Source of the DNA: an uncultured Candidatus Saccharibacteria bacterium
GTDB taxonomy: Bacteria; Patescibacteriota; Saccharimonadia; Saccharimonadales; Saccharimonadaceae
Length of the DNA stretch: 62,119 nucleotides
Direction of reading: 5' to 3'
Assembly (NCBI GenBank): GCA_947428935.1
Contig: CANENS010000006.1
Location: 1-62,119 of the forward strand
Part shown: positions 1-62,119 of the stretch, in pieces
How the letters are laid out: each line of letters starts with the position of its first letter
Numbering within the stretch: the first letter of the stretch is position 1
Position numbers and translations under genes: made by a program
Notes under the pieces: model-generated
What the model was told of the DNA's origin: nothing
The model's database searches: none
What the model saw: the letters and a program-made list of their open reading frames with translations, nothing else

Positions 1-76
1 AAAAATCTTGAAGTGAGGCTTTTTTGATGTTAAAATAGGTAGCAGAGTATCTATTGTGTTACATCCTTATATTTAG

Positions 77-96
77 CGGCTAAGAGGCCGTGTTTT
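77..96 (+). terminator. possible weak terminator
   Basis: A 4-bp stem (CGGC/GCCG) with a 6-nt loop is followed by GTGTTTTT. It could end a transcript entering from the left edge of the window. The stem is short, so this is weak support. Confidence 0.25.
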
Positions 97-172
97 TACT
101 GCCAAATGTTACTTTACTACAAACTATGGAGCTATGGAAGCTCCAGCACATTAAAGAGAGAGGTGTTTATGA

Positions 173-385
173 ATGGGATTGACTCAATATAACGATGAGA
201 TACCAAATATGTTTTCACAGTTTTCATGTCCGAAATGCAGGACCCAATGCAGTTCTTATGAAGCGGCGCAAGCGCATTGTCAGCAGCCATACAATACGAC
301 CGAGTGTCGTACATGCTATGGAACTGGACGGCGTGATGGAATGCGCTGTCCGGATTGTAATGGTACAGGTAAAACCTTTTTCTAA
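173..385 (+). CDS. small DnaJ-type zinc-finger protein (CxxCxGxG)
   Basis: A 70-aa protein rich in cysteine pairs. CPKC lies near residue 19, and two later units, CRTCYGTG and CPDCNGTG, match the CxxCxGxG signature of the DnaJ central zinc domain. No J domain is present, so this is not a co-chaperone by itself. The start is the ATG at 173, preceded by an AGAGAGAGGTG ribosome-binding stretch; the overlapping ATG at 169 runs into a stop after seven codons. The protein probably binds zinc and may bind protein or nucleic acid; this is inference. A second small protein of the same type lies at 26,865. Confidence 0.6.
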   Translation: MGLTQYNDEIPNMFSQFSCPKCRTQCSSYEAAQAHCQQPYNTTECRTCYGTGRRDGMRCPDCNGTGKTFF

Positions 386-430
386 AGAAACCATTAAAAT
401 GCGTATGTTGATATAAGGAGTGTTCGATTA

Positions 431-591
431 GTACAGCGAATATTAAGTAATTGGCAGTTTGACTTGCCTATTTTCCCGATAGCGCCACTCTCCAAGCCTC
501 GATGTAGCCACCGCTACGCCTGCGTTTGTGGAGCGGCACTCTCAGCAAAATATTCTGCGCCAAACTATCCAAAACTTAATTTTCGGTGTAC
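431..591. mobile_element. MITE-like element, 161 bp
   Basis: Two inverted termini of 31 bp (431-461 and 561-591) match at 24 of 31 positions and both begin GTACA. The element is flanked on each side by TA, the target duplication typical of the IS630/Tc1-mariner group. The core holds no ORF and is more GC-rich than its surroundings. These traits fit a non-autonomous miniature element mobilised by a transposase elsewhere. The remaining gene-free bases on either side (386-430 and 592-844) show no further recognisable signal. Confidence 0.5.
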
Positions 592-844
592 TAGTGTGTT
601 GACAAGTTGACTTCTATAACAAAAAATATTCCCAAAAGATTTTGTTAATAGCTTAAAAACTAATTTTAAGAAAAATTTGTTTTGTGCTAGAAATCAACTC
701 AGTCCATGTTAATAGGAAAACAAAATTTATTCCTATGCCCAAATTGCCAGTTATAAACTGGGAAACTTAACAATAGAAAAAATATAATAGATTTCGAAGG
801 CTATACGTAATCAGAAAATAAAAAGATGACACAGAGCAAGATAA

Positions 845-2041
845 ATGTTCTTTATTTTCGCTAGTATTCTAAGAATGGGGATGATAAAAATAGAAAATAC
901 TATTATAAATTTAGAGAATGTTGTACGGGAAGATATGACTCTTGATGATGCAAAAAGGATGGTCCGAGAGGATCCATTTATCGGCTACTCTTTTGAAGCT
1001 TGGGATGAGATGATAAAAGAATCAGATGCTACATGGCATACGCAACTCCAAGATTCTTTAATGCGGATGATCCCATTTGGTCGGATGCGTTTGATCGCTC
1101 TATGGGATGACCTGGCCATAGATGCACAAATAAATTTAAATTCTGTTCAAAGTCAGATTGAGATGATGGCAACAGGGACTGCTGCACTTGCCTCAACGAG
1201 CCAAAAAGAATTTAATATGAGAATCGGTTATCCTATTCGTGAAACAGGTGTTGAAGACCAAATATTGTTCAATGGCTGGAAATTAGCGCATTTTGAAAAA
1301 ATTACAAAATTTCACAATAGTAAAAAATTTAGTGTAGAAAAGACAAATTGGGATTTTGTATTAGGTGCTGATGGTAAAATCTACCACATAACATCAGGTT
1401 ATTTTTTTGACAGGAGCAACCCCGATAATACGCCAGATACATTTTTCTATGATGTTAGACGAGCGATATACTTTGACACAGGTTTTTTAATGAATCAAAA
1501 CAAGGCATATTTTATTGCAATATCGCATGGAATACTGATTACAGTTGATCAGATACTCCAGAATCCCCAAGTGGCTTCTGGAAAATTTGTCACTAGTATA
1601 AAAGAGGATTATCATGAATACATTTTTAATTTTCCGTTAGAGCCAAATGGGAGTGAGGAACCTATTGATCTGCATCATCTTTTGACAATGATATCTTCAA
1701 TCACACCAGAAGGCATATTGCCGGAAGACGTTGGGCTGATGGTTGAAAAATACCATGCAGAAAGACGAGAAAAAGAACAAAAAGAGAAAGAAGATTACGA
1801 GCGGGAGCAGAAAAGGCGTGCAGAACAGAAGCTCGCAAAGGAAAAAGAGGATGAAGAACGATGGAAAAGGGAAATGTATGAGCAAAATACCACACGGATT
1901 GAAAAATTAGAACGGAAATATAGTCAGCTAAATATGGAGCTTGAAAATACTAAAGGAATTTTTTCTGTAAAACAACGCAAACTGCTTAAAAAACAGCTGG
2001 ACCGTATAAGAGCAGCGGTAAAATACTTGAAAGGCATATAA
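845..2041 (+). CDS. hypothetical protein with C-terminal coiled coil
   Basis: A 398-aa protein of no family I recognise. Residues ~1-290 look globular and mixed alpha/beta. Residues ~298-350 are a highly charged Glu/Lys/Arg stretch of coiled-coil type, followed by a basic tail. There is no signal peptide or membrane segment, so it is probably cytoplasmic. The start is uncertain: ATG 845, 875 and 881 are all in frame and none has a strong ribosome binding site. It lies upstream of the YARHG and FtsK-like genes in the same orientation with a ~360-bp gap, so it may belong to the same island but probably has its own transcript. Confidence 0.7.
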   Translation: MFFIFASILRMGMIKIENTIINLENVVREDMTLDDAKRMVREDPFIGYSFEAWDEMIKESDATWHTQLQDSLMRMIPFGRMRLIALWDDLAIDAQINLNSVQSQIEMMATGTAALASTSQKEFNMRIGYPIRETGVEDQILFNGWKLAHFEKITKFHNSKKFSVEKTNWDFVLGADGKIYHITSGYFFDRSNPDNTPDTFFYDVRRAIYFDTGFLMNQNKAYFIAISHGILITVDQILQNPQVASGKFVTSIKEDYHEYIFNFPLEPNGSEEPIDLHHLLTMISSITPEGILPEDVGLMVEKYHAERREKEQKEKEDYEREQKRRAEQKLAKEKEDEERWKREMYEQNTTRIEKLERKYSQLNMELENTKGIFSVKQRKLLKKQLDRIRAAVKYLKGI

Positions 2042-2403
2042 GGCGGCAAAGCTGTAAAGCCAAAGAGATAAAATGTTCTTTGGAACGTAATTATTTGAGG
2101 GACTAGAAATACGATTCTTTTCGAATTATTATTGCGGGTATTCATAATAACAACTTGATTCATGAATGGTATGAAATATTTGTACGGCTAGCAAGTATGT
2201 GGATCGTACAGATCATTTTAAATGGTTAGCTATGAGAACAGTTTTTACAAAATATTAAAGATGGAGCCCGTAAATCTGAGGCTGAGCTGTATATCTTATT
2301 TTCTTATTTTTTGACAGGAAGAATTACATATATGTCAGAATGATTATTGAATATGCAGTTTTAGACCGGATGAGAACATTCAGGGAGGAGGAAACGGAAA
2401 GTA
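2042..2403. other. gene-free stretch
   Basis: About 360 AT-rich bases without a credible ORF. The only clear signal is GGGAGGAGG at about 2383-2391, just ahead of the gene at 2404. No clear promoter or terminator was recognised. Confidence 0.5.
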
Positions 2404-3117
2404 ATGAAAAGATGCGCACGATGTGGCGAGAAATATGAAGAAGCAGATGTTTGTCCTCAATGTGGAATTCAAATCGACGATATATCTGCTGTTTCAAAAC
2501 CTCCGGTTGTCATATATATTATTTTGTCTATAGTTGCAATTGCAGTATGCCTTACTTTTGCAGGTATTATATATCAGATAGAAGTATCCTTTTCGGATAT
2601 AGACAAAAATAGTGGCAACAAACAATTATCGGAGAATACTAAAGAAAATAGTCCAAATTATATAGCAAAAAAGAATAAAACTAACTCGGGGGAAAAAGCC
2701 GATATCGAAACACATACTGACGCAAAAAAGAAGAGGAAATCAAAGGCAGAGGTGGGCGAACCAGAAGAAGCAGTCCCCATAGATGAACCAACGCCCAAAA
2801 ATCCTTTAGTTGATGCTTATATCATCCCGAACAGTGATGTTGAATATCTGACAGATTCAGATGTATCAGGATTGAATTTGCAAGAAATTAATTATGCTAA
2901 AAATGAAATATACGCAAGGCATGGACGGAAATTTGAATCACAGGAATTGGACGATTATTTTTCGTCAAAGTCATGGTATGAAGGAATATACGAGCCTGGC
3001 GATTTTGACGAGAACTACAGCCAAACAGCTTTAAGCGACTGCGAAAAGAAAAATGCAAAAATGTTAAGTGATATTGAACATTCGATGAATCCCAAAGGAT
3101 ATGAATTAGATAAATAA
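2404..3117 (+). CDS. zinc-ribbon, single-pass membrane protein with YARHG domain
   Basis: A 237-aa protein in three parts. Residues 4-20 form a zinc ribbon (CARC...CPQC). Residues ~34-58 are one hydrophobic membrane helix. A long polar linker leads to a C-terminal YARHG domain (~161-230) with the diagnostic YARHGRKF motif. This predicts a cytoplasmic zinc ribbon and an extracytoplasmic YARHG domain, an arrangement seen in Firmicutes membrane proteins whose YARHG domain is thought to act at the cell surface. It lies 81 bp upstream of the FtsK-like ATPase gene and is probably a membrane component of the same system (inference). Confidence 0.85.
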   Translation: MKRCARCGEKYEEADVCPQCGIQIDDISAVSKPPVVIYIILSIVAIAVCLTFAGIIYQIEVSFSDIDKNSGNKQLSENTKENSPNYIAKKNKTNSGEKADIETHTDAKKKRKSKAEVGEPEEAVPIDEPTPKNPLVDAYIIPNSDVEYLTDSDVSGLNLQEINYAKNEIYARHGRKFESQELDDYFSSKSWYEGIYEPGDFDENYSQTALSDCEKKNAKMLSDIEHSMNPKGYELDK

Positions 3118-3198
3118 GTTGTCTGGCATAATTTAATAGACGGAATAGAGACATATAGTTATCAAAAGGAAGGAATGTAGCAAGAATGGAGCAAAGAA

Positions 3199-6100
3199 AT
3201 GGATGATAAAAACACTAAAGTAGGAGAACAGGAAATTATCAATGCATATAACAATATGGAAATGCTTCCAGTCCATCTGCATAGATGCGCAAAAAAATAT
3301 TCTGAGGCTGCGATGGCTGAAACAGAGTGCCATCGTACAGTAGCTGAATCTGCAAAAAACGTTTTTGAAGATAAAAAAGCATCTTTGGAAAAGCAACGAA
3401 AGGATATGTATGATGTAGCTGATTCAGCAAAAAGGATCATTTCAGAACGGCTGGAGGGATTATGGACGGAATTCCAGTATGCCAGTGAGCGGTATCAGAA
3501 TACATTTTACACGTACATAGACAAGAATAAAAACAGAAGGATCCCATTCGGTGGCTGGTTTGATCAGGTGATAGATGAAATCAACAAAAAAGAGGCGCAG
3601 GATGAGAAGGAGTTTTCTGAAAGATATGGACATTTGGTCGAACAGGAAAATCGGATATATGCCCAAAAGATCCATGAAGCGGATCATATATATGAAAGCC
3701 AGCTTGCAGAAGAAACGGTTGCTTACAATAATACATTAGATACGGAAAATGCTGAGTCGGAAGCAAGGATGAAACAGACTTTTGATCTTGCAAGGGATAC
3801 AGTCATCGGCCTCCAACCGGAATTGCAGCGAGAAATGTACAAGATGCTACAGGCTAATATCCCGGAAATCCTGGATTATGAGCCCGCTGATACGATGCCT
3901 CCTGCAATAGAGGTCGGATATATCAATATCGATTTAGATGGATGGGAAGGAGAGCTCCTAGGCTCACAGCCGGTAATAAAACTGATAAAAGAAACATATG
4001 CATATGCATTGGCCGACGATCAGGGAAAATGTGTTTTGCGGCTGCCGTTAGGAAGGGCGTTTTCATCCAATAGATTCAATAAACTGATACTTCATGACGA
4101 CGTAAGCCGTGACTCAGCGCTGGAATATATGCGTGCTTTAGAAATGCGCCTCTTTATGAGCATCCCTTGTGGAAAATTAAGGACTACTATGATAGATCCG
4201 ATAGATTCGAGTAGCAACTTTTCGATGTTTGCCCCCCTTGGGGATGATGATGAGAGAATCATCTCAACTAGAATCTGGTGTGACAAAAAAAGCATCAAAG
4301 AGCAGCTAGGATTATTGATCGGTCAGATAGAGCATGTCCACCAGGATTGTTTGAGAAACGAATTTACGGACATTGTTGAGTACAATAAATATGTCGGTAA
4401 AAATGCAGAACCTTTCCAGGTATTGTTCGTGGCTGATTTTCCGCAGCATTTTGACCAGGAAGCAGAAGAGATGCTCGAGAAGATTGTAAGGAGCGGGCCA
4501 AAATGCGGCATATTTACGTTTATTGTGAGCAGGTCAGGCGGATCTTATGCGGATGACCACAGGATCTTACAGGATATGGAAATAATAGAAATCAAAAATG
4601 ATACGATGTTCTATCATTACAAAGGCCTGACCCATAGGATTTCACCTGCCGTCCTGCCTTCAAAAAATGAAATATCGAAAATAATCGCGACTTTGAGAAA
4701 TGGGATCAAAACATCCGATAGGATCATAATAAACTTTGATGAGATTGCCGACACACTGATCCAGCACAAGGAAAAATGGTTCTTGTTCTCCGACACGAAT
4801 GGGCTGGATATACCTATTGGGCTGGAAGGAGCTTCCCGTACTGTACAGATCCACTTGGGCGGCGAACAGGTCACACAGCACCATGCATTAGTTTCAGGTA
4901 CAATTGGTTCCGGCAAGTCAACTTTATTACATACGATCATCATGAGCGCGCTCTTAAAATATAGCCCTGAAGATCTACAGATGTATCTACTGGATTTCAA
5001 AAGGGGAGTGGAGTTCAAGATATATGCAGACAGTAAATTACCGAATTTTAAAGTGATCTCTTTGGATACTGAACCAGAATTCGGCCTTTCTGTACTCCGT
5101 TTTTTAGAAGAACAGCAGGCGGAAAGAGGAAGGAGATTTAGGGACGGGAATTGTGATAATATCGAAAGATATAATGATACTGTAGGATTGAGCTCTGACA
5201 AGATTCCAAGGCTGATGGTCGTGATTGATGAATTCCATGAGATGTTTGCAGACCCAGATTCTGAAATAACAAAGCAGTGCGGACAATTGCTGGAACAGGT
5301 CATCAGGGAAGGGCGTGCATTTGGCATACATGTCATCTTGGCATCACAGACCCTTCCAGACAACCTTTCCAATATATATGGACAGATTTTAAACCGTATC
5401 GCATTGCAGTCGACAGCCTCATCGGCACAATATATTTTAGATGCAGATAACCCGGCCTTGCATACACTTGTTGACGTTGATTCTGGGATGGGGGTGTTTA
5501 ACGATGGCGGCGGCAACAAGAATGCAAATCATCTTTTCCGTGTTGCTTATTTTAAGGAGGGCGAACAGAAAAAAATACTACATCAAATCCGGACCCTTCA
5601 GGCAGGATTGTCTTATAATGTTGGGGCTGAAAAACCCCGGTTGCTACTGTCTAGCATACAGGATGATGATGAAAACCCATTAAACAGTTTCGTTAAATAT
5701 GGGATTCTTCCTGGGCAGATGGAATTGGGCTGTCCACTGTATCTTGGAGAAGAGATTGCAATGGTAGATAACTTTTTGATCAAGCTCACAGCTCGAGAAT
5801 CACAGAATCTTTTGATCTTGGGCAAGGATAACATAAGGGCCTCTCTTTTATATGGTTTTTCAGTCATCAGCATCTTATTTTATGCGTTTAGGATGGAAGC
5901 AGCAGGAATCTCCATGGGAGATGGCCCGATCATCACCTTTTTTGATTTTGAGGAACAAGGCATGTCCGAACGCAGCATAAAGTTGAGTGAACTGAGCACC
6001 CATCTTCCCGAAAAGATTCGGATTTTTGGAAAAGATTCTCTCATGGATGGGATCGATATCTTAGAAAGAGAATATAGGGAAGAAGATCCAGAAAGGAGAC

Positions 6101-6543
6101 ATTTTGTCATCTTTGCCGGGTTAAACCGGGCGCGGAGGCTGTTGGATGATGATAATGCATATGGTATGCCGCCTAAACAAATGTTCATGAATCTGGTCAA
6201 GAACGGACCCACTGCGGGAGTCAATTTTATCATATGGGCGAACGATCCGAACAGTTTCTGCTCATTTTACGGGGAATTACTTCCAGAGTTTGATTATAGG
6301 CTGGTTTATGACCTCAACGAAGATGAATATATGAAGATTATCACAAGTTCCAACATGGACACCAATTATGGGAACAATGTAATCTCATATAATCCAGATG
6401 AGGACAATAAAAAAGTCAGAGTATATAGTAAACCGCTACAAGAATGGTTGGATACGTTTATGGATAGGATTGAAAACAAGATGGCCCCTATGGGAGATAA
6501 CGCTTTTTATCCTGTAGAATCTGGAAACGGGAGGGATTTTTGA
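3199..6543 (+). CDS. FtsK/SpoIIIE-type ATPase, EssC/EccC-like
   Basis: A 1114-aa protein. Residues ~1-230 are charged and helical (coiled-coil type). The first ATPase domain has Walker A GTIGSGKST at ~567, Walker B VVIDE ending at 678 and the downstream segment GIHVILASQTLP, all typical of the FtsK/SpoIIIE/EccC family. A second ATPase-like region (~850-1080) has a degenerate P-loop (GKDNIRAS), as in the non-hydrolysing domains of EssC/EccC. No membrane helix is obvious, unlike classical EssC, so membrane attachment would need partners such as the YARHG protein or the protein at 6822. The likely role is powering export of the helical-domain toxin encoded at 11,544. FHA and kinase functions, fused or linked in known type VII systems, are separate genes here. 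Confidence 0.88.
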   Translation: MDDKNTKVGEQEIINAYNNMEMLPVHLHRCAKKYSEAAMAETECHRTVAESAKNVFEDKKASLEKQRKDMYDVADSAKRIISERLEGLWTEFQYASERYQNTFYTYIDKNKNRRIPFGGWFDQVIDEINKKEAQDEKEFSERYGHLVEQENRIYAQKIHEADHIYESQLAEETVAYNNTLDTENAESEARMKQTFDLARDTVIGLQPELQREMYKMLQANIPEILDYEPADTMPPAIEVGYINIDLDGWEGELLGSQPVIKLIKETYAYALADDQGKCVLRLPLGRAFSSNRFNKLILHDDVSRDSALEYMRALEMRLFMSIPCGKLRTTMIDPIDSSSNFSMFAPLGDDDERIISTRIWCDKKSIKEQLGLLIGQIEHVHQDCLRNEFTDIVEYNKYVGKNAEPFQVLFVADFPQHFDQEAEEMLEKIVRSGPKCGIFTFIVSRSGGSYADDHRILQDMEIIEIKNDTMFYHYKGLTHRISPAVLPSKNEISKIIATLRNGIKTSDRIIINFDEIADTLIQHKEKWFLFSDTNGLDIPIGLEGASRTVQIHLGGEQVTQHHALVSGTIGSGKSTLLHTIIMSALLKYSPEDLQMYLLDFKRGVEFKIYADSKLPNFKVISLDTEPEFGLSVLRFLEEQQAERGRRFRDGNCDNIERYNDTVGLSSDKIPRLMVVIDEFHEMFADPDSEITKQCGQLLEQVIREGRAFGIHVILASQTLPDNLSNIYGQILNRIALQSTASSAQYILDADNPALHTLVDVDSGMGVFNDGGGNKNANHLFRVAYFKEGEQKKILHQIRTLQAGLSYNVGAEKPRLLLSSIQDDDENPLNSFVKYGILPGQMELGCPLYLGEEIAMVDNFLIKLTARESQNLLILGKDNIRASLLYGFSVISILFYAFRMEAAGISMGDGPIITFFDFEEQGMSERSIKLSELSTHLPEKIRIFGKDSLMDGIDILEREYREEDPERRHFVIFAGLNRARRLLDDDNAYGMPPKQMFMNLVKNGPTAGVNFIIWANDPNSFCSFYGELLPEFDYRLVYDLNEDEYMKIITSSNMDTNYGNNVISYNPDEDNKKVRVYSKPLQEWLDTFMDRIENKMAPMGDNAFYPVESGNGRDF

Positions 6544-6560
6544 TCTTTAGTGATAGGAAA

Positions 6561-6827
6561 GAGATTTAGTGTGAAAGAAAGTAAATTAAGTCAAAATGTG
6601 AAATAGAAAAAAAGCTCACACCGTAAACCTAAATTAAGAGAGTTCCCACCTTGATAAAAGAGGCGCACCTGTACACCAACAACAAATGGGTGGGTGCATC
6701 TGACACTGATGTCGGGAATGCCTTATAAAATCAAATTTATTGTAACACGAAAACTTGAAGGTGTGAATCACTTTCATCACTATTTGTGCCGCCGACCAAA
6801 GGCGGCGGAATGGAGATCTTTATGGAA
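6561..6827 (+). repeat. 267-bp perfect direct repeat, copy 1 (gene leader)
   Basis: Identical base for base to 14,626-14,892. It begins 18 nt after the FtsK-like stop codon and ends six bases into the next gene, so it supplies that gene's leader, ribosome binding site and start codon. Inside it are an 11-codon ORF starting at GTG, a second short frame of about 28 codons, and a GC-rich hairpin next to the start. It looks like a duplicated regulatory cassette. Confidence 0.95.
6788..6806 (+). promoter_or_regulatory. leader hairpin abutting the ribosome binding site
   Basis: GCCGCC, a 7-nt loop and GGCGGC form a strong 6-bp GC stem. It is directly followed by GGAATGGAG and the ATG at 6822. A stem this close to the ribosome binding site may modulate translation. 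The same hairpin recurs at 14,853-14,871. Confidence 0.45.
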
Positions 6828-7346
6828 GATGTTCTGAATATGGATAAAGAGATGGAAAATCTGTCAAAAGACCTGACAGATATCCGTTTTTATGGGCAGA
6901 GATTAGCTCAAATAAGTAGCCAGGTTGATGAGATAATTTCTATCCATAAAACGAATATAGCAGTCGTTTTAGTCACAATCGCGTCAAGTTTTTCTGCATG
7001 TGCGGGCATGTTTACTTCTGTCCGGAAAATACATCATCCAAAAGTAAATTTGGAATCTTTTAGTATGGGTACGGATTTGCTGCCGTATCTGGCTTTATTT
7101 AGCTTGTGTTTTATGATTCTGTTTTGGGGATGTAAAAATAAATACGGAGATGTGATCAGTGCTTTGATCAATCTGGTTGCTATTTTGCTAGCCGTACTTT
7201 ATATTTATGGTTTTGCGGGTTACTATAGCTGCGGCGGTTCGATTTTTGCTATATTGGTTAGCTGGATACATGTAATTTTTCGCAGTTATAAACTTCGGAA
7301 AAAAGTTTGGAATATTTCTATTACACAAGCAGGAGAGCAAGTATGA
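6822..7346 (+). CDS. small membrane protein, four predicted helices
   Basis: A 174-aa protein. A short soluble N-terminus is followed by four hydrophobic segments at about residues 45-68, 85-104, 112-134 and 140-160 and a basic C-terminal end. I recognise no family. The ATG at 6822 is chosen because GGAG lies ~7 nt upstream; GTG 6786 and ATG 6810 are in frame but fall within the hairpin region. The stop codon overlaps the next start (ATGA). It is a candidate membrane platform for the ATPases of this island (inference from position). Confidence 0.75.
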   Translation: MEDVLNMDKEMENLSKDLTDIRFYGQRLAQISSQVDEIISIHKTNIAVVLVTIASSFSACAGMFTSVRKIHHPKVNLESFSMGTDLLPYLALFSLCFMILFWGCKNKYGDVISALINLVAILLAVLYIYGFAGYYSCGGSIFAILVSWIHVIFRSYKLRKKVWNISITQAGEQV

Positions 7347-7825
7347 AAGCAGAAGAAAAGAGATTATTGGAATTTAATGACATACGGTTACTCTATGAGA
7401 GATTCCAACCTACCCCCAGTATAGATCTAAACAGGAGTAGGATGCAGATACCTGCATTGAAAGTGCAGGAATATGACGACTTTTGGAGCCGTGCACTGAG
7501 ATTGGCTGTTGAGGGCCGGGAAGATGCGATCAGTAAGATACGTGCTGAAATTGCCCTCTCTAATCTTTCATGTGTTTCCCAAAAATGGTGGGATTTCGTC
7601 TTGTCATTTTCCCAGGGCGCACCGCCGGAAGAATTGGAGCAGTATGAGGAAGAAGATAAAAACCCTTTGATAAAGGTGGATCCTGGTTGTATTTGCGCCG
7701 CAATTGGCCGGATGGCTGTCCCCGCGGCAGCCTGGGAGAGGAAAAGACGTCGCATGGAGATAAAAGAGCTGGAAAAATTACAGGATCAGGCAGGGGAACG
7801 ACACCAGGAAAAAGAGTTTGCATAA
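7343..7825 (+). CDS. hypothetical protein of the export island
   Basis: A 160-aa soluble protein of unknown family. The start ATG at 7343 overlaps the previous stop by four bases and is preceded by AGGAGAG, indicating translational coupling. The C-terminal third is strongly charged (Arg/Lys/Glu) and probably helical. It lies in a tight cluster with the membrane protein, zinc-ribbon protein and kinase, so it is probably part of the same complex. Confidence 0.7.
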   Translation: MKAEEKRLLEFNDIRLLYERFQPTPSIDLNRSRMQIPALKVQEYDDFWSRALRLAVEGREDAISKIRAEIALSNLSCVSQKWWDFVLSFSQGAPPEELEQYEEEDKNPLIKVDPGCICAAIGRMAVPAAAWERKRRRMEIKELEKLQDQAGERHQEKEFA

Positions 7826-7856
7826 GAACATATAGAAAGCGTAGAGGTGGAATGGC

Positions 7857-8873
7857 ATGACAAGGCAGTCTGGATATTTTCTACAGGCTCTTTGGGAAAC
7901 GGGTGCGGGGAAAGAAAAGGTGCTGGCATTGGGGAAGGCGTCCATATGTTATGAAATACATAAATCATTAGAAGGTGTCCAGCATCCGGAAACCGTATTC
8001 GTCTCAGAGCCTTCAAAAACGGCTTACAAAGAAATATGCCTTTTAGAAGAAAGAATACAGAAGGCAGAACAGCCTTATCAACTGGCAGACATATCAGCCG
8101 ATCTTCAACAATTGATCGGCAGGATCCAGGCAATGCAGATTACGACTGTACAGTCATTGACTTCTCCATTTGGATCATCCCTGCAAGATATCCATATTAT
8201 TGTCCGCCAGCTTTATGGACTAGCCTTAACAAAGCTAAAGGAGCAGGCAGAATACCAACTGTATCGGATTCTGCTATTGGATGGTGCTTTAGGGATAGAT
8301 AAGGATCCTTATCCTAAAAACGGCAGTGTAAAAGAATGGATTACGTACTATAAATACACATTGTATCCCAGAATAGAACAGCTGGATGACCGAGTGCTGG
8401 ATGCACGCTGGGCGTATGAGCGAGAGCGGGTGTCTATCAACAGAGTACTAAGGATTGAGCAATTTATCTCTGTAGTGCCCAAGCAAGAAGAACTCTGTCT
8501 GGCATTAGGAAGCTCTGCGATCGGCACAGGAGATACAGGCAAACTGAGGATATATGGACGGGGATGCCTGACGAATATAACTCCGCATGAGATACTAGAT
8601 TGTTTTGAAAATGATCATCATAAAAATATTTCTATGATAGAGGATTATTCTGCCATTTCCGATGAAAATGCACCCCCTGGAGATAATCTGGAAAAATTGC
8701 TGCCTCAGCAAAAATATATTGTTTTTCCTGAAGAATATTTTCAGATGATCAACCAATATATGTTGGCCAAAACTTTTTACCAACGGATAAAGCTGGGGAA
8801 TTGTCTCTTGTGTGGCACACCGCTCCATCACCATCTGTGCCCGAATTGTGAGGGAGGGTCATGGATCATTTAA
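7857..8873 (+). CDS. hypothetical protein with C-terminal zinc ribbon
   Basis: A 338-aa protein, mostly helical, ending in a zinc ribbon with cysteines at 316, 319, 328 and 331. The start ATG 7857 follows GAGGTGG by 6 nt. The gene overlaps the kinase gene by 13 bp. Zinc ribbons recur in this island (also at 2404 and 10,559). I do not recognise the main domain. Close coupling to the kinase suggests a substrate or adaptor role (inference). Confidence 0.75.
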   Translation: MTRQSGYFLQALWETGAGKEKVLALGKASICYEIHKSLEGVQHPETVFVSEPSKTAYKEICLLEERIQKAEQPYQLADISADLQQLIGRIQAMQITTVQSLTSPFGSSLQDIHIIVRQLYGLALTKLKEQAEYQLYRILLLDGALGIDKDPYPKNGSVKEWITYYKYTLYPRIEQLDDRVLDARWAYERERVSINRVLRIEQFISVVPKQEELCLALGSSAIGTGDTGKLRIYGRGCLTNITPHEILDCFENDHHKNISMIEDYSAISDENAPPGDNLEKLLPQQKYIVFPEEYFQMINQYMLAKTFYQRIKLGNCLLCGTPLHHHLCPNCEGGSWII

Positions 8874-10432
8874 ATGTCAGATTGAAAGAAAGATTCATAT
8901 CTGAAGAAACAATCCCCGCCCCCATAGATGCGGAGACAGGAACAATCCCCACCGTATGTATGGATGCTGAAAACCAAAGAAAGCTCTCTTGGTTTAGTGT
9001 AGGGGTAGAAATAGATGGCTATAAACTTATTTCGTTGATGTCGCTCACATCTAGTTCTGAATTATGGTTTGCAGAAAATATGTATGGAATGCGGTGTGTG
9101 GTGAAAATAGCCAGAAGGCAGCCGGACATCGGATTATTCTATCAGATCAGACTGCTCGGCTGCAAGAGCCTGGCGGAACCTATAGACTATGGCATCCAGG
9201 ATGGAAACTGGTTTGAGGTGTATCCATATTATAGAAACGGTTCCGTGAAGGGACCAGTGCCCGAAGAGCATATCAGGCTCAAGGTGCTCCCGGGGATCAT
9301 CAACGCACTTGAATCCCTGCATGGTGCGGGAATCGTCCATAACGACATAAAACCAGAGAATATTTTCTGGAGTGATGATGGGAAATCCGTTATACTAGGG
9401 GATTTTGGCTACGCGGGGAAAATAGATGCACGTCCAGAGGGGTTTACGCCTACTTATGCAGCACCGGAGATTTTGTTGAACGGTATCAGCGGACGGGCGG
9501 CAGATTGGTTGTCTGTTGGGTTGACCCTTGCGGCACTGGCTGAGGGAGAGCCGCTTTTAAAGAAGAAGAGCGTCGGGCAGATCTTAAGGTCTTGGGAAAG
9601 AGGAATCTGTTTTACAGAGGGTTCTCTGCAGTTTCAGAGGCTCATAAATGGGTTGATACAAAGTGATCCTAAAAAACGCCTGGGTCTCAATGCGGCAAAA
9701 GGCTGGTGCAGGGGTTCTGTTTTTGGCGGAGAGGAACGGAGGCTGATAAGGAAAAGGGAAGCTGCACCATCTATTACGGTGAGATTTGATGATCCGCCCT
9801 GGACGGCTATGGATATCGCAGGGTTGTTAAAAGGGATCGAGTCTCATTGGGAGTATGCGGTATTCCTGTTCAGCCAGGAGCGTCTAGACGGATTCCTATC
9901 ACAATTTGACAAAAAATGGAAAGCAGTGTGCCAAGGATATAGGAAGTTGCCATCGATGGAGGATGCTCTATTCCGGCTGACATTGGATCTGTCCGCTGGA
10001 GAGGTCTTTGTTTGGAGAGGAAAAACATATCATCAGCTTTTGGACATGGAAAAAACATGGGAGGAAGGCGGCTCATGCGAAAAAGATGTCTTGACTTTCT
10101 TGAAGTGCGGCTTGGCCTGTATTTACCTGAAGAAAAAAAATGCTGATAGGGAACAGGTCGAATTTGCGGAAAGGTTGCAGGTTGCCAGCCGAATAACCCC
10201 TATAGAAGCTTGCGGCCAGTTCTTCCAGGTTTTAAGAGGGGACGGTGGATTCCAATGGGAGGGGGCAGAGTTTTTCAGCCTAGCAGATCTGGTCGACTGG
10301 CTGGCATGCAGGGTAGAAACGTTGGATGAGGACATTGAATGTCTTTTTCAAAGTAAAAGTTTTGCAGCATGGCTGGCGTGTCAGGGTCTGGATGACCTTT
10401 TAGACGATATCAAAAAGAAATGCGGAGTATGA
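8861..10432 (+). CDS. serine/threonine protein kinase-like protein
   Basis: A 523-aa protein whose residues ~45-270 carry a eukaryotic-type kinase fold. The VAIK-like lysine is K82 (CVVKIA). The catalytic loop is HNDIKPEN with D162, where Asn replaces the usual Arg of HRD. DFG is at 181-183, followed by an APE-like AAPEI. All key catalytic residues are present, so it is probably active. There is no clear glycine-rich loop. The ~250-residue C-terminal region is not recognised and there is no membrane segment. An FHA protein, which would read phosphothreonine, follows directly, giving a kinase-FHA module next to FtsK-like export genes. In type VII systems EssB has a kinase-like fold, but this gene is closer to true kinases. 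Confidence 0.85.
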   Translation: MDHLNVRLKERFISEETIPAPIDAETGTIPTVCMDAENQRKLSWFSVGVEIDGYKLISLMSLTSSSELWFAENMYGMRCVVKIARRQPDIGLFYQIRLLGCKSLAEPIDYGIQDGNWFEVYPYYRNGSVKGPVPEEHIRLKVLPGIINALESLHGAGIVHNDIKPENIFWSDDGKSVILGDFGYAGKIDARPEGFTPTYAAPEILLNGISGRAADWLSVGLTLAALAEGEPLLKKKSVGQILRSWERGICFTEGSLQFQRLINGLIQSDPKKRLGLNAAKGWCRGSVFGGEERRLIRKREAAPSITVRFDDPPWTAMDIAGLLKGIESHWEYAVFLFSQERLDGFLSQFDKKWKAVCQGYRKLPSMEDALFRLTLDLSAGEVFVWRGKTYHQLLDMEKTWEEGGSCEKDVLTFLKCGLACIYLKKKNADREQVEFAERLQVASRITPIEACGQFFQVLRGDGGFQWEGAEFFSLADLVDWLACRVETLDEDIECLFQSKSFAAWLACQGLDDLLDDIKKKCGV

Positions 10433-10558
10433 GCAGCTACCGATATGGATTGCAACGAAAGTAGAAAAACAAGTACTGGATGAGAAGGATACACATTAAA
10501 GTGCTGAGAGGAAAAAGAGACCACTGAACGAAAGTACAGGAGTATCAGGGAGATAGAT

Positions 10559-11354
10559 ATGGAAGAATGTGGGCATCAGAAGATCATATGTAGTTACGGC
10601 CATTCCAGTGGGACGTTTCTTTTTCATGAGCCATTGCCGAAAAAGTGTCCCCAATGTGGCCAGCTTTATGATGAGCAAGAACACAGGCCGGTTTTGTGCT
10701 TTGAGGATGGCTCCGTCCCCCAGCCTAACGGAGGAGAAACTGGTAAAACAGAAATAAAAGAAGAATTTTCAGAACATCAAAATACGGCTCCTATTCCCAC
10801 TGGATCATCAGGTATGATAAAACCGATAAAAAGCCGATCATCCCTACAGAGGCGTGCAGGGCATGCTCCAAGGAAAACTGAGCCTGACAGTAGGATCCTG
10901 GGCCATACAGGGGCTAAAAGGCAAACCCCATCTGTAAATGGATCTATCCAGAGTCTAGGAAAAATGTCAGCGGCACAGAGAGAGCAGCCAACATCCCGCC
11001 GAAATCCCGCAGTCAGCTCAGGAATCGACAGAGGGTTGGATCATAAACAGTTAGATCTTATTACGGGTGGTACGCATATAGATATCCCCAAAGAAGGCGC
11101 TTTTTTAGGAAGAGATGGATTGGGGCGAGAAAGTTTCTGCCTCAATCCTTTGGTCAGTCGGAAACATGTGTTTGTACAGAACGGTCAATCAGGTATCCTG
11201 TGTACAAGATGCGGGGTCTTTGAATGGCACATTTGTCGATGATGGGGATGGGCGCAGGAGACTGATGCCAGATGAAACGGCTACATTGAAGCAGGGGGAT
11301 AGGATATGGATCGCAGACCAGATATTAGTAGTAGGTTTACAAGAGGATGGATGA
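10559..11354 (+). pseudogene. zinc-ribbon/FHA-domain protein, interrupted by a frameshift
   Basis: The first frame (10,559-11,242) encodes an N-terminal zinc ribbon (C4, C11, C30, C33), a low-complexity polar linker, and the start of an FHA domain with GRDG at ~183 and SRKH at 200-203. The rest of the FHA domain (DAGSLNGTFV and a closing GDRIWIADQ segment) is in another frame, ending at 11,354. The frame must shift by +1 near base 11,201 (one extra T after CTG) to rebuild the domain. As read, the protein ends inside the FHA fold and would lack the phosphopeptide-binding SLNGT strand. It may be a real disruption, a sequencing error, or programmed frameshifting. The start ATG 10,559 follows GGGAGATAGAT. 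Confidence 0.75.
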
Positions 11355-11543
11355 AATGAAAAGAGGAACCGGATCATCTTTCAACAGTGGTATTTGTTAA
11401 TAAATGGATTTGAGGTAGGAAAAGTGGATAATGGCGTTGATACTGGAACCTGTAAAAGTGATCGGACGTACGATGACCGGATTTTTATGGTAAACAGGGT
11501 ATCTGTCAAGTAGGACAAATGAGAAAGTTAAGGAGAATAGTGA
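11355..11543. other. short gap before toxin gene
   Basis: 189 bp with only tiny frames. One begins at an ATG near 11,432 (MALILEPVKVIG...) and stops after 20 codons; it may be the remnant of a small gene. AGGAG at 11,531-11,535 serves the following toxin gene. Confidence 0.35.
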
Positions 11544-12779
11544 ATGGGGGCTCCATATGAAGATGAATGGAATCAGATCAGGCAGATTGCTTCCCAGGTA
11601 AATACGGCCCGCGAAGAAGCCAGCACACTGTATGAAAGGCATCTGGCCCGTCAGGCACAGGGATTAGCTGACAGGTACAGAAGATCCGCCAAAGAATACC
11701 AGCAAAAAGCGGACCGCATCTCGTCGGCACAGGGCGGGTTCCAGCAGTTATCCGGATTCCGATTTGGAGCGGATACGGCAGCTGCAGGAAGTAAGTTGGC
11801 AGGGCAGAGAGTAACTCATTATGAGGACCATGTATCTATGCTCAATGAATTAGCAGCAGCGGCAGAATTAGCAGTAGAAGGGATCGACTTTTATAATGGG
11901 TCGGGAAGCATTGCGGATAAGGGCATTTTTCAAAGACCCAACAACGGACAGTCGTCAAGAAGCCCTTCGACAAATAAAACAGATGATGGTCAATTGGACA
12001 TGAAGGACGCGGAAAGGAATTACGGATATCAAGTCAAAAGTGATATTAACAAAGGTATTTTTTCTGCATTAGGCATGAGAGATCTTGATCATACTGATGG
12101 GACGCCTGATTTGTCTGTTGTATCCCATGAAATAGTTGATATTGGTGACACTGAGAAGAGTTTTACTGCGAGTGCGGATGTGGCGTTGGCCGCAAAATGG
12201 GGAATGCCTATTTCTGATGTAATACAATATAGAAACGAAAACGGACTGTGCTGGTCTGCAACAGAAAATGATAAAAAAGCATGTTTGATACCCCAGAGCA
12301 TAAACGATGAATATAACGCGGATCCTTGTTATAAATATTGTCCTGTCACAAATGGTGAATGGCTTAGTGAACGAGGAAATTCAAGATGGATACCTGTATC
12401 AGACTATGTTCCATCAAAATCGAATCCAGAAAAGAAGGCTTGGGGTCAAATTTTGGAAGAATATGGGATTAGTGGTATCATGTTCAATGAGGGGTGTCCG
12501 GATTTCTCTGAAATCAGTAGAGGAACTGTAGAAATAAAATCATTCACTGATGAACGATATGAAAATTTTAAGAGAGCAAATATAGAAATGGCAAAACTGC
12601 ATAAGTGTACAGAAAGTGAGGTTAAGAGATGGCGCCAAGAAAATAAGTATACATGGCACGAATGTGATGATATGAAAACATTACAAAAAGTACCAAGTAT
12701 AATCCATAGCAATATTCCTCATAGTGGAGGTATCCATGAAGTAAAAGAAAGGAGCAAAAATGAACGATTCAATATTTAA
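11544..12779 (+). CDS. polymorphic toxin: helical export domain + WHH/HNH-type nuclease
   Basis: A 411-aa protein. Residues ~1-125 are alpha-helical and rich in Ala, Gln and Glu, like the N-terminal domains of type VII-exported (WXG/LXG-like) proteins, though no exact WXG is seen. A polar linker follows (~125-155), then a middle region. The C-terminal ~50 residues carry W371-H372-E373, then MKTLQKVP, then IHSNIPHSGG (H388, H393), the pattern of WHH-type nuclease toxins of the HNH/Endo VII superfamily. The start ATG 11,544 has AGGAG 8 nt upstream. The overlapping gene at 12,760 is the expected immunity gene. The protein is likely delivered by the FtsK-like machinery upstream (inference). Confidence 0.82.
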   Translation: MGAPYEDEWNQIRQIASQVNTAREEASTLYERHLARQAQGLADRYRRSAKEYQQKADRISSAQGGFQQLSGFRFGADTAAAGSKLAGQRVTHYEDHVSMLNELAAAAELAVEGIDFYNGSGSIADKGIFQRPNNGQSSRSPSTNKTDDGQLDMKDAERNYGYQVKSDINKGIFSALGMRDLDHTDGTPDLSVVSHEIVDIGDTEKSFTASADVALAAKWGMPISDVIQYRNENGLCWSATENDKKACLIPQSINDEYNADPCYKYCPVTNGEWLSERGNSRWIPVSDYVPSKSNPEKKAWGQILEEYGISGIMFNEGCPDFSEISRGTVEIKSFTDERYENFKRANIEMAKLHKCTESEVKRWRQENKYTWHECDDMKTLQKVPSIIHSNIPHSGGIHEVKERSKNERFNI

Positions 12780-13143
12780 AGATTTTGTTTTAGATACAGG
12801 TATATGTTGGAAAACCAACGCAACCATTACTTATTTTGGGCGTAATTTTCCTATTAAAATCTGTCTCGATATTGATTCTGAAAATAATAATATTATTACC
12901 GATGAGCAAAAAACAGTCTATCGCAATTATCTCAAAAATCAAGAAAGCATCTCTGCTACGATCGAACGCCTTCTTCAGGATTTCACAAAAGACGCCGCGG
13001 TTCGTTTTACGCCAAGAACACTTCTTTTTCAACAAGATGGCTCATATGCATTGCTCTGCGATGATGAGGAGGACTGGGATGATGGCGTTGCGGTTTGCAT
13101 CTCTCCGGAAGAAAAAATTGAATTTCAGGATGATTATCTATAA
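12760..13143 (+). CDS. immunity protein for the WHH-type toxin (DUF6985-like)
   Basis: A 127-aa acidic cytoplasmic protein whose start lies inside the end of the toxin gene (20-bp overlap), preceded by AGGAG. The pattern TPRTLLFQQDG...LL.D.EEDWDDGVAVCISP...QDDYL resembles DUF6985-type immunity proteins found beside nuclease toxins. It would bind and neutralise the toxin's C-terminal domain in the producer. Position, size and acidity are the main evidence; the family name is from memory. Confidence 0.75.
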   Translation: MNDSIFKDFVLDTGICWKTNATITYFGRNFPIKICLDIDSENNNIITDEQKTVYRNYLKNQESISATIERLLQDFTKDAAVRFTPRTLLFQQDGSYALLCDDEEDWDDGVAVCISPEEKIEFQDDYL

Positions 13144-13578
13144 ATCAAGATGTAGCGCAAATGAATTGTTGCCTACAAAATCCTGGGAAATTATCGATGA
13201 GCAATGTAGCGCACAGAGCATGAAACGCTACTCGCAAAGGTTGAACAGGTTATTGGTAGCAAGATCAGAAAATGTAATGGCAACATTGTGACCAAATATA
13301 AATAGTAGGATAACAGGGCTATAAAAAATATATTACGTCAGTGAGTGTTCATAACGGATAGATGCGCTGTATTGGTGAGAACGAATAAGACAGGATGAAA
13401 GAGGCATTTGGCAATCAGAGGATTGCCAAACAGTGTACCGAGCAAGGGCGTTTGCGATATCATTTTTATGAATGGATAATAATTTCATTTTAGGGATGAC
13501 ATTAAACTACCAACTGAATTTGGCGGTTTTTTGATAAATGCATATAAAACAAGCACATGACAGAGGAGGAACTATGAT
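13144..13578 (+). other. gap with gene remnants and a hairpin
   Basis: About 435 bp without an intact gene. Near 13,219-13,309 a short frame reads EHETLLAKVEQVIG...VTKYK and ends at TAG; it looks like the tail of a lost gene, possibly another toxin or immunity gene. A perfect 10-bp hairpin follows at 13,407-13,430. GAGGAGG at 13,563 serves the next gene. Confidence 0.4.
13407..13430 (+). terminator. hairpin after the toxin-immunity pair
   Basis: TTTGGCAATC, a 4-nt loop and GATTGCCAAA form a perfect 10-bp stem. No T-run follows, so it may be a weak or factor-dependent terminator, or an element end. Confidence 0.4.
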
Positions 13579-13989
13579 ATGGGCAAAATGAAAGCAGAAA
13601 ATATTGAATTTATAACGAGTAAAAACTTAACTGAAATTGTAGGCTTGTTACGACAGGCAGCAGATGAACTGAAGGCTACAGTAGATAAAATTGGAGATGC
13701 CGACCCATTAGCGAAGTTTGAAGCAAAAGCTGATATCGAGGTTGTCTTATGGGGAAATATACGAGGGTTTGAGGCGTGCAGACCTGGACGGAGTGGCGGA
13801 GCTGGGCGAGATACTTGGGTAGTTCAAGTATATGTCACGGAGATTGAGGAGGGATGTCATGTAGAGCTTATTGCTATTGGCGAAGGTTTTTCCCTTTTTG
13901 GTGATCGTGTCGGAACTTATTATTGCGGAAGGCCTAGGACAGCGGCCAGTATCGAACGTAGAGATAAGATTGCAGCCGTATTGAGATGA
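13579..13989 (+). CDS. hypothetical protein
   Basis: A 136-aa soluble protein. The first ~55 residues are helical; the rest looks like a beta-rich domain with a Gly/Arg-rich loop (RPGRSGGAGRD). No family recognised. The start ATG has GAGGAGG 9 nt upstream; the ATG five bases earlier closes after five codons. It lies between the toxin-immunity pair and the coiled-coil gene and could be another exported or accessory component (inference). Confidence 0.65.
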   Translation: MGKMKAENIEFITSKNLTEIVGLLRQAADELKATVDKIGDADPLAKFEAKADIEVVLWGNIRGFEACRPGRSGGAGRDTWVVQVYVTEIEEGCHVELIAIGEGFSLFGDRVGTYYCGRPRTAASIERRDKIAAVLR

Positions 13990-14069
13990 ACCGTAAATTG
14001 TATTTTTGTAGTTCTGATATAGATATTTTAAGGAATGAAAATATTATTTGAGTTAGAAAGGTGAGGATT

Positions 14070-14555
14070 ATGGGCTCGATATTTGAGAAAGTAAAGAAAA
14101 ATGTGGAACAAGCGGAGCAGTTAGAATGGCGCGGCCTGGAACGGGCTGAGCAAGATGCCGCTGAAATACGTGAAATAAAATCGATTATCGGGGGCATGGA
14201 GCGGGATGTAGATGAAGATATCCTTCAATCAATAGAGGCTATAAAGGAAGCGGCAAAAAACGAAGCCTCTGATCATATGCGCGGTGAGGTACATAATACT
14301 TTGGAAGAAGGATATCGTGTTGCAGATGAGGCTATAAAGGAAGGGGCGCAGCAGAGAGAAAAAAGCAGAAGAGCGGCGTCTAACTTTTCTTCTATTAGCT
14401 CAAGGTCTGAATATGGCAGGAGTACCGCTGAATCGGCCTCGCAGAAAGCCGAAGACTTTTCAAGGCAGTTTGAACAGCAGGAAAAAGAGGCTAGAAATAA
14501 TATGGAAACAACAGAAAAAGAATTCAATCGTATGTTAGCAGAGATTATGTCATGA
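14070..14555 (+). CDS. helical coiled-coil protein of the island
   Basis: A 161-aa protein that is almost entirely charged or polar helix (Glu, Lys, Arg, Ala, Ser), with no signal peptide. ATG 14,070 is chosen because GAAAGGTGAGG lies just upstream; the GTG nine bases earlier is less likely. Size and all-helical make-up resemble small partner or substrate proteins of type VII-like secretion, but there is no WXG motif, so function is unknown. Confidence 0.7.
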   Translation: MGSIFEKVKKNVEQAEQLEWRGLERAEQDAAEIREIKSIIGGMERDVDEDILQSIEAIKEAAKNEASDHMRGEVHNTLEEGYRVADEAIKEGAQQREKSRRAASNFSSISSRSEYGRSTAESASQKAEDFSRQFEQQEKEARNNMETTEKEFNRMLAEIMS

Positions 14556-14581
14556 TATCTTTGATCTTTTAGTATCTGATC

Positions 14582-14601
14582 CCCCGCAGCTTGCTGCGGG
14601 G
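14582..14601 (+). terminator. strong GC hairpin after the coiled-coil gene
   Basis: CCCCGCAGC, TT and GCTGCGGGG form a perfect 9-bp stem 27 nt after the stop codon at 14,555, followed by TCGTTCATT. It probably ends the first part of the island's transcription. Confidence 0.6.
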
Positions 14602-14625
14602 TCGTTCATTGTAAATACAGAGGAG

Positions 14626-14892
14626 GAGATTTAGTGTGAAAGAAAGTAAATTAAGTCAAAATGTGAAATAGAAAAAAAGCTCACACCGTAAACCTAAATT
14701 AAGAGAGTTCCCACCTTGATAAAAGAGGCGCACCTGTACACCAACAACAAATGGGTGGGTGCATCTGACACTGATGTCGGGAATGCCTTATAAAATCAAA
14801 TTTATTGTAACACGAAAACTTGAAGGTGTGAATCACTTTCATCACTATTTGTGCCGCCGACCAAAGGCGGCGGAATGGAGATCTTTATGGAA
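14626..14892 (+). repeat. 267-bp perfect direct repeat, copy 2 (gene leader)
   Basis: Exact copy of 6561-6827, again ending six bases into a gene (14,887). Here the 11-codon ORF at GTG 14,636 has a strong AGGAGGAG ribosome binding site. The two copies bracket ~7.8 kb carrying the kinase, FHA, toxin and immunity genes. Recombination between them would delete that block and place the HerA-like ATPase gene directly behind the FtsK-like gene. Confidence 0.95.
14853..14871 (+). promoter_or_regulatory. leader hairpin, second copy
   Basis: Same GCCGCC/GGCGGC stem as at 6788-6806, immediately upstream of GGAATGGAG and the ATG at 14,887. Confidence 0.45.
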
Positions 14893-17625
14893 TATTGCTA
14901 TTATGAGTTAGATACTGCCCCAGATTTTTCTTTGGACAGATATTCTTCCCTTTCGGAAACAGGACCTTCCGGTGTCTTGACACAGCATCAATCATTCTGG
15001 AGGCAGTTAAATCAATGGGGAAAAATGTTCAATGGGGGCATCCATTTTATTTATCAGTTTGATGCGGGACAACCAGTTGGAAAAAGGATGAAGTTGATCA
15101 TACGTTTTGATGCTGCAGACCCAGAGGCAAAAACATCCATACAGCAGATCATGAAAGCATCCATCTTAGCGCCTTATTACGACCAGCTCAACTTAAAAAA
15201 AGAGGATCCTATCAGTAGCCAAGCCTTCGGATGGAAAGTCAATCTGATAAAAAAGGAAAGATTTATCCCTTCTTTATTTAATGAGAAAGAGGCTTTTTAT
15301 ATTGTCAGTGACTGGGAAATGAATCCCAATGCCCGGTTGTATTCCATGTTGAGAATCATGGCAGCTTCAGGTAGCAGTTGTGCATATTGTGTGGATATCT
15401 ATCCTGTAGATTATAACAATGCTCTGGAAAACGGCCTTCGGTTCATCTTGCCCCATCTGCGTGAACTTGATTCATTTAAGATAAAGACTGACTTATCTTC
15501 TGTTTCTGGTGGAGGGAAAGATGAAAACGCTAAAAAGGCATTGGACTTTTATGAAAACCTCACAGACAGCCTTGCGGTATCGCCGCATTTTCTGGTCAAC
15601 GTACAAGCATTCGGAAAGACAGAGACGGTGGCAAGACAGATCCTGGATGCAGCTGCTTCAGAAGCCCTTACGGGGGGAAACTATAGTCTTTATGGAGAAA
15701 AATCCGGAAGCAGTGTCTGTGATACTATCTCATCAGGATTCTCATATTGGAATGATCCAGAAGCTCCGGAAGGACTGGCGACCCTCCCGCATTTGATGAC
15801 TTTGGAAGAAATGGTGCCTTTCGCCGTCATGCCTGTCCTATATCCTGGGGAATCTATCGAAATGCCTAAAGAAACTGTCCCAGAGATACAGGACGGGATG
15901 TTCATTGGGAGGGACGGACAGGGACATGGCATATCCTTCCCGTGGGAAAATCTCTCAAAACATATTTTTCTTGCGGGTATGCCCGGCAGTGGGAAGACGA
16001 ATGCAATGATGTATCTGATTGCGGAGATACATCGGGAAGGGATACCTTTCCTGATGTTCGAGCCAGCAAAAAAAGAGTACCGATCGCTCGTCGTCCAGCC
16101 TGATATGGAAGATATATTCTTTTTTTCACCATGTGCTGGCAGCATGTTCCCAATCCATATCAATCCGTTTGAGTTTCCACATGGGATGAGGCTGTCAGAT
16201 CATATAAATAGGCTGCTGGATATTTTCAATGGCACGTTTTTGCTGGATCCCCCTATGCCGATGCTACTGGCAGAAGGCATCCAGATATGCTACGAAAAAT
16301 TATTATGGCTCCCAGGAATGGTGAACCAGGGAAATCTGAGATATCCAACGTTGAGTATGCTGTATCCTCAGATTGAGGAATTGATGGACAAATATCAATA
16401 TGCGGATGATGTACGGAACAATCTGCAATCCATTCTGCAAGTACGGATAGGCTCCCTGATGTCCCGTGAAATGGGGGATATCTTTGATGTAGGATGGTCG
16501 ACATTCCCTCCAGAACAGTGGCTCGAAAAGAGTGCGGTCATAGAATTGGCAGCTTTGGGGACGGCACCATCCAATTTTATGATATTGACATTGATGACAT
16601 CAATCAGGGAGTCTCTGGATATACAGATATACGAACCGGAAAAATATGAGCATCGGCCTAGGCATATGATCTTTTTAGAAGAAGCCCATAATCTGATCGC
16701 AAATACCAGCATCCAAAAACCTGGTGAAATAGATCCTAAAGTTTCTGCGACCGCATATATCACAAAAATGCTGGCAGAGGTGCGCGCCCTAGGAGAAGGT
16801 ATCGTTATAGCGGATCAGCTCCCGACTTCAATGGCTCCAGAAGTCATCAAAAACACTTCATTAAAATTCGGGTTACGCTTGACTTCTCAAGATGAACGGG
16901 AGCTATTGGGTGCGGCGATGTCCGCAGATATACTACAGCTAGAAAATATGGGGGTATTCATGCCAGGACATTGTCTGGTCAGCTATGAGGGATTATTAAA
17001 GCCTTTTGAGATACAGATCCCTGAGTATAAAAATGATGATGTTGTTAACGATGTCCAGATACTTAGAGAAAAGTTATGCGATCCGGTTTATCATCATAGT
17101 ATGCTGCAAAGCGTTAAGATCATGGAAATGAAATATACAGAAAAGAGGGACCACCTTAGGAGAAAAACGGTCCAATTCTATGACAAACTTGACAGGACTA
17201 GATCATATATAAAAAAATATGGTGAGGACCTGATACAGGAAGATTTAGGTGGGGCCTTGATAAGTCCAGTCATTGAAGAGTGGCATGAAATAAAATATAT
17301 GTATTCAGATCTGGTGGGCCAATGGCATCGATTGACACTAGATATAATGATGTATTCAGGGACAATCGTAATATGCAAATGGCTGATCATAAATTGGGAT
17401 GATATCTATTTTGATGATGAAAAATGGGACACAAACACAACACATGATGAATGTTATTGTATCATAGGTAAACTTTTAGACTCAATAAAAAAAGAATGGG
17501 GTACGCTGGAGAGGTACGGAAAAGCCTGCGGCCTGAAAGATGAAAATGGCCAGAAGGTGCGTTTTATGAAGCGGAAGGAAATAATAATGGCAGGGTGGAA
17601 AAATGTGAAAGACATTATCAAGTAA
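14887..17625 (+). CDS. HerA/DUF87-type ATPase (VirB4/HerA superfamily)
   Basis: A 912-aa protein. Walker A GMPGSGKT is at ~364-371, and a hydrophobic strand ending in FLEEAH (E598, E599) is the Walker B. The order and the YLIAEIHREGIPFLMFEP segment after the P-loop are typical of HerA/DUF87 ATPases, which pump DNA or protein. The N-terminal ~340 residues and C-terminal ~170 residues are not recognised. The start ATG 14,887 follows GGAG; GTG 14,851 is in frame but lies at the hairpin. It is a second motor in an island that already has an FtsK-like ATPase, so the two may act in one transport apparatus (inference). Confidence 0.88.
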   Translation: MEYCYYELDTAPDFSLDRYSSLSETGPSGVLTQHQSFWRQLNQWGKMFNGGIHFIYQFDAGQPVGKRMKLIIRFDAADPEAKTSIQQIMKASILAPYYDQLNLKKEDPISSQAFGWKVNLIKKERFIPSLFNEKEAFYIVSDWEMNPNARLYSMLRIMAASGSSCAYCVDIYPVDYNNALENGLRFILPHLRELDSFKIKTDLSSVSGGGKDENAKKALDFYENLTDSLAVSPHFLVNVQAFGKTETVARQILDAAASEALTGGNYSLYGEKSGSSVCDTISSGFSYWNDPEAPEGLATLPHLMTLEEMVPFAVMPVLYPGESIEMPKETVPEIQDGMFIGRDGQGHGISFPWENLSKHIFLAGMPGSGKTNAMMYLIAEIHREGIPFLMFEPAKKEYRSLVVQPDMEDIFFFSPCAGSMFPIHINPFEFPHGMRLSDHINRLLDIFNGTFLLDPPMPMLLAEGIQICYEKLLWLPGMVNQGNLRYPTLSMLYPQIEELMDKYQYADDVRNNLQSILQVRIGSLMSREMGDIFDVGWSTFPPEQWLEKSAVIELAALGTAPSNFMILTLMTSIRESLDIQIYEPEKYEHRPRHMIFLEEAHNLIANTSIQKPGEIDPKVSATAYITKMLAEVRALGEGIVIADQLPTSMAPEVIKNTSLKFGLRLTSQDERELLGAAMSADILQLENMGVFMPGHCLVSYEGLLKPFEIQIPEYKNDDVVNDVQILREKLCDPVYHHSMLQSVKIMEMKYTEKRDHLRRKTVQFYDKLDRTRSYIKKYGEDLIQEDLGGALISPVIEEWHEIKYMYSDLVGQWHRLTLDIMMYSGTIVICKWLIINWDDIYFDDEKWDTNTTHDECYCIIGKLLDSIKKEWGTLERYGKACGLKDENGQKVRFMKRKEIIMAGWKNVKDIIK

Positions 17626-18036
17626 ACAAAATATATTAAGTGATCTATTTTGGATTTATAATGATATATAATCTTGCTATCAGAAGTCCCGTTCTCTTGA
17701 TGGAAGGTTTTTCAGATTGCGGGAGTGTAAAATAAAGTGCGCAAACCCTTTGAACTGCCATGGCTGATCCTATTAGCCTGTAAAAGCTGAAACCCTTTCC
17801 TTGACTGGCTTCTGGCAGTTTGATTTAGGCAATCAAGCAGTTGTAATGAAAATTTTCAGACGGTTAAAATATACACTTTATTTGACATACCCCAGATTAC
17901 CATACCACGGTCAATAATCGTCGTATACGAATGTCTTAGGATATTGTATTCACAAAGATAATATAAAACATACATAAATATTGGAATCAACTATTCAGAT
18001 ATAGACACTTAAAGTTCTTTTTAGAAATATAACATT
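17626..18036. other. gene-free right edge of the island
   Basis: About 410 bp without a credible ORF. It holds an interrupted inverted repeat (AACTGCCA near 17,754 and TGGCAGTT near 17,814), possibly the remnant of an insertion sequence end. This is where ribosome-binding and codon style change, so the junction of transferred DNA, or an assembly join, may lie here. Confidence 0.4.
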
Positions 18037-18074
18037 TATCTCAGGCTCCCAGAACATTCTGGGAGCCTGAGATA
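18037..18074 (-). terminator. perfect 18-bp-arm palindrome, terminator of the 18,085 gene
   Basis: TATCTCAGGCTCCCAGAA pairs perfectly with its complement across a 2-nt centre. It lies 11 nt past the stop of the minus-strand gene and could also stop transcription coming from the island. It has no T-run. Confidence 0.7.
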
Positions 18075-18084
18075 GTTACAGATA

Positions 18085-18729
18085 TTACTTTTTATCAAAA
18101 ACCACCCGCACCTTAAAAGTCAGAAAATCATAGGTAAAATCAGCGTAGTAAGGGATTTCGTTATGTAAACCGTGCTGGAAAATGATTAAGTTATCGTCTT
18201 CCATCCAAGCCACATCATGACTTAAGGCTAACCCTCGGGAAAGATTATTGCTCTCCAGGACTGCAGAACCCTGTTCATAAACCAGGCGGAATTTTTGGGA
18301 AGGCTTCCGTGTCTGCAGGATAACGGCATCCATGAGCTTTACTGGATACATTTCTGGCAGGAAAAACAATGCAAAGATGCGATGAGCCTCAGCTGTATCC
18401 GTAGGAATACGACATGCTATGGAAGTATCTTTATTCATTGCGCCGATTCCGAGTGAACAGCTATGGATTCCCAATCTGATTCTGTAGACACCCTGATCTT
18501 CCACAATGAAGTATCTATCATAATACTGAGGGTTAATGAGCGTCGGATCTTTATCATCACCATCTGGAAAAACTTCAAAGTTGAGCGGCATCATCACTTC
18601 AACGCGTTCAACCATTGGCTTATCAAATAATCCGGCAACATAAGGCTCCTGTTTAGCCTCTTTAGTTTTCTTGGTTACATTAACATTCTGATTTTCATTG
18701 GCTTTTGTCTGTTTTGAATTTGATTTCAC
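18085..18729 (-). CDS. hypothetical protein, 214 aa
   Basis: Start is GTG at 18,729 with CGAGGA upstream. The first ~30 residues are a Lys/Asn/Gln-rich disordered tail; the rest looks like a compact beta-rich domain. No signal peptide, membrane helix or known motif. It stands alone between the island and the first clearly Saccharibacteria-like genes. Which side it belongs to is unclear; it has a ribosome binding site rather than a leaderless start. Confidence 0.7.
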   Translation of the reverse strand: MKSNSKQTKANENQNVNVTKKTKEAKQEPYVAGLFDKPMVERVEVMMPLNFEVFPDGDDKDPTLINPQYYDRYFIVEDQGVYRIRLGIHSCSLGIGAMNKDTSIACRIPTDTAEAHRIFALFFLPEMYPVKLMDAVILQTRKPSQKFRLVYEQGSAVLESNNLSRGLALSHDVAWMEDDNLIIFQHGLHNEIPYYADFTYDFLTFKVRVVFDKK

Positions 18730-19207
18730 AAGATATCCTCGCTTTCATTGAAATAATTATTCATTATCGACACATTTACAGCTACACTAGCCCACTGTCA
18801 AAGCAGGGGTTTACACAATCATAAGCCACCATCTCCTTTTTCTCGTTCCTGAAGGTAGGATATCAGGTTTTTAAGATTTTGTAGTTGGCGGTGGATTGGC
18901 AAATGGTTGTCAAACGCGTAGATTATTGACAATCTTATGAAATAGTGAGTATCGTATCCTGTCCTCGATATACTTTGTGGATTTTGAATCAGAAATGATG
19001 GGCAGTTTAACGCTCGGACATATCTTAAATCGTGTAAAACGAGTAAAATGAACTGATCTTCATGAACTTGTTTTGGAGCAAAGGTAAATCTTTTTATCAG
19101 GAGATTGGTGCAACGTGTAAAATCAAACCACTATTCTAGTCACCAAAACTATCAGGCTAATGCTATCTTTTTGTATATATTATCAGTATATTGTTCCCCA
19201 AACATCA
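18730..19207. other. gene-free stretch
   Basis: About 480 AT-rich bases upstream of the GTG at 18,729. It presumably holds that gene's minus-strand promoter, but I see no convincing -35/-10 pair, repeat or ORF. Confidence 0.4.
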
Positions 19208-19236
19208 AGAAACCCCTAGAAATACAGGGGGTTTCT
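19208..19236 (-). terminator. terminator behind cassette 1
   Basis: AGAAACCCC and GGGGTTTCT form a 9-bp stem, read on the minus strand after the cassette at 19,266-19,456. It was probably copied together with the 3' end of the parent surface-protein gene. Confidence 0.6.
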
Positions 19237-19265
19237 AACATCGACTTTGTATCAAACGTGTAGTC

Positions 19266-19456
19266 TCTAGCTAGGCAGCGGAGGGGGAAGCCGACCCAGC
19301 GACTGTAGCCGTTGGACGGGCTGACGCCAGACGCATTGAAGCTGAGGTCGTATGCTCGAGTGACATCAGAAGAATTACTCCGTGACGACCATTCATAACC
19401 GATGACACCAGAGTACCACAAACGACTGCTATTGATATTGACGTATCCGCTGCGAA
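19266..19456 (-). pseudogene. silent surface-protein cassette 1 (C-terminal YWSS/FPLRC-type domain)
   Basis: A 191-bp fragment whose frame (starting RSGYVNINSS) contains GYEWSSRSNSS, AYDLSFNASGV and FPLRCLAR, the pattern of C-terminal DUF1566/Fib_succ_major-like domains. Only this last ~63-residue part is present, with no start codon, signal peptide or promoter of its own, and its upstream end abuts the ABC exporter promoter. The reading frame is intact. It begins at the same TTCGCAGCGG and ends at the same CCGCTGCCTAGCTAGA as the copies at 31,271, 46,761 and 48,225, while the interior differs in many codons. Confidence 0.75.
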
Positions 19457-19534
19457 TAAAGAAATTTTTTGTACATACACAAATAATGTAATCAAGGGTT
19501 GTGGGTAACAAAAAAACGTGATAGAATGGCCACT

Positions 19535-20344
19535 ATGAAGCCAGTAATAGAGGTAAAAGATTTAGTAAAAGTATACGGCAAGAGGTCTACGGCCTTTACG
19601 GCTTTGGACCATATAAACTTAACCATAAATGAAGGCGAGACAGTTGCGATCGTAGGCAAATCCGGTTCAGGTAAGTCAACCTTAATGCACTTGATTGCAC
19701 TGCTAGATCGCCCGACTGCCGGTACGATCAAAATTAACGGTCTTGATTCTACGAAATTAAAGAATCGTGAACTTAATCAGATGCGCAATAAAAACTTCGG
19801 TTTCGTTTTTCAGCAGTTTTTCATGAATGCGAACGATAGTGTACTGGAAAATGTTTTGCTTCCGCTTAAAATTGCGGGGGGTCGTCGCAAAACACGGAGA
19901 AAATTAGCAACTTCCGCCCTAAAAACTGTAGGGCTGGAAGAAAGATTGAAATTTAAAGCTAATGATCTTTCCGGAGGGCAGAAGCAACGGGTTTGTATTG
20001 CTAGGGCAATCGTCAATCATCCGAAAATTATCTTTGCGGATGAACCGACCGGAAATTTGGATTCGGCTACCGGTGAAAAAGTAACCGATTTGTTATTTGG
20101 TCTTAATAAAGAAAAAGGCGTTACTCTGATTATTGTGACTCACGATGAAGATTTGGCTAAACTATGTGATCGACAGATCAGAATTGCCGACGGTGAGTTG
20201 GTTGAAGATGGTGTGAATAAAAAACGTCGCGGACGTCCGCCTAAGGCCAGTCAAGTAAAAAATGAGGTCGTCACAAAGACAAAGCGAAAGTCGACTAAAA
20301 AAACAGAAAAAAGTGATGTTGATAAAAAGGAGATTGAGACATGA
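19535..20344 (+). CDS. ABC transporter ATP-binding protein (MacB/LolD-type)
   Basis: A 269-aa ATPase with Walker A GKSGSGKST (41-49), signature LSGGQKQR, Walker B FADEPTGNLD and H-loop VTHDED, all intact. This is the subtype that pairs with FtsX-like permeases to export or extract lipoproteins, peptides or drugs. The permease gene overlaps its end by 4 bp. The start is set at ATG 19,535 because a TAGAAT -10 box ends 8 nt before it, making it leaderless; ATG 19,526 is possible. The C-terminal ~40 residues are very basic with KRRGRPPK, an AT-hook-like motif not needed for ABC function. Confidence 0.93.
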   Translation: MKPVIEVKDLVKVYGKRSTAFTALDHINLTINEGETVAIVGKSGSGKSTLMHLIALLDRPTAGTIKINGLDSTKLKNRELNQMRNKNFGFVFQQFFMNANDSVLENVLLPLKIAGGRRKTRRKLATSALKTVGLEERLKFKANDLSGGQKQRVCIARAIVNHPKIIFADEPTGNLDSATGEKVTDLLFGLNKEKGVTLIIVTHDEDLAKLCDRQIRIADGELVEDGVNKKRRGRPPKASQVKNEVVTKTKRKSTKKTEKSDVDKKEIET

Positions 20345-21630
20345 AATTAGGCGATATTATCCGAACTGCAAATCAAAACTTGCTGCGAAATAAACTCCGG
20401 ACTTTTTTGACTATTTTAGCGATTTTTGTAGGTAGTTTTACCATTATTTTGAATGCCGCAATCAATACTGGCGTCAACTCTTTTATTGACGAACAGACGG
20501 CCAGCCTCGGCGGTGAAGACTATATTATGATTATGAGCGAAGGTTCAGCTAGTGCTATGAGTTCTATGATGCAAAGTAATGAGCCTCTTGAATATAATCC
20601 CGATCAAACTATCACGGCTATGGACAGTGAACAGCTAGAAAAATTAAAAGAAATTGACGGGATCGATGCGGAAAACCTCTATATTGCCAGGCAAATACCG
20701 GTTGAATATATCACGAAGGATAAAAATAGCAAAAAGTATAATGTCACGGTCGGCGCAATGCCACCAGGTGATTTTCAAATTGCTACCACTGTCGGCCGTT
20801 TGCCTAATAGGGAAACGGAGAAATATGAGATTACATTGCAAGCCGGTTATCCTCAAGTGCTTGGCTTCTCATCCGATGAAGAGGCGGTCGGCGAAACCGT
20901 AACCTTAGTGGTATTAGATCCAATTACAAAAAAACCAGCCGAATACAAAGCAAAAGTTGTCGGCGTGCAATCGCAAGGCGTAGTCGCGGTGAACGGAGCG
21001 GTGGTTAGTCCCGCCCTGGAAGACGCCATGTATGCCGATTTGACAGCCAATTATCCACCGGAACAAAAAGAAATGGTCTATTCCGTACAAACGCGCTTTG
21101 ATGATCAGAAATACAGTGAGCAAGAAATCAAAGATAAGCTGAACGAAAACGGTTTTGTAGGCCTAACCATCTCAGATATGATGGGTATGATCCGGACCTT
21201 CTTTGACGTGATCATGGTTGTATTCATGATATTTGGCGGTATTGCGCTACTAGCTGCGGCCATCGGCATTATCAACACGCTATTCATGTCGGTCGAAGAA
21301 CGTACTCGCGAAATCGGCCTTGATAAAGCTTTAGGGCTCTCATCCGGCAAGATATTCTTGATTTTTTCGATTGAGGCTATTTCATTAGGTTTTTGGGGGT
21401 CTCTGTTTGGTGTGGCGATGGCAATGGTGTTAGGCTATGTTGCCGATAATCTAGTGCATATGCCCGGAGCCTTTTTGGAGGCATTTCCTACTTTTCACTT
21501 AGTAAAATTCACGCCTTGGAATATTTTACCGATTATTCTAATCGTCGTGATTATTGCTTTTGTGGCAGGCACTCTTCCGGCCTGGAAAGCAGCTCACAAA
21601 AATCCGATTGAAGCCTTGCGCTATGAATAG
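20341..21630 (+). CDS. FtsX-like ABC permease (MacB family)
   Basis: A 429-aa permease. It has an N-terminal membrane helix (~18-40), a large extracytoplasmic domain (~45-280), and three C-terminal helices (~285-315, ~335-365, ~390-415) ending in PAWKAAHKNPIEALRYE, the hallmark of the MacB/FtsX family. It overlaps the ATPase gene (ATGA), so they form one exporter. The substrate cannot be read from sequence; surface peptides or lipoproteins are plausible. Confidence 0.93.
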   Translation: MKLGDIIRTANQNLLRNKLRTFLTILAIFVGSFTIILNAAINTGVNSFIDEQTASLGGEDYIMIMSEGSASAMSSMMQSNEPLEYNPDQTITAMDSEQLEKLKEIDGIDAENLYIARQIPVEYITKDKNSKKYNVTVGAMPPGDFQIATTVGRLPNRETEKYEITLQAGYPQVLGFSSDEEAVGETVTLVVLDPITKKPAEYKAKVVGVQSQGVVAVNGAVVSPALEDAMYADLTANYPPEQKEMVYSVQTRFDDQKYSEQEIKDKLNENGFVGLTISDMMGMIRTFFDVIMVVFMIFGGIALLAAAIGIINTLFMSVEERTREIGLDKALGLSSGKIFLIFSIEAISLGFWGSLFGVAMAMVLGYVADNLVHMPGAFLEAFPTFHLVKFTPWNILPIILIVVIIAFVAGTLPAWKAAHKNPIEALRYE

Positions 21631-21639
21631 ACTTACGAA

Positions 21640-22869
21640 ATGAAGCAGCCGACTATTCTTGAACGACAGAATCTAAATGTTACTAAGCTAGTACCCGGTG
21701 GACAAGGTCTCGCGACTTTGGCTGATGGTAAGAAACTGTTTCTCTGGAATGCGCTGCCAGGAGAAAGAATCTCAAAAGTTAAGCTAACGGCTGACAAGGC
21801 TCACTATGCGGAGGGTGTGGCTCTGGATTTTATAGAAAAATCCCCTAAGCGAATCGCACCAAAAGATCCATGTTATTTGTCGACATCTCCTTGGCAAATT
21901 CTCGATTATGATACTGAACTCTTGGAAAAGTCCCAGATTTTGCAAGAAATCTTTCACCAGCATAGGCTCGAATTATCGCAGACGAAAGTAGAAACTGATG
22001 GTCGAAATTTTTATTATCGAAACAAAATGGAATACGCGTTGTATTATGATTTAGTGGAAACGAAAATTTTCCCGGCTTTTCGTGCACGTGGTTCACATCG
22101 TAAAATTGCGATCACACAGTCTAGCCTAGAGCGCCCTGAAATTTTTCAGCAAGCGCAGAAAATTATCTCTGACTTAAATACACGTGGGGAAGAGGCGAGA
22201 AAATACCAATCGCTTTTGTTGCGATGTAGCCAAGACGGAAAAGTTAGCGGAGGATTATATGAAAACCATCGCCCTCATCCGCAGTTCTCGGCGCTGCAAG
22301 ATCGAATTCTGGATCAAACCTTCCACTATTCGCCCAACGGATTTTTTCAAATTAATCTGCCGGTTTACCAAATGGCTTTGCGCGAGATTCAAAATTGGGT
22401 GAAAACCGATAAGCTCTTAGACTTATATGCTGGTGTAGGCTCGATCGGTCTTTCGTTGGTAGGTGATATCCGTAAATTAACTTTAGTCGAATGTGATCGT
22501 TCGGCCTGGCGAGAGATGGTGGGAAATTGCGAAGCAGCTAATCTACAAAGTCCGAATTCAACTGCCGAAATCCAACCCGTACTAGCTAAATCGGAAGAAG
22601 CTCTAGATTATATTGAAGCCGGCCAAACTGTCATAGTTGATCCGCCACGCGCTGGTTGTCGACCAGAGTTATTAGAAAAATTGCTCAGTACGTCAGTCGC
22701 ACAACTAATTTATCTATCTTGTAATCCCGTAACCCAGGCTCGTGACCTCAAAATTCTCGAGGCAAGGTACCGTATTCTTAAAGTGCAACCCTATAATTTC
22801 TTTCCTTGCACTCCGCATTTGGAGAATTTAGTGATTCTCGAGCCAAAACCCTCAATTAGTAAAATTTAG
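21640..22869 (+). CDS. 23S rRNA (uracil-5-)-methyltransferase, RlmD/TrmA family
   Basis: A 409-aa SAM-dependent RNA methyltransferase. An N-terminal TRAM-like domain is followed by the methyltransferase with SAM motif LDLYAGVGSIG, VDPPRAGC and the catalytic-cysteine motif YLSCNP. These define the RumA/TrmA family, which makes 5-methyluridine in rRNA or tRNA. I see no obvious four-cysteine iron-sulfur cluster, so it is closer to RlmD-like proteins of Gram-positives. It starts 9 nt after the permease stop and probably sits in its operon. Confidence 0.88.
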   Translation: MKQPTILERQNLNVTKLVPGGQGLATLADGKKLFLWNALPGERISKVKLTADKAHYAEGVALDFIEKSPKRIAPKDPCYLSTSPWQILDYDTELLEKSQILQEIFHQHRLELSQTKVETDGRNFYYRNKMEYALYYDLVETKIFPAFRARGSHRKIAITQSSLERPEIFQQAQKIISDLNTRGEEARKYQSLLLRCSQDGKVSGGLYENHRPHPQFSALQDRILDQTFHYSPNGFFQINLPVYQMALREIQNWVKTDKLLDLYAGVGSIGLSLVGDIRKLTLVECDRSAWREMVGNCEAANLQSPNSTAEIQPVLAKSEEALDYIEAGQTVIVDPPRAGCRPELLEKLLSTSVAQLIYLSCNPVTQARDLKILEARYRILKVQPYNFFPCTPHLENLVILEPKPSISKI

Positions 22870-22871
22870 TA

Positions 22872-22877
22872 TATAAT
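22872..22877 (+). promoter_or_regulatory. -10 box giving a leaderless helicase mRNA
   Basis: TATAAT ends 7 nt before the ATG at 22,884, so transcription should start at or next to the A of the start codon. There is no ribosome binding site between them. Confidence 0.6.
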
Positions 22878-22883
22878 ATATGT

Positions 22884-25800
22884 ATGGGGTTAAATAAGGA
22901 ACAAGCTGCTGCCGTAGAATATCTAGAAGGTCCCTTGCTGGTACTGGCGGGCCCGGGAACTGGGAAGACTCAACTTCTTTCAGCTAAAGTAGCGCATATT
23001 TTAGAGCAAACTGACGCTAATCCATATAACATTCTTTGCATCACTTTTACCGATGCTGGCGCCGAGAATATGCGCAGTCGCCTACAATCTATGATTGGCA
23101 CAGCTGCACTCGAAGTTAATATTTATACTTACCATGCCTTTGGGTCGAATTTACTGGAGCGCTACAAGAATTATTCCGAAAGCTTTGATCGCCGCCTAGA
23201 ATCGCCGATTGATGCCGTCACTCAATATCGCATAATTCATGAAATTCAGCGGCAATTACCTATGAATAATATTCTCAAAACTGCCGATATTAACGACATT
23301 ATTTCCACGATTAGCAATGCGAAATCCGCACGTCTAACGGCTAGCGATTTGCGAAAAATTGCCGAGCAAAATGTTGGGGATAGCGCACAAATTAGCGCAG
23401 AGATTTCGCCCATTTTGCTAAACTATAAAACCACCCGCAAACCCGAAGAAGCAATCAAACATACTTATCAGCCAATTTTGGAAATTCTAGCAAAATATAG
23501 CTCGCCACAACCAATAGTTGATAGAATTGAACCAATTGCCAATATTTTGGCGCGCGAGCTTAATCAGGTGATCAAAAATACTCTCGAAGCCGATAAACCA
23601 AGCGTAAAACCACTAACCACTTGGCGCAATAAGCGTTTCGAGGCCTGCGTAGAAACACGACCGCGCATTAGCGTGCCAACAGCGTTGGGAGAACTCGCGC
23701 AAAAGACCGAGCGGCAACCCGTCAACTCTAAAACCTATCGACTCAAAGATCATATTGCGAATAAGAAATTGCTGGCTCTGTCCGACATTATGAGCGCGTA
23801 TGAACTGGACTTACGCGAGCGTGGGCTGTTTGACTTCGACGATATGATTGAACAAGCAATCTATTTTTTGAAAAATGACCCCGGTTTTCGTGCCGAATTA
23901 CAAGAACAATTCCAATATGTTTTACTCGACGAGTTTCAAGACACTAACCCGTCGCAATTTGAGCTAATTAAACTAATTACCGATTACGAACAGCCGATTG
24001 TTATGGCGGTGGGCGACGACGATCAAGCGATTTTCGAATTCCAGGGCGCGAGCGCTTCAAATTTACGCGATTTTCGAGAACATTACCAGGCTGAAGTAAT
24101 TACGCTAAAGGACAATTATCGCAGCACGAACGAAATCCTGACGCTTTCTCGCTGCATTACAGATCAGCTTGACGATAGCTTTTCCAAAAATTATCAGATC
24201 GATAAAAAACTCCGCTCTATGAAAGATCTAAGTGGCAAAAATCCGCAAGTTCGCATTTACCGTCACGAATTTATCGCACCGGAAGTCGAGTATGACTGGA
24301 TTAGTCAAGAGATCCGTAAGCTGATAGATGCTGGCGAAAGTCCGAACGAGATCGCAGTCATCGCTCCTAAGCATAAAAATATCGCCCCAATTTTACCCTT
24401 CCTAAAAGCGCAATCAATCGACGTGGCTTACGAAAAGCGTGATAATTTACTACAAGATCCCTTAATGCTTGAATTAGTCAAAATTGCTCGCTTCATCAAC
24501 CATTTAGCTTGTTTTGAACCAACCAGTCATTTATTACTGCAGATCCTAGCCTTTCCGTGTTGGGAAGTACCGCCCGATCTCGCCGTGCAGACCGTTCAAG
24601 ATTGCTCCGAAAAAAATGCTATAGCTATCATGAAGAAAACGCCCGAGCTAGAAAAAATAAAACAGCTTTTTGCTGCTTTGGCCACTTCCTCTACTGAGTC
24701 ACCGCTAGAGCTTTGGCTCGATCAGGCGATTGGCACGGTCGAAGTCGCGCCTGGCCTCAAATCACCCTATCTAGCATATTACGAAGCTCATCTTTCCGAA
24801 GCGGAACTACTCGAATTTTACGAAAATCTGGCCACCTTGCGTCAAACTGTGCTTGCTCATATGCAGAATGCGGACAGTTCAGCTAGTCAAAAGCCAAAAT
24901 TGGTAGATTTTGTACGTATGCTGGACGATTATGAACTGTCGGAAATTCCGATTATGCGCATTAGCCTTTATCAAGATAGCTGCAATTCGATCCAGGTGAT
25001 GACCAGTCACAAGAGCAAGGGCCTTGAGTTTAAATACGTTTTTCTAATATCCATGGATGATGCGGCTTGGGGTAAATCGAAGGGTAATAATAATAAGCTT
25101 AGCCTACCATGCAATCTCGCTCAAATTCGCCACACCGGTGCGACCGACGACGAAAAATTACGCTTGCTCTTCGTGGCGATTACCCGGGCCAAAGAAGTAC
25201 TCTATCTCACCAACGCGGTACAGCGTAGCGATGGCAAAGAACTGGCGCGGTCGCGTTATCTAGCCGAACCAAGTCGCGAATCCGAGCCGATTTCACCCTT
25301 TTTGCCAGATGCGGCGCAAAAAATTTCTATCCATAATGATGAACTAACACTTGAACAAAAAATTAATACTTTGCAAAAAAGCTGGATCAGTAATTATTTC
25401 AAGCTTTCGCCTAATGTACATGATTTATTGATCGAGCGCATGGCGAATTATCGCCTCAACGCTTCTGATCTCACCAATTTTATCGATCTGATCTACGGTG
25501 GTCCGCAGGCTTTTTACCATACACGCGTTCTGCGTGCGCCGAATGAACCTGCCACCTTCTCGCTCTATCTTGGTAACTTAATGCACGCGGCTTTCGAATT
25601 AATCACTAAACAAGGTCTCGATGACGATGCGGCGCTCGATTGGTTCACCGTCGAAGCCAAAAAAGCTGCGCTCGATCCCGACTCACTGAAGCAATTAATC
25701 GAGCATGGTCAATACGCCCTGCGCACGTCGCTGGCAGAATTTGGCGGAATTTTGCGCCATCAGCACGCCAAGGCTGAAGTCAATTTATCACCGGAACGTC

Positions 25801-26261
25801 TGCATCTCGGCGATGTTCCGATCACTGGTAAAATCGATCACCTTCGGCTTGATCCCGAAGCCAAAACCATCGAAATTTACGATTTCAAAACCGGCAAATT
25901 TCACGAGGGTAAATGGAATAGCCACTCTACGCTTTATAAGTATCGTATGCAGCTCGGATTCTACAAACTCTTGCTTAATCAGTCACCGACCTATCAAAAA
26001 TATCAAGTCACCAAAGGGCATATCCTCTTCGTTAGCCCTGACCCGGCTGAAGGACGAGTACATAGTGCGACTTACGATTTTACGGCCAACGAGAATCAAC
26101 AGGACGAGCTCGAGCTCAAAAAACTGATCCCGATTATCTATCAACAAGTACACACTCTTGCTTTTCTCGAGAACGAGGAAATTTGCTTGCCGAGCGACCA
26201 GACCAAAGAAGTGGCTGATATCAAAAATTTCGTCGCTAAATTGCTGGAACTTGGCGAATGA
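22884..26261 (+). CDS. UvrD/PcrA-family helicase with C-terminal PD-(D/E)XK nuclease
   Basis: A 1125-aa superfamily 1A helicase. Motif I is AGPGTGKT (22-29). Later come LLDEFQDTNPSQF (motif II), GDDDQAIFEFQGA (motif III), SHKSKGLEF (motif V) and FVAITRAKE (motif VI). The last ~270 residues form a RecB/Cas4-like nuclease domain with GKIDHLRLD and IYDFKTGK (Asp...Asp-x-Lys). This helicase-nuclease architecture is that of AddA/RecB-type repair enzymes, although no AddB is nearby. It would resect double-strand breaks or process recombination intermediates, fitting RadA, RuvA and RuvC elsewhere in the window. Confidence 0.92.
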   Translation: MGLNKEQAAAVEYLEGPLLVLAGPGTGKTQLLSAKVAHILEQTDANPYNILCITFTDAGAENMRSRLQSMIGTAALEVNIYTYHAFGSNLLERYKNYSESFDRRLESPIDAVTQYRIIHEIQRQLPMNNILKTADINDIISTISNAKSARLTASDLRKIAEQNVGDSAQISAEISPILLNYKTTRKPEEAIKHTYQPILEILAKYSSPQPIVDRIEPIANILARELNQVIKNTLEADKPSVKPLTTWRNKRFEACVETRPRISVPTALGELAQKTERQPVNSKTYRLKDHIANKKLLALSDIMSAYELDLRERGLFDFDDMIEQAIYFLKNDPGFRAELQEQFQYVLLDEFQDTNPSQFELIKLITDYEQPIVMAVGDDDQAIFEFQGASASNLRDFREHYQAEVITLKDNYRSTNEILTLSRCITDQLDDSFSKNYQIDKKLRSMKDLSGKNPQVRIYRHEFIAPEVEYDWISQEIRKLIDAGESPNEIAVIAPKHKNIAPILPFLKAQSIDVAYEKRDNLLQDPLMLELVKIARFINHLACFEPTSHLLLQILAFPCWEVPPDLAVQTVQDCSEKNAIAIMKKTPELEKIKQLFAALATSSTESPLELWLDQAIGTVEVAPGLKSPYLAYYEAHLSEAELLEFYENLATLRQTVLAHMQNADSSASQKPKLVDFVRMLDDYELSEIPIMRISLYQDSCNSIQVMTSHKSKGLEFKYVFLISMDDAAWGKSKGNNNKLSLPCNLAQIRHTGATDDEKLRLLFVAITRAKEVLYLTNAVQRSDGKELARSRYLAEPSRESEPISPFLPDAAQKISIHNDELTLEQKINTLQKSWISNYFKLSPNVHDLLIERMANYRLNASDLTNFIDLIYGGPQAFYHTRVLRAPNEPATFSLYLGNLMHAAFELITKQGLDDDAALDWFTVEAKKAALDPDSLKQLIEHGQYALRTSLAEFGGILRHQHAKAEVNLSPERLHLGDVPITGKIDHLRLDPEAKTIEIYDFKTGKFHEGKWNSHSTLYKYRMQLGFYKLLLNQSPTYQKYQVTKGHILFVSPDPAEGRVHSATYDFTANENQQDELELKKLIPIIYQQVHTLAFLENEEICLPSDQTKEVADIKNFVAKLLELGE

Positions 26262-26864
26262 TGTGTCTTGCCAAAATAACATAATTTTACAGTTGAATAT
26301 TGGTTAAAAATTCTAAAAAAGCCTGGTCTGAGGACAATAAGAATATGCTCTAGGTTTTACTCAGCATACTTTAAGTTTGGATAAATATACTTTTGTAGTT
26401 GAGATGTTCACTCCAAGTACTAAAAAAGTTTGCTAGAACACAACTTCGCATTTTACCTCTAGAAAAAGGTGGAAAAATCGCTAAAGAATAAGTTTACTCC
26501 TGGATTGTAGAATCTTACTCACGGAATCAGAAAATATACTCCAAAGTTCGAAAAATATACTTTTGTATTAGTAGAGCTTACTTTGAAGTTCTGAAGTTTA
26601 TTTTTCGAATCCGTTCGCAGCAGGATCCTTCAAATTGACTTAGTATTGCTAGCCTCCGCGGTAATATACTAGATATTAATATTTAATATATTTTGAACAA
26701 CTGTCTACGAGCAAACCTCATCAATTTTCCAAAAAAAATAACTTGCCTATGCTTGCTAATTGTGCTAAACTGCGCTAGAATACAGGGAAGATTGATTATT
26801 CCGTGGAGATTTTTAGAACTAATCTGCGGCGCATTTTAATATATTGAAAAAGGGGGTGTGTTTC
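26262..26864. other. gene-free, repeat-bearing stretch
   Basis: About 600 AT-rich bases. TATACTTTTGTA occurs at 26,396 and 26,556. The segment 26,396-26,500 is a diverged copy of 31,132-31,223. Near 26,611-26,660 TTCGCAGCAGG and, 35 bp later, GCCTCCGCGG resemble the two conserved ends of the silent cassettes and could be a collapsed remnant. Confidence 0.45.
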
Positions 26865-27164
26865 ATGGGATATAATAAACACAGAGATCCATACTGGAAA
26901 GGGATTTATACTGCAGCGGATAAAGTTAGGAGCGATCGAGAAGCACGCGGTATTGGAGAGGAATCGCGCCGGACGAAACTTGAGAATACAGTGCGATGTC
27001 CTAACTGTGACGGTAGTGGTCAATCTGGCAGTTCAAAATGCTACGCTTGCTATGGATCTGGTAGAGTACCGTTTGGAACAACACAGCAGCAAGCGATGGA
27101 TAGGCATAATGCTACAGCTTATTCACAAAACTATAGTAAATGGCAAAAAGCAAATAGGTGGTAG
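26865..27164 (+). CDS. small DnaJ-type zinc-finger protein (CxxCxGxG)
   Basis: A 99-aa protein. Residues ~44-66 hold two CxxCxGSG units, CPNCDGSG and CYACYGSG, the DnaJ/glutaredoxin-like zinc-binding pattern, without a J domain. Both flanks are polar and basic. ATG 26,865 is preceded by AGGGGGTG, a ribosome binding site shared with the gene at 27,363. It resembles the 70-aa protein at 173 in concept. Function is unknown; zinc and nucleic-acid or protein binding is inferred. Confidence 0.65.
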   Translation: MGYNKHRDPYWKGIYTAADKVRSDREARGIGEESRRTKLENTVRCPNCDGSGQSGSSKCYACYGSGRVPFGTTQQQAMDRHNATAYSQNYSKWQKANRW

Positions 27165-27198
27165 GCTTCTTCACGGAATAATCAATCACTAAACATCT

Positions 27199-27222
27199 AA
27201 GCGTCTCAGCGAGGCGCTCTTT
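27199..27222 (+). terminator. terminator of the small zinc-finger gene
   Basis: AGCGTCTC and GAGGCGCT pair over 8 bp (one G-T) and are followed by CTTTTAAA. It lies 35 nt past the stop codon. Confidence 0.7.
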
Positions 27223-27362
27223 TAAAGATCAGAATAATAGTTGACTTAAGTCACAAAATGGGATAAAATAGAAAAGACTATTGACGACGTAGCGAGAAAC
27301 GTTGCAAATAGTAGAAAAATCAGCGCTTTTATTTACGCGCTATTGCAGAAAGGGGGTGGAAA

Positions 27363-27569
27363 ATGTGGGGTATCTCTTTAGTGATTTTGCCATGCCGGGC
27401 AGCGGATTTGCCCACCGGGAACGGTGGGCAAACCAGCGACGCAAGGGAAGCGCATTTGAGCCATTACTCGACCGCGCGGGGTCAATTTACCGAAAACGGT
27501 CGAGTTTTCACAAGTGAGCGCGAGCTCGAAGCCTATCGCTGGGATAGAGCTCATGGTAACGCATTCTAA
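27363..27569 (+). CDS. small hypothetical protein
   Basis: A 68-aa protein with AGGGGGTGG 5 nt before its ATG and a good terminator 20 nt after its stop, so it is likely expressed. The N-terminus is hydrophobic (WGISLVILPC) and the rest polar, ending RAHGNAF. No family recognised. Confidence 0.45.
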   Translation: MWGISLVILPCRAADLPTGNGGQTSDAREAHLSHYSTARGQFTENGRVFTSERELEAYRWDRAHGNAF

Positions 27570-27590
27570 CAACTAAGAGTGCACTCTTAA

Positions 27591-27613
27591 GGCGGTCATC
27601 TGACCGCCTTCTT
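27591..27613 (+). terminator. rho-independent terminator
   Basis: GGCGGTCA, TC and TGACCGCC form a perfect 8-bp stem followed by TTCTTC, just past the 68-aa gene. Confidence 0.75.
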
Positions 27614-27884
27614 CAATGTGTACGAAGAGCCAACTAAATTCATAGATGTTGTTATTATGTATTAAAAGTAATGGCTGAGCTCTAAAAATAAGCCAATCAG
27701 ATACAAATACTTTAAACTATTAAGTCAAGTATTATATATCTATAATAAACCGCTGAAGTAGGAAGGCAACTTGCGATTTTGCAAACCTATAAATCCAGTC
27801 ACGTTCTTGAACCAAAAGCAAAATTTTTACATAAATTACTCGACATACACGGTAATTTCGCGCTTTTCAAAAAACACAAAAAAA
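27614..27884. other. gene-free stretch
   Basis: About 270 AT-rich bases between two convergent terminators. No ORF or RNA gene recognised. Confidence 0.4.
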
Positions 27885-27905
27885 GATCCGCCCATAAGAC
27901 GGATC
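27878..27905 (-). terminator. terminator of rpmE
   Basis: Read on the minus strand, GATCCG, a 9-nt loop and CGGATC are followed by TTTTTTT, a classic intrinsic terminator 10 nt past the L31 stop. Confidence 0.85.
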
Positions 27906-27914
27906 AATGCAGAA

Positions 27915-28253
27915 TTATTCGCTATCTTTAGCTTTTTCGACCTTCTTGGCCGCTTCACGCTCAGCCTTCTTCGCTTTATTCTGCAAAGCTGCATGCATAG
28001 CTTTCGCTTTTTCTGCGCGCGCTTTGAACCGATCAACTCGACCCTCGGTATCAATAATCTTCTCTTCACCAGTAAAGAACGGGTGTGAAGCTGAAGAAAT
28101 CTGAACTTTCACTAGAGGGTACTCATTGCCATCTTCCCAAGTGATGGTCTCGGTGCTTGGAGCAGAAGAGCGCGTCAAAAAAGAAAAATTAGCAGCCTCA
28201 TCAGCAAACACGACATAACGATATTCTTTGGGTTGTGAAACTTTTTTACTCAT
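27915..28253 (-). CDS. rpmE2: 50S ribosomal protein L31 (bL31, type B)
   Basis: A 112-aa protein. The core (residues ~10-80) matches type B bL31, with [13 protein letters not shown], the LTRSSA stretch, the conserved [18 protein letters not shown] segment and VDRFKAR. It lacks the zinc-binding cysteines of type A L31. The last ~35 residues are an Ala/Lys/Glu-rich helical tail longer than usual. A TATAAT -10 (28,265-28,270 on the minus strand) lies 11 nt before the ATG, giving a very short leader. Confidence 0.93.
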
Positions 28254-28359
28254 AACTATCCTGAATTATAACAAAGTCCTTGATAAAAGTAAAGACTAAA
28301 AACGCATAATCGATAATAATTGAGAAATTGACGAAAATAGGGTTGCTATAACGGGTATG

Positions 28360-28479
28360 ACATGCTAAAATAATAGGTATAAAATCAAATTAACGAAACA
28401 GTTTGCGGGAGGTTTCCTGAGGTCAATTATCATACCTCTTTCTCGCAAGCAAAGCGAAAGGATACCACGAGAAAAAATT
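28360..28479 (+). promoter_or_regulatory. rpsB promoter and leader
   Basis: TAAAAT at about 28,367 and TATAAA at about 28,378 are candidate -10 boxes. The ~100-nt leader contains GGGAGGT and a later ACCTC that can pair. Most genes nearby are leaderless, so a long folded leader here suggests feedback control of rpsB-tsf by ribosomal protein S2, as in other bacteria (inference). Confidence 0.45.
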
Positions 28480-29181
28480 ATGGCAGATTCAAAAGTTGAC
28501 ATCAAAGCTCTGCTTGACGCTGGTGCCCATTTTGGTCACAAAACTAGCCGTTGGCACCCAAAAATGGCTCCTTATATTCATAGTAAGCGCCAGGGCGGAC
28601 ACATCATCAATCTGGAAAAGACAGTTGAAGCACTACAAACTGCTTTGCCGGAGTTAGCCAAGATCGCTAAATGTGGTAAGAAGATTTTGTTCGTCGGCAC
28701 CAAAAAACAGCTCAAAGATATCACTAAGGCGGCAGCTGAGAGTGTAGACATGCCTTACGTGACCGTGCGTTGGGTCGGGGGCATTTTAACTAATGTCGAA
28801 ACTATCCGTAAACAGATTAAGAAGCTGAAGGATTTAGAACGCAGAATGGCTTCTGGTGAGCTAGAGGCTCGCTATTCTAAGCTAGAAGTACAGAGATTTC
28901 AAGAAGAAATTGATATGCTAAACGAGCGCTATGGTGGGATTAAAGAGATGAGCGAGCAACCTGCTGCTATCATTGTAGTGGATGCGGTTCAGGATCAAAA
29001 CGCCATTAAAGAAGCTAGAAGTCTAGAAATTCCGATTTTCGCAATCACCGATACTAATGTAGATCCTACCCCAATTGACTACGTTATTCCCTGTAATGAC
29101 GACGCAATCAAGGCAGTTCAACTGATTCTGGACTACTTTGTGGAGGCGATTAAAAGTGGCCTAAGCCAAAAAGAGGCCTAA
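28480..29181 (+). CDS. rpsB: 30S ribosomal protein S2
   Basis: A 233-aa uS2. Diagnostic segments include LLDAGAHFGHKTSRWHPKM near the N-terminus, YIHSKRQGGHIINLEKT, VGTKKQ, RWVGGILTN and the C-terminal PIFAITDTNVDP. Full length for the family. It heads the translation run rpsB-tsf-frr. Confidence 0.97.
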   Translation: MADSKVDIKALLDAGAHFGHKTSRWHPKMAPYIHSKRQGGHIINLEKTVEALQTALPELAKIAKCGKKILFVGTKKQLKDITKAAAESVDMPYVTVRWVGGILTNVETIRKQIKKLKDLERRMASGELEARYSKLEVQRFQEEIDMLNERYGGIKEMSEQPAAIIVVDAVQDQNAIKEARSLEIPIFAITDTNVDPTPIDYVIPCNDDAIKAVQLILDYFVEAIKSGLSQKEA

Positions 29182-29213
29182 ACACTTTATAAATAATCCA
29201 AAAAGGAGGCAAA

Positions 29214-29843
29214 ATGAGCGACGAACTAAAAGAAAAGGCCGGAGAAGTGAAGGCGATTTCGATTGAATTAATTAAAAAATTGAAAGAACTTTCGGGCGTT
29301 GGCCTAACTGATGCTAAGCAAGCTCTAGTCGAGGCCAAAGGTGACTTTGATCAGGCTCTCGACGCTATGCGTAAGAAGGGTATGACGAAAGCTGAAAAAC
29401 GTGGCGATCGCGAAACTCGCGAAGGCAGAATCGACAGTTATATCCACGATGGACGAATCGGGGCGATCGTAGAAGTAAATTGCGAAACCAGTTTTGTCGC
29501 TAAAACCGATGAATTCAAAGACCTAGCCCATAAAATCGCTATGCAAGTAGCCTCAATGGCCCCGCTTTATGTCGGTATGGAAGATATCCCCGAGAAAGAA
29601 ATGAAAAAGGTTCGTAAAGAGTTTGAAGAAAAGTTTAGCGGTCCAGAAAACATGAAAGAGCAGATTATTGATGGCCAGATTAAGAAAGCTTTTTCGGAAA
29701 AAGTGTTAATGGAGCAGCCATACATTTTGGACGACAGCATGACGGTTGCAAGCTATATTAAGGAAGCGATCGCAAAGACCGGCGAAAATATCACCGTTCG
29801 CCAGTTTAGACGGTTGGAGTTAGGTGTTACCGAAGAAGCCTAA
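29214..29843 (+). CDS. tsf: translation elongation factor Ts
   Basis: A 209-aa EF-Ts, the guanine-exchange factor for EF-Tu. The N-terminal UBA-like domain has LKELSGVGLTDAKQALVEA and the core has VEVNCETSFVAKTDEF, the classic TDFV-type contact region. It is shorter than E. coli EF-Ts (283 aa), lacking part of the dimerisation module, as is common in reduced genomes. AAGGAGG lies 8 nt before the ATG, 32 bp after rpsB. Confidence 0.96.
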   Translation: MSDELKEKAGEVKAISIELIKKLKELSGVGLTDAKQALVEAKGDFDQALDAMRKKGMTKAEKRGDRETREGRIDSYIHDGRIGAIVEVNCETSFVAKTDEFKDLAHKIAMQVASMAPLYVGMEDIPEKEMKKVRKEFEEKFSGPENMKEQIIDGQIKKAFSEKVLMEQPYILDDSMTVASYIKEAIAKTGENITVRQFRRLELGVTEEA

Positions 29844-29882
29844 GACGCCATTGATAATTAAAATTCGAAGCAGGAGCAAGGG

Positions 29883-30425
29883 ATGTTTGAAGATACCGAG
29901 TATAAGAATGCTATGCAAAAACAAGTGGAGCATTTTCGCGAGGAAATGAAAAAAGTGCGCACCGGTCGAGCACATCCCGATATGTTGAGCAATGTCCAAG
30001 TTGAAGCCTACGGACAAATGATGCCACTCAACCAAGTGGCTAACGTCACCGTTTCCGGCGGAACTATGCTTTTGGTTACACCTTTTGACCCTAGCATGAT
30101 CCAGGCGATTGATGCGGCAATTCGAAATGATCGCAATATGAATTTAAACCCATCCGACGACGGGCATATCGTGCGTGTGCCAATCCCGCCTCTGACTGAA
30201 GAACGGCGCAAAGAGATCGTCAAGGCAACTTCGTCGCAAGTCGAAAACGCTAAGGTTTCAATCCGGAATGTGCGTGAGGACGCACGTAAAGCTCTGAAAA
30301 AAACCGAGCTGCCAGAAGACGCAACCAAAAAGGCTGAGAAGTCAATTGATGAACTAACGCGCAAGTTTAGCGACGAAATCGATGTCATCTTCAAAGAGAA
30401 AACAGCGGAGATTATGACGGTTTAA
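29883..30425 (+). CDS. frr: ribosome recycling factor
   Basis: A 180-aa RRF with the expected KKVRTGRAHPDML N-terminal segment, VRVPIPPLTEERRKEIVK and a helical C-terminus with VRNVREDARKALKK. With EF-G it splits post-termination ribosomes. In most bacteria pyrH lies between tsf and frr; here it is missing, with only 39 bp between the two genes. Confidence 0.97.
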   Translation: MFEDTEYKNAMQKQVEHFREEMKKVRTGRAHPDMLSNVQVEAYGQMMPLNQVANVTVSGGTMLLVTPFDPSMIQAIDAAIRNDRNMNLNPSDDGHIVRVPIPPLTEERRKEIVKATSSQVENAKVSIRNVREDARKALKKTELPEDATKKAEKSIDELTRKFSDEIDVIFKEKTAEIMTV

Positions 30426-30427
30426 CC

Positions 30428-31129
30428 ATGGAGAAAAAGCTCACCCATATTGGATATATCGTAGACGGCAACCGCCGTTGGGCCAAAGAGCGTGGCTTAC
30501 CAACCGTTGACGGTCATCGCCGTGGATTTGATAAAGTCCTCGATGCAATCGATTTCTTGAAGAGCAAAGACATTAGGTATGTCTCGTTCTATGTTTTTAG
30601 TACTGAGAACTGGCAGCGCTCTCCAGAAGAAGTCAGCTATTTGATGAGGCTAATCGAAACTAGGCTCGACACCCTAGTTAAAAAATGCAAGAAGGAGAAT
30701 CTTCGCTGCTTACTAATGGGGCGCCGCAAGCCAGTAGGCGAGAAATTATGGCAAAAATTACAACAGGCCGAACGTGATACTGCTGAAAATAGCGGTATGA
30801 CGGTTTGCATATGCTTTAACTATGGCGGTCAGTGGGAAATCGCAGATGCTGCAAACAAGATTTTGGCACAATTCAGGAATAAATCTCTTCCGGATGATTT
30901 TGAATTGACCCCAAAAATGTTTGCAGAATATTTATATCAGCCTGCCGTTCCGCCGCTTGACCTAGTAGTGCGCACCTCGGGCGAACAGCGTATCTCCGGC
31001 TTTCAGTTATGGCGATCCGCCTACGCCGAATTTTTATTCCTAGACAAGAAATTTCCCGACTTAGCCGAGGAGGATCACGAGCTGATTCTGGCTGAGTTCG
31101 AACGCCGCAGTCGACGTTTTGGCAAATAA
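30428..31129 (+). CDS. uppS: undecaprenyl diphosphate synthase (cis-prenyltransferase)
   Basis: A 233-aa cis-prenyltransferase with the catalytic VDGNRRWAKERGLP segment, GHRRGFD, YVSFYVFSTENWQRS, and the C-terminal DLVVRTSGEQRISGFQLWRS region. It makes C55-PP, the lipid carrier for peptidoglycan and glycans, matching UppP and MurJ further along. It begins 2 nt after frr and is translationally coupled. Confidence 0.97.
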   Translation: MEKKLTHIGYIVDGNRRWAKERGLPTVDGHRRGFDKVLDAIDFLKSKDIRYVSFYVFSTENWQRSPEEVSYLMRLIETRLDTLVKKCKKENLRCLLMGRRKPVGEKLWQKLQQAERDTAENSGMTVCICFNYGGQWEIADAANKILAQFRNKSLPDDFELTPKMFAEYLYQPAVPPLDLVVRTSGEQRISGFQLWRSAYAEFLFLDKKFPDLAEEDHELILAEFERRSRRFGK

Positions 31130-31131
31130 AG

Positions 31132-31223
31132 TATACTTTTGTAATAAAAATGTTTACAAAAGTACGATCTTGTAATTCACCCCTGGAAAAACTAGTAAAA
31201 ATCACTGAAAGATATGTTTACTC
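31132..31223. repeat. diverged repeat shared with 26,396-26,500
   Basis: Both copies start TATACTTTTGTA and end TTTACTC, with a matching core (for example CTGGAAAAA against CTAGAAAAA and AAAAATC followed by CTAAAG/CTGAAAG). It lies just after uppS and just before silent cassette 2. No coding capacity. Confidence 0.45.
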
Positions 31224-31270
31224 AAGCAATCAAAGATCATGATTTACGGTTTTTGTTGAGCAGGGTGTTC

Positions 31271-31464
31271 TTCGCAGCGGGCTCGTCAGTATCAACAGTG
31301 GCGCAATACGATATTCCAATGTTGGTGGATACGCCTGGACTTCGCGAACTATCTCATACGGTACTCAACTTGCATATAGGCTCAGCTTCGATGCCTCAGT
31401 TACTGACCCAGCCAATGGTAGCAATCGCTACTACGGCTTCCCCCTCCGCTGCCTAGCTAGACAG
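31271..31464 (+). pseudogene. silent surface-protein cassette 2
   Basis: A 194-bp fragment with frame starting RSGLVSINSG, then GGYAWTSRT, AYRLSFDAS and YYGFPLRCLARQ. The frame is intact through the cassette. It begins TTCGCAGCGG and ends CTAGCTAGACAG like the other three. There is no start codon, signal peptide or ribosome binding site for this frame. A different 80-codon frame (31,214-31,456) overlaps it but looks accidental. Confidence 0.75.
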
Positions 31465-31628
31465 TATATAATATATATTCAAGCAAAAGCATATACATGA
31501 CATGTACGCTTTTTGTAGTCATAATGTAATATTTGCTACTTTTCATTAAAACACTATGCTTGCAAAATCGAAAATCAAATAATAAATAAAATAATAGCTC
31601 GTGCCCAAAAACATGCTAAAATAGAAAT
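31465..31628 (+). promoter_or_regulatory. rseP upstream region with leaderless -10 box
   Basis: AT-rich, no ORF. TAAAAT at 31,617-31,622 ends 7 nt before the rseP ATG, so the mRNA should begin at the start codon. Confidence 0.5.
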
Positions 31629-32903
31629 ATGGAAACTTTTTTATGGACTGTTTTGGGTGTAATAGTTGGGCTAATTATATTGATGCTGCTTGTAATAGCG
31701 CATGAATTTGGGCACTTTATTATGGCGCGGTGCAGCGGCGTTAGGGTGCGAGAATTCGGAATTGGCTTTCCGCCCCGTGCAATTGCGTGGGTGAAACAAA
31801 AAGAGTCTGAAGTTTCCGCAAATAAGCAGCAAAAATCCAAAAACAAAGCCGAATCAACAGAGAACCGAATGGGGCGAAAATGGCAAAAAATACCAAAGGC
31901 CGATTGGAATCACGAGCAAAATGAATTGATTTTTAGCCTAAACTGGCTGCCGATCGGTGGATTTTGTGCGCTTGACGGCGAGGGTGATTCTGATACTCGT
32001 CCTGGTACATTTGGCGCAGCCAGCTTCTGGAGCAAAACTAAAGTTCTCTTCGGTGGGGTGATCATGAACTGGCTGGTAGCGATCGTGATCTTGACTATTT
32101 TGGCATTAACCGGCATGCCGCAATTTATTAATCATCAGTTTTATCTAGGTCAGGATGCCCAAATTGTCGGAAACGGCATCACTATTGAAGAAGTGATGCC
32201 AAATACGCCAGCCGAAAAAGCCGGATTTAAGAAAGGTGACCAAATCGTAAGGGTGAACGGAGAAGAAATTCTCTATCCCAATGATATTAGCCAATATGAC
32301 GCCGAACATACCGGCAAAGATGTAAAATATACGATCCGACGCAACGATGAAGAGCAGGAGTTAACTGCTCATCTCAATCCAGAAGGCTCAGAATATATTT
32401 TGGGGATTTCGATGTCTTACGGGCAAACTTTCGTTAAGTCAACCTGGTCGGCGCCAATTGTCGGTATTGGCACCACTATTCAGATCACTGGCGAAACTTT
32501 CCGAGGATTTGGCCAATTAGTCGCGAATTTATGTTCCGGTTTGGTTAGCCAATTTAGCGGCGATAATGCAGTTCGCGAGGCTGGACGCAGTAATCTATCA
32601 AGCGCTAGTGAATCAGTTTCTGGTCCAATCGGTATCATTGGCGTAATTTTCCCAACCTTTGCGCGTTCGGGCCCGACCAATCTCGCTTTTTTGGCGGCTT
32701 TGATCTCGATCTCGCTAGCCTGCATGAACATCTTGCCAATCCCAGCACTCGACGGAGGACGCTGGGCCATGATCGCCTTTTGTCGTCTACGCGGCAAGAA
32801 ACTCAAGAAAGAGATTGAAGAAAAGATTGTCTCTCGAGCTTTTATGGCCTTGCTGATTTTAATCCTGGTTATTTCGATTTTGGATATTGCGAAACTTTTC
32901 TAA
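31629..32903 (+). CDS. rseP: site-2 protease RseP-like, membrane zinc metalloprotease
   Basis: A 424-aa intramembrane metalloprotease. HEFGH near residue 23 is the zinc HExxH motif in the first helix. A PDZ domain (~185-255, VMPNTPAEKAGFKKGDQIVRVNG) sits in the middle, and NILPIPALDGGRW near 370 is the LDG zinc-ligand motif. A ~50-residue Lys/Gln/Glu-rich insert follows the first helix. RseP/RasP cleaves anti-sigma factors and leftover signal peptides in the membrane. It is followed after 3 bp by a second intramembrane protease gene. Confidence 0.93.
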   Translation: METFLWTVLGVIVGLIILMLLVIAHEFGHFIMARCSGVRVREFGIGFPPRAIAWVKQKESEVSANKQQKSKNKAESTENRMGRKWQKIPKADWNHEQNELIFSLNWLPIGGFCALDGEGDSDTRPGTFGAASFWSKTKVLFGGVIMNWLVAIVILTILALTGMPQFINHQFYLGQDAQIVGNGITIEEVMPNTPAEKAGFKKGDQIVRVNGEEILYPNDISQYDAEHTGKDVKYTIRRNDEEQELTAHLNPEGSEYILGISMSYGQTFVKSTWSAPIVGIGTTIQITGETFRGFGQLVANLCSGLVSQFSGDNAVREAGRSNLSSASESVSGPIGIIGVIFPTFARSGPTNLAFLAALISISLACMNILPIPALDGGRWAMIAFCRLRGKKLKKEIEEKIVSRAFMALLILILVISILDIAKLF

Positions 32904-32906
32904 ACT

Positions 32907-33692
32907 ATGACCATAAAAAAAGAAAATAAGGCCAACTCACGTCAGAATTTAATCAAAATTTTGCAAGGGCTTCTGCTAGCAACTTGGGTGGGCATAGTAA
33001 TTATTGCTAGCCAATATTGTATAGTTTATGGTACATTGTTTCTGGTCGGCAAAGAACGAATTCAACAACCGGTTTGGGTCGGGTTTTGCCAAGCTTTAAG
33101 TTACATTTTAGCATTTTTGCTATTATTTTTCGTCACACCACGCCTTTACGAGCTAATCCAAATCAGGAGCAAAAAGAAAATTACTGTGCTCCAAAACATG
33201 TCGCTTGCAACTAGCCGAACTGAACTTGGCCTCAAAGAATCTCCAACTTTTGTGGACTTAGGATTACCAATCGTAGCGTACGTAGTGTATTTAGCCATAG
33301 CTCAAGGCATACTCTTCATCATTGAAAAAGTGCTACCCTGGTTCAATCCCGAACAGGAACAACAAACCGGCTTTAGCCATTTTCTCAGCAGTGGAGATCG
33401 ATTTATTGCCATGCTGACAATTGTTTTGATCGCGCCAGTTGCCGAAGAGTTAATCATACGCGGATGGCTTTATGGCAAAATCCGCGAATGGCTGAAACCG
33501 ATCAGTGCCATGCTAATCGTGTCATTATTATTTGCAATTCTGCATGGGCAGCTCAACGTCGCTCTTGCCACCTTTGTGCTTAGTATAATACTCTGCACCA
33601 TGCGCGAAATTACCGGGACAATTTGGAGCGGAATTTTGTTGCATATTATCGTGAATGCCATTTCATTTTATTTCCTATACGTCGCCTTCTAA
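32907..33692 (+). CDS. CPBP-family intramembrane glutamic endopeptidase
   Basis: A 261-aa multi-pass protein with about seven helices. The three family motifs are present: EELIIRGWLYG (EExxxR), LLFAILHG (FxxxH) and GILLHIIVNA (HxxxN). CPBP/Abi proteases include Rce1-like enzymes and bacteriocin self-immunity proteins. The gene is 3 bp downstream of rseP, so two membrane proteases are probably co-expressed. The substrate is unknown. Confidence 0.9.
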   Translation: MTIKKENKANSRQNLIKILQGLLLATWVGIVIIASQYCIVYGTLFLVGKERIQQPVWVGFCQALSYILAFLLLFFVTPRLYELIQIRSKKKITVLQNMSLATSRTELGLKESPTFVDLGLPIVAYVVYLAIAQGILFIIEKVLPWFNPEQEQQTGFSHFLSSGDRFIAMLTIVLIAPVAEELIIRGWLYGKIREWLKPISAMLIVSLLFAILHGQLNVALATFVLSIILCTMREITGTIWSGILLHIIVNAISFYFLYVAF

Positions 33693-33971
33693 AAAGTCTT
33701 GTTGCGCAACCTACTAGTAATAGATTGAGAACGAATTTCCTCAATAGCCCTTCTTATGCATAATAGAATAACGTTTTTCATTTTGAATCGGGTCTTATTG
33801 CTCCAGGCTCTGCCGAGGTAATTCGTGTAGATTGATTTTGCAAACAAAGACAACTCTCACAATTAAGCGGAATAAAGAATCACCAGAGGGCAGTCCTTTA
33901 GCTCTTTGCTCCTGGAGCATTAAGAGCCAGGCCTTGGTTTTATTAACAATCTGTGCTAAACTATACCCAAT
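33693..33971 (+). promoter_or_regulatory. proS upstream region
   Basis: About 280 bp without a gene. TGTGCTAAACT (TAAACT at 33,957-33,962) is an extended -10 ending 10 nt before the proS ATG, again giving little or no leader. GAGCATTAAGAGC-type short palindromes occur but no clear terminator. Confidence 0.4.
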
Positions 33972-35204
33972 ATGCGTTTTAGTCAAACTTTCATCAAAAC
34001 TTTACGCGACGCGCCAAAAGATGAAACTGCGCGCGGCGCTCAGTATTTAAATCGAGCAGGTTATGTTCATAAAGAAATGGCTGGTGTTTATGATTATTTG
34101 CCGCTTGGCCTACGGGTTTTAGAAAAAATTAAAAAAATCATTCGCGAAGAGCTAAACGCAATTGGCGGCCAAGAAGTTCTCATGTCAACTCTGCAAAATC
34201 CTGCACCGTGGCAGAAAACTGACCGTTGGGACCCGGAAAAAATAGATGTTTGGTTCAAAACGGAACTTTCGGCTGGAGGAGAATTGGGGTTGGCACCAAC
34301 TCACGAAGAACCATTTACCAATATGATGAAAAACTATATTTCCAGTTATAAAGATCTACCGGTCTACACATATCAAATTCAAACCAAGTTTCGCAACGAA
34401 TTGCGCGCCAAATCTGGAATTATGCGGACGCGTGAGTTTTTGATGAATGATATGTACAGCTTTTCGGCTGATGAATCTAGCCACGACCAGTTTTATCACG
34501 AAGTTGAAAAAGCTTATGCCCGTATTTTTGATCGTCTCGGGATTGGCGAGGATACTTATCAAACTTTTGCTAGTGGCGGAGTGTTTTCTAAATATAGTCA
34601 CGAATTTCAGACTCTCACCGAGGTAGGAGAAGATACTATATATTATAATACAGACAAAACTGTGTTTCTGAACGAGGAAGTACTTGAGGATGAGATATTG
34701 GAGGAATTCAACGTGAAAAGGAACGAATTGGCGTCCGCACGAGGTGCAGAAGTAGGTAATATCTTTACGCTTAAAACTAAATACTCGGCACCATTAGAGT
34801 TGAATTACACGAACCAAGATGGCGAACGTCAACCAGTGATTATGGGTTGTTATGGTATCGGTATCTCGCGAGTTATGGGAGTAATTGCCGAAAAATGCGC
34901 CGATGAAAAAGGTTTAGTCTGGCCAGAAGCGGTCGCACCATATCGTTTTTACTTAATCGGTATTGGTGAGAAGGGTCAAGCCCGAGCCGAAGAATTATAT
35001 AAAGGTCACGAGAAAGAAATTCTATTTGACGACCGCGACCTACGCCCTGGAGAAAAATTTGCCGATGCTGAATTGCTGGGAATCCCATATCGCATAGTTA
35101 TTTCGGATAAAACTTTAAACAATGACGCTGTTGAGTTAACTAGCCGAAGTGATAGTGAAACCAAAAACTTGCCGTTTTCTGAGCTCGAACAGATGTTTTC
35201 TTAA
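33972..35204 (+). CDS. proS: prolyl-tRNA synthetase (short form without editing domain)
   Basis: A 410-aa class II synthetase. Motif 1 region GLRVLEKIKKIIREEL, motif 2 FRNELRAKSGIMRTREFLM and motif 3 GCYGIGISRVMG are clear, followed by the anticodon-binding domain with FDDRDLRPGEKFADAELLG. Bacterial ProS is usually ~570 aa; the ~180-aa INS domain that clears mischarged Ala-tRNA(Pro) is absent. Short forms of this kind are known in some bacterial lineages. Start ATG 33,972 is set by TSQTFIKTL-type alignment and the close -10 box. Confidence 0.95.
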   Translation: MRFSQTFIKTLRDAPKDETARGAQYLNRAGYVHKEMAGVYDYLPLGLRVLEKIKKIIREELNAIGGQEVLMSTLQNPAPWQKTDRWDPEKIDVWFKTELSAGGELGLAPTHEEPFTNMMKNYISSYKDLPVYTYQIQTKFRNELRAKSGIMRTREFLMNDMYSFSADESSHDQFYHEVEKAYARIFDRLGIGEDTYQTFASGGVFSKYSHEFQTLTEVGEDTIYYNTDKTVFLNEEVLEDEILEEFNVKRNELASARGAEVGNIFTLKTKYSAPLELNYTNQDGERQPVIMGCYGIGISRVMGVIAEKCADEKGLVWPEAVAPYRFYLIGIGEKGQARAEELYKGHEKEILFDDRDLRPGEKFADAELLGIPYRIVISDKTLNNDAVELTSRSDSETKNLPFSELEQMFS

Positions 35205-35252
35205 AAATAAGCTTAAATTTTAATCAGAGAGGACTAAAATCATCAAAATCTA

Positions 35253-35281
35253 TTGACAAAGCTGAGCATAAGTAATAAACT
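35253..35281 (+). promoter_or_regulatory. greA promoter, leaderless
   Basis: TTGACA (35,253-35,258), a 17-bp spacer and TAAACT (35,276-35,281) end 8 nt before the greA ATG at 35,289. A near-consensus sigma-70-type promoter with no room for a ribosome binding site. Confidence 0.8.
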
Positions 35282-35288
35282 TCATATT

Positions 35289-35732
35289 ATGAAAAAGACT
35301 GTAAATCTCACTTCGGCGGGATATGCCGAACTAGAACAAGAACTAGCAGATTTAATTGCGCAGCGTCCGCAAATTGCCGAAAGATTAGCGACTGCACGAG
35401 CCTTTGGTGATTTATCCGAAAACCAAGAATACACCGATGCTCGTACTGAACAAAAAAATACCGAAAATCGTATTTTGGAAATCGAAGAAATCCTCAAAAA
35501 TGCTAAGATTATTGAGACTAAAGCTAGCGATCAAATCGTGATCGGTGCCACCGTCACCGTTGATATGAATGGCAAGGAAGTCACTTATACGGTAGTTGGT
35601 CCAGTCGAAGCTAATCCGCTAGAGGGGAAGATTTCTCACGAATCACCAATCGGCAAAGAATTATTGGGACACAAAGTAAACGATCAATTTGACTTTAATG
35701 GCAAGAAAGTTACGGTCAAGAAAATTTCTTAG
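35289..35732 (+). CDS. greA: transcription elongation factor GreA
   Basis: A 147-aa protein. The N-terminal coiled coil includes ARAFGDLSENQEYTDARTEQ with the acidic tip (D, E) that stimulates RNA polymerase cleavage. The C-terminal domain ends with SPIGKELLGHKVND. It rescues backtracked polymerase. The start is ATG 35,289 because the upstream in-frame TTG at 35,253 is the -35 box. Confidence 0.96.
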   Translation: MKKTVNLTSAGYAELEQELADLIAQRPQIAERLATARAFGDLSENQEYTDARTEQKNTENRILEIEEILKNAKIIETKASDQIVIGATVTVDMNGKEVTYTVVGPVEANPLEGKISHESPIGKELLGHKVNDQFDFNGKKVTVKKIS

Positions 35733-35791
35733 CCTACTACTCGTTGGTCAATAGTATGTTGCAAAAATGCAATCTCTGGCAAAATCTATGT

Positions 35792-35797
35792 TATAAT
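35792..35797 (+). promoter_or_regulatory. lysS -10 box, leaderless
   Basis: TATAAT ends 8 nt before the lysS ATG at 35,805; no ribosome binding site is present. Confidence 0.6.
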
Positions 35798-35804
35798 ATA
35801 AGGC

Positions 35805-37262
35805 ATGACATTAGACGATTATCGCAATGAACGCTTACGCAAGCTTGAGCAAATAAAAGCCTTAGGAATTGACCCGTACCCTGCTAAGTCGCATCGTAAT
35901 ACCAAAATATTCGAAATCTTGAACCATTTTGACGAAAAGCAGGGGCAAGAGGTGTGTGTGGTTGGCAGAATTACAGCGCTCCGCTCTTTTGGCAAAATTG
36001 CTTTCATTAAAATTCGCGATTATACCGGCGAAATCCAGATTTTTATGCAGAAAACTGAGGATAGCGAGCCTTCGCCACAGATTTTTGATATCAAAAAGCT
36101 GAAGCTGCTCGACGTAGGCGATTTCATAGAAGCACGCGGAAAAGTTGATCGAACTAGTACCAGTGAGATTTCGGTTTTTGCGAATGGAGTGCGATTGCTC
36201 ACAAAAACTTTACGGCCACTTCCGGGCTATGATGGTTTTACTAATAAAGAAGAGCGCTATCGGCGTCGCTATGTCGATATGAACGTTAATCCCGAAGTGC
36301 GCGCGCGCCTAGTCCGGCGATCTAAATTTTGGCAAGCTACTCGCGATTTTATGAATCAGCATGGCTATGTTGAGATTAATACCCCAATTCTGGAACATAC
36401 CACTGGCGGAGCCGATGCCAACCCGTTCGTTACTCATATGGACGCGCTGGACGAAGACTATTATCTACGCATCTCTCAAGAATTGCCACTGAAGCGACTG
36501 CTAGGTGGCGGTTTTGAAAAAGTCTATGATATTGGCCCGAGATTCCGTAATGAAGGAGTTGACGATGAACATTTGCCAGAACATATCGCTTTCGAAGCTT
36601 ATGCGGCCTACGAAGACTACGAAGATGGTATGAAGTTTTACGAAGCGATGATCAAATATGTCGCCAAAGAAACTTGGGGAACATTGCAATTTAAAGTTGG
36701 GGATTTTGAAATCGATTTAGATTGTGAGTGGCCGCGCGTAAAATACGCAGATTTACTGGCAGAAAAATATGATGTCGACGTTTTTAATCCCGATCGCGCT
36801 AAGATGTTGAAAATTCTGCAAGAAAATAATGTAAAAATCGACGAAAACGCTGCAGATAGCAGGCTGCTAGATAATCTTTGGAAACTGATTCGCAAAACTT
36901 CCGCTGGGCCGTATTGGCTAATTGAAGAACCACTCAGTCTCAGTCCCTTGGCTAAAAAGATTGACGACAACCCGCTAGTTACGCAACGTTTTCATCCGAT
37001 TATAGCCGGCACCGAAATGGGTAATGGTTATAGTGAGCTAAATGATCCGCTCGACCAGCTCGCGCGTTTTCAGGAGCAACAAGCCATGCGCGATGCCGGT
37101 GACGATGAGGCGCAAATGCTTGACCTAGATTTTGTCGAAATGCTAGAATATGGTATGCCGCCAGCTTGTGGTTGGGGCAATAGTGAGCGCAATTTCTGGC
37201 TGCTTGAGGGAGTCAGCGGTCGCGAAGCCGTACCATTTCCAATTATCAAAAATAAAGTCTAG
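35805..37262 (+). CDS. lysS: lysyl-tRNA synthetase, class II
   Basis: A 485-aa synthetase. The N-terminal OB-fold holds VVGRITALRSFGKIAFIKIRD. The catalytic core has motif 2 FRNEGVDDEHLPE with the preceding DIGPRFRNE, and FDEMLEYGMPP-type acidic residues near the C-terminus followed by GWG. Length is normal for class II LysRS. It charges tRNA(Lys). Confidence 0.96.
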   Translation: MTLDDYRNERLRKLEQIKALGIDPYPAKSHRNTKIFEILNHFDEKQGQEVCVVGRITALRSFGKIAFIKIRDYTGEIQIFMQKTEDSEPSPQIFDIKKLKLLDVGDFIEARGKVDRTSTSEISVFANGVRLLTKTLRPLPGYDGFTNKEERYRRRYVDMNVNPEVRARLVRRSKFWQATRDFMNQHGYVEINTPILEHTTGGADANPFVTHMDALDEDYYLRISQELPLKRLLGGGFEKVYDIGPRFRNEGVDDEHLPEHIAFEAYAAYEDYEDGMKFYEAMIKYVAKETWGTLQFKVGDFEIDLDCEWPRVKYADLLAEKYDVDVFNPDRAKMLKILQENNVKIDENAADSRLLDNLWKLIRKTSAGPYWLIEEPLSLSPLAKKIDDNPLVTQRFHPIIAGTEMGNGYSELNDPLDQLARFQEQQAMRDAGDDEAQMLDLDFVEMLEYGMPPACGWGNSERNFWLLEGVSGREAVPFPIIKNKV

Positions 37263-37279
37263 TTACCTCGCACCCATGT

Positions 37280-37285
37280 TATAAT
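37280..37285 (+). promoter_or_regulatory. ldh -10 box, leaderless
   Basis: TATAAT ends 7 nt before the ATG at 37,292, only 30 bp after the lysS stop. Confidence 0.6.
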
Positions 37286-37291
37286 TTAAAT

Positions 37292-38212
37292 ATGGGCAGG
37301 AAGGTAATGATTGTTGGAACTGGTAATGTGGGTGCGAGCATTGCTTATGCCTTAGTCAATCAACGTACATCAACGCACGAAATAATTTTGGTCGACCTTA
37401 ATCACGATGATGCACTCGGCGAAGCTATGGATCTAAATGACGCGATCACCGTAGCACCAAGTTTTCTAAAAATTAACGCCGCAAATGACTATTGCGCAGC
37501 TGGCGACTGCGACATTTGTGTAATTACGGCGGGCGCCAATCAAAAAGTCGGCGAGACTCGTACCGACCTAGTGCAAAAAAATGCCCGTATTCTGAAAGAA
37601 ATCGTCAATCAAGTCATGGCCGCGGGCTTCAAAGGAATTTTTGTAATCGTTAGCAACCCGGTCGATACTTTAAGCTATTTGGCTTGGCAATACTCTGGTT
37701 TACCAGCAGAGCGCGTGATCGGTAGCGGCACCATTCTGGATTCTGCTCGCCTACGCTTTGCGATCGCGCAGAAAATCGGAGTGCATCCTAAATCAGTCCA
37801 CGCATATCAGGTTGGAGAGCACGGCGACAGCGAGTTTGCCCTCTGGTCGGCTGCTAATATTGGCGGCGAGCGTTTGGTCAAACTACTTTCTGATTCGGAA
37901 AGAACAGAAATTGAAAAAACAGCACGCGAAAAAGCATATCAAATCATTGCCAAAAAAGGTGCAACCCATTTCGGAATCGCCACTTGCGTAGTTCAGATCA
38001 TCAATTGTATTTTTGGCGACGAGAGGCGTGTGCTTTCGATTTCAAGTTACGATGATTGCGCCAAAGTTTACAATGGCTTTCCAGCTATTTTAGGTAAAAA
38101 TGGCGTTATTCGCCGATTGATGCCGCACCTGAACGAGGCGGAAGGAGTCAAAATGCAGCAATCGATCAACGCCCTACGCGCAACCTTGGCTATAGCAGAG
38201 AAGAATCAGTGA
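37292..38212 (+). CDS. ldh: L-lactate dehydrogenase
   Basis: A 306-aa NAD-dependent dehydrogenase. The Rossmann motif VGTGNVGAS lies at the N-terminus, the cofactor-selecting Asp in ILVDLNHDDA, and the catalytic GEHGDSEFALW contains the active His. SNPVDTLSYLAW is the substrate-side segment. It reduces pyruvate to lactate, regenerating NAD+, as expected for a fermentative organism without respiration. A malate dehydrogenase is less likely given the LDH-type active-site loop. Confidence 0.93.
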   Translation: MGRKVMIVGTGNVGASIAYALVNQRTSTHEIILVDLNHDDALGEAMDLNDAITVAPSFLKINAANDYCAAGDCDICVITAGANQKVGETRTDLVQKNARILKEIVNQVMAAGFKGIFVIVSNPVDTLSYLAWQYSGLPAERVIGSGTILDSARLRFAIAQKIGVHPKSVHAYQVGEHGDSEFALWSAANIGGERLVKLLSDSERTEIEKTAREKAYQIIAKKGATHFGIATCVVQIINCIFGDERRVLSISSYDDCAKVYNGFPAILGKNGVIRRLMPHLNEAEGVKMQQSINALRATLAIAEKNQ

Positions 38213-38213
38213 T

Positions 38214-40235
38214 ATGAAGGCACCCTACCCCTACATTATAACACGCATGACGAAAAAAGTCAATATTTTTACGCAAAAATCTAGTTTTTTTATCAAAATT
38301 ATGTTATTTCTAGGGATTTTTGTCTGCTTTAACGCCAGTTTTACCGTTAGTCAAGTCGCATTTGCCACCGAACAAAAAGTGGCCAATTCTGCCGATAACT
38401 TCTATTTTCGTGATTTTACCGCCGATTATTATCTCAGTCGCGATCACGATGGTGTAAGTCATCTCAAAGTAGTCGAACAGTTTACTGCAATTTTTCCGAA
38501 TTATAGTCAAAATCACGGTATCACCCGTGCAATCCCATACACTAATCAGGCGGGCAAAAATTTCACAATTAGTAATCCACGTAATTTCTCGATTAAAATT
38601 TTGCACAATGGCCAGAAGGAAAAACCACATAAGGTTGAGCTTCAGCGCGGAGATATTCTGGTCTATATCGGTAATGCTGATGAATATGTTACTGGCGAGC
38701 AGCAATATACGCTTGAATATGAATTTGAGCGCGTGATCACAGATTTTGGAGATTTCCAAGAACTCTACTGGGATACCAATGGCGATCGCTGGGCGCAAAG
38801 TTTTAGCCAAATCACCGCACGCGTGCATTTCGTAGATAGTCCGGCGAAACACAACTATACCGGCAATGCCTGGTGCTATATCGGAGCCGCCGGCGAAAAC
38901 GGTAGCGAGCGTTGCGAAATCGAGCGGCTGGAAGACGGCGTTAGTTTTCACGCGGATGATTTGAATTCTTACGAAAACTTGACTTTCGACCTCGAGTTCA
39001 AGCCTGGCACCTTTGCGGTGCCAGCACCGCAGCAAGACCATATTCTGGTGCAAGTTTTTACCATTGAATGCGTGATCGCCGGAATACTAATAATTTATAT
39101 GCTTTACGTTTACTCCCAAATTCACAAAAAACGACGATTCTACAAAAATCTCTTTGAAACCGTGCAATATTTACCACCACGGGATGTTAGCATAGCGGAA
39201 GCTGCCAAAATTTATCTAAAAGGAGTTGGCTCTGCGGATCAGGTTGCAACTTTGTTAGAAATGGCCGTACAGCACAAGATTGAATTAATCAAAGATCCTC
39301 AAGGTCAAAAATGGTCTGTTCGAGTCAAAACGATTAACCTCACGCCCGAACAGTCTATTGTCCTACATGTCTTAAAAGGTGACCGTTACGCACTGACGGA
39401 AGGTGAAATTTTTGAAGTTAAGCAACATCATGGCTCTAGCAAATTAGCAGAATTAGTCCAAAACTTCCAAACCATTGTTAAGAATAATCTGACTGCAAAG
39501 GGTTTTTTGGAGGCCGGCAAGGTCAAAAAGAATCAAACAAATATTCAAAAAGACCATATCAGCCTTACTGCAGCGGTGCAAGCTACTAACACCCGCACGG
39601 TTACCGAGAAACTCTGTACTAGCCTCATCGTACTTTCGTTCTTGTGGGTTATTTTATGTATCATTGGAATTAGTTATATTGAGGACAACGTAATGGACGA
39701 GAGTTTGGTCTATGCACCAGAACTATTTTGGCCACTTATGATCGGAATTATGATCGTAGTCGCCGGGGTCTTGCTCGCTTGTGGAGCTTGGTGCAGCCAA
39801 TATGCCAGCCGCACCGAGAAAGGTTTAGCGCTGTCTCGGTATCTCGATGGCCTCAAATTATATATTAAAATGGCGGAAAAAGACCGCTTGGCTTTGTTGC
39901 AAAGCGTAAAAGGAGCGGATTTAACCCACCAAGGCATCGTGCGACTTTACGAAAAATTACTACCCTACGCAATCATCTTCGGCCAAGAAAAAAGTTGGCT
40001 CGACGAAATGGGGCGTTATTACGCCTATGACGATGTTGGTAGTCCAAGCTGGTACCTTGGTGCCGGAATTTTCTCAGCCCACGAATTCTCCAGCGCCGTC
40101 AATGCAGCCACTCATGCCGTGAATAGTAGTATTCGATCGGCCTCGCCTAGTAGCTCCAGCTCCAGTTCTTCTGGCGGCGGTGGCGGCGGTTTCTCCGGTG
40201 GCGGCGGTGGTGGTGGCGGCGGCGGTGGCTGGTAA
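38214..40235 (+). CDS. DUF2207-family membrane protein with glycine-rich tail
   Basis: A 673-aa protein, or 662 aa if translation begins at ATG 38,247. That later start gives a normal signal peptide (Lys-Lys, hydrophobic core, AFA-type end) and seems better, because codons 1-11 coincide with a repeated minus-strand promoter sequence. The extracytoplasmic DUF2207 domain spans ~45-260 (DYYLSRDHDGVSHLKVVEQ). A helix at ~275-297 leads to a cytoplasmic region, then two helices at ~465-525. The end is Ser-rich then almost pure Gly and Trp, typical of this family. Function is unknown; it is common in Gram-positives and Saccharibacteria as a surface protein. Confidence 0.9.
   Translation: MKAPYPYIITRMTKKVNIFTQKSSFFIKIMLFLGIFVCFNASFTVSQVAFATEQKVANSADNFYFRDFTADYYLSRDHDGVSHLKVVEQFTAIFPNYSQNHGITRAIPYTNQAGKNFTISNPRNFSIKILHNGQKEKPHKVELQRGDILVYIGNADEYVTGEQQYTLEYEFERVITDFGDFQELYWDTNGDRWAQSFSQITARVHFVDSPAKHNYTGNAWCYIGAAGENGSERCEIERLEDGVSFHADDLNSYENLTFDLEFKPGTFAVPAPQQDHILVQVFTIECVIAGILIIYMLYVYSQIHKKRRFYKNLFETVQYLPPRDVSIAEAAKIYLKGVGSADQVATLLEMAVQHKIELIKDPQGQKWSVRVKTINLTPEQSIVLHVLKGDRYALTEGEIFEVKQHHGSSKLAELVQNFQTIVKNNLTAKGFLEAGKVKKNQTNIQKDHISLTAAVQATNTRTVTEKLCTSLIVLSFLWVILCIIGISYIEDNVMDESLVYAPELFWPLMIGIMIVVAGVLLACGAWCSQYASRTEKGLALSRYLDGLKLYIKMAEKDRLALLQSVKGADLTHQGIVRLYEKLLPYAIIFGQEKSWLDEMGRYYAYDDVGSPSWYLGAGIFSAHEFSSAVNAATHAVNSSIRSASPSSSSSSSSGGGGGGFSGGGGGGGGGGGW
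38235..38263 (-). promoter_or_regulatory. minus-strand promoter inside the DUF2207 start region
   Basis: Read on the minus strand: TTGACT, 17 bp, TATAAT. The whole ~35-bp block is nearly the same as those at 47,985-48,013 and 49,976-50,004. It would drive antisense RNA into the 3' end of ldh. Confidence 0.5.
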
Positions 40236-40308
40236 GCCAAAAACTGCTTACTCTTAGAATAATTTTAAACACCAAAGTATTTATACTGATAATAAAGTTT
40301 TGATATGC

Positions 40309-40314
40309 TATAAT
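40309..40314 (+). promoter_or_regulatory. serS -10 box, leaderless
   Basis: TATAAT with an upstream TG (extended -10) ends 8 nt before the ATG at 40,322. Confidence 0.6.
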
Positions 40315-40321
40315 ATATATT

Positions 40322-41566
40322 ATGTTAGATATTAATTTCATTCGCGAAAACCAAGCATTAGTCGAAAAATCAATCCGAGAAAAAGGTTATCAGACTGATT
40401 TGTCTAAATTGCTCGAACTTGACCAGCAAAGGCGTAAACTACTTCAAAAAATCGATAAGTTGCGCCAGGATCGCAATGAAATTTCAGCACAAATGAAGAA
40501 CGGTAAGCCAGACTCCGATCTGGTTGCAAAAGCAAAAGAAATTAAAGCACAACTCGTCAAGCAAGAACCTGCGCTTGATGCAATCGAAAAGGAATTAAAC
40601 GACGGCTTAAAACAAGTACCGAATATTATTTTCGATGATGTTCCGCTAGGCGGTGAGGAATCCAATCTAGAAATTCGTAAGTGGGGCGAGCTCAAAGCTG
40701 AAGGTGTAGATCATTTAGATTACGCAACTAAACGCAACTGGGTAGATTTTGAGCGTGGAGCCAAGGTAGCTGGTTCGAAGTTTTATTATCTGAAAGGGGA
40801 ACTTGCTCTACTCGAACAAGCCTTGATTCAGTACGGAATCCAGAAAGTAATGGATCATGGCTTTGAATTTATTACCGTACCAGATGTGGTGTCGACCCGT
40901 ATCTTGGAAGGATGTGGTTTTAATCCACGCAGCAGTGCACAAAGTGATGAATATTTCGTCGAGGGTGAAGATTTAGCTCTAATCGCGACGGCCGAAATAC
41001 CGCTCACCGGTTATTATATGGATGAAATCTTAAACGAAAAAGATCTACCAGTTCGCTTTGCCGGATTATCACCGTGTTTCCGTAAAGAAGCTGGCACTTA
41101 CGGCAAATATACTAGAGGCTTATTCCGAGTACATCAGTTCAATAAATTAGAAATGTACGTTTTTTGTTTGCCTGAAGAATCAAAAAAAATCCACGAGCAA
41201 ATTTTGGAAATCGAGGAAGAAATCGCCCAAGATTTAGAATTACCCTATCACATTGTGAGCAATGCTGCTGGCGATCTAGGTGCCCCAGCCGCAAAAAAAT
41301 ATGATCTTGAATTCTGGTCACCGATCAGTCAAAAATATCGTGAACTGACCAGTTGTTCAAACTGTACCGATTTTCAAGCTCGCAGTCTCAATATCCGCGT
41401 CCGACGCGAGGACGGCAGAGTCGAAACCCTACATACTTTGAACGGCACTGCGATCCCTCTCGCCCGTACTCTTATGGCCTTGATCGAAAATCACGCCGAA
41501 CCAGATGGGAAATTAAAATTACCGTTAGTTTTACGCAAATATTTCAACGAGGAGAACGAACTTTAG
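40322..41566 (+). CDS. serS: seryl-tRNA synthetase
   Basis: A 414-aa class II synthetase. Residues ~25-105 are the long antiparallel coiled coil that holds the tRNA(Ser) variable arm. The core has FRKEAGTYGKYTRGLFRVHQF (motif 2) and NGTAIPLARTLMALIENH (motif 3), with TAEIPLTGYYMDE as the serine pocket. Normal length. It also permits selenocysteine tRNA charging in other bacteria, but no sel genes are seen. Confidence 0.96.
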   Translation: MLDINFIRENQALVEKSIREKGYQTDLSKLLELDQQRRKLLQKIDKLRQDRNEISAQMKNGKPDSDLVAKAKEIKAQLVKQEPALDAIEKELNDGLKQVPNIIFDDVPLGGEESNLEIRKWGELKAEGVDHLDYATKRNWVDFERGAKVAGSKFYYLKGELALLEQALIQYGIQKVMDHGFEFITVPDVVSTRILEGCGFNPRSSAQSDEYFVEGEDLALIATAEIPLTGYYMDEILNEKDLPVRFAGLSPCFRKEAGTYGKYTRGLFRVHQFNKLEMYVFCLPEESKKIHEQILEIEEEIAQDLELPYHIVSNAAGDLGAPAAKKYDLEFWSPISQKYRELTSCSNCTDFQARSLNIRVRREDGRVETLHTLNGTAIPLARTLMALIENHAEPDGKLKLPLVLRKYFNEENEL

Positions 41567-41569
41567 CCT

Positions 41570-43690
41570 ATGACCCGGATTAGTCGTAATATTGATGGTA
41601 CCGAACGTCGTCCAGATTTTGGCCGCAGTATATCAAAAATCCCAACTTCGGCTGACCGAAATGAGCGTCATTCCAAAAATCGTAATTCCGAAATAGCAAA
41701 ACCACAGCAAAAAAAAGATCAAGCCAGCATTAAGGAAAAACCGACAGCAATGGAATCGGTTGGCGAATCAGAACCTAAGGGTAAGGCTCAAGAAACATTA
41801 AAGCAAGATCAAAAAGGAGAAGCTTTAGCCAAAATTGGCTTTACTGCGGTCTCAAATAATAACGAAGATTTTTTGCCAGAACTAAAGCAAAGGAAACCAA
41901 AAACACAAAAAAGGCGCAATAGACCTAAGAAAAACCAAACTATCGTCAAAAATATAGAAGAAATGCCCGTGGTGGACATCGCGGGCGATCTTGTTGAAGT
42001 TGAAGAAGAAATTAAGGTACCAAAAGAAACATCAGATCAGGAAAAATCAAAGAAGAAGAAAAGCAAAAAATCGCATTTCCGCTCCGTGGTAACGATGGCG
42101 AACACTAAATTGCCCGTCCGTTTCGCCGCCATTGTCTTAGCAAGTTCAACTTTAATCTCGGCTATCTTGGGTATTTTTCGCGACCGGCTCTTGAATTCCT
42201 ATTATCTTGACACTTATCCCACCGGAATCGATGCCTACACCGCCGCCTTCACCATACCCGATTTTATGTTTTTCATCTTGACCTCGGGAGCACTATCGGT
42301 TTCTTTCATCCCAGTTTTTAATCAACGCCTTTCCACGGGCAATAAGAAATCAGCATGGGAGTTAAGTTCAAGTTTATTAAACTTAATGGCATTAATAACT
42401 TTAATTGCCTCAATTTTGATTATGTTGCTGGCCGATCCACTAGTTCGCTATGTGGTTGGGCCCGGCCTCGACGAATCAGGTACTATTCTGGCTATCAATA
42501 TGATGCGCGTAATCGCAATCAACCCGTTTTTATTCGCCATCTCCACCATATTGACCTCGATTCAACAAGCTCTAGGGCGTTTTGTCTTTTGCGCTTTAGC
42601 GCCAGCACTGTACAACGTGGGGATTTTAATCGGCATCGCAATTTTCACTAACGGTATCAACCTTTTCGGCTGGCAAATTTTCGAAGGAGGAATTATGGGT
42701 GTCGCACTCGGTGTGGTGTTTGGTGCGATACTACAGCTAATTGTGAGTTTAATAGGTCTTTTTGGGCTCGGTTTTGATTATCGTTTCAAAATGAATTGGA
42801 AAAATCAAGGTTTTCGAGCAGTGCTGAAACTATTACCAGCACGCTCACTGGACCAAGGCATCGATTATGTCAATACACTGGTCACCACTAATTTATCCTC
42901 ACGCATGGGCGCTGGCGCCTTACGTTCCTACCAACAAGCCTACAACCTTTCGCAAATGCCGGTCAGCCTCATTGGCGTAGCGATTTCGACCGCCTTTTTC
43001 CCAAAGCTAACCGAGGAAATCGGCACAGGCAAGGAGGAAAAATTCCGAGAAACCTTCCGTTCCGCTCTTAGCACAATCATCTGGATTGCTCTGCCGGTAG
43101 CCGCAATCGCCCTATTCGCCCGCGGCTACGTGGTGAGCTTCATCAAAAACGGTGGCGATCCGCTGATCTCTTCTATTCTGTCCACGCTAATTGTAACAAT
43201 TTTTGCTAATTCAGTTTTTCACATCGCTTCGCGCGGATTCTATGCGCATCAGGATACCAAAACCCCGCTTATCATCTCAATTATCGCGATCGGCACCACA
43301 GTACTACTAGCCATTATTTTTTCATATTTGAATTGTGGCCCGGAAGGGTTAGGCTGGGCACAGTCAATCGGCACTTTACTAGAAGTTGTGATTTTGGTTA
43401 CGGTTTTGCAAAAGCGCTCGCAAAGCCAACTATTAGATAAAACTTTCTGGAAAAGCTTTATTCGCATGCTAATATGTGCTGCAGCAACCGGTTTAGCAAC
43501 CTATGCTATGACCAAATTCGTACCTCTAATGGCAGCCGACGACTCTATCTTTATCGTTTTTCCAAAGTTCTGTTTAATCTGTCTAGTTGCTTTCTTAGTT
43601 TACCTTATTACTGGATATTTCCTAAAAATCAAACAAGTACGCCCGATTATCGACCGGGCCAAAAAAATTGTCTTCCGCAACTTAGGATAA
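41570..43690 (+). CDS. murJ: lipid II flippase MurJ (MviN) with long N-terminal extension
   Basis: A 706-aa protein. Residues ~1-170 are a low-complexity Lys/Glu/Gln-rich cytoplasmic tail not found in typical MurJ (~510 aa). The rest has about 14 membrane helices and MurJ signatures such as GIFRDRLLNSYYL, DAYTAAFTIPDFMFF and LSSRMGAGALRSYQQAYNL. It flips lipid II across the membrane for peptidoglycan assembly. It begins 3 bp after serS and is probably co-transcribed with it. Confidence 0.94.
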   Translation: MTRISRNIDGTERRPDFGRSISKIPTSADRNERHSKNRNSEIAKPQQKKDQASIKEKPTAMESVGESEPKGKAQETLKQDQKGEALAKIGFTAVSNNNEDFLPELKQRKPKTQKRRNRPKKNQTIVKNIEEMPVVDIAGDLVEVEEEIKVPKETSDQEKSKKKKSKKSHFRSVVTMANTKLPVRFAAIVLASSTLISAILGIFRDRLLNSYYLDTYPTGIDAYTAAFTIPDFMFFILTSGALSVSFIPVFNQRLSTGNKKSAWELSSSLLNLMALITLIASILIMLLADPLVRYVVGPGLDESGTILAINMMRVIAINPFLFAISTILTSIQQALGRFVFCALAPALYNVGILIGIAIFTNGINLFGWQIFEGGIMGVALGVVFGAILQLIVSLIGLFGLGFDYRFKMNWKNQGFRAVLKLLPARSLDQGIDYVNTLVTTNLSSRMGAGALRSYQQAYNLSQMPVSLIGVAISTAFFPKLTEEIGTGKEEKFRETFRSALSTIIWIALPVAAIALFARGYVVSFIKNGGDPLISSILSTLIVTIFANSVFHIASRGFYAHQDTKTPLIISIIAIGTTVLLAIIFSYLNCGPEGLGWAQSIGTLLEVVILVTVLQKRSQSQLLDKTFWKSFIRMLICAAATGLATYAMTKFVPLMAADDSIFIVFPKFCLICLVAFLVYLITGYFLKIKQVRPIIDRAKKIVFRNLG

Positions 43691-43712
43691 GAAAAACGGC
43701 TTAATCGGCCTT

Positions 43713-43739
43713 TTGACAAAAAAAATTTCGTGCTATAAT
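43713..43739 (+). promoter_or_regulatory. uppP promoter, leaderless
   Basis: TTGACA (43,713-43,718) and TATAAT (43,734-43,739) are separated by 15 bp, with TG two bases before the -10. The ATG lies 8 nt past the -10. Confidence 0.7.
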
Positions 43740-43746
43740 TACAAAT

Positions 43747-44553
43747 ATGGACGTACTACAAGCAATTCTTTTGGGTTTTATTCAAGGTATCACGGAGTTT
43801 ATTCCAGTTTCCTCGTCGGGACATCTTGAGCTTTTTCGACAAATTTGCCAAATTCCAGCCGAAAATTTTCATTTTTTTCTCGAATTTATTAACTTAGGTA
43901 CGCTCTTGGCTTTATTAATCTTTTTCCGTAAACGCATCTGGCGAATTATTGAGAACGTTTTTAAGGAAAAAAACTACAAACTAGCCATCAATATCGTGAT
44001 TACTACCATTCCAGCTGGTCTCGCTGGGCTGTTACTTTCGGATTTAATCGAAAATAATCAATTTTTCTCATCTTTAATCACGATCAGTGTCGCAATGGGC
44101 GTAGTTGGTATTTTTATGATTGCAATCGATAAACTACCGCATCTTTCTGCTATCAAAGATGAGAATCACCTCACCCCGATTCGAGCACTTGTCATTGGTC
44201 TTTCGCAAACACTAGCACTGATCCCAGGCGCTTCTCGATCCGGCACCACTATTGTGACTGGCAGGTTAGTTGGCCTAGATTCCGAATCATCCGCCGAATA
44301 CTCCTTTTTAGCTTCAATTCCGATCATGTGCGGCGTCTGCCTCAAGATGTTCATATCAGAAGAAAGTCGTTCGTATTTTGGTGCCAACTTTGGAACCCTC
44401 ATGCTGTCTAATCTAATAGCGTTCGTCATCGGCCTCATCGCTATCAAAGCCTTACTAAACTATCTAAAAAAACCACGCGCACTCCAAACCTTCGGCTATT
44501 ATCGGTTAATCGTTGCTTGTATTGTATTAGGAATCACTCTAATTATAATTTAG
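43747..44553 (+). CDS. uppP: undecaprenyl-diphosphatase (BacA family)
   Basis: A 268-aa membrane protein with 7-8 helices. The two inverted-repeat active-site motifs are present: GITEFIPVSSSGHLEL near the N-terminus and LIPGASRSGTTIVTGRLVGL at ~160. It recycles C55-PP to C55-P on the outer face, pairing with UppS and MurJ in this window. Confidence 0.96.
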   Translation: MDVLQAILLGFIQGITEFIPVSSSGHLELFRQICQIPAENFHFFLEFINLGTLLALLIFFRKRIWRIIENVFKEKNYKLAINIVITTIPAGLAGLLLSDLIENNQFFSSLITISVAMGVVGIFMIAIDKLPHLSAIKDENHLTPIRALVIGLSQTLALIPGASRSGTTIVTGRLVGLDSESSAEYSFLASIPIMCGVCLKMFISEESRSYFGANFGTLMLSNLIAFVIGLIAIKALLNYLKKPRALQTFGYYRLIVACIVLGITLIII

Positions 44554-44554
44554 C

Positions 44555-44579
44555 AATAAAGATCCGGTTAGTCTTTATT
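44555..44579. terminator. bidirectional terminator between uppP and the CBS gene
   Basis: AATAAAGA, a 9-nt loop and TCTTTATT form an 8-bp stem with U-rich flanks on both strands. It lies between two convergent genes and overlaps the stop codon of the minus-strand gene. Confidence 0.6.
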
Positions 44580-45645
44580 TATTACGACCATGCGAGCCCC
44601 AAGCTTGGTCTTGCATCTCCGCCACTCGACGTAACTTCTCGTTTTTGCTGACTTGAATATTTTGCTCTTGATCAAGCCGACGTTTCGCTACTGCCAAACG
44701 GTCGTCATCTCGATCAAAACTATCCTGAGGAGTTCGACCTAGCAAAAAATCAACCAACATTTGATAAGTCAACAGTCCAATAATACGTTCGAACTTATCG
44801 ACCACCAAGAAAAAATAACAATTAGTACGCAAAAAAGCCGCCAAAACCTGATTTAAGTTATAATCCGCCCGCACATAATATACCTTCGGATCCAAAAGAT
44901 CTTTGGCCGTACTAGATTCCTTGATCTCAAGGCTATTTAACGCAGTCGTATGTAGCAAACCCACAATTTTTTCTTTCTGATCAATCACCGGAAAATGCGA
45001 AAAGCCAGAATGATACAAACGATCTAGCGTCAACGGCCCCAAGACCTCATCCTGACGCACGTAGACAATCTCATTTGGAGACAACATCAAGTCTGCGACG
45101 TGATAATTGCCAAAGTTAATAATCGTCGAAATCGTGCGCCGCTCATGCTGGCTCAAAACCGTATGAGGTGTGCGCTGCAGAACCGCCAAAAAATCCGATA
45201 CCGAACGCGGGGTATAAGATCCGTCGGATTCGCTCGCATCCGATTTCGAATTGGTAAAAGTTCCCAATGGGGGATCAACAACTTGCCCTACCGTCTTCGC
45301 AACAGGCGCCTTAGCGGTTTTTTCCGGTTCAACCGAATCTACTAAGGCCGTGGTCAGCTGGCGAGCGGCCAGTTTATGTGAGCGATACGGCTCCAAACGT
45401 GGATCTAACCATTTCGTCAAACGCCGCATGTTTTTGCGATGAACTCGTTTCGCCAAATTACGAAATTTCCGCCAATTGCGCTGCATAGCGTGGCCAAAAG
45501 CTTGCAGCCGCCTCAGGACCCTCTTTTCACTCGAAATACTTAGCGATTCTGGCTGATTCGCAAAAATGTCACTATCCATATCGCGCCTACGCTTCGTTCG
45601 CAGATTAGCGTGCTTTTTGGGCGATGTATTTTTTGTCCTAGGCAT
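44575..45645 (-). CDS. CBS-domain pair protein (CorC/CNNM-like regulatory part)
   Basis: A 356-aa protein. The first ~150 residues are very basic and disordered. Two CBS domains follow at ~185-300 (VADLMLSPNEIVYVRQ, then HFPVIDQKEKIVGLL and FFLVVDKFERIIGLL), in the style of CorC/CNNM-type magnesium-related proteins. The DUF21 membrane domain and CorC_HlyC C-terminal domain are absent. It may sense adenine nucleotides; the target is unknown. A TATAAT box lies 9 nt before the ATG on the minus strand, sharing the intergenic space with the divergent gene at 45,702. Confidence 0.85.
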   Translation of the reverse strand: MPRTKNTSPKKHANLRTKRRRDMDSDIFANQPESLSISSEKRVLRRLQAFGHAMQRNWRKFRNLAKRVHRKNMRRLTKWLDPRLEPYRSHKLAARQLTTALVDSVEPEKTAKAPVAKTVGQVVDPPLGTFTNSKSDASESDGSYTPRSVSDFLAVLQRTPHTVLSQHERRTISTIINFGNYHVADLMLSPNEIVYVRQDEVLGPLTLDRLYHSGFSHFPVIDQKEKIVGLLHTTALNSLEIKESSTAKDLLDPKVYYVRADYNLNQVLAAFLRTNCYFFLVVDKFERIIGLLTYQMLVDFLLGRTPQDSFDRDDDRLAVAKRRLDQEQNIQVSKNEKLRRVAEMQDQAWGSHGRNK

Positions 45646-45701
45646 GATATAATCATTATAACATTTTTTGCATTAATAAGCCTTAGGAAAGGGAGAACGA
45701 T

Positions 45702-46484
45702 ATGGATAAAAAAACAGGCGTGATCATTGGCGTAATCATCTTGGCTTTTTTGGGGTTGGTTGGGGTAACTATCGCACAAAATAATAGTAAAAAGACCAAA
45801 ATCAACTACGACAAGTACGACGTCGCGGGAATCATCACAGCTGAGGAGGGCGAAGATGATCCGACCGGTGGTTTTGGTGACTTGATCGAAGGCGATCCCG
45901 ATGCCCCCGTCGTGATTTACGAATATGGCGATTATCAATGTACCGCTTGCGCACCGATGAACCCATACATCAACGAAGTAGTCGAAGAATACGACGGCAA
46001 AGTTGCTGTAGTATTCCGTACATATATTATGTCTTACCATCAGAACGGCACCGCCGCCGCTTCGGCCGCATTAGCTGCCGCCAAACAAGGATACTGGCAA
46101 GAGTATAAGGATATTCTCTTTGCTAATCAAAACGACTGGTATTATTCGGACGCCGATCAACGTCAACAACAGTTTGAAGAATATTTCCAAAAAGTTAGCG
46201 AAAATAAAGGTGATCTGGAGCGTTTTCGCGAAGACATGGCGAGCGATGAGGTTTCTCGCAAAATCTCCTTTGACACAGGCCTGAGCGAAAAGGTCCAAGT
46301 CGATTGGACCCCCACCTTCTATCTCGGTGACGAGTTGATTGACCAACGCGAAATTTCCACTTCAGAGTTTCTAAAGCTTCTACGCGAAAAAATTGACGCA
46401 GAGCTAAAAGCTAAGAACATCGAAAAACCCCAAAAAGCTATTAAAGCCCAGAGTAAAAACGGCGAAAAGAATAGTTCTGATTAG
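45702..46484 (+). CDS. DsbA-like thioredoxin-fold protein, membrane-anchored
   Basis: A 260-aa protein. One N-terminal membrane helix (6-25) anchors an extracytoplasmic thioredoxin domain with YEYGDYQCTACAP, where C80-x-x-C83 is the redox pair, and a cis-Pro-type VDWTPTFYLG near 205. This is the DsbA/BdbD type that forms or shuffles disulfides in exported proteins; the cysteine-containing FPLRC surface domains could be clients (inference). No BdbC/DsbB partner is nearby. Unlike its neighbours it has a GGGAG ribosome binding site and a leader. Confidence 0.92.
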   Translation: MDKKTGVIIGVIILAFLGLVGVTIAQNNSKKTKINYDKYDVAGIITAEEGEDDPTGGFGDLIEGDPDAPVVIYEYGDYQCTACAPMNPYINEVVEEYDGKVAVVFRTYIMSYHQNGTAAASAALAAAKQGYWQEYKDILFANQNDWYYSDADQRQQQFEEYFQKVSENKGDLERFREDMASDEVSRKISFDTGLSEKVQVDWTPTFYLGDELIDQREISTSEFLKLLREKIDAELKAKNIEKPQKAIKAQSKNGEKNSSD

Positions 46485-46576
46485 ATATAAGTCATAATTC
46501 ATGTAGCGAAACCTCCAAGAACTGTCGACTCATTAGGGTTTCACTATACTATTCGAGATGCACGAATTACCAAAAG

Positions 46577-46605
46577 TGTGCTCCATCTCCCCATTATAGC
46601 ACACT
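46577..46605 (-). promoter_or_regulatory. hairpin containing a TATAAT box
   Basis: GTGTGCT and AGCACAC pair across a 15-nt loop. On the minus strand GTGTGCTATAATGG matches the -10 part of the promoter family at 47,985 and 49,976, but no good -35 is present. It may act as a terminator for the DsbA-like gene instead. Confidence 0.35.
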
Positions 46606-46760
46606 TTCCATTTTTTTCCAGACTTTGTACACTAAATTTGTTCAGTTTGGGCTAGTTTTGTTCGGAATGTTGTTTTTTCTTTACAGAAAGGCTTGACAAG
46701 TATAAAAATCTGGACACAGAAGACTCTAGGTGCAGGTCGAGGCGTTTTTCTATAATTAGT

Positions 46761-46950
46761 TCGCAGCGGGTACGTCGGTATCGACATTGGTCGTTTGCGA
46801 AACTCTGGCGTTGGTGGTTACGAATGGTCGTCAAGGACTGATTCTAATATTCGTTCTGCATACCGCCTTGCTTTCAATACCTCTGACGTTAACTCATCCT
46901 ACAACGCTTACCGCTGGTACGCTTATCCCCTCCGCTGCCTAGCTAGACAG
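46761..46950 (+). pseudogene. silent surface-protein cassette 3 (frameshifted)
   Basis: A 190-bp fragment with the same two conserved ends. The frame starts RSGYVGIDIGRLR. After that a one-base deletion near 46,800 moves the match (SGVGGYEWSSRTDSN, AYRLAFNTS, YPLRCLARQ) to another frame. One codon is also missing in the middle compared with cassettes 2 and 4. Its 3' end and ~70 following bases are repeated in inverted orientation at cassette 4. Confidence 0.75.
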
Positions 46951-47009
46951 TAATAATATATGGAATAAGCATAAATTGATAAATTGTTTTTAAGTTGTGA
47001 TGTGGGGAT
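46927..47009 (+). repeat. inverted repeat arm, left
   Basis: From CCCTCCGCTGCCTAGCTAG through TAATAATATATGGAATAAGC and on to GTTTTT is identical to the reverse complement of 48,157-48,253, with a further matching GTTGTGATGTGGGG after a ~15-bp gap. The arms flank ~1.15 kb and could allow inversion or gene conversion. Confidence 0.85.
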
Positions 47010-47069
47010 TTATGCCTAGCAAACATTAGCGAGTAGATTATGTCCATATTAGAAAAGGGGGGAACAAAA

Positions 47070-47489
47070 ATGGAAAAAAGAAAAACAAAAGAATACAAAA
47101 TTCTTTGGTAGTTTATTGTTATTCTGTGGTGTGTTTTAAGTCGGTGGTTGTGCGCTAGACTTGGTAGTCTTTAGCGCTGCGATCATAACATGCCCACTCC
47201 AGTCACAAAACGTTCTAATAATGCTAAAAGGGATAATCTACGGGTTAGACTCTCCTCTTTTAGTGAAGGACCTAACGTGTGAGCTGTTACAGGACTCAAA
47301 CCAAATTCGTCAAAAACATTACTCCCTGGCCAAGCCAGGGAGTTGCTTTCGCAAAACACCAATCAAAAGCCAGAATCTAGCCGTGAGGCTTATATTCGCC
47401 CCAGTCATCCTCTGCGCCAATTCGATCCTGCCGAGCATAAACGCTTAAGCACAACTATATCTCATGGCGAAGTTAAACAGAAATATTAA
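47070..47489 (+). pseudogene. decayed signal-peptide protein with three in-frame stops
   Basis: A 140-codon frame from ATG 47,070 (after GGGGGGAAC) to TAA 47,489, broken by TAG at 47,109, TAG at 47,172 and TGA at 47,280. Ignoring the stops it reads as a basic N-terminus (MEKRKTKEYKILW), a hydrophobic signal-peptide-like core (FIVILWCVL), then a polar exported region with AYIRPSHPLRQFDPAEHKR. It may be the ruined N-terminal half of a surface protein of the kind the flanking cassettes come from; that link is inference from position. Confidence 0.5.
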
Positions 47490-47618
47490 ACACAGTATGC
47501 GACCAGCTAAAGGCTCGGTACTTCACCAACGATCAAACAACCTGCAACCCCTGTAGCTCAGATTGTTAGCCAAGACCAGCAATCGACGCCGAAACCCAAA
47601 AAACCATAAAAATCATAC

Positions 47619-47641
47619 CAAAAAGGCCCCCGAAGGGGCCA
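47619..47641 (-). terminator. terminator of the 33-aa ORF
   Basis: On the minus strand GGCCCC, TTCG and GGGGCC (with one extra G) are followed by TTTTTGG. It lies 16 nt past the stop codon of the small ORF at 47,657-47,758. Confidence 0.8.
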
Positions 47642-47656
47642 AATTGCGTATAAAGA

Positions 47657-47758
47657 CTAAAACTTTGGTGTAATCTCAATAAACTCTTGCCAAGCAGCAG
47701 GAGGAAACTGAGACGCCTCTCGCAAAACGCGAGTACGCTTTCTCGACTTGTTACGCAT
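47657..47758 (-). CDS. small basic protein, 33 aa
   Basis: ATG 47,758 follows CAGGAGATTTA, a good ribosome binding site. The protein starts MRNKSRKRTRVLRE and ends FIEITPKF; the first half is strongly basic. A consensus promoter 230 bp upstream and an intrinsic terminator just downstream make it a complete transcription unit in an otherwise decayed patch. No family recognised. Confidence 0.5.
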   Translation of the reverse strand: MRNKSRKRTRVLREASQFPPAAWQEFIEITPKF

Positions 47759-47984
47759 TAAATCTCCTGTTTAATTGATGCTGTCATAGGGGTAGCAACA
47801 GCAGCTAATCGACCTACCCTACAAACAACTTATCTCATCATAACAAACGCTTCTTTACAGAGCAAGCATAAGCTTAATATCGCTCACCACTGTAAAATTT
47901 GAAGAAAAACTACATTTTTTCTCTTTCGGAAACGAAAAAATGATGAGATTTTCTAAGCATCGCTTTCACAATGCTTATCCCTCC

Positions 47985-48013
47985 ATTATAGCACGCATAA
48001 CTGAAAAAGTCAA
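47985..48013 (-). promoter_or_regulatory. consensus minus-strand promoter for the 33-aa ORF
   Basis: TTGACT (48,008-48,013), 17 bp, TATAAT (47,985-47,990), with TGC before the -10. It belongs to a repeated ~35-bp promoter block. The ~220-nt leader contains AAGCAT/ATGCTT and a T/A-rich hairpin. Confidence 0.7.
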
Positions 48014-48040
48014 GGCTTTTTCTTAATTTTGGGCTTTGCC

Positions 48041-48158
48041 GTGGGGGGTAATAATAGAAGATAGTGACTAGAAGACACGCCTACTGATGAATAAAAGTTA
48101 TAATGCTTTTGATAACTATTACTCAGTGCGTCACTGTCTTCTATTATTACCCCCCCCA
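48041..48158. repeat. long imperfect palindrome (~118 bp)
   Basis: The outer arms 48,041-48,068 and 48,130-48,158 pair over ~28 bp with one mismatch and a slight difference in the G/C run (TAATAATAGAAGA inside G6/C8 runs). The 61-bp loop has an inner AGTTAT/ATAACT stem. It could be a MITE, a structured RNA or a recombination site. Confidence 0.7.
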
Positions 48159-48253
48159 CATCACAACCTAAAACTCAAGCATAAAAAACAATTTATCAAT
48201 TTATGCTTATTCCATATATTATTACTGTCTAGCTAGGCAGCGGAGGGGGAAGC
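48157..48253 (-). repeat. inverted repeat arm, right
   Basis: Reverse complement of the arm at 46,927-47,009, covering the 3' end of cassette 4 and the bases beyond it. See the left arm for extent and gap. Confidence 0.85.
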
Positions 48254-48418
48254 CAAACCAGCGATCACCGTCACTAGCTGGAGCTATACCTTTTGCATAA
48301 GCATATAGATAATATGCATTGCCAACATTGGAAGAATTGGTTCGAGACGACCGTCCGTAGCTTCCGGCTCCAGACCACCTCAAATAGCCATTATTGATTT
48401 GAACATTCCCGCTGCGAA
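48225..48418 (-). pseudogene. silent surface-protein cassette 4
   Basis: A 194-bp fragment, frame intact: it starts RSGNVQINNGYLRWSG, runs through SYGRSSRTNSS and AYYLYAYAKG, and ends WFGFPLRCLARQ and a TAA stop. The usual EW of this domain is GR here. There is no start codon or promoter. It faces cassette 3 across 1.27 kb. Confidence 0.75.
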
Positions 48419-48563
48419 ACGACGCTCTTCATCAAGGACGCTACGCGCCCGAACCAGACAATCTATTTCTGAAAAAATCTCAGATAAATTTATGCAGCTT
48501 CTCAGCTTTTTATAATCCGTGACAAAATAACGAACTATCGCGTTTTTTACATCTAAATAGTGC

Positions 48564-48569
48564 TATAAT
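48564..48569 (+). promoter_or_regulatory. radA -10 box, leaderless
   Basis: TGCTATAAT (extended -10) ends 8 nt before ATG 48,577. The in-frame ATG at 48,568 overlaps the -10 box and cannot be transcribed from it. Confidence 0.65.
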
Positions 48570-48576
48570 GTCTTAT

Positions 48577-49929
48577 ATGGCAAAATCTCACATCCATTTC
48601 ATCTGTGAAAAATGCGGAGCTGCCTACCCGAAGTGGACCGGCCGTTGCAATGCTTGTGGCGAATGGAATACCCTAATTTTGAAAGATGAAGATGGCGCCG
48701 GAAGAGAAGCGGCCGTAGATCGAGGCCGCATTTCTGGGAAAAAGCTGGAGTATGTCTCAATAGATAATCTGGAGGCCTCAGACAAAAGAGAGCGGCTATC
48801 GACCGGCTTTGAAGATTTTGATTTGGTCATGGGCGGTGGAATTTTGCTCGGTAGCGTTTCCTTGCTAGCTGGTCAGCCTGGGATTGGCAAATCTACGTTA
48901 CTAATGCAAGTTTGTGCGCACATCGCCGAAGATCGCCCCGTACTCTACGTCTCGGGCGAGGAATCGGCCGGACAAGTTAAATTGCGTGCCATGCGTCTCG
49001 GTGCGGAAACCGAAAATTTCAAGTTCGCCAGTAGTAATTCCGCTAATGATATTTCGCGCACTATCGAAACTGGCGAATTCGACCTTGTGATCATCGACTC
49101 GGTTCAGACCCTCACTCTGGCCGAAATTTCCTCCGCCCCCGGCTCAGTTTCGCAGGTAACCAACTGTGGCAACCTCTTGATTCGCGCGGCCAAATGTTCT
49201 GATACGGCTGTTATCATCGTCGGACACGTCACCAAAGAGGGAACTTTAGCTGGACCAAAAGTACTCGAGCATTTAGTCGACGTAGTGCTCAATTTTGAAG
49301 GTGACCGCTACGGCGGCTTCAAAATCATCCGCGCTATAAAAAACCGCTTTGGCTCCACCAGCGAAGCGGCGATTTTCGAAATGGATCAAGCCGGCCTCTC
49401 CGAAGTCGAAAACCCCTCCGCCGCGCTGCTAGCCGAGCGCCAAAATACCGACGGTTCGATCATCCTCGCTACCCTCGAGGGCTCACGGCCGATTTTAGTC
49501 GAGATTCAAGCCTTGGTCACACCGACCAACTTCGGCTATCCAAAGCGCACTGCCTCCGGCTTCGATCTTAATCGTCTCAACCTCCTGATCGCCGTGATCG
49601 AACGCCGCACCAAAATCCGCCTAAACGACAAAGACATCTTCATTAACGTAGTTGGCGGCCTCCGCATTCAAGATTCTGCTGCTGATCTTGCCATCTGTCT
49701 CGCCATTGCTTCGGCCGTGGCTGGTCGCAAACTAGCCGAAGATTTTGTGGTGTTCGGCGAAGTCGGCCTTGGTGGGGAAGTACGCTCGGCCTTCCGCCCC
49801 GATCAGCGCATTTCTGAGGCCAAGAAACTCGGTTTCACCAATGCTATCGCCCCGGCCACCGTTCACGACGAATTCGTGATCCCGGTCAAAGATCTGCGCT
49901 CAACCTTAATTGATTACGTTAACGAATAA
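48577..49929 (+). CDS. radA: DNA repair protein RadA (Sms)
   Basis: A 450-aa protein. It has an N-terminal zinc finger (CEKCGAAYPKWTGRCNACGEW), RecA-type ATPase with Walker A GQPGIGKST, the RadA-specific KNRFGS motif (IKNRFGSTSE), and a C-terminal Lon-like domain (VNVVGGLRIQDSAADLAICLA). RadA is a branch-migration helicase acting with RecA, and in Gram-positives it is also needed for natural transformation. Start ATG 48,577 is preferred over 48,568 because of the promoter position. Confidence 0.95.
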   Translation: MAKSHIHFICEKCGAAYPKWTGRCNACGEWNTLILKDEDGAGREAAVDRGRISGKKLEYVSIDNLEASDKRERLSTGFEDFDLVMGGGILLGSVSLLAGQPGIGKSTLLMQVCAHIAEDRPVLYVSGEESAGQVKLRAMRLGAETENFKFASSNSANDISRTIETGEFDLVIIDSVQTLTLAEISSAPGSVSQVTNCGNLLIRAAKCSDTAVIIVGHVTKEGTLAGPKVLEHLVDVVLNFEGDRYGGFKIIRAIKNRFGSTSEAAIFEMDQAGLSEVENPSAALLAERQNTDGSIILATLEGSRPILVEIQALVTPTNFGYPKRTASGFDLNRLNLLIAVIERRTKIRLNDKDIFINVVGGLRIQDSAADLAICLAIASAVAGRKLAEDFVVFGEVGLGGEVRSAFRPDQRISEAKKLGFTNAIAPATVHDEFVIPVKDLRSTLIDYVNE

Positions 49930-49975
49930 ACCCCAGATGAGAAACATTATCCCCCAAAACATACCCTATCCCTCC

Positions 49976-50004
49976 ATTATAGCACACATTACGAAAAAAG
50001 TCAA
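49976..50004 (-). promoter_or_regulatory. minus-strand promoter antisense to radA 3' end
   Basis: TTGACT (49,999-50,004), 17 bp, TATAAT (49,976-49,981). A member of the repeated promoter block. No minus-strand ORF follows, so the product would be antisense or non-coding RNA reaching into radA. Confidence 0.55.
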
Positions 50005-50217
50005 CCCTTTTGCGGTTTTTTTGTATATATTTATATTGTTCCTTAATAAGAAACTTCCGGGCTATTTCTGGAGTAGAATTGTCGCCGAGCGTCACCTTAG
50101 AGAAGGTAGCAAGCTCCCTTCTCCTTCGATCCGCACAGCGTTCAATAGTTTTGAACCATTTTCTCTAAAAAATGTTCGGTTTTTAGCCGAACAAGGGCAA
50201 TTTTGGGAGTTTTTCGT

Positions 50218-50685
50218 ATGAAAATCCTCGGAATTGACCCCGGTACCGGCATATGTGGTTTTGGAGTGATCGAGGGGCGCAAAGCGCTTGATTATGGCGT
50301 AATTTCAACCCCAGCGCATACTCCCTTAGCCGACCGCCTTGAGGATATCTATCTTTCCTTAGGCCAAATTATTGAGCAAAATCAACCCGACGTTATGGCA
50401 ATCGAAAAACTCTTTTTTAAGCAAAATATCACTACCGGGATTTCCGTAGCCGAAGCGCGTGGAGTTTGCCTTCTGGTGGCCAAACAACACCATCTACCGA
50501 TTTTCGAATACAGCCCCAATCAAGTTAAACTGGCTATCACTGGTTACGGGCAAGCTGAGAAGAAGCAAATGCAAGAAATGGTGCGCTTACACCTCGGCCT
50601 CAAACGAATACCAAAGCCCGACGATGCCGCCGATGCACTAGCAATCGCCATTGTCCACGCTTTCATCTCAAAAACCGAAACCTAA
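50218..50685 (+). CDS. ruvC: Holliday junction resolvase RuvC
   Basis: A 155-aa nuclease starting MKILGIDPGTGICGFG, with the first catalytic Asp in GIDPGTG, Glu in AIEKLFF, and PDDAADALAIAI carrying the last acidic pair. ATG 50,218 follows GGGAG by 9 nt; the earlier TTG is less likely. A GTTCGG/CCGAAC hairpin lies at 50,174-50,192 in the leader. It cuts Holliday junctions with RuvAB; ruvA is 0.5 kb downstream. Confidence 0.96.
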   Translation: MKILGIDPGTGICGFGVIEGRKALDYGVISTPAHTPLADRLEDIYLSLGQIIEQNQPDVMAIEKLFFKQNITTGISVAEARGVCLLVAKQHHLPIFEYSPNQVKLAITGYGQAEKKQMQEMVRLHLGLKRIPKPDDAADALAIAIVHAFISKTET

Positions 50686-50745
50686 AATAGCAAAATCAAG
50701 CCAAACCATGATAAAATAACTATAAGTTAGCAACGGAGGATGAAT

Positions 50746-51180
50746 ATGTTGAAAAAAGTTTTTATGAGTTTGATGGTTTTAAGTTTAGCCATGATTGGAG
50801 CTGGCAAAGTCCACGCCGAAGAGGTTACCGCTGAGACAACTATAGACTCAGAAGGCATCATGCTAATCGATGAAACTGACGAGAATGTTGAAGTAGTCGA
50901 TGGAATGGATGAACCCGATACGGACACTTCTGGCACCGGGCGAGGCGAAAACAGCAACGACGGTGATCCAACCGGCAAAGCCAGCGACCGCGACGGAAAT
51001 TTCATCTGTGCTGACGGACAGCTAGCCGACTCGCTTTTGGATTGTCCTGAATCGAGCGAGCCTATTGTCGCACCCGAAAGTCAATCCGAAGCGGAACTTT
51101 GGCCAGTGATTGTAAGCGCCGCAGCAATCGGAACGATGCTGCTAGCGGTGATTATCATTAATTTAGTGCGACGCAAATAA
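50746..51180 (+). CDS. small acidic surface protein with signal peptide and C-terminal helix
   Basis: A 144-aa protein. The N-terminus is a signal peptide (LKKVFMSLMVLSLAMIGAG...VHAEE). The middle is very acidic and rich in Thr, Asp, Gly and Ser, with one cysteine pair. Residues ~118-140 are a membrane helix followed by RRK, so it is anchored at the C-terminus like an LPXTG-less surface protein. ATG 50,746 is chosen because GGAGG sits 6 nt upstream; ATG 50,740 abuts that site. It lies between ruvC and ruvA, 3 bp before ruvA, an odd place for a surface protein. Confidence 0.75.
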   Translation: MLKKVFMSLMVLSLAMIGAGKVHAEEVTAETTIDSEGIMLIDETDENVEVVDGMDEPDTDTSGTGRGENSNDGDPTGKASDRDGNFICADGQLADSLLDCPESSEPIVAPESQSEAELWPVIVSAAAIGTMLLAVIIINLVRRK

Positions 51181-51183
51181 TCT

Positions 51184-51768
51184 ATGATCGCGCACTTATA
51201 CGGCACTGTCACCGAAAAGCTCAAGAGCTCAATCATCATTGATGTCCATGGCGTGGGTTATGAAGTCTCCATCACCAGCCCAGATGCCGAAAAGTCCCAG
51301 CTCGATGACCAAATTAAGCTCTATACTTATCACGCCGTACGCGAAAATGGCGAAGAACTTTATGGTTTTTCCAGTCTCACCGCTAAAAGAATGTTCGAAA
51401 TGTTGATTTCTGTCAATGGGGTTGGGCCAAAAGCAGCAATGAACATCCTCAGTCTCGGTACGCCAGAGGAAGTCCGCAACGCGATTGCTAATGCTGACAG
51501 CGTTTTCGTCGCTAAAGCCAGCGGCGTCGGTAAGAAATCGGCCGAACGTATTATCGTAGATTTGCGCGACCGAGTTGGTGCGCCCAGCCATTACGGTGCC
51601 ACCGAGACCAAATTTACTATCACCGCCAATGTTGGACCGGCGGATGAGGCGCTCGATGCCCTAATCGCGCTCGGTTTCCCGCTCAAAGAAGCCACTGCTG
51701 CGCTCGAGAAAGTCGATCCAAGCCTCAGCGTAGAAGATCGTATCCGCGAGGCACTCAAAAAACGCTAA
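51184..51768 (+). CDS. ruvA: Holliday junction DNA helicase subunit RuvA
   Basis: A 194-aa protein starting MIAHLYGTVTEK, with the OB-fold (GVGYEVSIT, TYHAVRENGEELYGF), helix-hairpin-helix repeats (LISVNGVGPKAAMNIL and KASGVGKKSAERIIVDL) and the C-terminal domain III that contacts RuvB. RuvB is not in this window. Confidence 0.96.
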   Translation: MIAHLYGTVTEKLKSSIIIDVHGVGYEVSITSPDAEKSQLDDQIKLYTYHAVRENGEELYGFSSLTAKRMFEMLISVNGVGPKAAMNILSLGTPEEVRNAIANADSVFVAKASGVGKKSAERIIVDLRDRVGAPSHYGATETKFTITANVGPADEALDALIALGFPLKEATAALEKVDPSLSVEDRIREALKKR

Positions 51769-51865
51769 ACTGGCAAGGCCATGCATTTTTTCAAGAATAC
51801 ACCTTCCCAAGAAAGAAAAAGTGTGATAGAATAATACACAGTTGTAAATATAAAAGGTTAATGTT

Positions 51866-52381
51866 ATGAGTTCCATAGATTTGAAAAGAATTGGCGATAC
51901 CCAAAAGAAACCAGCTGTGGTTGACGTGCGTTCTGGCGACACCGTCCGCGTCACCCAGAAGATCAAAGAAGGCGAAAAATTCCGCTTACAAGTTTTCGAA
52001 GGCGTAGTAATCCGCACCGATCGCAAAGATTCTCACACCGCGCGAATCACCGTGCGCAAGGTCGCTTCCGGAGTGGGCGTCGAGAAGTCATTTTTATTAC
52101 ATAGTCCGTTGGTTGAGAAAGTCGAAATTATACGCCGCGCAAAGGTACGCCGTAAGAATCTATCCTTCTTACGCGAACGTTCTGGTAAATCCGCCCGCCT
52201 GACCAATAAACCATTTGATCGCATTGCGGTGAACGATTTGACCCCTAAAGAAGCGGTTGAAGAGTCGAAGTCTGAAGAAACCAAAGAAGCAGCTGAACAA
52301 GTGCTCGAAGCTGAGGCGAAAGATCCGGAAACGATTGCCGAATCTCAAAATCCTAAAGGTCCGGCCGAGCCCGCAGAATAG
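51866..52381 (+). CDS. rplS: 50S ribosomal protein L19 with acidic extension
   Basis: A 171-aa bL19. The core is residues ~1-115 (VRSGDTVRVTQKIKEGEKFRLQVFEGVVI, RITVRKVASGVGVEKSF, and LSFLRERSGKSAR). The usual length is ~115, so the last ~55 residues, rich in Glu, Ala and Lys, are an added acidic tail. It starts after an AT-rich leader with a TAGAAT -10 near 51,828. Confidence 0.95.
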   Translation: MSSIDLKRIGDTQKKPAVVDVRSGDTVRVTQKIKEGEKFRLQVFEGVVIRTDRKDSHTARITVRKVASGVGVEKSFLLHSPLVEKVEIIRRAKVRRKNLSFLRERSGKSARLTNKPFDRIAVNDLTPKEAVEESKSEETKEAAEQVLEAEAKDPETIAESQNPKGPAEPAE

Positions 52382-52399
52382 TACGTAAAGGGTCAACTT

Positions 52400-53530
52400 T
52401 TGATACTCGGAATTGACGAAGTTGGGCGTGGCCCCTGGGCGGGGCCACTTGTCGTTGGTGCGGTCATTCTCGGACCTAAGTGGCAACCGAACGATCAAGA
52501 CCGAGTATCAGCCAACGAAAATACGAGCGAATCGACACCAAACACACAAACTTCATTAAAGATCGATAAACACGACTGCGATTATGTGCAAGACGAGCAA
52601 AAGTCAATGCAGCACAACCCGAAAGATTTAACCGAATATTGGCATCAACTAAAAGATTCGAAAAAGCTCAGTCCCAAGAAACGTGAGGAATTAAATGGAA
52701 TCATTACGCAAAATGCTGCCGCCATCGGCCTGGGCTGGGTGGCCAGTGCGGAAATCGATCGATACGGCCTCGGACCAAGCCTAAAATTAGCAGCAAGGCG
52801 CGCCGTTAAACAAGTCCTGGCCCAAAAAGTGTTTTTTGACGAAATTATTATCGATGGTACTATCAACCTCCTAGCCGAGACGCCGCTCTCTGAGCACACC
52901 AGCACGCTCAAAAAAGGTGACAATTTAATCAAAGAAATTTCCGCCGCCTCCATCATCGCTAAAGTGGCGCGCGACAATTATATGCAAAAAATCGCTGCGC
53001 AATATCCGCAATACGGCTTCGAAAAACATGTCGGCTATGGCACTGTATTGCATCAACAAGCGCTCGAGCAATTCGGCCCCACACCAGAGCACCGCAAAAG
53101 TTTTCGCCCAATTCAAAAGTATATCGCAGATCCGAATTCAACGAGTCTTTCAACCAGAAATCAATCATCAACAGAAATCCTCGATACTACCACAAAAATC
53201 GGCCAACATGCCGAAGAAATTACCGCCAACTTCTTGCTCTCCCGCAATCACGAAATTATCGCTCAAAATTATCGCACTCCTAACTATGAAATCGACATCA
53301 TTTCTAAACTAGAGTCAAAAATTTTTTTCACCGAAGTAAAATATCGTAAAAGCAACGCCCAAGGTACTCCACTTGCCCAAATCACTCCCACCAAATATCA
53401 ACAAATGTTTTTCGCGGCTCAGGATTTCCTCTCACAACATCCGCAGTTCTCAGGTCTGCAACCTTGCTTAGCTGCCGCTGCCGTCGAAGGACCAAATTAC
53501 GAATTTCGCAAATGGATTATCTTAGATTAA
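52400..53530 (+). CDS. rnhB: fused RNase HII and YraN-family nuclease domain
   Basis: A 376-aa two-domain protein. Residues ~1-235 are RNase HII: LGIDEVGRGPWAGPL (D6, E7), IIIDGTINLL and KEISAASIIAKVARD, with a ~45-residue polar insert after the first motif. Residues ~255-376 are a YraN/UPF0102 domain: GQHAEEITANFLL, NYEIDIISK and FFTEVKYRK give the PD-(D/E)XK-like Asp...Glu-x-Lys set. In many bacteria rnhB and yraN are neighbouring genes; here they are one chain. The start is TTG 52,400, the only one that keeps the first catalytic motif, with AAAGGG upstream. Confidence 0.92.
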   Translation: MILGIDEVGRGPWAGPLVVGAVILGPKWQPNDQDRVSANENTSESTPNTQTSLKIDKHDCDYVQDEQKSMQHNPKDLTEYWHQLKDSKKLSPKKREELNGIITQNAAAIGLGWVASAEIDRYGLGPSLKLAARRAVKQVLAQKVFFDEIIIDGTINLLAETPLSEHTSTLKKGDNLIKEISAASIIAKVARDNYMQKIAAQYPQYGFEKHVGYGTVLHQQALEQFGPTPEHRKSFRPIQKYIADPNSTSLSTRNQSSTEILDTTTKIGQHAEEITANFLLSRNHEIIAQNYRTPNYEIDIISKLESKIFFTEVKYRKSNAQGTPLAQITPTKYQQMFFAAQDFLSQHPQFSGLQPCLAAAAVEGPNYEFRKWIILD

Positions 53531-53637
53531 AAATACGCCAATAAGCTCCTTTGGTAATTACTTATGAACTTCTTATGTAATCTTAGGAAATAATGCCTTA
53601 AAATATAAAAATAAGCTAAAAATAAACCGGTTCAACG
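53531..53637. other. gene-free spacer
   Basis: AT-rich spacer after the rnhB stop. It precedes a strong promoter and a non-coding transcript; the rest of the gene-free interval to 54,225 is described in the next entries. Confidence 0.4.
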
Positions 53638-53666
53638 TTGCTTTTTTATAAAAAGTGTGCTATAAT
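53638..53666 (+). promoter_or_regulatory. strong promoter of a probable small RNA
   Basis: TTGCTT, 17 bp, TATAAT preceded by GTGTGC. The GTGTGCTATAATGG part is the same as in the repeated minus-strand promoters. No start codon lies at the expected leaderless position. Confidence 0.65.
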
Positions 53667-53672
53667 GGAAAT

Positions 53673-53950
53673 ATAGGGTTGTTTTTTATGTAAAATTTGC
53701 TTATGTTCAGAGTCTCTTTTCTAAAATTATCCAATTTCTAGTATAAAGTGATGTCGCTATAGCTACGTTTTCACGAAGCAAGATTATTTATGCAGAAAAA
53801 GAAAAATCTAACGAAAAGGCTCAACTAGACAAATGATTACACCAAGGGCCCTACGCAGTTTAAAAATCATCAAATTCAAATCATTGTTTCAGTAAGGCTT
53901 AATCGTGATTATTAAAAATAATCACGGCTTATATTCATATAAGCCGTCTT
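53673..53950 (+). ncRNA. candidate small RNA, ~280 nt
   Basis: The stretch runs from the promoter above to a double hairpin at 53,904-53,946 followed by TCTTCTC. It contains no ORF longer than about 12 codons. It lacks the conserved sequence marks of RNase P RNA and tmRNA that I would expect to see. A 6S-like or lineage-specific RNA is possible, but no family can be named. Confidence 0.35.
53904..53950 (+). terminator. double hairpin terminator
   Basis: CGTGATTATT/AATAATCACG (53,904-53,926) and CGGCTTATAT/ATATAAGCCG (53,925-53,946) are perfect 10-bp stems that share two bases, so only one can form fully at a time. TCTTCTC follows. Confidence 0.6.
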
Positions 53951-54225
53951 CTCACATTTTTTATTAGCGAGCAAAACTGGCTAAAGCAAAAATCGACTTA
54001 ATGACAATTGAGGTTCAGTAAGTCGCTGGTTTAGCTTGATTCGTGAGCAGAATTTGGAAACTAATATAAAATGGTGACTTGGAAATGCATAAATAAAACA
54101 CAAGTTGTATAGAATGCCATCAATGTCCATTTCAGTAAAAATTAGTCTAAGAATTTCAAAAGACTTAGTTTTCAGACCCTGTTCACGATCAGTGAGCAAA
54201 TAAAACAAAAAAGGAGAAGTGTAAC

Positions 54226-55566
54226 ATGAGAAAGCAACTGACAGTAGCTGAGGTATCAGCAATGCGAGAAAGAGCCGGCGGAGGGGAACTCGACATCAGA
54301 GATTTGGGGTATCAGAGGGGAATCCAAATCTACGATGGAACACTAAACTTAAAGTTTATGCTCAGAGATCCTATCGCAATGGTTGACCAGTTTGGGGAAA
54401 TGGTCGATCCGTTCAAGGGCTATCATCTGACGCGAGCTACCCGAGACATGCACCTGAGTCTGAACGAAAGCACAAGAGTGCTCTTTGTTAACTTCGTCCG
54501 CCAGAATGAAGGGGATCAAATGGCAGTCGTAGAACCGAGCAATCCAACACGCGCCCGGCACTTGATGATTACAGTGCAGTATCATCATGGCGAGATACCA
54601 GATGATGAACGAGTGCAGCTCTTGCTGAAAAGCGGCGTGCGGTTTTATAGTCGCAATGGTTATGAAGTAACCACTGATACTGAGAACAATGGCCAAATCG
54701 CTGGATTGACCTTACGCGGCTATCCAAAAGACCAGCAAGCAAATGATCCGCAAACGGCACAAATGGTCGAGGATGTTTTTATCGTCCCAATCGGCTACCA
54801 ATCTCCGCGGATGACGGAGGAAGAAAACAGCCAGGATGCAAGCAACGCGTATCGTATAGAATGCGCCAATTTGCTCCGTTTGCAAGAAAAGCAGATGCAC
54901 GACGACTACGTACGACAGGAAGCCTTAGCCCGTAGCCGTGCAAACCGCGCGCATTATCTGGACACCTTCGAGTCTTTCCGCGATCGGATCGAAAACGGCC
55001 TAGACGGCAGCTTAACCTGCGATCCCGAAAAAGTTATCATCCGCATTCCACACCCAAATGAGCCCGATTTTGGCTGGGAACATCTATATGGCTTAAGCGG
55101 CGTACAGGAATGCAACATGGCCTTACAGAGAGAAGAAGGCCTTATGGCTACGTTAAAACTTAAAATCAACCGTGTTGTAGAAAATAACATTCTGATCGCC
55201 GGAGAACGGGTCGCTACGCGACAATATGTTGCCAATTTCAAATCTTGCCCGAACGGTACCACTCAGACCTACGTCATCTCAGCGAACGGGGAACGTCGAG
55301 AAAGCGATGTGTTATATAATGGGAAGGAGATGTGGTATTATATCCTGCCAAGTGATCTGGTTTTGCTATTCCGCAGCAACAATAGGACCGGGGAACATAA
55401 GTGCGATATTAAGAAAATGCCACTCGATGACTGCTTGACACCCGAGCAAGCCAAAGCGATTAGGAAACTGGAGCGACAGCTGGGTATTGCGAAAGGCTGG
55501 GAATGGAGTGGGTCCGAAAAAGACCCAGAGCCAACCAAACCTTCGGATGACACAAACCGAAATTAA
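54226..55566 (+). CDS. hypothetical protein, 446 aa
   Basis: A soluble protein with no signal peptide, membrane helix or known motif. It has long mixed alpha/beta stretches, a helical, Arg-rich segment at ~205-255 (QEKQMHDDYVRQEALARSR) and a polar Pro/Thr tail. The ATG at 54,226 has AAGGAGAAG upstream. A terminator follows 12 nt after the stop. It stands alone with ~270 bp of promoter region before it. Function unknown. Confidence 0.8.
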   Translation: MRKQLTVAEVSAMRERAGGGELDIRDLGYQRGIQIYDGTLNLKFMLRDPIAMVDQFGEMVDPFKGYHLTRATRDMHLSLNESTRVLFVNFVRQNEGDQMAVVEPSNPTRARHLMITVQYHHGEIPDDERVQLLLKSGVRFYSRNGYEVTTDTENNGQIAGLTLRGYPKDQQANDPQTAQMVEDVFIVPIGYQSPRMTEEENSQDASNAYRIECANLLRLQEKQMHDDYVRQEALARSRANRAHYLDTFESFRDRIENGLDGSLTCDPEKVIIRIPHPNEPDFGWEHLYGLSGVQECNMALQREEGLMATLKLKINRVVENNILIAGERVATRQYVANFKSCPNGTTQTYVISANGERRESDVLYNGKEMWYYILPSDLVLLFRSNNRTGEHKCDIKKMPLDDCLTPEQAKAIRKLERQLGIAKGWEWSGSEKDPEPTKPSDDTNRN

Positions 55567-55577
55567 AAATTTGATGA

Positions 55578-55606
55578 TTTGCCCTCAACTATAGTTGGGG
55601 GCATTT
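55578..55606 (+). terminator. rho-independent terminator
   Basis: GCCCTCAACT and AGTTGGGGGC pair (one G-T) and are followed by ATTTTTAT, directly after the 446-aa gene. Confidence 0.85.
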
Positions 55607-55769
55607 TTATAGACAGGCCTTTACTTGAAAGCTCTATGTATTTTCTAGATATTTCGTGTCTCTTTATTCTTCTAGAAAAAATTGATGATTGATACCTTTT
55701 GATCAAAAGCAACCACGGCATTTTACATCATATCGCTTCTCTCGGCCAAACTCAACTGCACACACCGCA

Positions 55770-55832
55770 AAAATGACTAACGGTCAGTTTTTCCACCCCT
55801 ATCAAAATCATAAAAATGACCGACGGTCAGTT
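55770..55832. promoter_or_regulatory. pair of TetR-type operator-like palindromes
   Basis: AAAATGACTAACGGTCAGTT (starting 55,770) and AAAATGACCGACGGTCAGTT (starting 55,813) are direct copies 43 bp apart, each centred on a GACyrACGGTC palindrome. This is typical of two-site TetR-family operators spaced four helical turns apart. No regulator or matching promoter is nearby: flanking genes converge here. The rest of 55,607-55,850 holds nothing else recognised. Confidence 0.45.
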
Positions 55833-55850
55833 CCACTACGGATGTTTGGC

Positions 55851-56831
55851 TCATTTCGAGACATTAAATCGAAATTCCACCACGTCGCCCTCCTGCATGA
55901 GGTAATTCTTACCCTCGGTGCGTAGCTTACCCGCTGCCTTCACTGCTTGCTCGCTGCCCAACGCAGCAAGATCATCATATTTCATAACTTCCGCCGCGAT
56001 AAAACCGCGCTCAAAGTCCGTATGAATCACCCCCGCGGCCTGCGGCGCCGTCGCTCCACGGCGAATTGTCCAGGCCCGCACCTCTTTCTTGCCAGCTGTC
56101 AAAAAACTCTGCAAACCCAAAGTTTCATAAGCCACCTGAATCAACTCCGCCAAAGCGTCTTTTTCGATCCCGTATTCTCGCAAAAACTCCTTCCGCTCTT
56201 CAACCGTCATGCCAGACATCTCCGATTCCAGTTTCGCATTCACAAATACCGCACGGCTCGGCGCTACACTCTTCTCCAACTGAGCACGCAATTGCTGGTC
56301 AGCTAAACTTTTTTCATCTACATTAAACATATAAATTACCGGCTTATCCATAAGATACGGTATAACCTCATTCGTCTCCTGCCGCTTATTACGTTTAGCC
56401 TCCACCTTTTCACGCGTTTCAAGATCGGCCAACTCCAATTCAGTCCGAATAACGTCAATATCATGCTCTGGGTCCTTCGAGCCTTCCGCGCGAATCACAT
56501 CGCCGTCTTCAAAAACCCGCACTACGTGACAAATGATTTGGCATTCGCGGATATGCGCCAAAAACTTATTTCCGAGACCCTCACCTTTCGATGCACCTTC
56601 TACCAAGCCCGCAACGTCAACAAATTCTACCGTCGCCGGAATGATCTTATCCGTATCGTACATTTTCGCCAAAACTGCCAAACGTTCATCCGGCACCGGC
56701 ACGATGCCTACATTTGGCTCAATCGTCGCAAACGGATAATTCGCCGCCAGAGCCCCTGCGTTGGTCAAAGCATTAAACAGTGTGGACTTCCCAACGTTCG
56801 GTAATCCCACAATAGCAATTTTCAAGTTCAT
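55851..56831 (-). CDS. ychF: redox-regulated ATPase/GTPase YchF (OLA1 family)
   Basis: A 326-aa P-loop protein starting MNLKIAIVGLPNVGKST (G1), with DVAGLVEGASKGEGLGN (G3) and FNVDEKSL in place of the usual NKxD, the mark of ATP-preferring YchF. The C-terminal TGS domain ends QEGDVVEFRFNV. Start ATG 56,831 is preferred over an ATG 39 bases upstream because TATAAT ends 7-8 nt before it. It binds ribosomes and acts in stress and translation control. Confidence 0.95.
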   Translation of the reverse strand: MNLKIAIVGLPNVGKSTLFNALTNAGALAANYPFATIEPNVGIVPVPDERLAVLAKMYDTDKIIPATVEFVDVAGLVEGASKGEGLGNKFLAHIRECQIICHVVRVFEDGDVIRAEGSKDPEHDIDVIRTELELADLETREKVEAKRNKRQETNEVIPYLMDKPVIYMFNVDEKSLADQQLRAQLEKSVAPSRAVFVNAKLESEMSGMTVEERKEFLREYGIEKDALAELIQVAYETLGLQSFLTAGKKEVRAWTIRRGATAPQAAGVIHTDFERGFIAAEVMKYDDLAALGSEQAVKAAGKLRTEGKNYLMQEGDVVEFRFNVSK

Positions 56832-57023
56832 ACTATATATTATAGCATATTCTATCATCAAAAAACACATCCAAAAATTCTGCCTGAAAACGAGAAATAC
56901 AAAATTAGCTCCAGAACTATAGATTAGTTTTTTATCATTACGAAACTACAAAATAGAATCGAAAATTAGAAACGCGAATTTCCAATTTTCAAAATCTCTA
57001 CGCAAAATTTCCCCGTATTTTCT

Positions 57024-57029
57024 TATAAT
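57024..57029 (+). promoter_or_regulatory. -10 box of the 53-aa gene
   Basis: TATAAT lies 20 nt before the ATG at 57,050, with AGAGGAGG in between, so this mRNA has a short leader and a ribosome binding site. Confidence 0.5.
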
Positions 57030-57049
57030 CAAAACAGAGGAGGATAAAA

Positions 57050-57211
57050 ATGAAAGAAAAATCTGAAAATAAAAGTAAAAGCAATGGTGAAGAGTTAGAC
57101 GAAAATGGCTTAGAACCGGAAGCAACGAAAAGTTTTGAAGGACACCTGGCTGAACAAGGGCACTTCGATCAGCTCGAAGACGATCTCGAATCACCAAATA
57201 CCGAATCGTGA
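57050..57211 (+). CDS. small acidic protein, 53 aa
   Basis: A highly polar, acidic protein beginning MKEKSENKSKSNGEELDENG and ending LESPNTES, without membrane segment or cysteines. GAGGAGG 6 nt before the ATG and a TATAAT box make expression likely. It converges with the CYTH gene, whose stop lies 2 bp away. Probably disordered; function unknown. Confidence 0.6.
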   Translation: MKEKSENKSKSNGEELDENGLEPEATKSFEGHLAEQGHFDQLEDDLESPNTES

Positions 57212-57213
57212 AC

Positions 57214-57837
57214 TCACTGACGCCTTCTCCGCTCCAACCATTCCGGCACCGAACCGTCACCAAACTTGATTTCGCGCCATTTTTGATTTACATCTTCGCT
57301 CGTTACATCGTAATACCGCTTATAGACCTCATCCACTCCGCCATACAAAGCTTGTCCAAAATCAAAACCAACTTTCCTCGCCGCTTCACGCACTGCGACC
57401 TCGCTTTTACCTTCAATTTCTACAAAAGTCGGCAACCACGGCCAGGTGTCAATATCAAATTCCACGCCATCAAGCGACCATTCTTCGCGCTTAGTTTCTT
57501 GCTCCGCTTTAATTCGAAAACCCAAAGTCTGCATAAAATTCACCGCCTGCGTATAATTATCGACCGTTAAACAAATTTCTTTCATACCCGAAAGTGACAA
57601 TTCATCCAAACGTTTATAAGACAGAGTAATTTTATTACCCTCGTCGCGCACGCGCACAAATTCATTCTTACCAATATCAAAAACCGTCCGCTGCATCAAA
57701 GTCTCCTTTTGCAGCAACTTCGCCCCCAAATCTACCAATTGCTGACGCAACTTTTCAACTTCAATCTCGATGAAAGTTGCTTCAATTTCTGCTTGCACAC
57801 TATCTTTGGCCACTTTTCTCCTTTCGACATTAGTCAT
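57214..57837 (-). CDS. CYTH-domain protein (class IV adenylate cyclase/thiamine triphosphatase fold)
   Basis: A 207-aa protein. The N-terminal EIEATFIEIEVEKLRQQL is the CYTH entry strand, but the canonical ExExK has Thr in place of Lys. VRVRDEGNKITLSYK and FDIDTWPWLPTFVEIEG supply the other basic and acidic tunnel residues. The fold usually hydrolyses triphosphates or makes cAMP. Loss of the Lys may change activity. It overlaps the start of the HNH nuclease gene's end by 8 bp and is probably co-transcribed with it. Confidence 0.85.
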   Translation of the reverse strand: MTNVERRKVAKDSVQAEIEATFIEIEVEKLRQQLVDLGAKLLQKETLMQRTVFDIGKNEFVRVRDEGNKITLSYKRLDELSLSGMKEICLTVDNYTQAVNFMQTLGFRIKAEQETKREEWSLDGVEFDIDTWPWLPTFVEIEGKSEVAVREAARKVGFDFGQALYGGVDEVYKRYYDVTSEDVNQKWREIKFGDGSVPEWLERRRRQ

Positions 57838-58585
57838 TTAGCCCGACCGTTGGCTCACGCGGACATTTTTCCAAAACCTGCGCCATGGCGTCGTACTCCG
57901 CTTGCGTCACCCAAAGCCCATATTTATACTTCACCGAAATCTGCCGCGCCACATATTGACAACGAAAACTTTTATTCGAGGGCAGCCAAGTTGCCGCATC
58001 CCCGTCTGATTTACCCTGATTAGCTTTTCCATCTACCGCCAGAAGATTCAGCGGGTCAGTTGCCATCTTGTAACGTTCTTCTGCCGTCTTGTTTTGTGCA
58101 CCTTTCTGCCAAGCATCCGACAATGCCACTACATGATCAATTTGCACGCCCTTGCTCAGTTCTTCTTTTGCATTAAAGACTTTATGCTCGCCAGTATAAG
58201 GTTCATCATATTCGCCAGCGACCACTGTGCATTTATTCTCCGCCAACTTCACAGTCTCACCAAACTCGCGTTTCATAATCATTTGTCGCAAACTACAACC
58301 CTCTATTTCTGGCCAACCACTATAAAATTCCTCACGATTATAACCCGTTTTCGGTGCACGTCCTTTAATTGCCAGTTTTTCCAAAACATTCACCGCCAAA
58401 AAATCTTCCGGAACGGCTACCTGCGCGCTACTAGATCCTTCTACATCTTCCGCCGCCGACTGGTAACTGGCTGGATTTTCAATAACTACCCAAATCAAAC
58501 CACCAAGCAACAAAGGAACTATCAAAAGCCTACGCCCGCGATATTTTTTAATTTTTCGAAACTTATTCTGCACTACATTTTCCAA
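57830..58585 (-). CDS. exported HNH nuclease (DUF1524/GmrSD-C-like)
   Basis: A 251-aa protein with an N-terminal membrane helix (~18-36) and an extracytoplasmic nuclease domain. QIDHVVALSDAWQKGA, DPLNLLAVDGKANQGKSD, AATWLPSNKSFRCQYVARQ and the late cysteine (EKCP) match secreted DUF1524-type HNH nucleases, related to the C-terminal domain of GmrSD. Such enzymes may degrade DNA from the host cell or environment for nucleotide uptake, which suits an organism lacking nucleotide synthesis genes here (inference). Confidence 0.9.
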   Translation of the reverse strand: MENVVQNKFRKIKKYRGRRLLIVPLLLGGLIWVVIENPASYQSAAEDVEGSSSAQVAVPEDFLAVNVLEKLAIKGRAPKTGYNREEFYSGWPEIEGCSLRQMIMKREFGETVKLAENKCTVVAGEYDEPYTGEHKVFNAKEELSKGVQIDHVVALSDAWQKGAQNKTAEERYKMATDPLNLLAVDGKANQGKSDGDAATWLPSNKSFRCQYVARQISVKYKYGLWVTQAEYDAMAQVLEKCPREPTVGLND

Positions 58586-58639
58586 CTATCAATAATACTT
58601 TCATCGTAACACAACTTTTTGCAAAAATACAGACATCAA

Positions 58640-59836
58640 CTATTCACCATGCGGGATTTTCTTCCAAGTTACCTCCTTCTGCAAAATCGCTCGCACCGCA
58701 CAGGGAATATACGTTAATAGATAAAGTGGATTAAAGAACAAGACTCTAACACGCATTTTCTTCGACAACTCCAGCTTCTCGTGGCACAAAATGTGCAACG
58801 TTACTAACCACAATATAATATATGCCAACCCAAACAAACCTAAAGTTAGATAAAGTATCTGCCAAAATTGCCCGATAATGATCAACTGAATCACGGAACC
58901 GACATAAACACATACTAAGCCCGCTAAAACCAGAATCAAAGGCGTTACTCCAATTCGTTCGCGCACAATACTGCCATAATTTTGAGCAACCTTTTGATGT
59001 TCCTTCAACTGATCCAAAAAATCACGCCGCGATTCAAAATACCCTCTAATCCAGCGGATTCTCTGATCAACTGTCTCGCAATACTTGGTTGGCTGCTCAT
59101 CATAAAAAATCGCTTTTTCATTATAAAAAGTCGACAAACCATACAAAGTAGCATAGAGCGACATTTCATAATCTTCGGTCAAAGTATGAAAAGGCCAACC
59201 GCCCCATTTCTCTACCAACCTTCCATCCACATAGCAACCGGTACCAGAGAAAATCACATTTGCACCATGCTTGATCTTTTGGCGATTGCTAATCGCATTG
59301 ATCATGGAAAAAGTTAAACTGGACGCCGCTGCAATCGCATTTCTATTTCCGTTTTTCGTATTACGATAGCCGGTGGCAATTTCGTATCCATGTCGATAGA
59401 CCTTCAACATCTCCGCCAAATAATTCACATCGACAATATTATCCGCATCAAAAATAAAATACAAATCATAATGTTCACCCTGATGCAAAATTTCCTTCAC
59501 CGCATCATCAAGCGCATAGCCCTTGCGCTGTTTTGATAAATCCTGGCGATAAACTATTCTAGCCCCAAATCTTTCCGCAATCTGTACGGTAGGATCAAAT
59601 TTATTCTCCACGATCACATAAATATCTATCACGCTATTTTCTAAATTTTGCCCACGCAAACTTCGCAATAGATCACCAATCACTGCACTCTCATCACGCG
59701 CCGGAACCAAAATTGCAATTCTCGGTGATTCTAATTTCTTCGGCTCCAGCGCAATCTCATTCTTGCGCAAAACCAACAAGCCACTCAAATACATTGCAGT
59801 GCCAATTATCATCAAAAGTAGCCCGATAAGTATCAT
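58640..59836 (-). CDS. family 2 glycosyltransferase, membrane-bound
   Basis: A 398-aa GT2 enzyme. One N-terminal helix (1-22), then the GT-A domain with ILVPARDES, FIFDADNIVD (DxD), HTLTEDYEMS (TED) and QRIRWIRGYF (QxxRW), then three or so C-terminal helices. These are the marks of processive cellulose-synthase/hyaluronan-synthase-like enzymes. It probably builds a surface polysaccharide or glycolipid. Its start overlaps the end of the CmpB-like gene (ATGA), so both share an operon. Confidence 0.9.
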   Translation of the reverse strand: MILIGLLLMIIGTAMYLSGLLVLRKNEIALEPKKLESPRIAILVPARDESAVIGDLLRSLRGQNLENSVIDIYVIVENKFDPTVQIAERFGARIVYRQDLSKQRKGYALDDAVKEILHQGEHYDLYFIFDADNIVDVNYLAEMLKVYRHGYEIATGYRNTKNGNRNAIAAASSLTFSMINAISNRQKIKHGANVIFSGTGCYVDGRLVEKWGGWPFHTLTEDYEMSLYATLYGLSTFYNEKAIFYDEQPTKYCETVDQRIRWIRGYFESRRDFLDQLKEHQKVAQNYGSIVRERIGVTPLILVLAGLVCVYVGSVIQLIIIGQFWQILYLTLGLFGLAYIILWLVTLHILCHEKLELSKKMRVRVLFFNPLYLLTYIPCAVRAILQKEVTWKKIPHGE

Positions 59837-60585
59837 TTTCGGCCACCTTGATCTAGATGCTGCATGTTGGGGAAATATTTTTCTAAAAATTGATCATTAT
59901 AGTAACAATCATACATACGACCAATCGGAGTCAAAGCCGGAACATGATTATGGCGCAAAGTTTGGCGAAGTAACGCTGTCCAGGAAATCAGCATATCGAG
60001 CAAAATAAAGGCTAACAAAACGCCAAACAAAATTTCGCCAATTCACACCGGAATTGCTTCGATTAGATGCGAAATCAAAGGATAAAAAAACTTCACCAAA
60101 ATTAAACCTAAAACTCCCCAAACCAACATATAGGGTATCGTAGTCCGACCGTCAATATTCAGCCATAAATCATGATAATCCCAAGAACGCGTATGGGTGA
60201 AAAATTCTTGCAACCAACTAATCATATATTCGATCACGCCGCCCAGCAACGCGGAATATAAAAATATCTCCCACCATTTATAGGGTTTACGCACCAAGAA
60301 AAAAGTCATGGCCGCTGCACCAAAACCATAAATCACATTGAATGGACCATAAATCACTCCGCGGCGCAAACTCCAAACCGGCACTCCAGTCTCATACCAT
60401 GTTTGCACAAAATGCAAAATTTCCTCGTAGAAAGACCCCAACACTGACCCAACCAAAAATACAAAGAATAACTTCTTCAGGCACAAACCTTCAGCAAACT
60501 TACTCGCACTCGCAATTTGAGTTTTTGACGGTTGGTCCAAACGCTGATGTGCCAAAGCTGTTTTATTATCTCTCTTCCGTTTCAA
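59833..60585 (-). pseudogene. CmpB-family membrane protein interrupted by an in-frame TGA
   Basis: Two frames in the same register, 60,585-60,043 and 60,042-59,833, make one PF06541 (ABC_trans_CmpB-like) protein of ~250 residues when joined. The only break is TGA at 60,043-60,045, between IEAIPV and IGEILFG. About four membrane helices precede it (from VFLVGSVLGSFYEEILHF on) and one plus a soluble end with PIGRMYDCYY follows. Both parts look well conserved, so the stop is recent, an error, or read through. The overlap with the glycosyltransferase start supports the joined gene. Confidence 0.8.
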
Positions 60586-60637
60586 ACTAAACCCTATATT
60601 TTCGCCTAATTCTGTTTAATCGCTCCCCTTAATTATA

Positions 60638-61663
60638 TCAGTTTTCGAACCTTAGTTTCAAACTTCTTTCGCCTAGTCCAGTCTCCGCAACTAACCAAAG
60701 CTGCTTCCTCGACAACTCCGCGGCCAAAGACCAAATGGTACGGTCATTACATATATATCGCGCATGGCGTAGAATATTCATAATATTCTGAATTAATAAT
60801 GACCTATCATACTCATGCAATACCTTCTGCACTAGATATTTCGCTTCTTCATAGCGCAAGAAACTAGTCGTGTTAACGTTGTACGCCAAAATCCGATCAT
60901 GCGCGACGCTCCGATTATGCCGAAAATGATTAGTTTGAATCAAAGGCTTAGCCGGCTGCGCACGTCGGATCTCAAAATTTTTCACCCGATGTTCCACTAC
61001 CGCTAAATCACCTTTCGCATCGGCAATCAAAAAATTCTTTGGCACCGCTAAAGGAATCTGCCGAAACGCTTCCAGCGCCTCAACCGTTGTGGCACAATGC
61101 TCGGCCAAATAGCGCATTAAATGCACCGACGAAAGCCCATAGCCCCACGCATCAACATATGCATAAGTCAATCCAACATACAACCCATGCTCATTAATTA
61201 CGTCCTCCGGCGAAAACTTATGTACTTCACGACCAACATGGCCTGGCCACACTCCTTCGTCGGAAACCGCAAAATAACGATAAACATCGTCAAGATCTAG
61301 ATCATATACTTCGAAAAACTCACGCGCTGCTGGCAACCAATCATAATTTCGCCCCACGTAGACATAACCATCCTTTTCGAAGGCGAAAATAGTGCAGCCA
61401 TGTGGACGATCATTAACTCTCCGCTTTTGCGCTAACACAAACGAAGCCAAATCTTTGCGCAACAAATCATCCCCCTCCCGCCCTAAGCATTCTGCCGCCG
61501 CTCGCTTTTCTGCTACTAGTTCCGGATAATATCGTTCATAGATCTCCAGTTGATGCAAATAAGTCTCTTGATCGACCGAACTGTCAAAAACATACCCCGC
61601 CTCTCGCAAACGCTCAGCACACACCCGTCCGAAATCCTCTCGACTACCAGCAAACCTTAGCAT
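60638..61663 (-). CDS. C45-type Ntn-hydrolase (linear amide C-N hydrolase)
   Basis: A 341-aa protein. HGCTIFAFEKDGYVYVGRNYDW near residue 95 has the Cys nucleophile and the RNxDW motif of C45/acyl-CoA:6-APA acyltransferase and choloylglycine-hydrolase-like enzymes, which cleave linear amides. No signal peptide, so probably cytoplasmic. The start ATG 61,663 is set by a TATAAT ending 7 nt upstream on the minus strand (61,670-61,675); the first in-frame codon further upstream would precede the promoter. Substrate unknown. Confidence 0.85.
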   Translation of the reverse strand: MLRFAGSREDFGRVCAERLREAGYVFDSSVDQETYLHQLEIYERYYPELVAEKRAAAECLGREGDDLLRKDLASFVLAQKRRVNDRPHGCTIFAFEKDGYVYVGRNYDWLPAAREFFEVYDLDLDDVYRYFAVSDEGVWPGHVGREVHKFSPEDVINEHGLYVGLTYAYVDAWGYGLSSVHLMRYLAEHCATTVEALEAFRQIPLAVPKNFLIADAKGDLAVVEHRVKNFEIRRAQPAKPLIQTNHFRHNRSVAHDRILAYNVNTTSFLRYEEAKYLVQKVLHEYDRSLLIQNIMNILRHARYICNDRTIWSLAAELSRKQLWLVAETGLGERSLKLRFEN

Positions 61664-62119
61664 AACACCATTATAACACAGCCAAACCAAGCCCACACAA
61701 TCGTACCGCCTAAGTAAAAGTGCAAAAACAACCTTACTTCTCCGGATTATTTTACTACACCATAAGCACGACAGAACCAGGCTATCTTAATCCAACAGTA
61801 CCCCCAAGCCTTCTATTTTCCAGATCCATCTGCCCCCGTTTTTATTATCGCAACCCGCAACCACCCCCTCCCCCGTGATGTCGAACTTATGCCTTCCTCC
61901 TTTCACTCTTTTCTTCATCATAACATGAAAAAGCACCACGGCAAGCTTTTTCTCGCTCTAGCGACGACTTTTTAAGCTTCGCTTAGGCTTACAGCCAAAA
62001 TCCAACCAACTTTTCAAACATTTGAAAGAGTAACCCTAGCATAAAAAGCAGAAAACTCATATACATTATTATTATCTTGCGTTAGACGCTAGACTATTCT
62101 TCTAATCACGCGTCCACAC
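61664..62119. other. gene-poor right edge
   Basis: About 450 bp. One minus-strand frame (next entry) is the only candidate gene. On the minus strand TTGCCG and TATGAT (16-bp spacer) lie near 61,917-61,945. Nothing else is recognised; the sequence is cut by the window edge. Confidence 0.35.
61787..61906 (-). CDS. possible 39-aa protein
   Basis: A minus-strand frame from GTG 61,906 (or ATG 61,918/61,921) to TAA 61,787 that includes RWIWKIEGLGVLLD at its end. A TATGAT box lies ~10 nt upstream of the GTG. The frame is short and Gly-rich, so it may be chance. Confidence 0.25.
   Translation of the reverse strand: MKGGRHKFDITGEGVVAGCDNKNGGRWIWKIEGLGVLLD

Follow-up and report, generated by a model that had tools for sequence, protein, structure and literature searches.

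Gene content of the block

The window, meaning the whole stretch of DNA analysed, is one complete contig (C6, 62,119 bp) of an assembly (G000) that comprises 1.10 Mb in 27 contigs and is 96% complete and 0.2% contaminated. The genus has small genomes (0.3–1.2 Mb), which fits an assignment to Saccharibacteria. The left end of the window carries a promoter and a recombination site that point at a block of genes (173–17625), all of them on the + strand. The first open reading frame encodes a 70-aa cysteine-rich protein (173–385), zinc-ribbon-like to judge by eye from its cysteine pattern, and is followed by a 398-aa protein that matches no family (845–2041) and a YARHG-domain protein (2404–3117). 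Among 118 genomes of the genus, this is the only one in which YARHG exceeds the cut-off. An FtsK/SpoIIIE-type ATPase (3199–6543) comes next and is distantly EccC/EssC-like, scoring far below the model cut-offs (TIGR03928, EssC equivalog, 86 bits versus 778; EccCa, 108 versus 509). The middle of the block encodes a putative membrane protein (6786–7346), a 338-aa protein without a family match (7857–8873), a protein-kinase-domain protein (8861–10432), and a 227-aa protein without a Pfam match (10559–11242), in which zinc-ribbon and FHA-like features were recognised by eye.

Further along lie a putative secreted toxin with a C-terminal WHH/colicin-DNase nuclease domain (11544–12779) and a possible immunity gene (12760–13143; weak DUF6985 match, below the cut-off). 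The last cargo gene encodes a HerA/DUF87-like ATPase (14875–17625) with a weak Pfam match to coupling proteins, whose nearest relatives are found in Lachnospiraceae and other gut Firmicutes. A small helical protein (14061–14555) directly precedes it, as is the case, by position, in a Lachnospiraceae locus (L081). Among the block proteins scanned, Pfam matched neither the WXG100/LXG substrates nor the EssB, EsaA, and EssA partners of a Firmicutes type VII secretion system (T7SSb), and no relaxase or transfer genes of an integrative/conjugative element. A 267-bp perfect direct repeat (6561–6827 and 14626–14892) covers the starts of two different cargo genes, those of the putative membrane protein and of the last ATPase.

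A compositional border at 18.0 kb

The sequence-only reading had described an abrupt change of gene style to the right of this block, and the change is real, with foreign style on the left and host style on the right. As that reading had claimed, codon use differs sharply: arginine is encoded by AGA or AGG in 56% of cases left of 17.6 kb and in 13% to the right, and isoleucine by ATA in 38% versus 10%. The tetranucleotide profile, which it had proposed to examine across the junction, agrees. Of the seven 5-kb windows that deviate most in the 1.09 Mb examined, six fall within positions 1–20 kb, and no other DNA in the assembly is as atypical as 1–17.6 kb. The reported contrast in Shine–Dalgarno use is present but weak (6 of 13 genes on the left versus 5 of 23 on the right).

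The position of the border, given earlier as 17,626–19,500, has to be corrected to ~18,034, where a palindrome marks the start of homology to two further contigs of this genome; the segment 18,034–19,460 belongs to the host side. Between ~18,034 and ~19,455 the window shares 85% identity with C4:69729-71158, a homology that ends left of 18,034, and positions 18038–18740 are about 78–80% identical to C21:40-742. The junction itself (17626–18033) is non-coding, and no exact repeat over 16 bp starts within it. The palindrome is as exact as had been reported, with 18-bp arms at 18037–18054 and 18057–18074 (38 bp in all), and constitutes a perfect, terminator-like hairpin (18037–18074, − strand) behind the host-side border gene ORF214 (18085–18729, − strand). 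ORF214 is present in three copies in the genome, with protein sequences that differ by 11–23%; the hairpin recurs behind the copies on C4 and C21, each time with a different stem sequence. The C-terminal half of ORF214 resembles ~430-aa proteins found in ~40 genomes of the genus.

Two other elements noted earlier at the junction also exist. The inverted-repeat remnant is imperfect (17721–17739 and 17874–17892, 84%), and the repeat designated cassette 1 is a ~190-bp element (19267–19457, − strand) on the host side with ~50 copies genome-wide. Copies of this cassette are 70–86% identical and scattered over the genome, and some read as C-terminal fragments ending RWxGFPLRC. The first normal chromosomal genes encode a host ABC transporter ATPase and an FtsX-like permease (19535–21630, + strand), and ordinary chromosomal genes such as those for ProS, LysS, MurJ, RadA, and RseP lie to the right of the border. 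The border is best read as the place where a repeated module, present here in one of its copies, ends on its downstream (3′) side, rather than as an assembly join or a mere horizontal island.

A repeated module with its own recombinase

In the module, ORF214 and its hairpin are followed by the cargo, whose genes point back at ORF214, and then by site A, a short segment, site B, and a gene for a ~190-aa tyrosine recombinase that points away. The segment between the two sites measures 113–195 bp. Modules occur on three contigs of this genome (C6, C4, and C21). On C4 and C21, other foreign-style cargo lies between two matching ends whose order and orientation are the same. The window contains only site A; the contig stops before it reaches site B and the recombinase, which are seen in the C4 copy. 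We infer through C4 that the window's own copy would be linked to a recombinase with intact catalytic residues. The recombinase matches Pfam PF00589, and the catalytic Arg, Lys, His-x-x-Arg, His, and Tyr are kept in all copies, as read on the alignment. At C4 (69673–78090), the recombinase is followed by what appears to be the next cargo, a foreign-style gene at the contig end, and C21 (51–9048) carries two recombinase–cargo units in tandem.

Outside this genome, the recombinase is confined to a minority of relatives. It was found in 9 of 174 genomes of the genus searched, this one included (the copy in G034 is broken), and in none of 156 other genera sampled in the order at E 1e-12. G238 shows the complete module order, with its ORF214-like gene recognised by eye. 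Modules of G001, G012, G014, G024, and G238 adjoin a recurrent element that encodes an MT-A70 methyltransferase and a replication-relaxation protein (named by eye), together with ~430-aa secreted proteins whose C-terminus resembles ORF214. Codon use is native-like in the recombinases, intermediate in ORF214, and foreign in most of the cargo, a difference which suggests that recombinase and cargo do not share one history.

Paired sites and a promoter between them

Each site has the structure GTAAC-N4-X6-N4-GTTAC with few arm mismatches. Upstream of all 11 intact recombinase genes there is exactly one site pair in which the X6 of one site is the reverse complement of that of the other. The spacers differ from one module to another and are TAGATA, TAACAA, TGGTTA, TTATAG, TGTATC, TTTGGA, TGTTTA, TATCAA, TAGTGA, TAATGA, and TACTGA. 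This rule was set on eight modules, and the three obtained afterwards (G238, G240, and G241) all obey it. Site pairs are absent from 5,700 shuffled sequences and occur in 3 of 3,000 random pieces of the genome; at a total arm mismatch of ≤3, the 1.09 Mb examined contain only three pairs, each of which lies at one of the three recombinases. Inversion by a tyrosine recombinase requires an equal overlap in inverted orientation.

In every case (11 of 11), sites A and B are inverted, lie 137–219 bp apart, and have a promoter between them. A promoter of the form TTGN3-N17-TAN3T ends 1–3 bp from one core in the 11 modules and in the window (12 of 12), compared with 0.18% of random positions having such a motif at the allowed offsets. 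In the window and ten of the modules it points toward the cargo; in the remaining one (G024-C36) it points toward the recombinase. The closest relative of that module by tree, G238 (100/99), has its promoter toward the cargo, so both orientations are seen across genomes. In the window, the promoter TTGAAG-N17-TAAAAT (8–36, + strand) faces the cargo and is followed by the site A core, GTAGC-AGAG-TATCTA-TTGT-GTTAC (39–62, + strand). The contig ends inside the invertible segment, and its terminal 55 bp (1–55, + strand) are identical to C4:76121-76175, which marks a branch of the assembly graph at k=55. A hairpin common to the leaders of the recombinase genes spans the ribosome site and has a TATACT-like box in the loop (for example C4:76312-76395). 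Support for this hairpin is modest, with compensatory changes in 4 of 10 pairs.

Together, these features make it very probable that positions 1–18.0 kb are one copy of a phase-variation module, in which a recombinase-flipped promoter controls acquired Firmicutes-type secretion and surface genes. Points that weigh against this reading are the distance of the donor, the small share of genus genomes with the recombinase, the low scores of EssC-type models, and the end of the window's contig ahead of its own site B and recombinase. The horizontally acquired cluster, with its EssC/FtsK-like and HerA-like ATPases, kinase, YARHG protein, and nuclease toxin with a putative immunity gene, would form a single forward block behind a promoter carried in the short invertible segment. 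Site A beside the cargo and site B beside the recombinase would flank this segment, and the dedicated ~190-aa tyrosine recombinase, encoded just past B, would recombine A with B through the identical 6-bp spacer, thereby flipping it. In the ON state, the promoter would drive the cargo; in the OFF state, it would read toward the recombinase, and the leader hairpin would then hide the ribosome site from read-through transcripts, thus possibly insulating the recombinase gene. The border noticed by the sequence-only reading would be the point where the cargo ends, at the ORF214 hairpin. Such a module would presumably invert in live cells and switch expression of a cluster that may itself secrete the toxin.

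Probable origin of the cargo and possible origin of the switch

A transferred Firmicutes-type secretion island, as had been suggested from gene style, is supported by the affinities of the cargo. The HerA-like ATPase shares 36–40% identity over most of its length with proteins of gut Lachnospiraceae, other Clostridia, Erysipelotrichaceae, an Olsenella, and a Synergistaceae metagenome-assembled genome (MAG). It groups with these proteins in the tree (100/100), next to Lachnospiraceae RUI498 (91/81), whose locus L081 also holds homologs of the FtsK-like protein and the kinase. This level of identity indicates a distant donor. The earlier suggestion to look for the island in other Saccharibacteria genomes bears on the same point, as relatives from the genus lack the HerA-like ATPase. 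Native homologs were considered and rejected for both ATPases: the 59 relatives searched offer only P-loop similarity to the HerA-like protein, and candidates for the FtsK-like protein within the genus mostly share just the ATPase domain and are ordinary FtsK-size proteins, G012 excepted. Single-protein searches of genome contigs and viral contigs returned no relatives, while a profile search found some.

The cargo of other modules is also Firmicutes-type. It comprises SLH with a ricin-type lectin and InlB-like repeats in G014, a BspA-type LRR with lipase and Big_2 on C21, Big_2 in G240, and an FtsK/SpoIIIE protein homologous to that of the window in G012.

The nearest recombinases found outside come from Lachnospiraceae-type DNA (43–47% identity), two of them beside flagellin genes. 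One of these loci (MT837916.1; L235, 4723–5538) has a GTAAC-N14-GTTAC pair with a reverse-complementary spacer that flanks the recombinase gene. The switch may thus derive from Firmicutes flagellin loci and have been rebuilt with both sites upstream. The exact site A pattern is absent from viral contigs, and none of eight Firmicutes relatives has an upstream switch with the module geometry. At another locus in Lachnospiraceae-type DNA (L229, 3838–4640), a homologous recombinase adjacent to flagellin has a similar inverted site pair with a matching spacer.

Alternative explanations

The window end and C4 share both the spacer TAGATA and the terminal 55-mer, which reflects either a recent duplication of the module or one segment that serves two cargos. 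On a broader view, an epibiotic Patescibacterium would use the modules as a portable control cassette to capture secretion and surface genes from gut Firmicutes and place each under stochastic ON/OFF control, and same-spacer modules, such as those of the window and C4, would exchange cargos, much as an integron does, to alter surface or weapons. We regard this as improbable. A related reading, in which a single recombinase segment belongs jointly to the cargos of the window and C4 and recombination between same-spacer modules swaps them, is improbable as well. It agrees with an assembly graph that, through TAGATA and the 55 identical bases, joins both cargos to one segment, and with the absence from the assembly of a second copy of that recombinase. 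However, a recent duplication collapsed by the assembler gives an identical graph, recombination in trans would bring large rearrangements, and most modules have private spacers.

It is quite unlikely that the block is an ordinary mobile island, for which the tyrosine recombinase acted as the inserting integrase and the paired sites are binding sites rather than a switch. Tyrosine recombinases are often integrases, relatives of this one occur on plasmids and phages, and the C21 modules stand in tandem. Against this, a search for shared direct repeats (E 0.05) found no direct att repeats between the block ends, the sites of all 11 modules lie 137–219 bp apart in inverted orientation with matched spacers around a promoter, and one module has its segment flipped.

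The weakest alternative, offered by the sequence-only reading as a trivial explanation, is a chimeric contig in which a Firmicutes fragment was misjoined to a host contig at 17.6–18.0 kb; despite the foreign composition of the block, its place at a contig end, and a short-read style source assembly with k=55, we give it almost no weight. Of 48 contig ends checked, 33 share exactly 55 bp with some other part of the assembly and none shares more, as is typical of a de Bruijn assembly with k=55. A misjoin would then need an exact repeat of ~55 bp at the junction. The longest found is 16 bp, with no longer exact repeat starting at 17301–18030 in a comparison confined to this genome, and a chimera is therefore disfavoured. 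Misjoining at the palindrome was rejected likewise, because its 38 bp fall short of k and no longer exact repeat starts at 17.3–18.03 kb. A contaminating Firmicutes contig was rejected because both block ends match modules of the same genome with order and orientation kept: beyond the homology at 18.0 kb, window positions 1–100 are 92% identical to C4:76075-76175. Foreign cargo also sits in a like setting on the two further contigs and in independent genomes, and three separate misjoins beside three diverged ORF214 copies are not credible. A contig end together with a sharp compositional step can thus be biology, not misassembly.

Comparison with known systems

Patescibacteria live on other bacteria, and their tiny genomes are generally assumed to encode little regulation. 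We found no report of invertible-promoter switches in this phylum in the open-access literature searched. If the phase-variation reading is true, these genomes would hold a set of self-contained inversion switches. Each would have a recombinase and a spacer of its own and would govern a different surface or secretion cargo of Firmicutes type, and these epibionts would bet-hedge with their surface and obtain it from other phyla.

The arrangement resembles the fim switch of E. coli, in which a small (~200 aa) tyrosine recombinase (FimB/FimE) lies beside a short promoter segment between inverted sites, and NCBIfam models of tyrosine-type DNA invertases match the module recombinase weakly. Compared by features, the modules differ from fim in sites, spacer diversity, and host phylum, and also in their Firmicutes-type secretion and surface cargo and in giving each module its own recombinase and private spacer. 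In the RecV switches of the Firmicute Clostridioides difficile (cwpV and flg), inversion by a tyrosine recombinase likewise makes surface and secretion genes variable in their expression. RecV is reported to act on a flagellar switch distant from its own gene (PMC2784873, PMC5386303), whereas each module here has its own recombinase.

For the cargo, the closest counterpart is the Lachnospiraceae RUI498 locus L081, where a 36% identical HerA-like ATPase, a 25% identical FtsK-like protein, and a kinase share one locus; that genome, however, has no such recombinase at E 1e-8, and the gene order is only partly shared. For the switch, the closest are the recombinases of Lachnospiraceae-type flagellin loci (UBA7060 and MT837916.1), each 43% identical, of which MT837916.1 has the same kind of site pair and spacer. 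There the pair flanks the recombinase gene, whereas here both sites lie upstream of it and enclose the promoter of the cargo.
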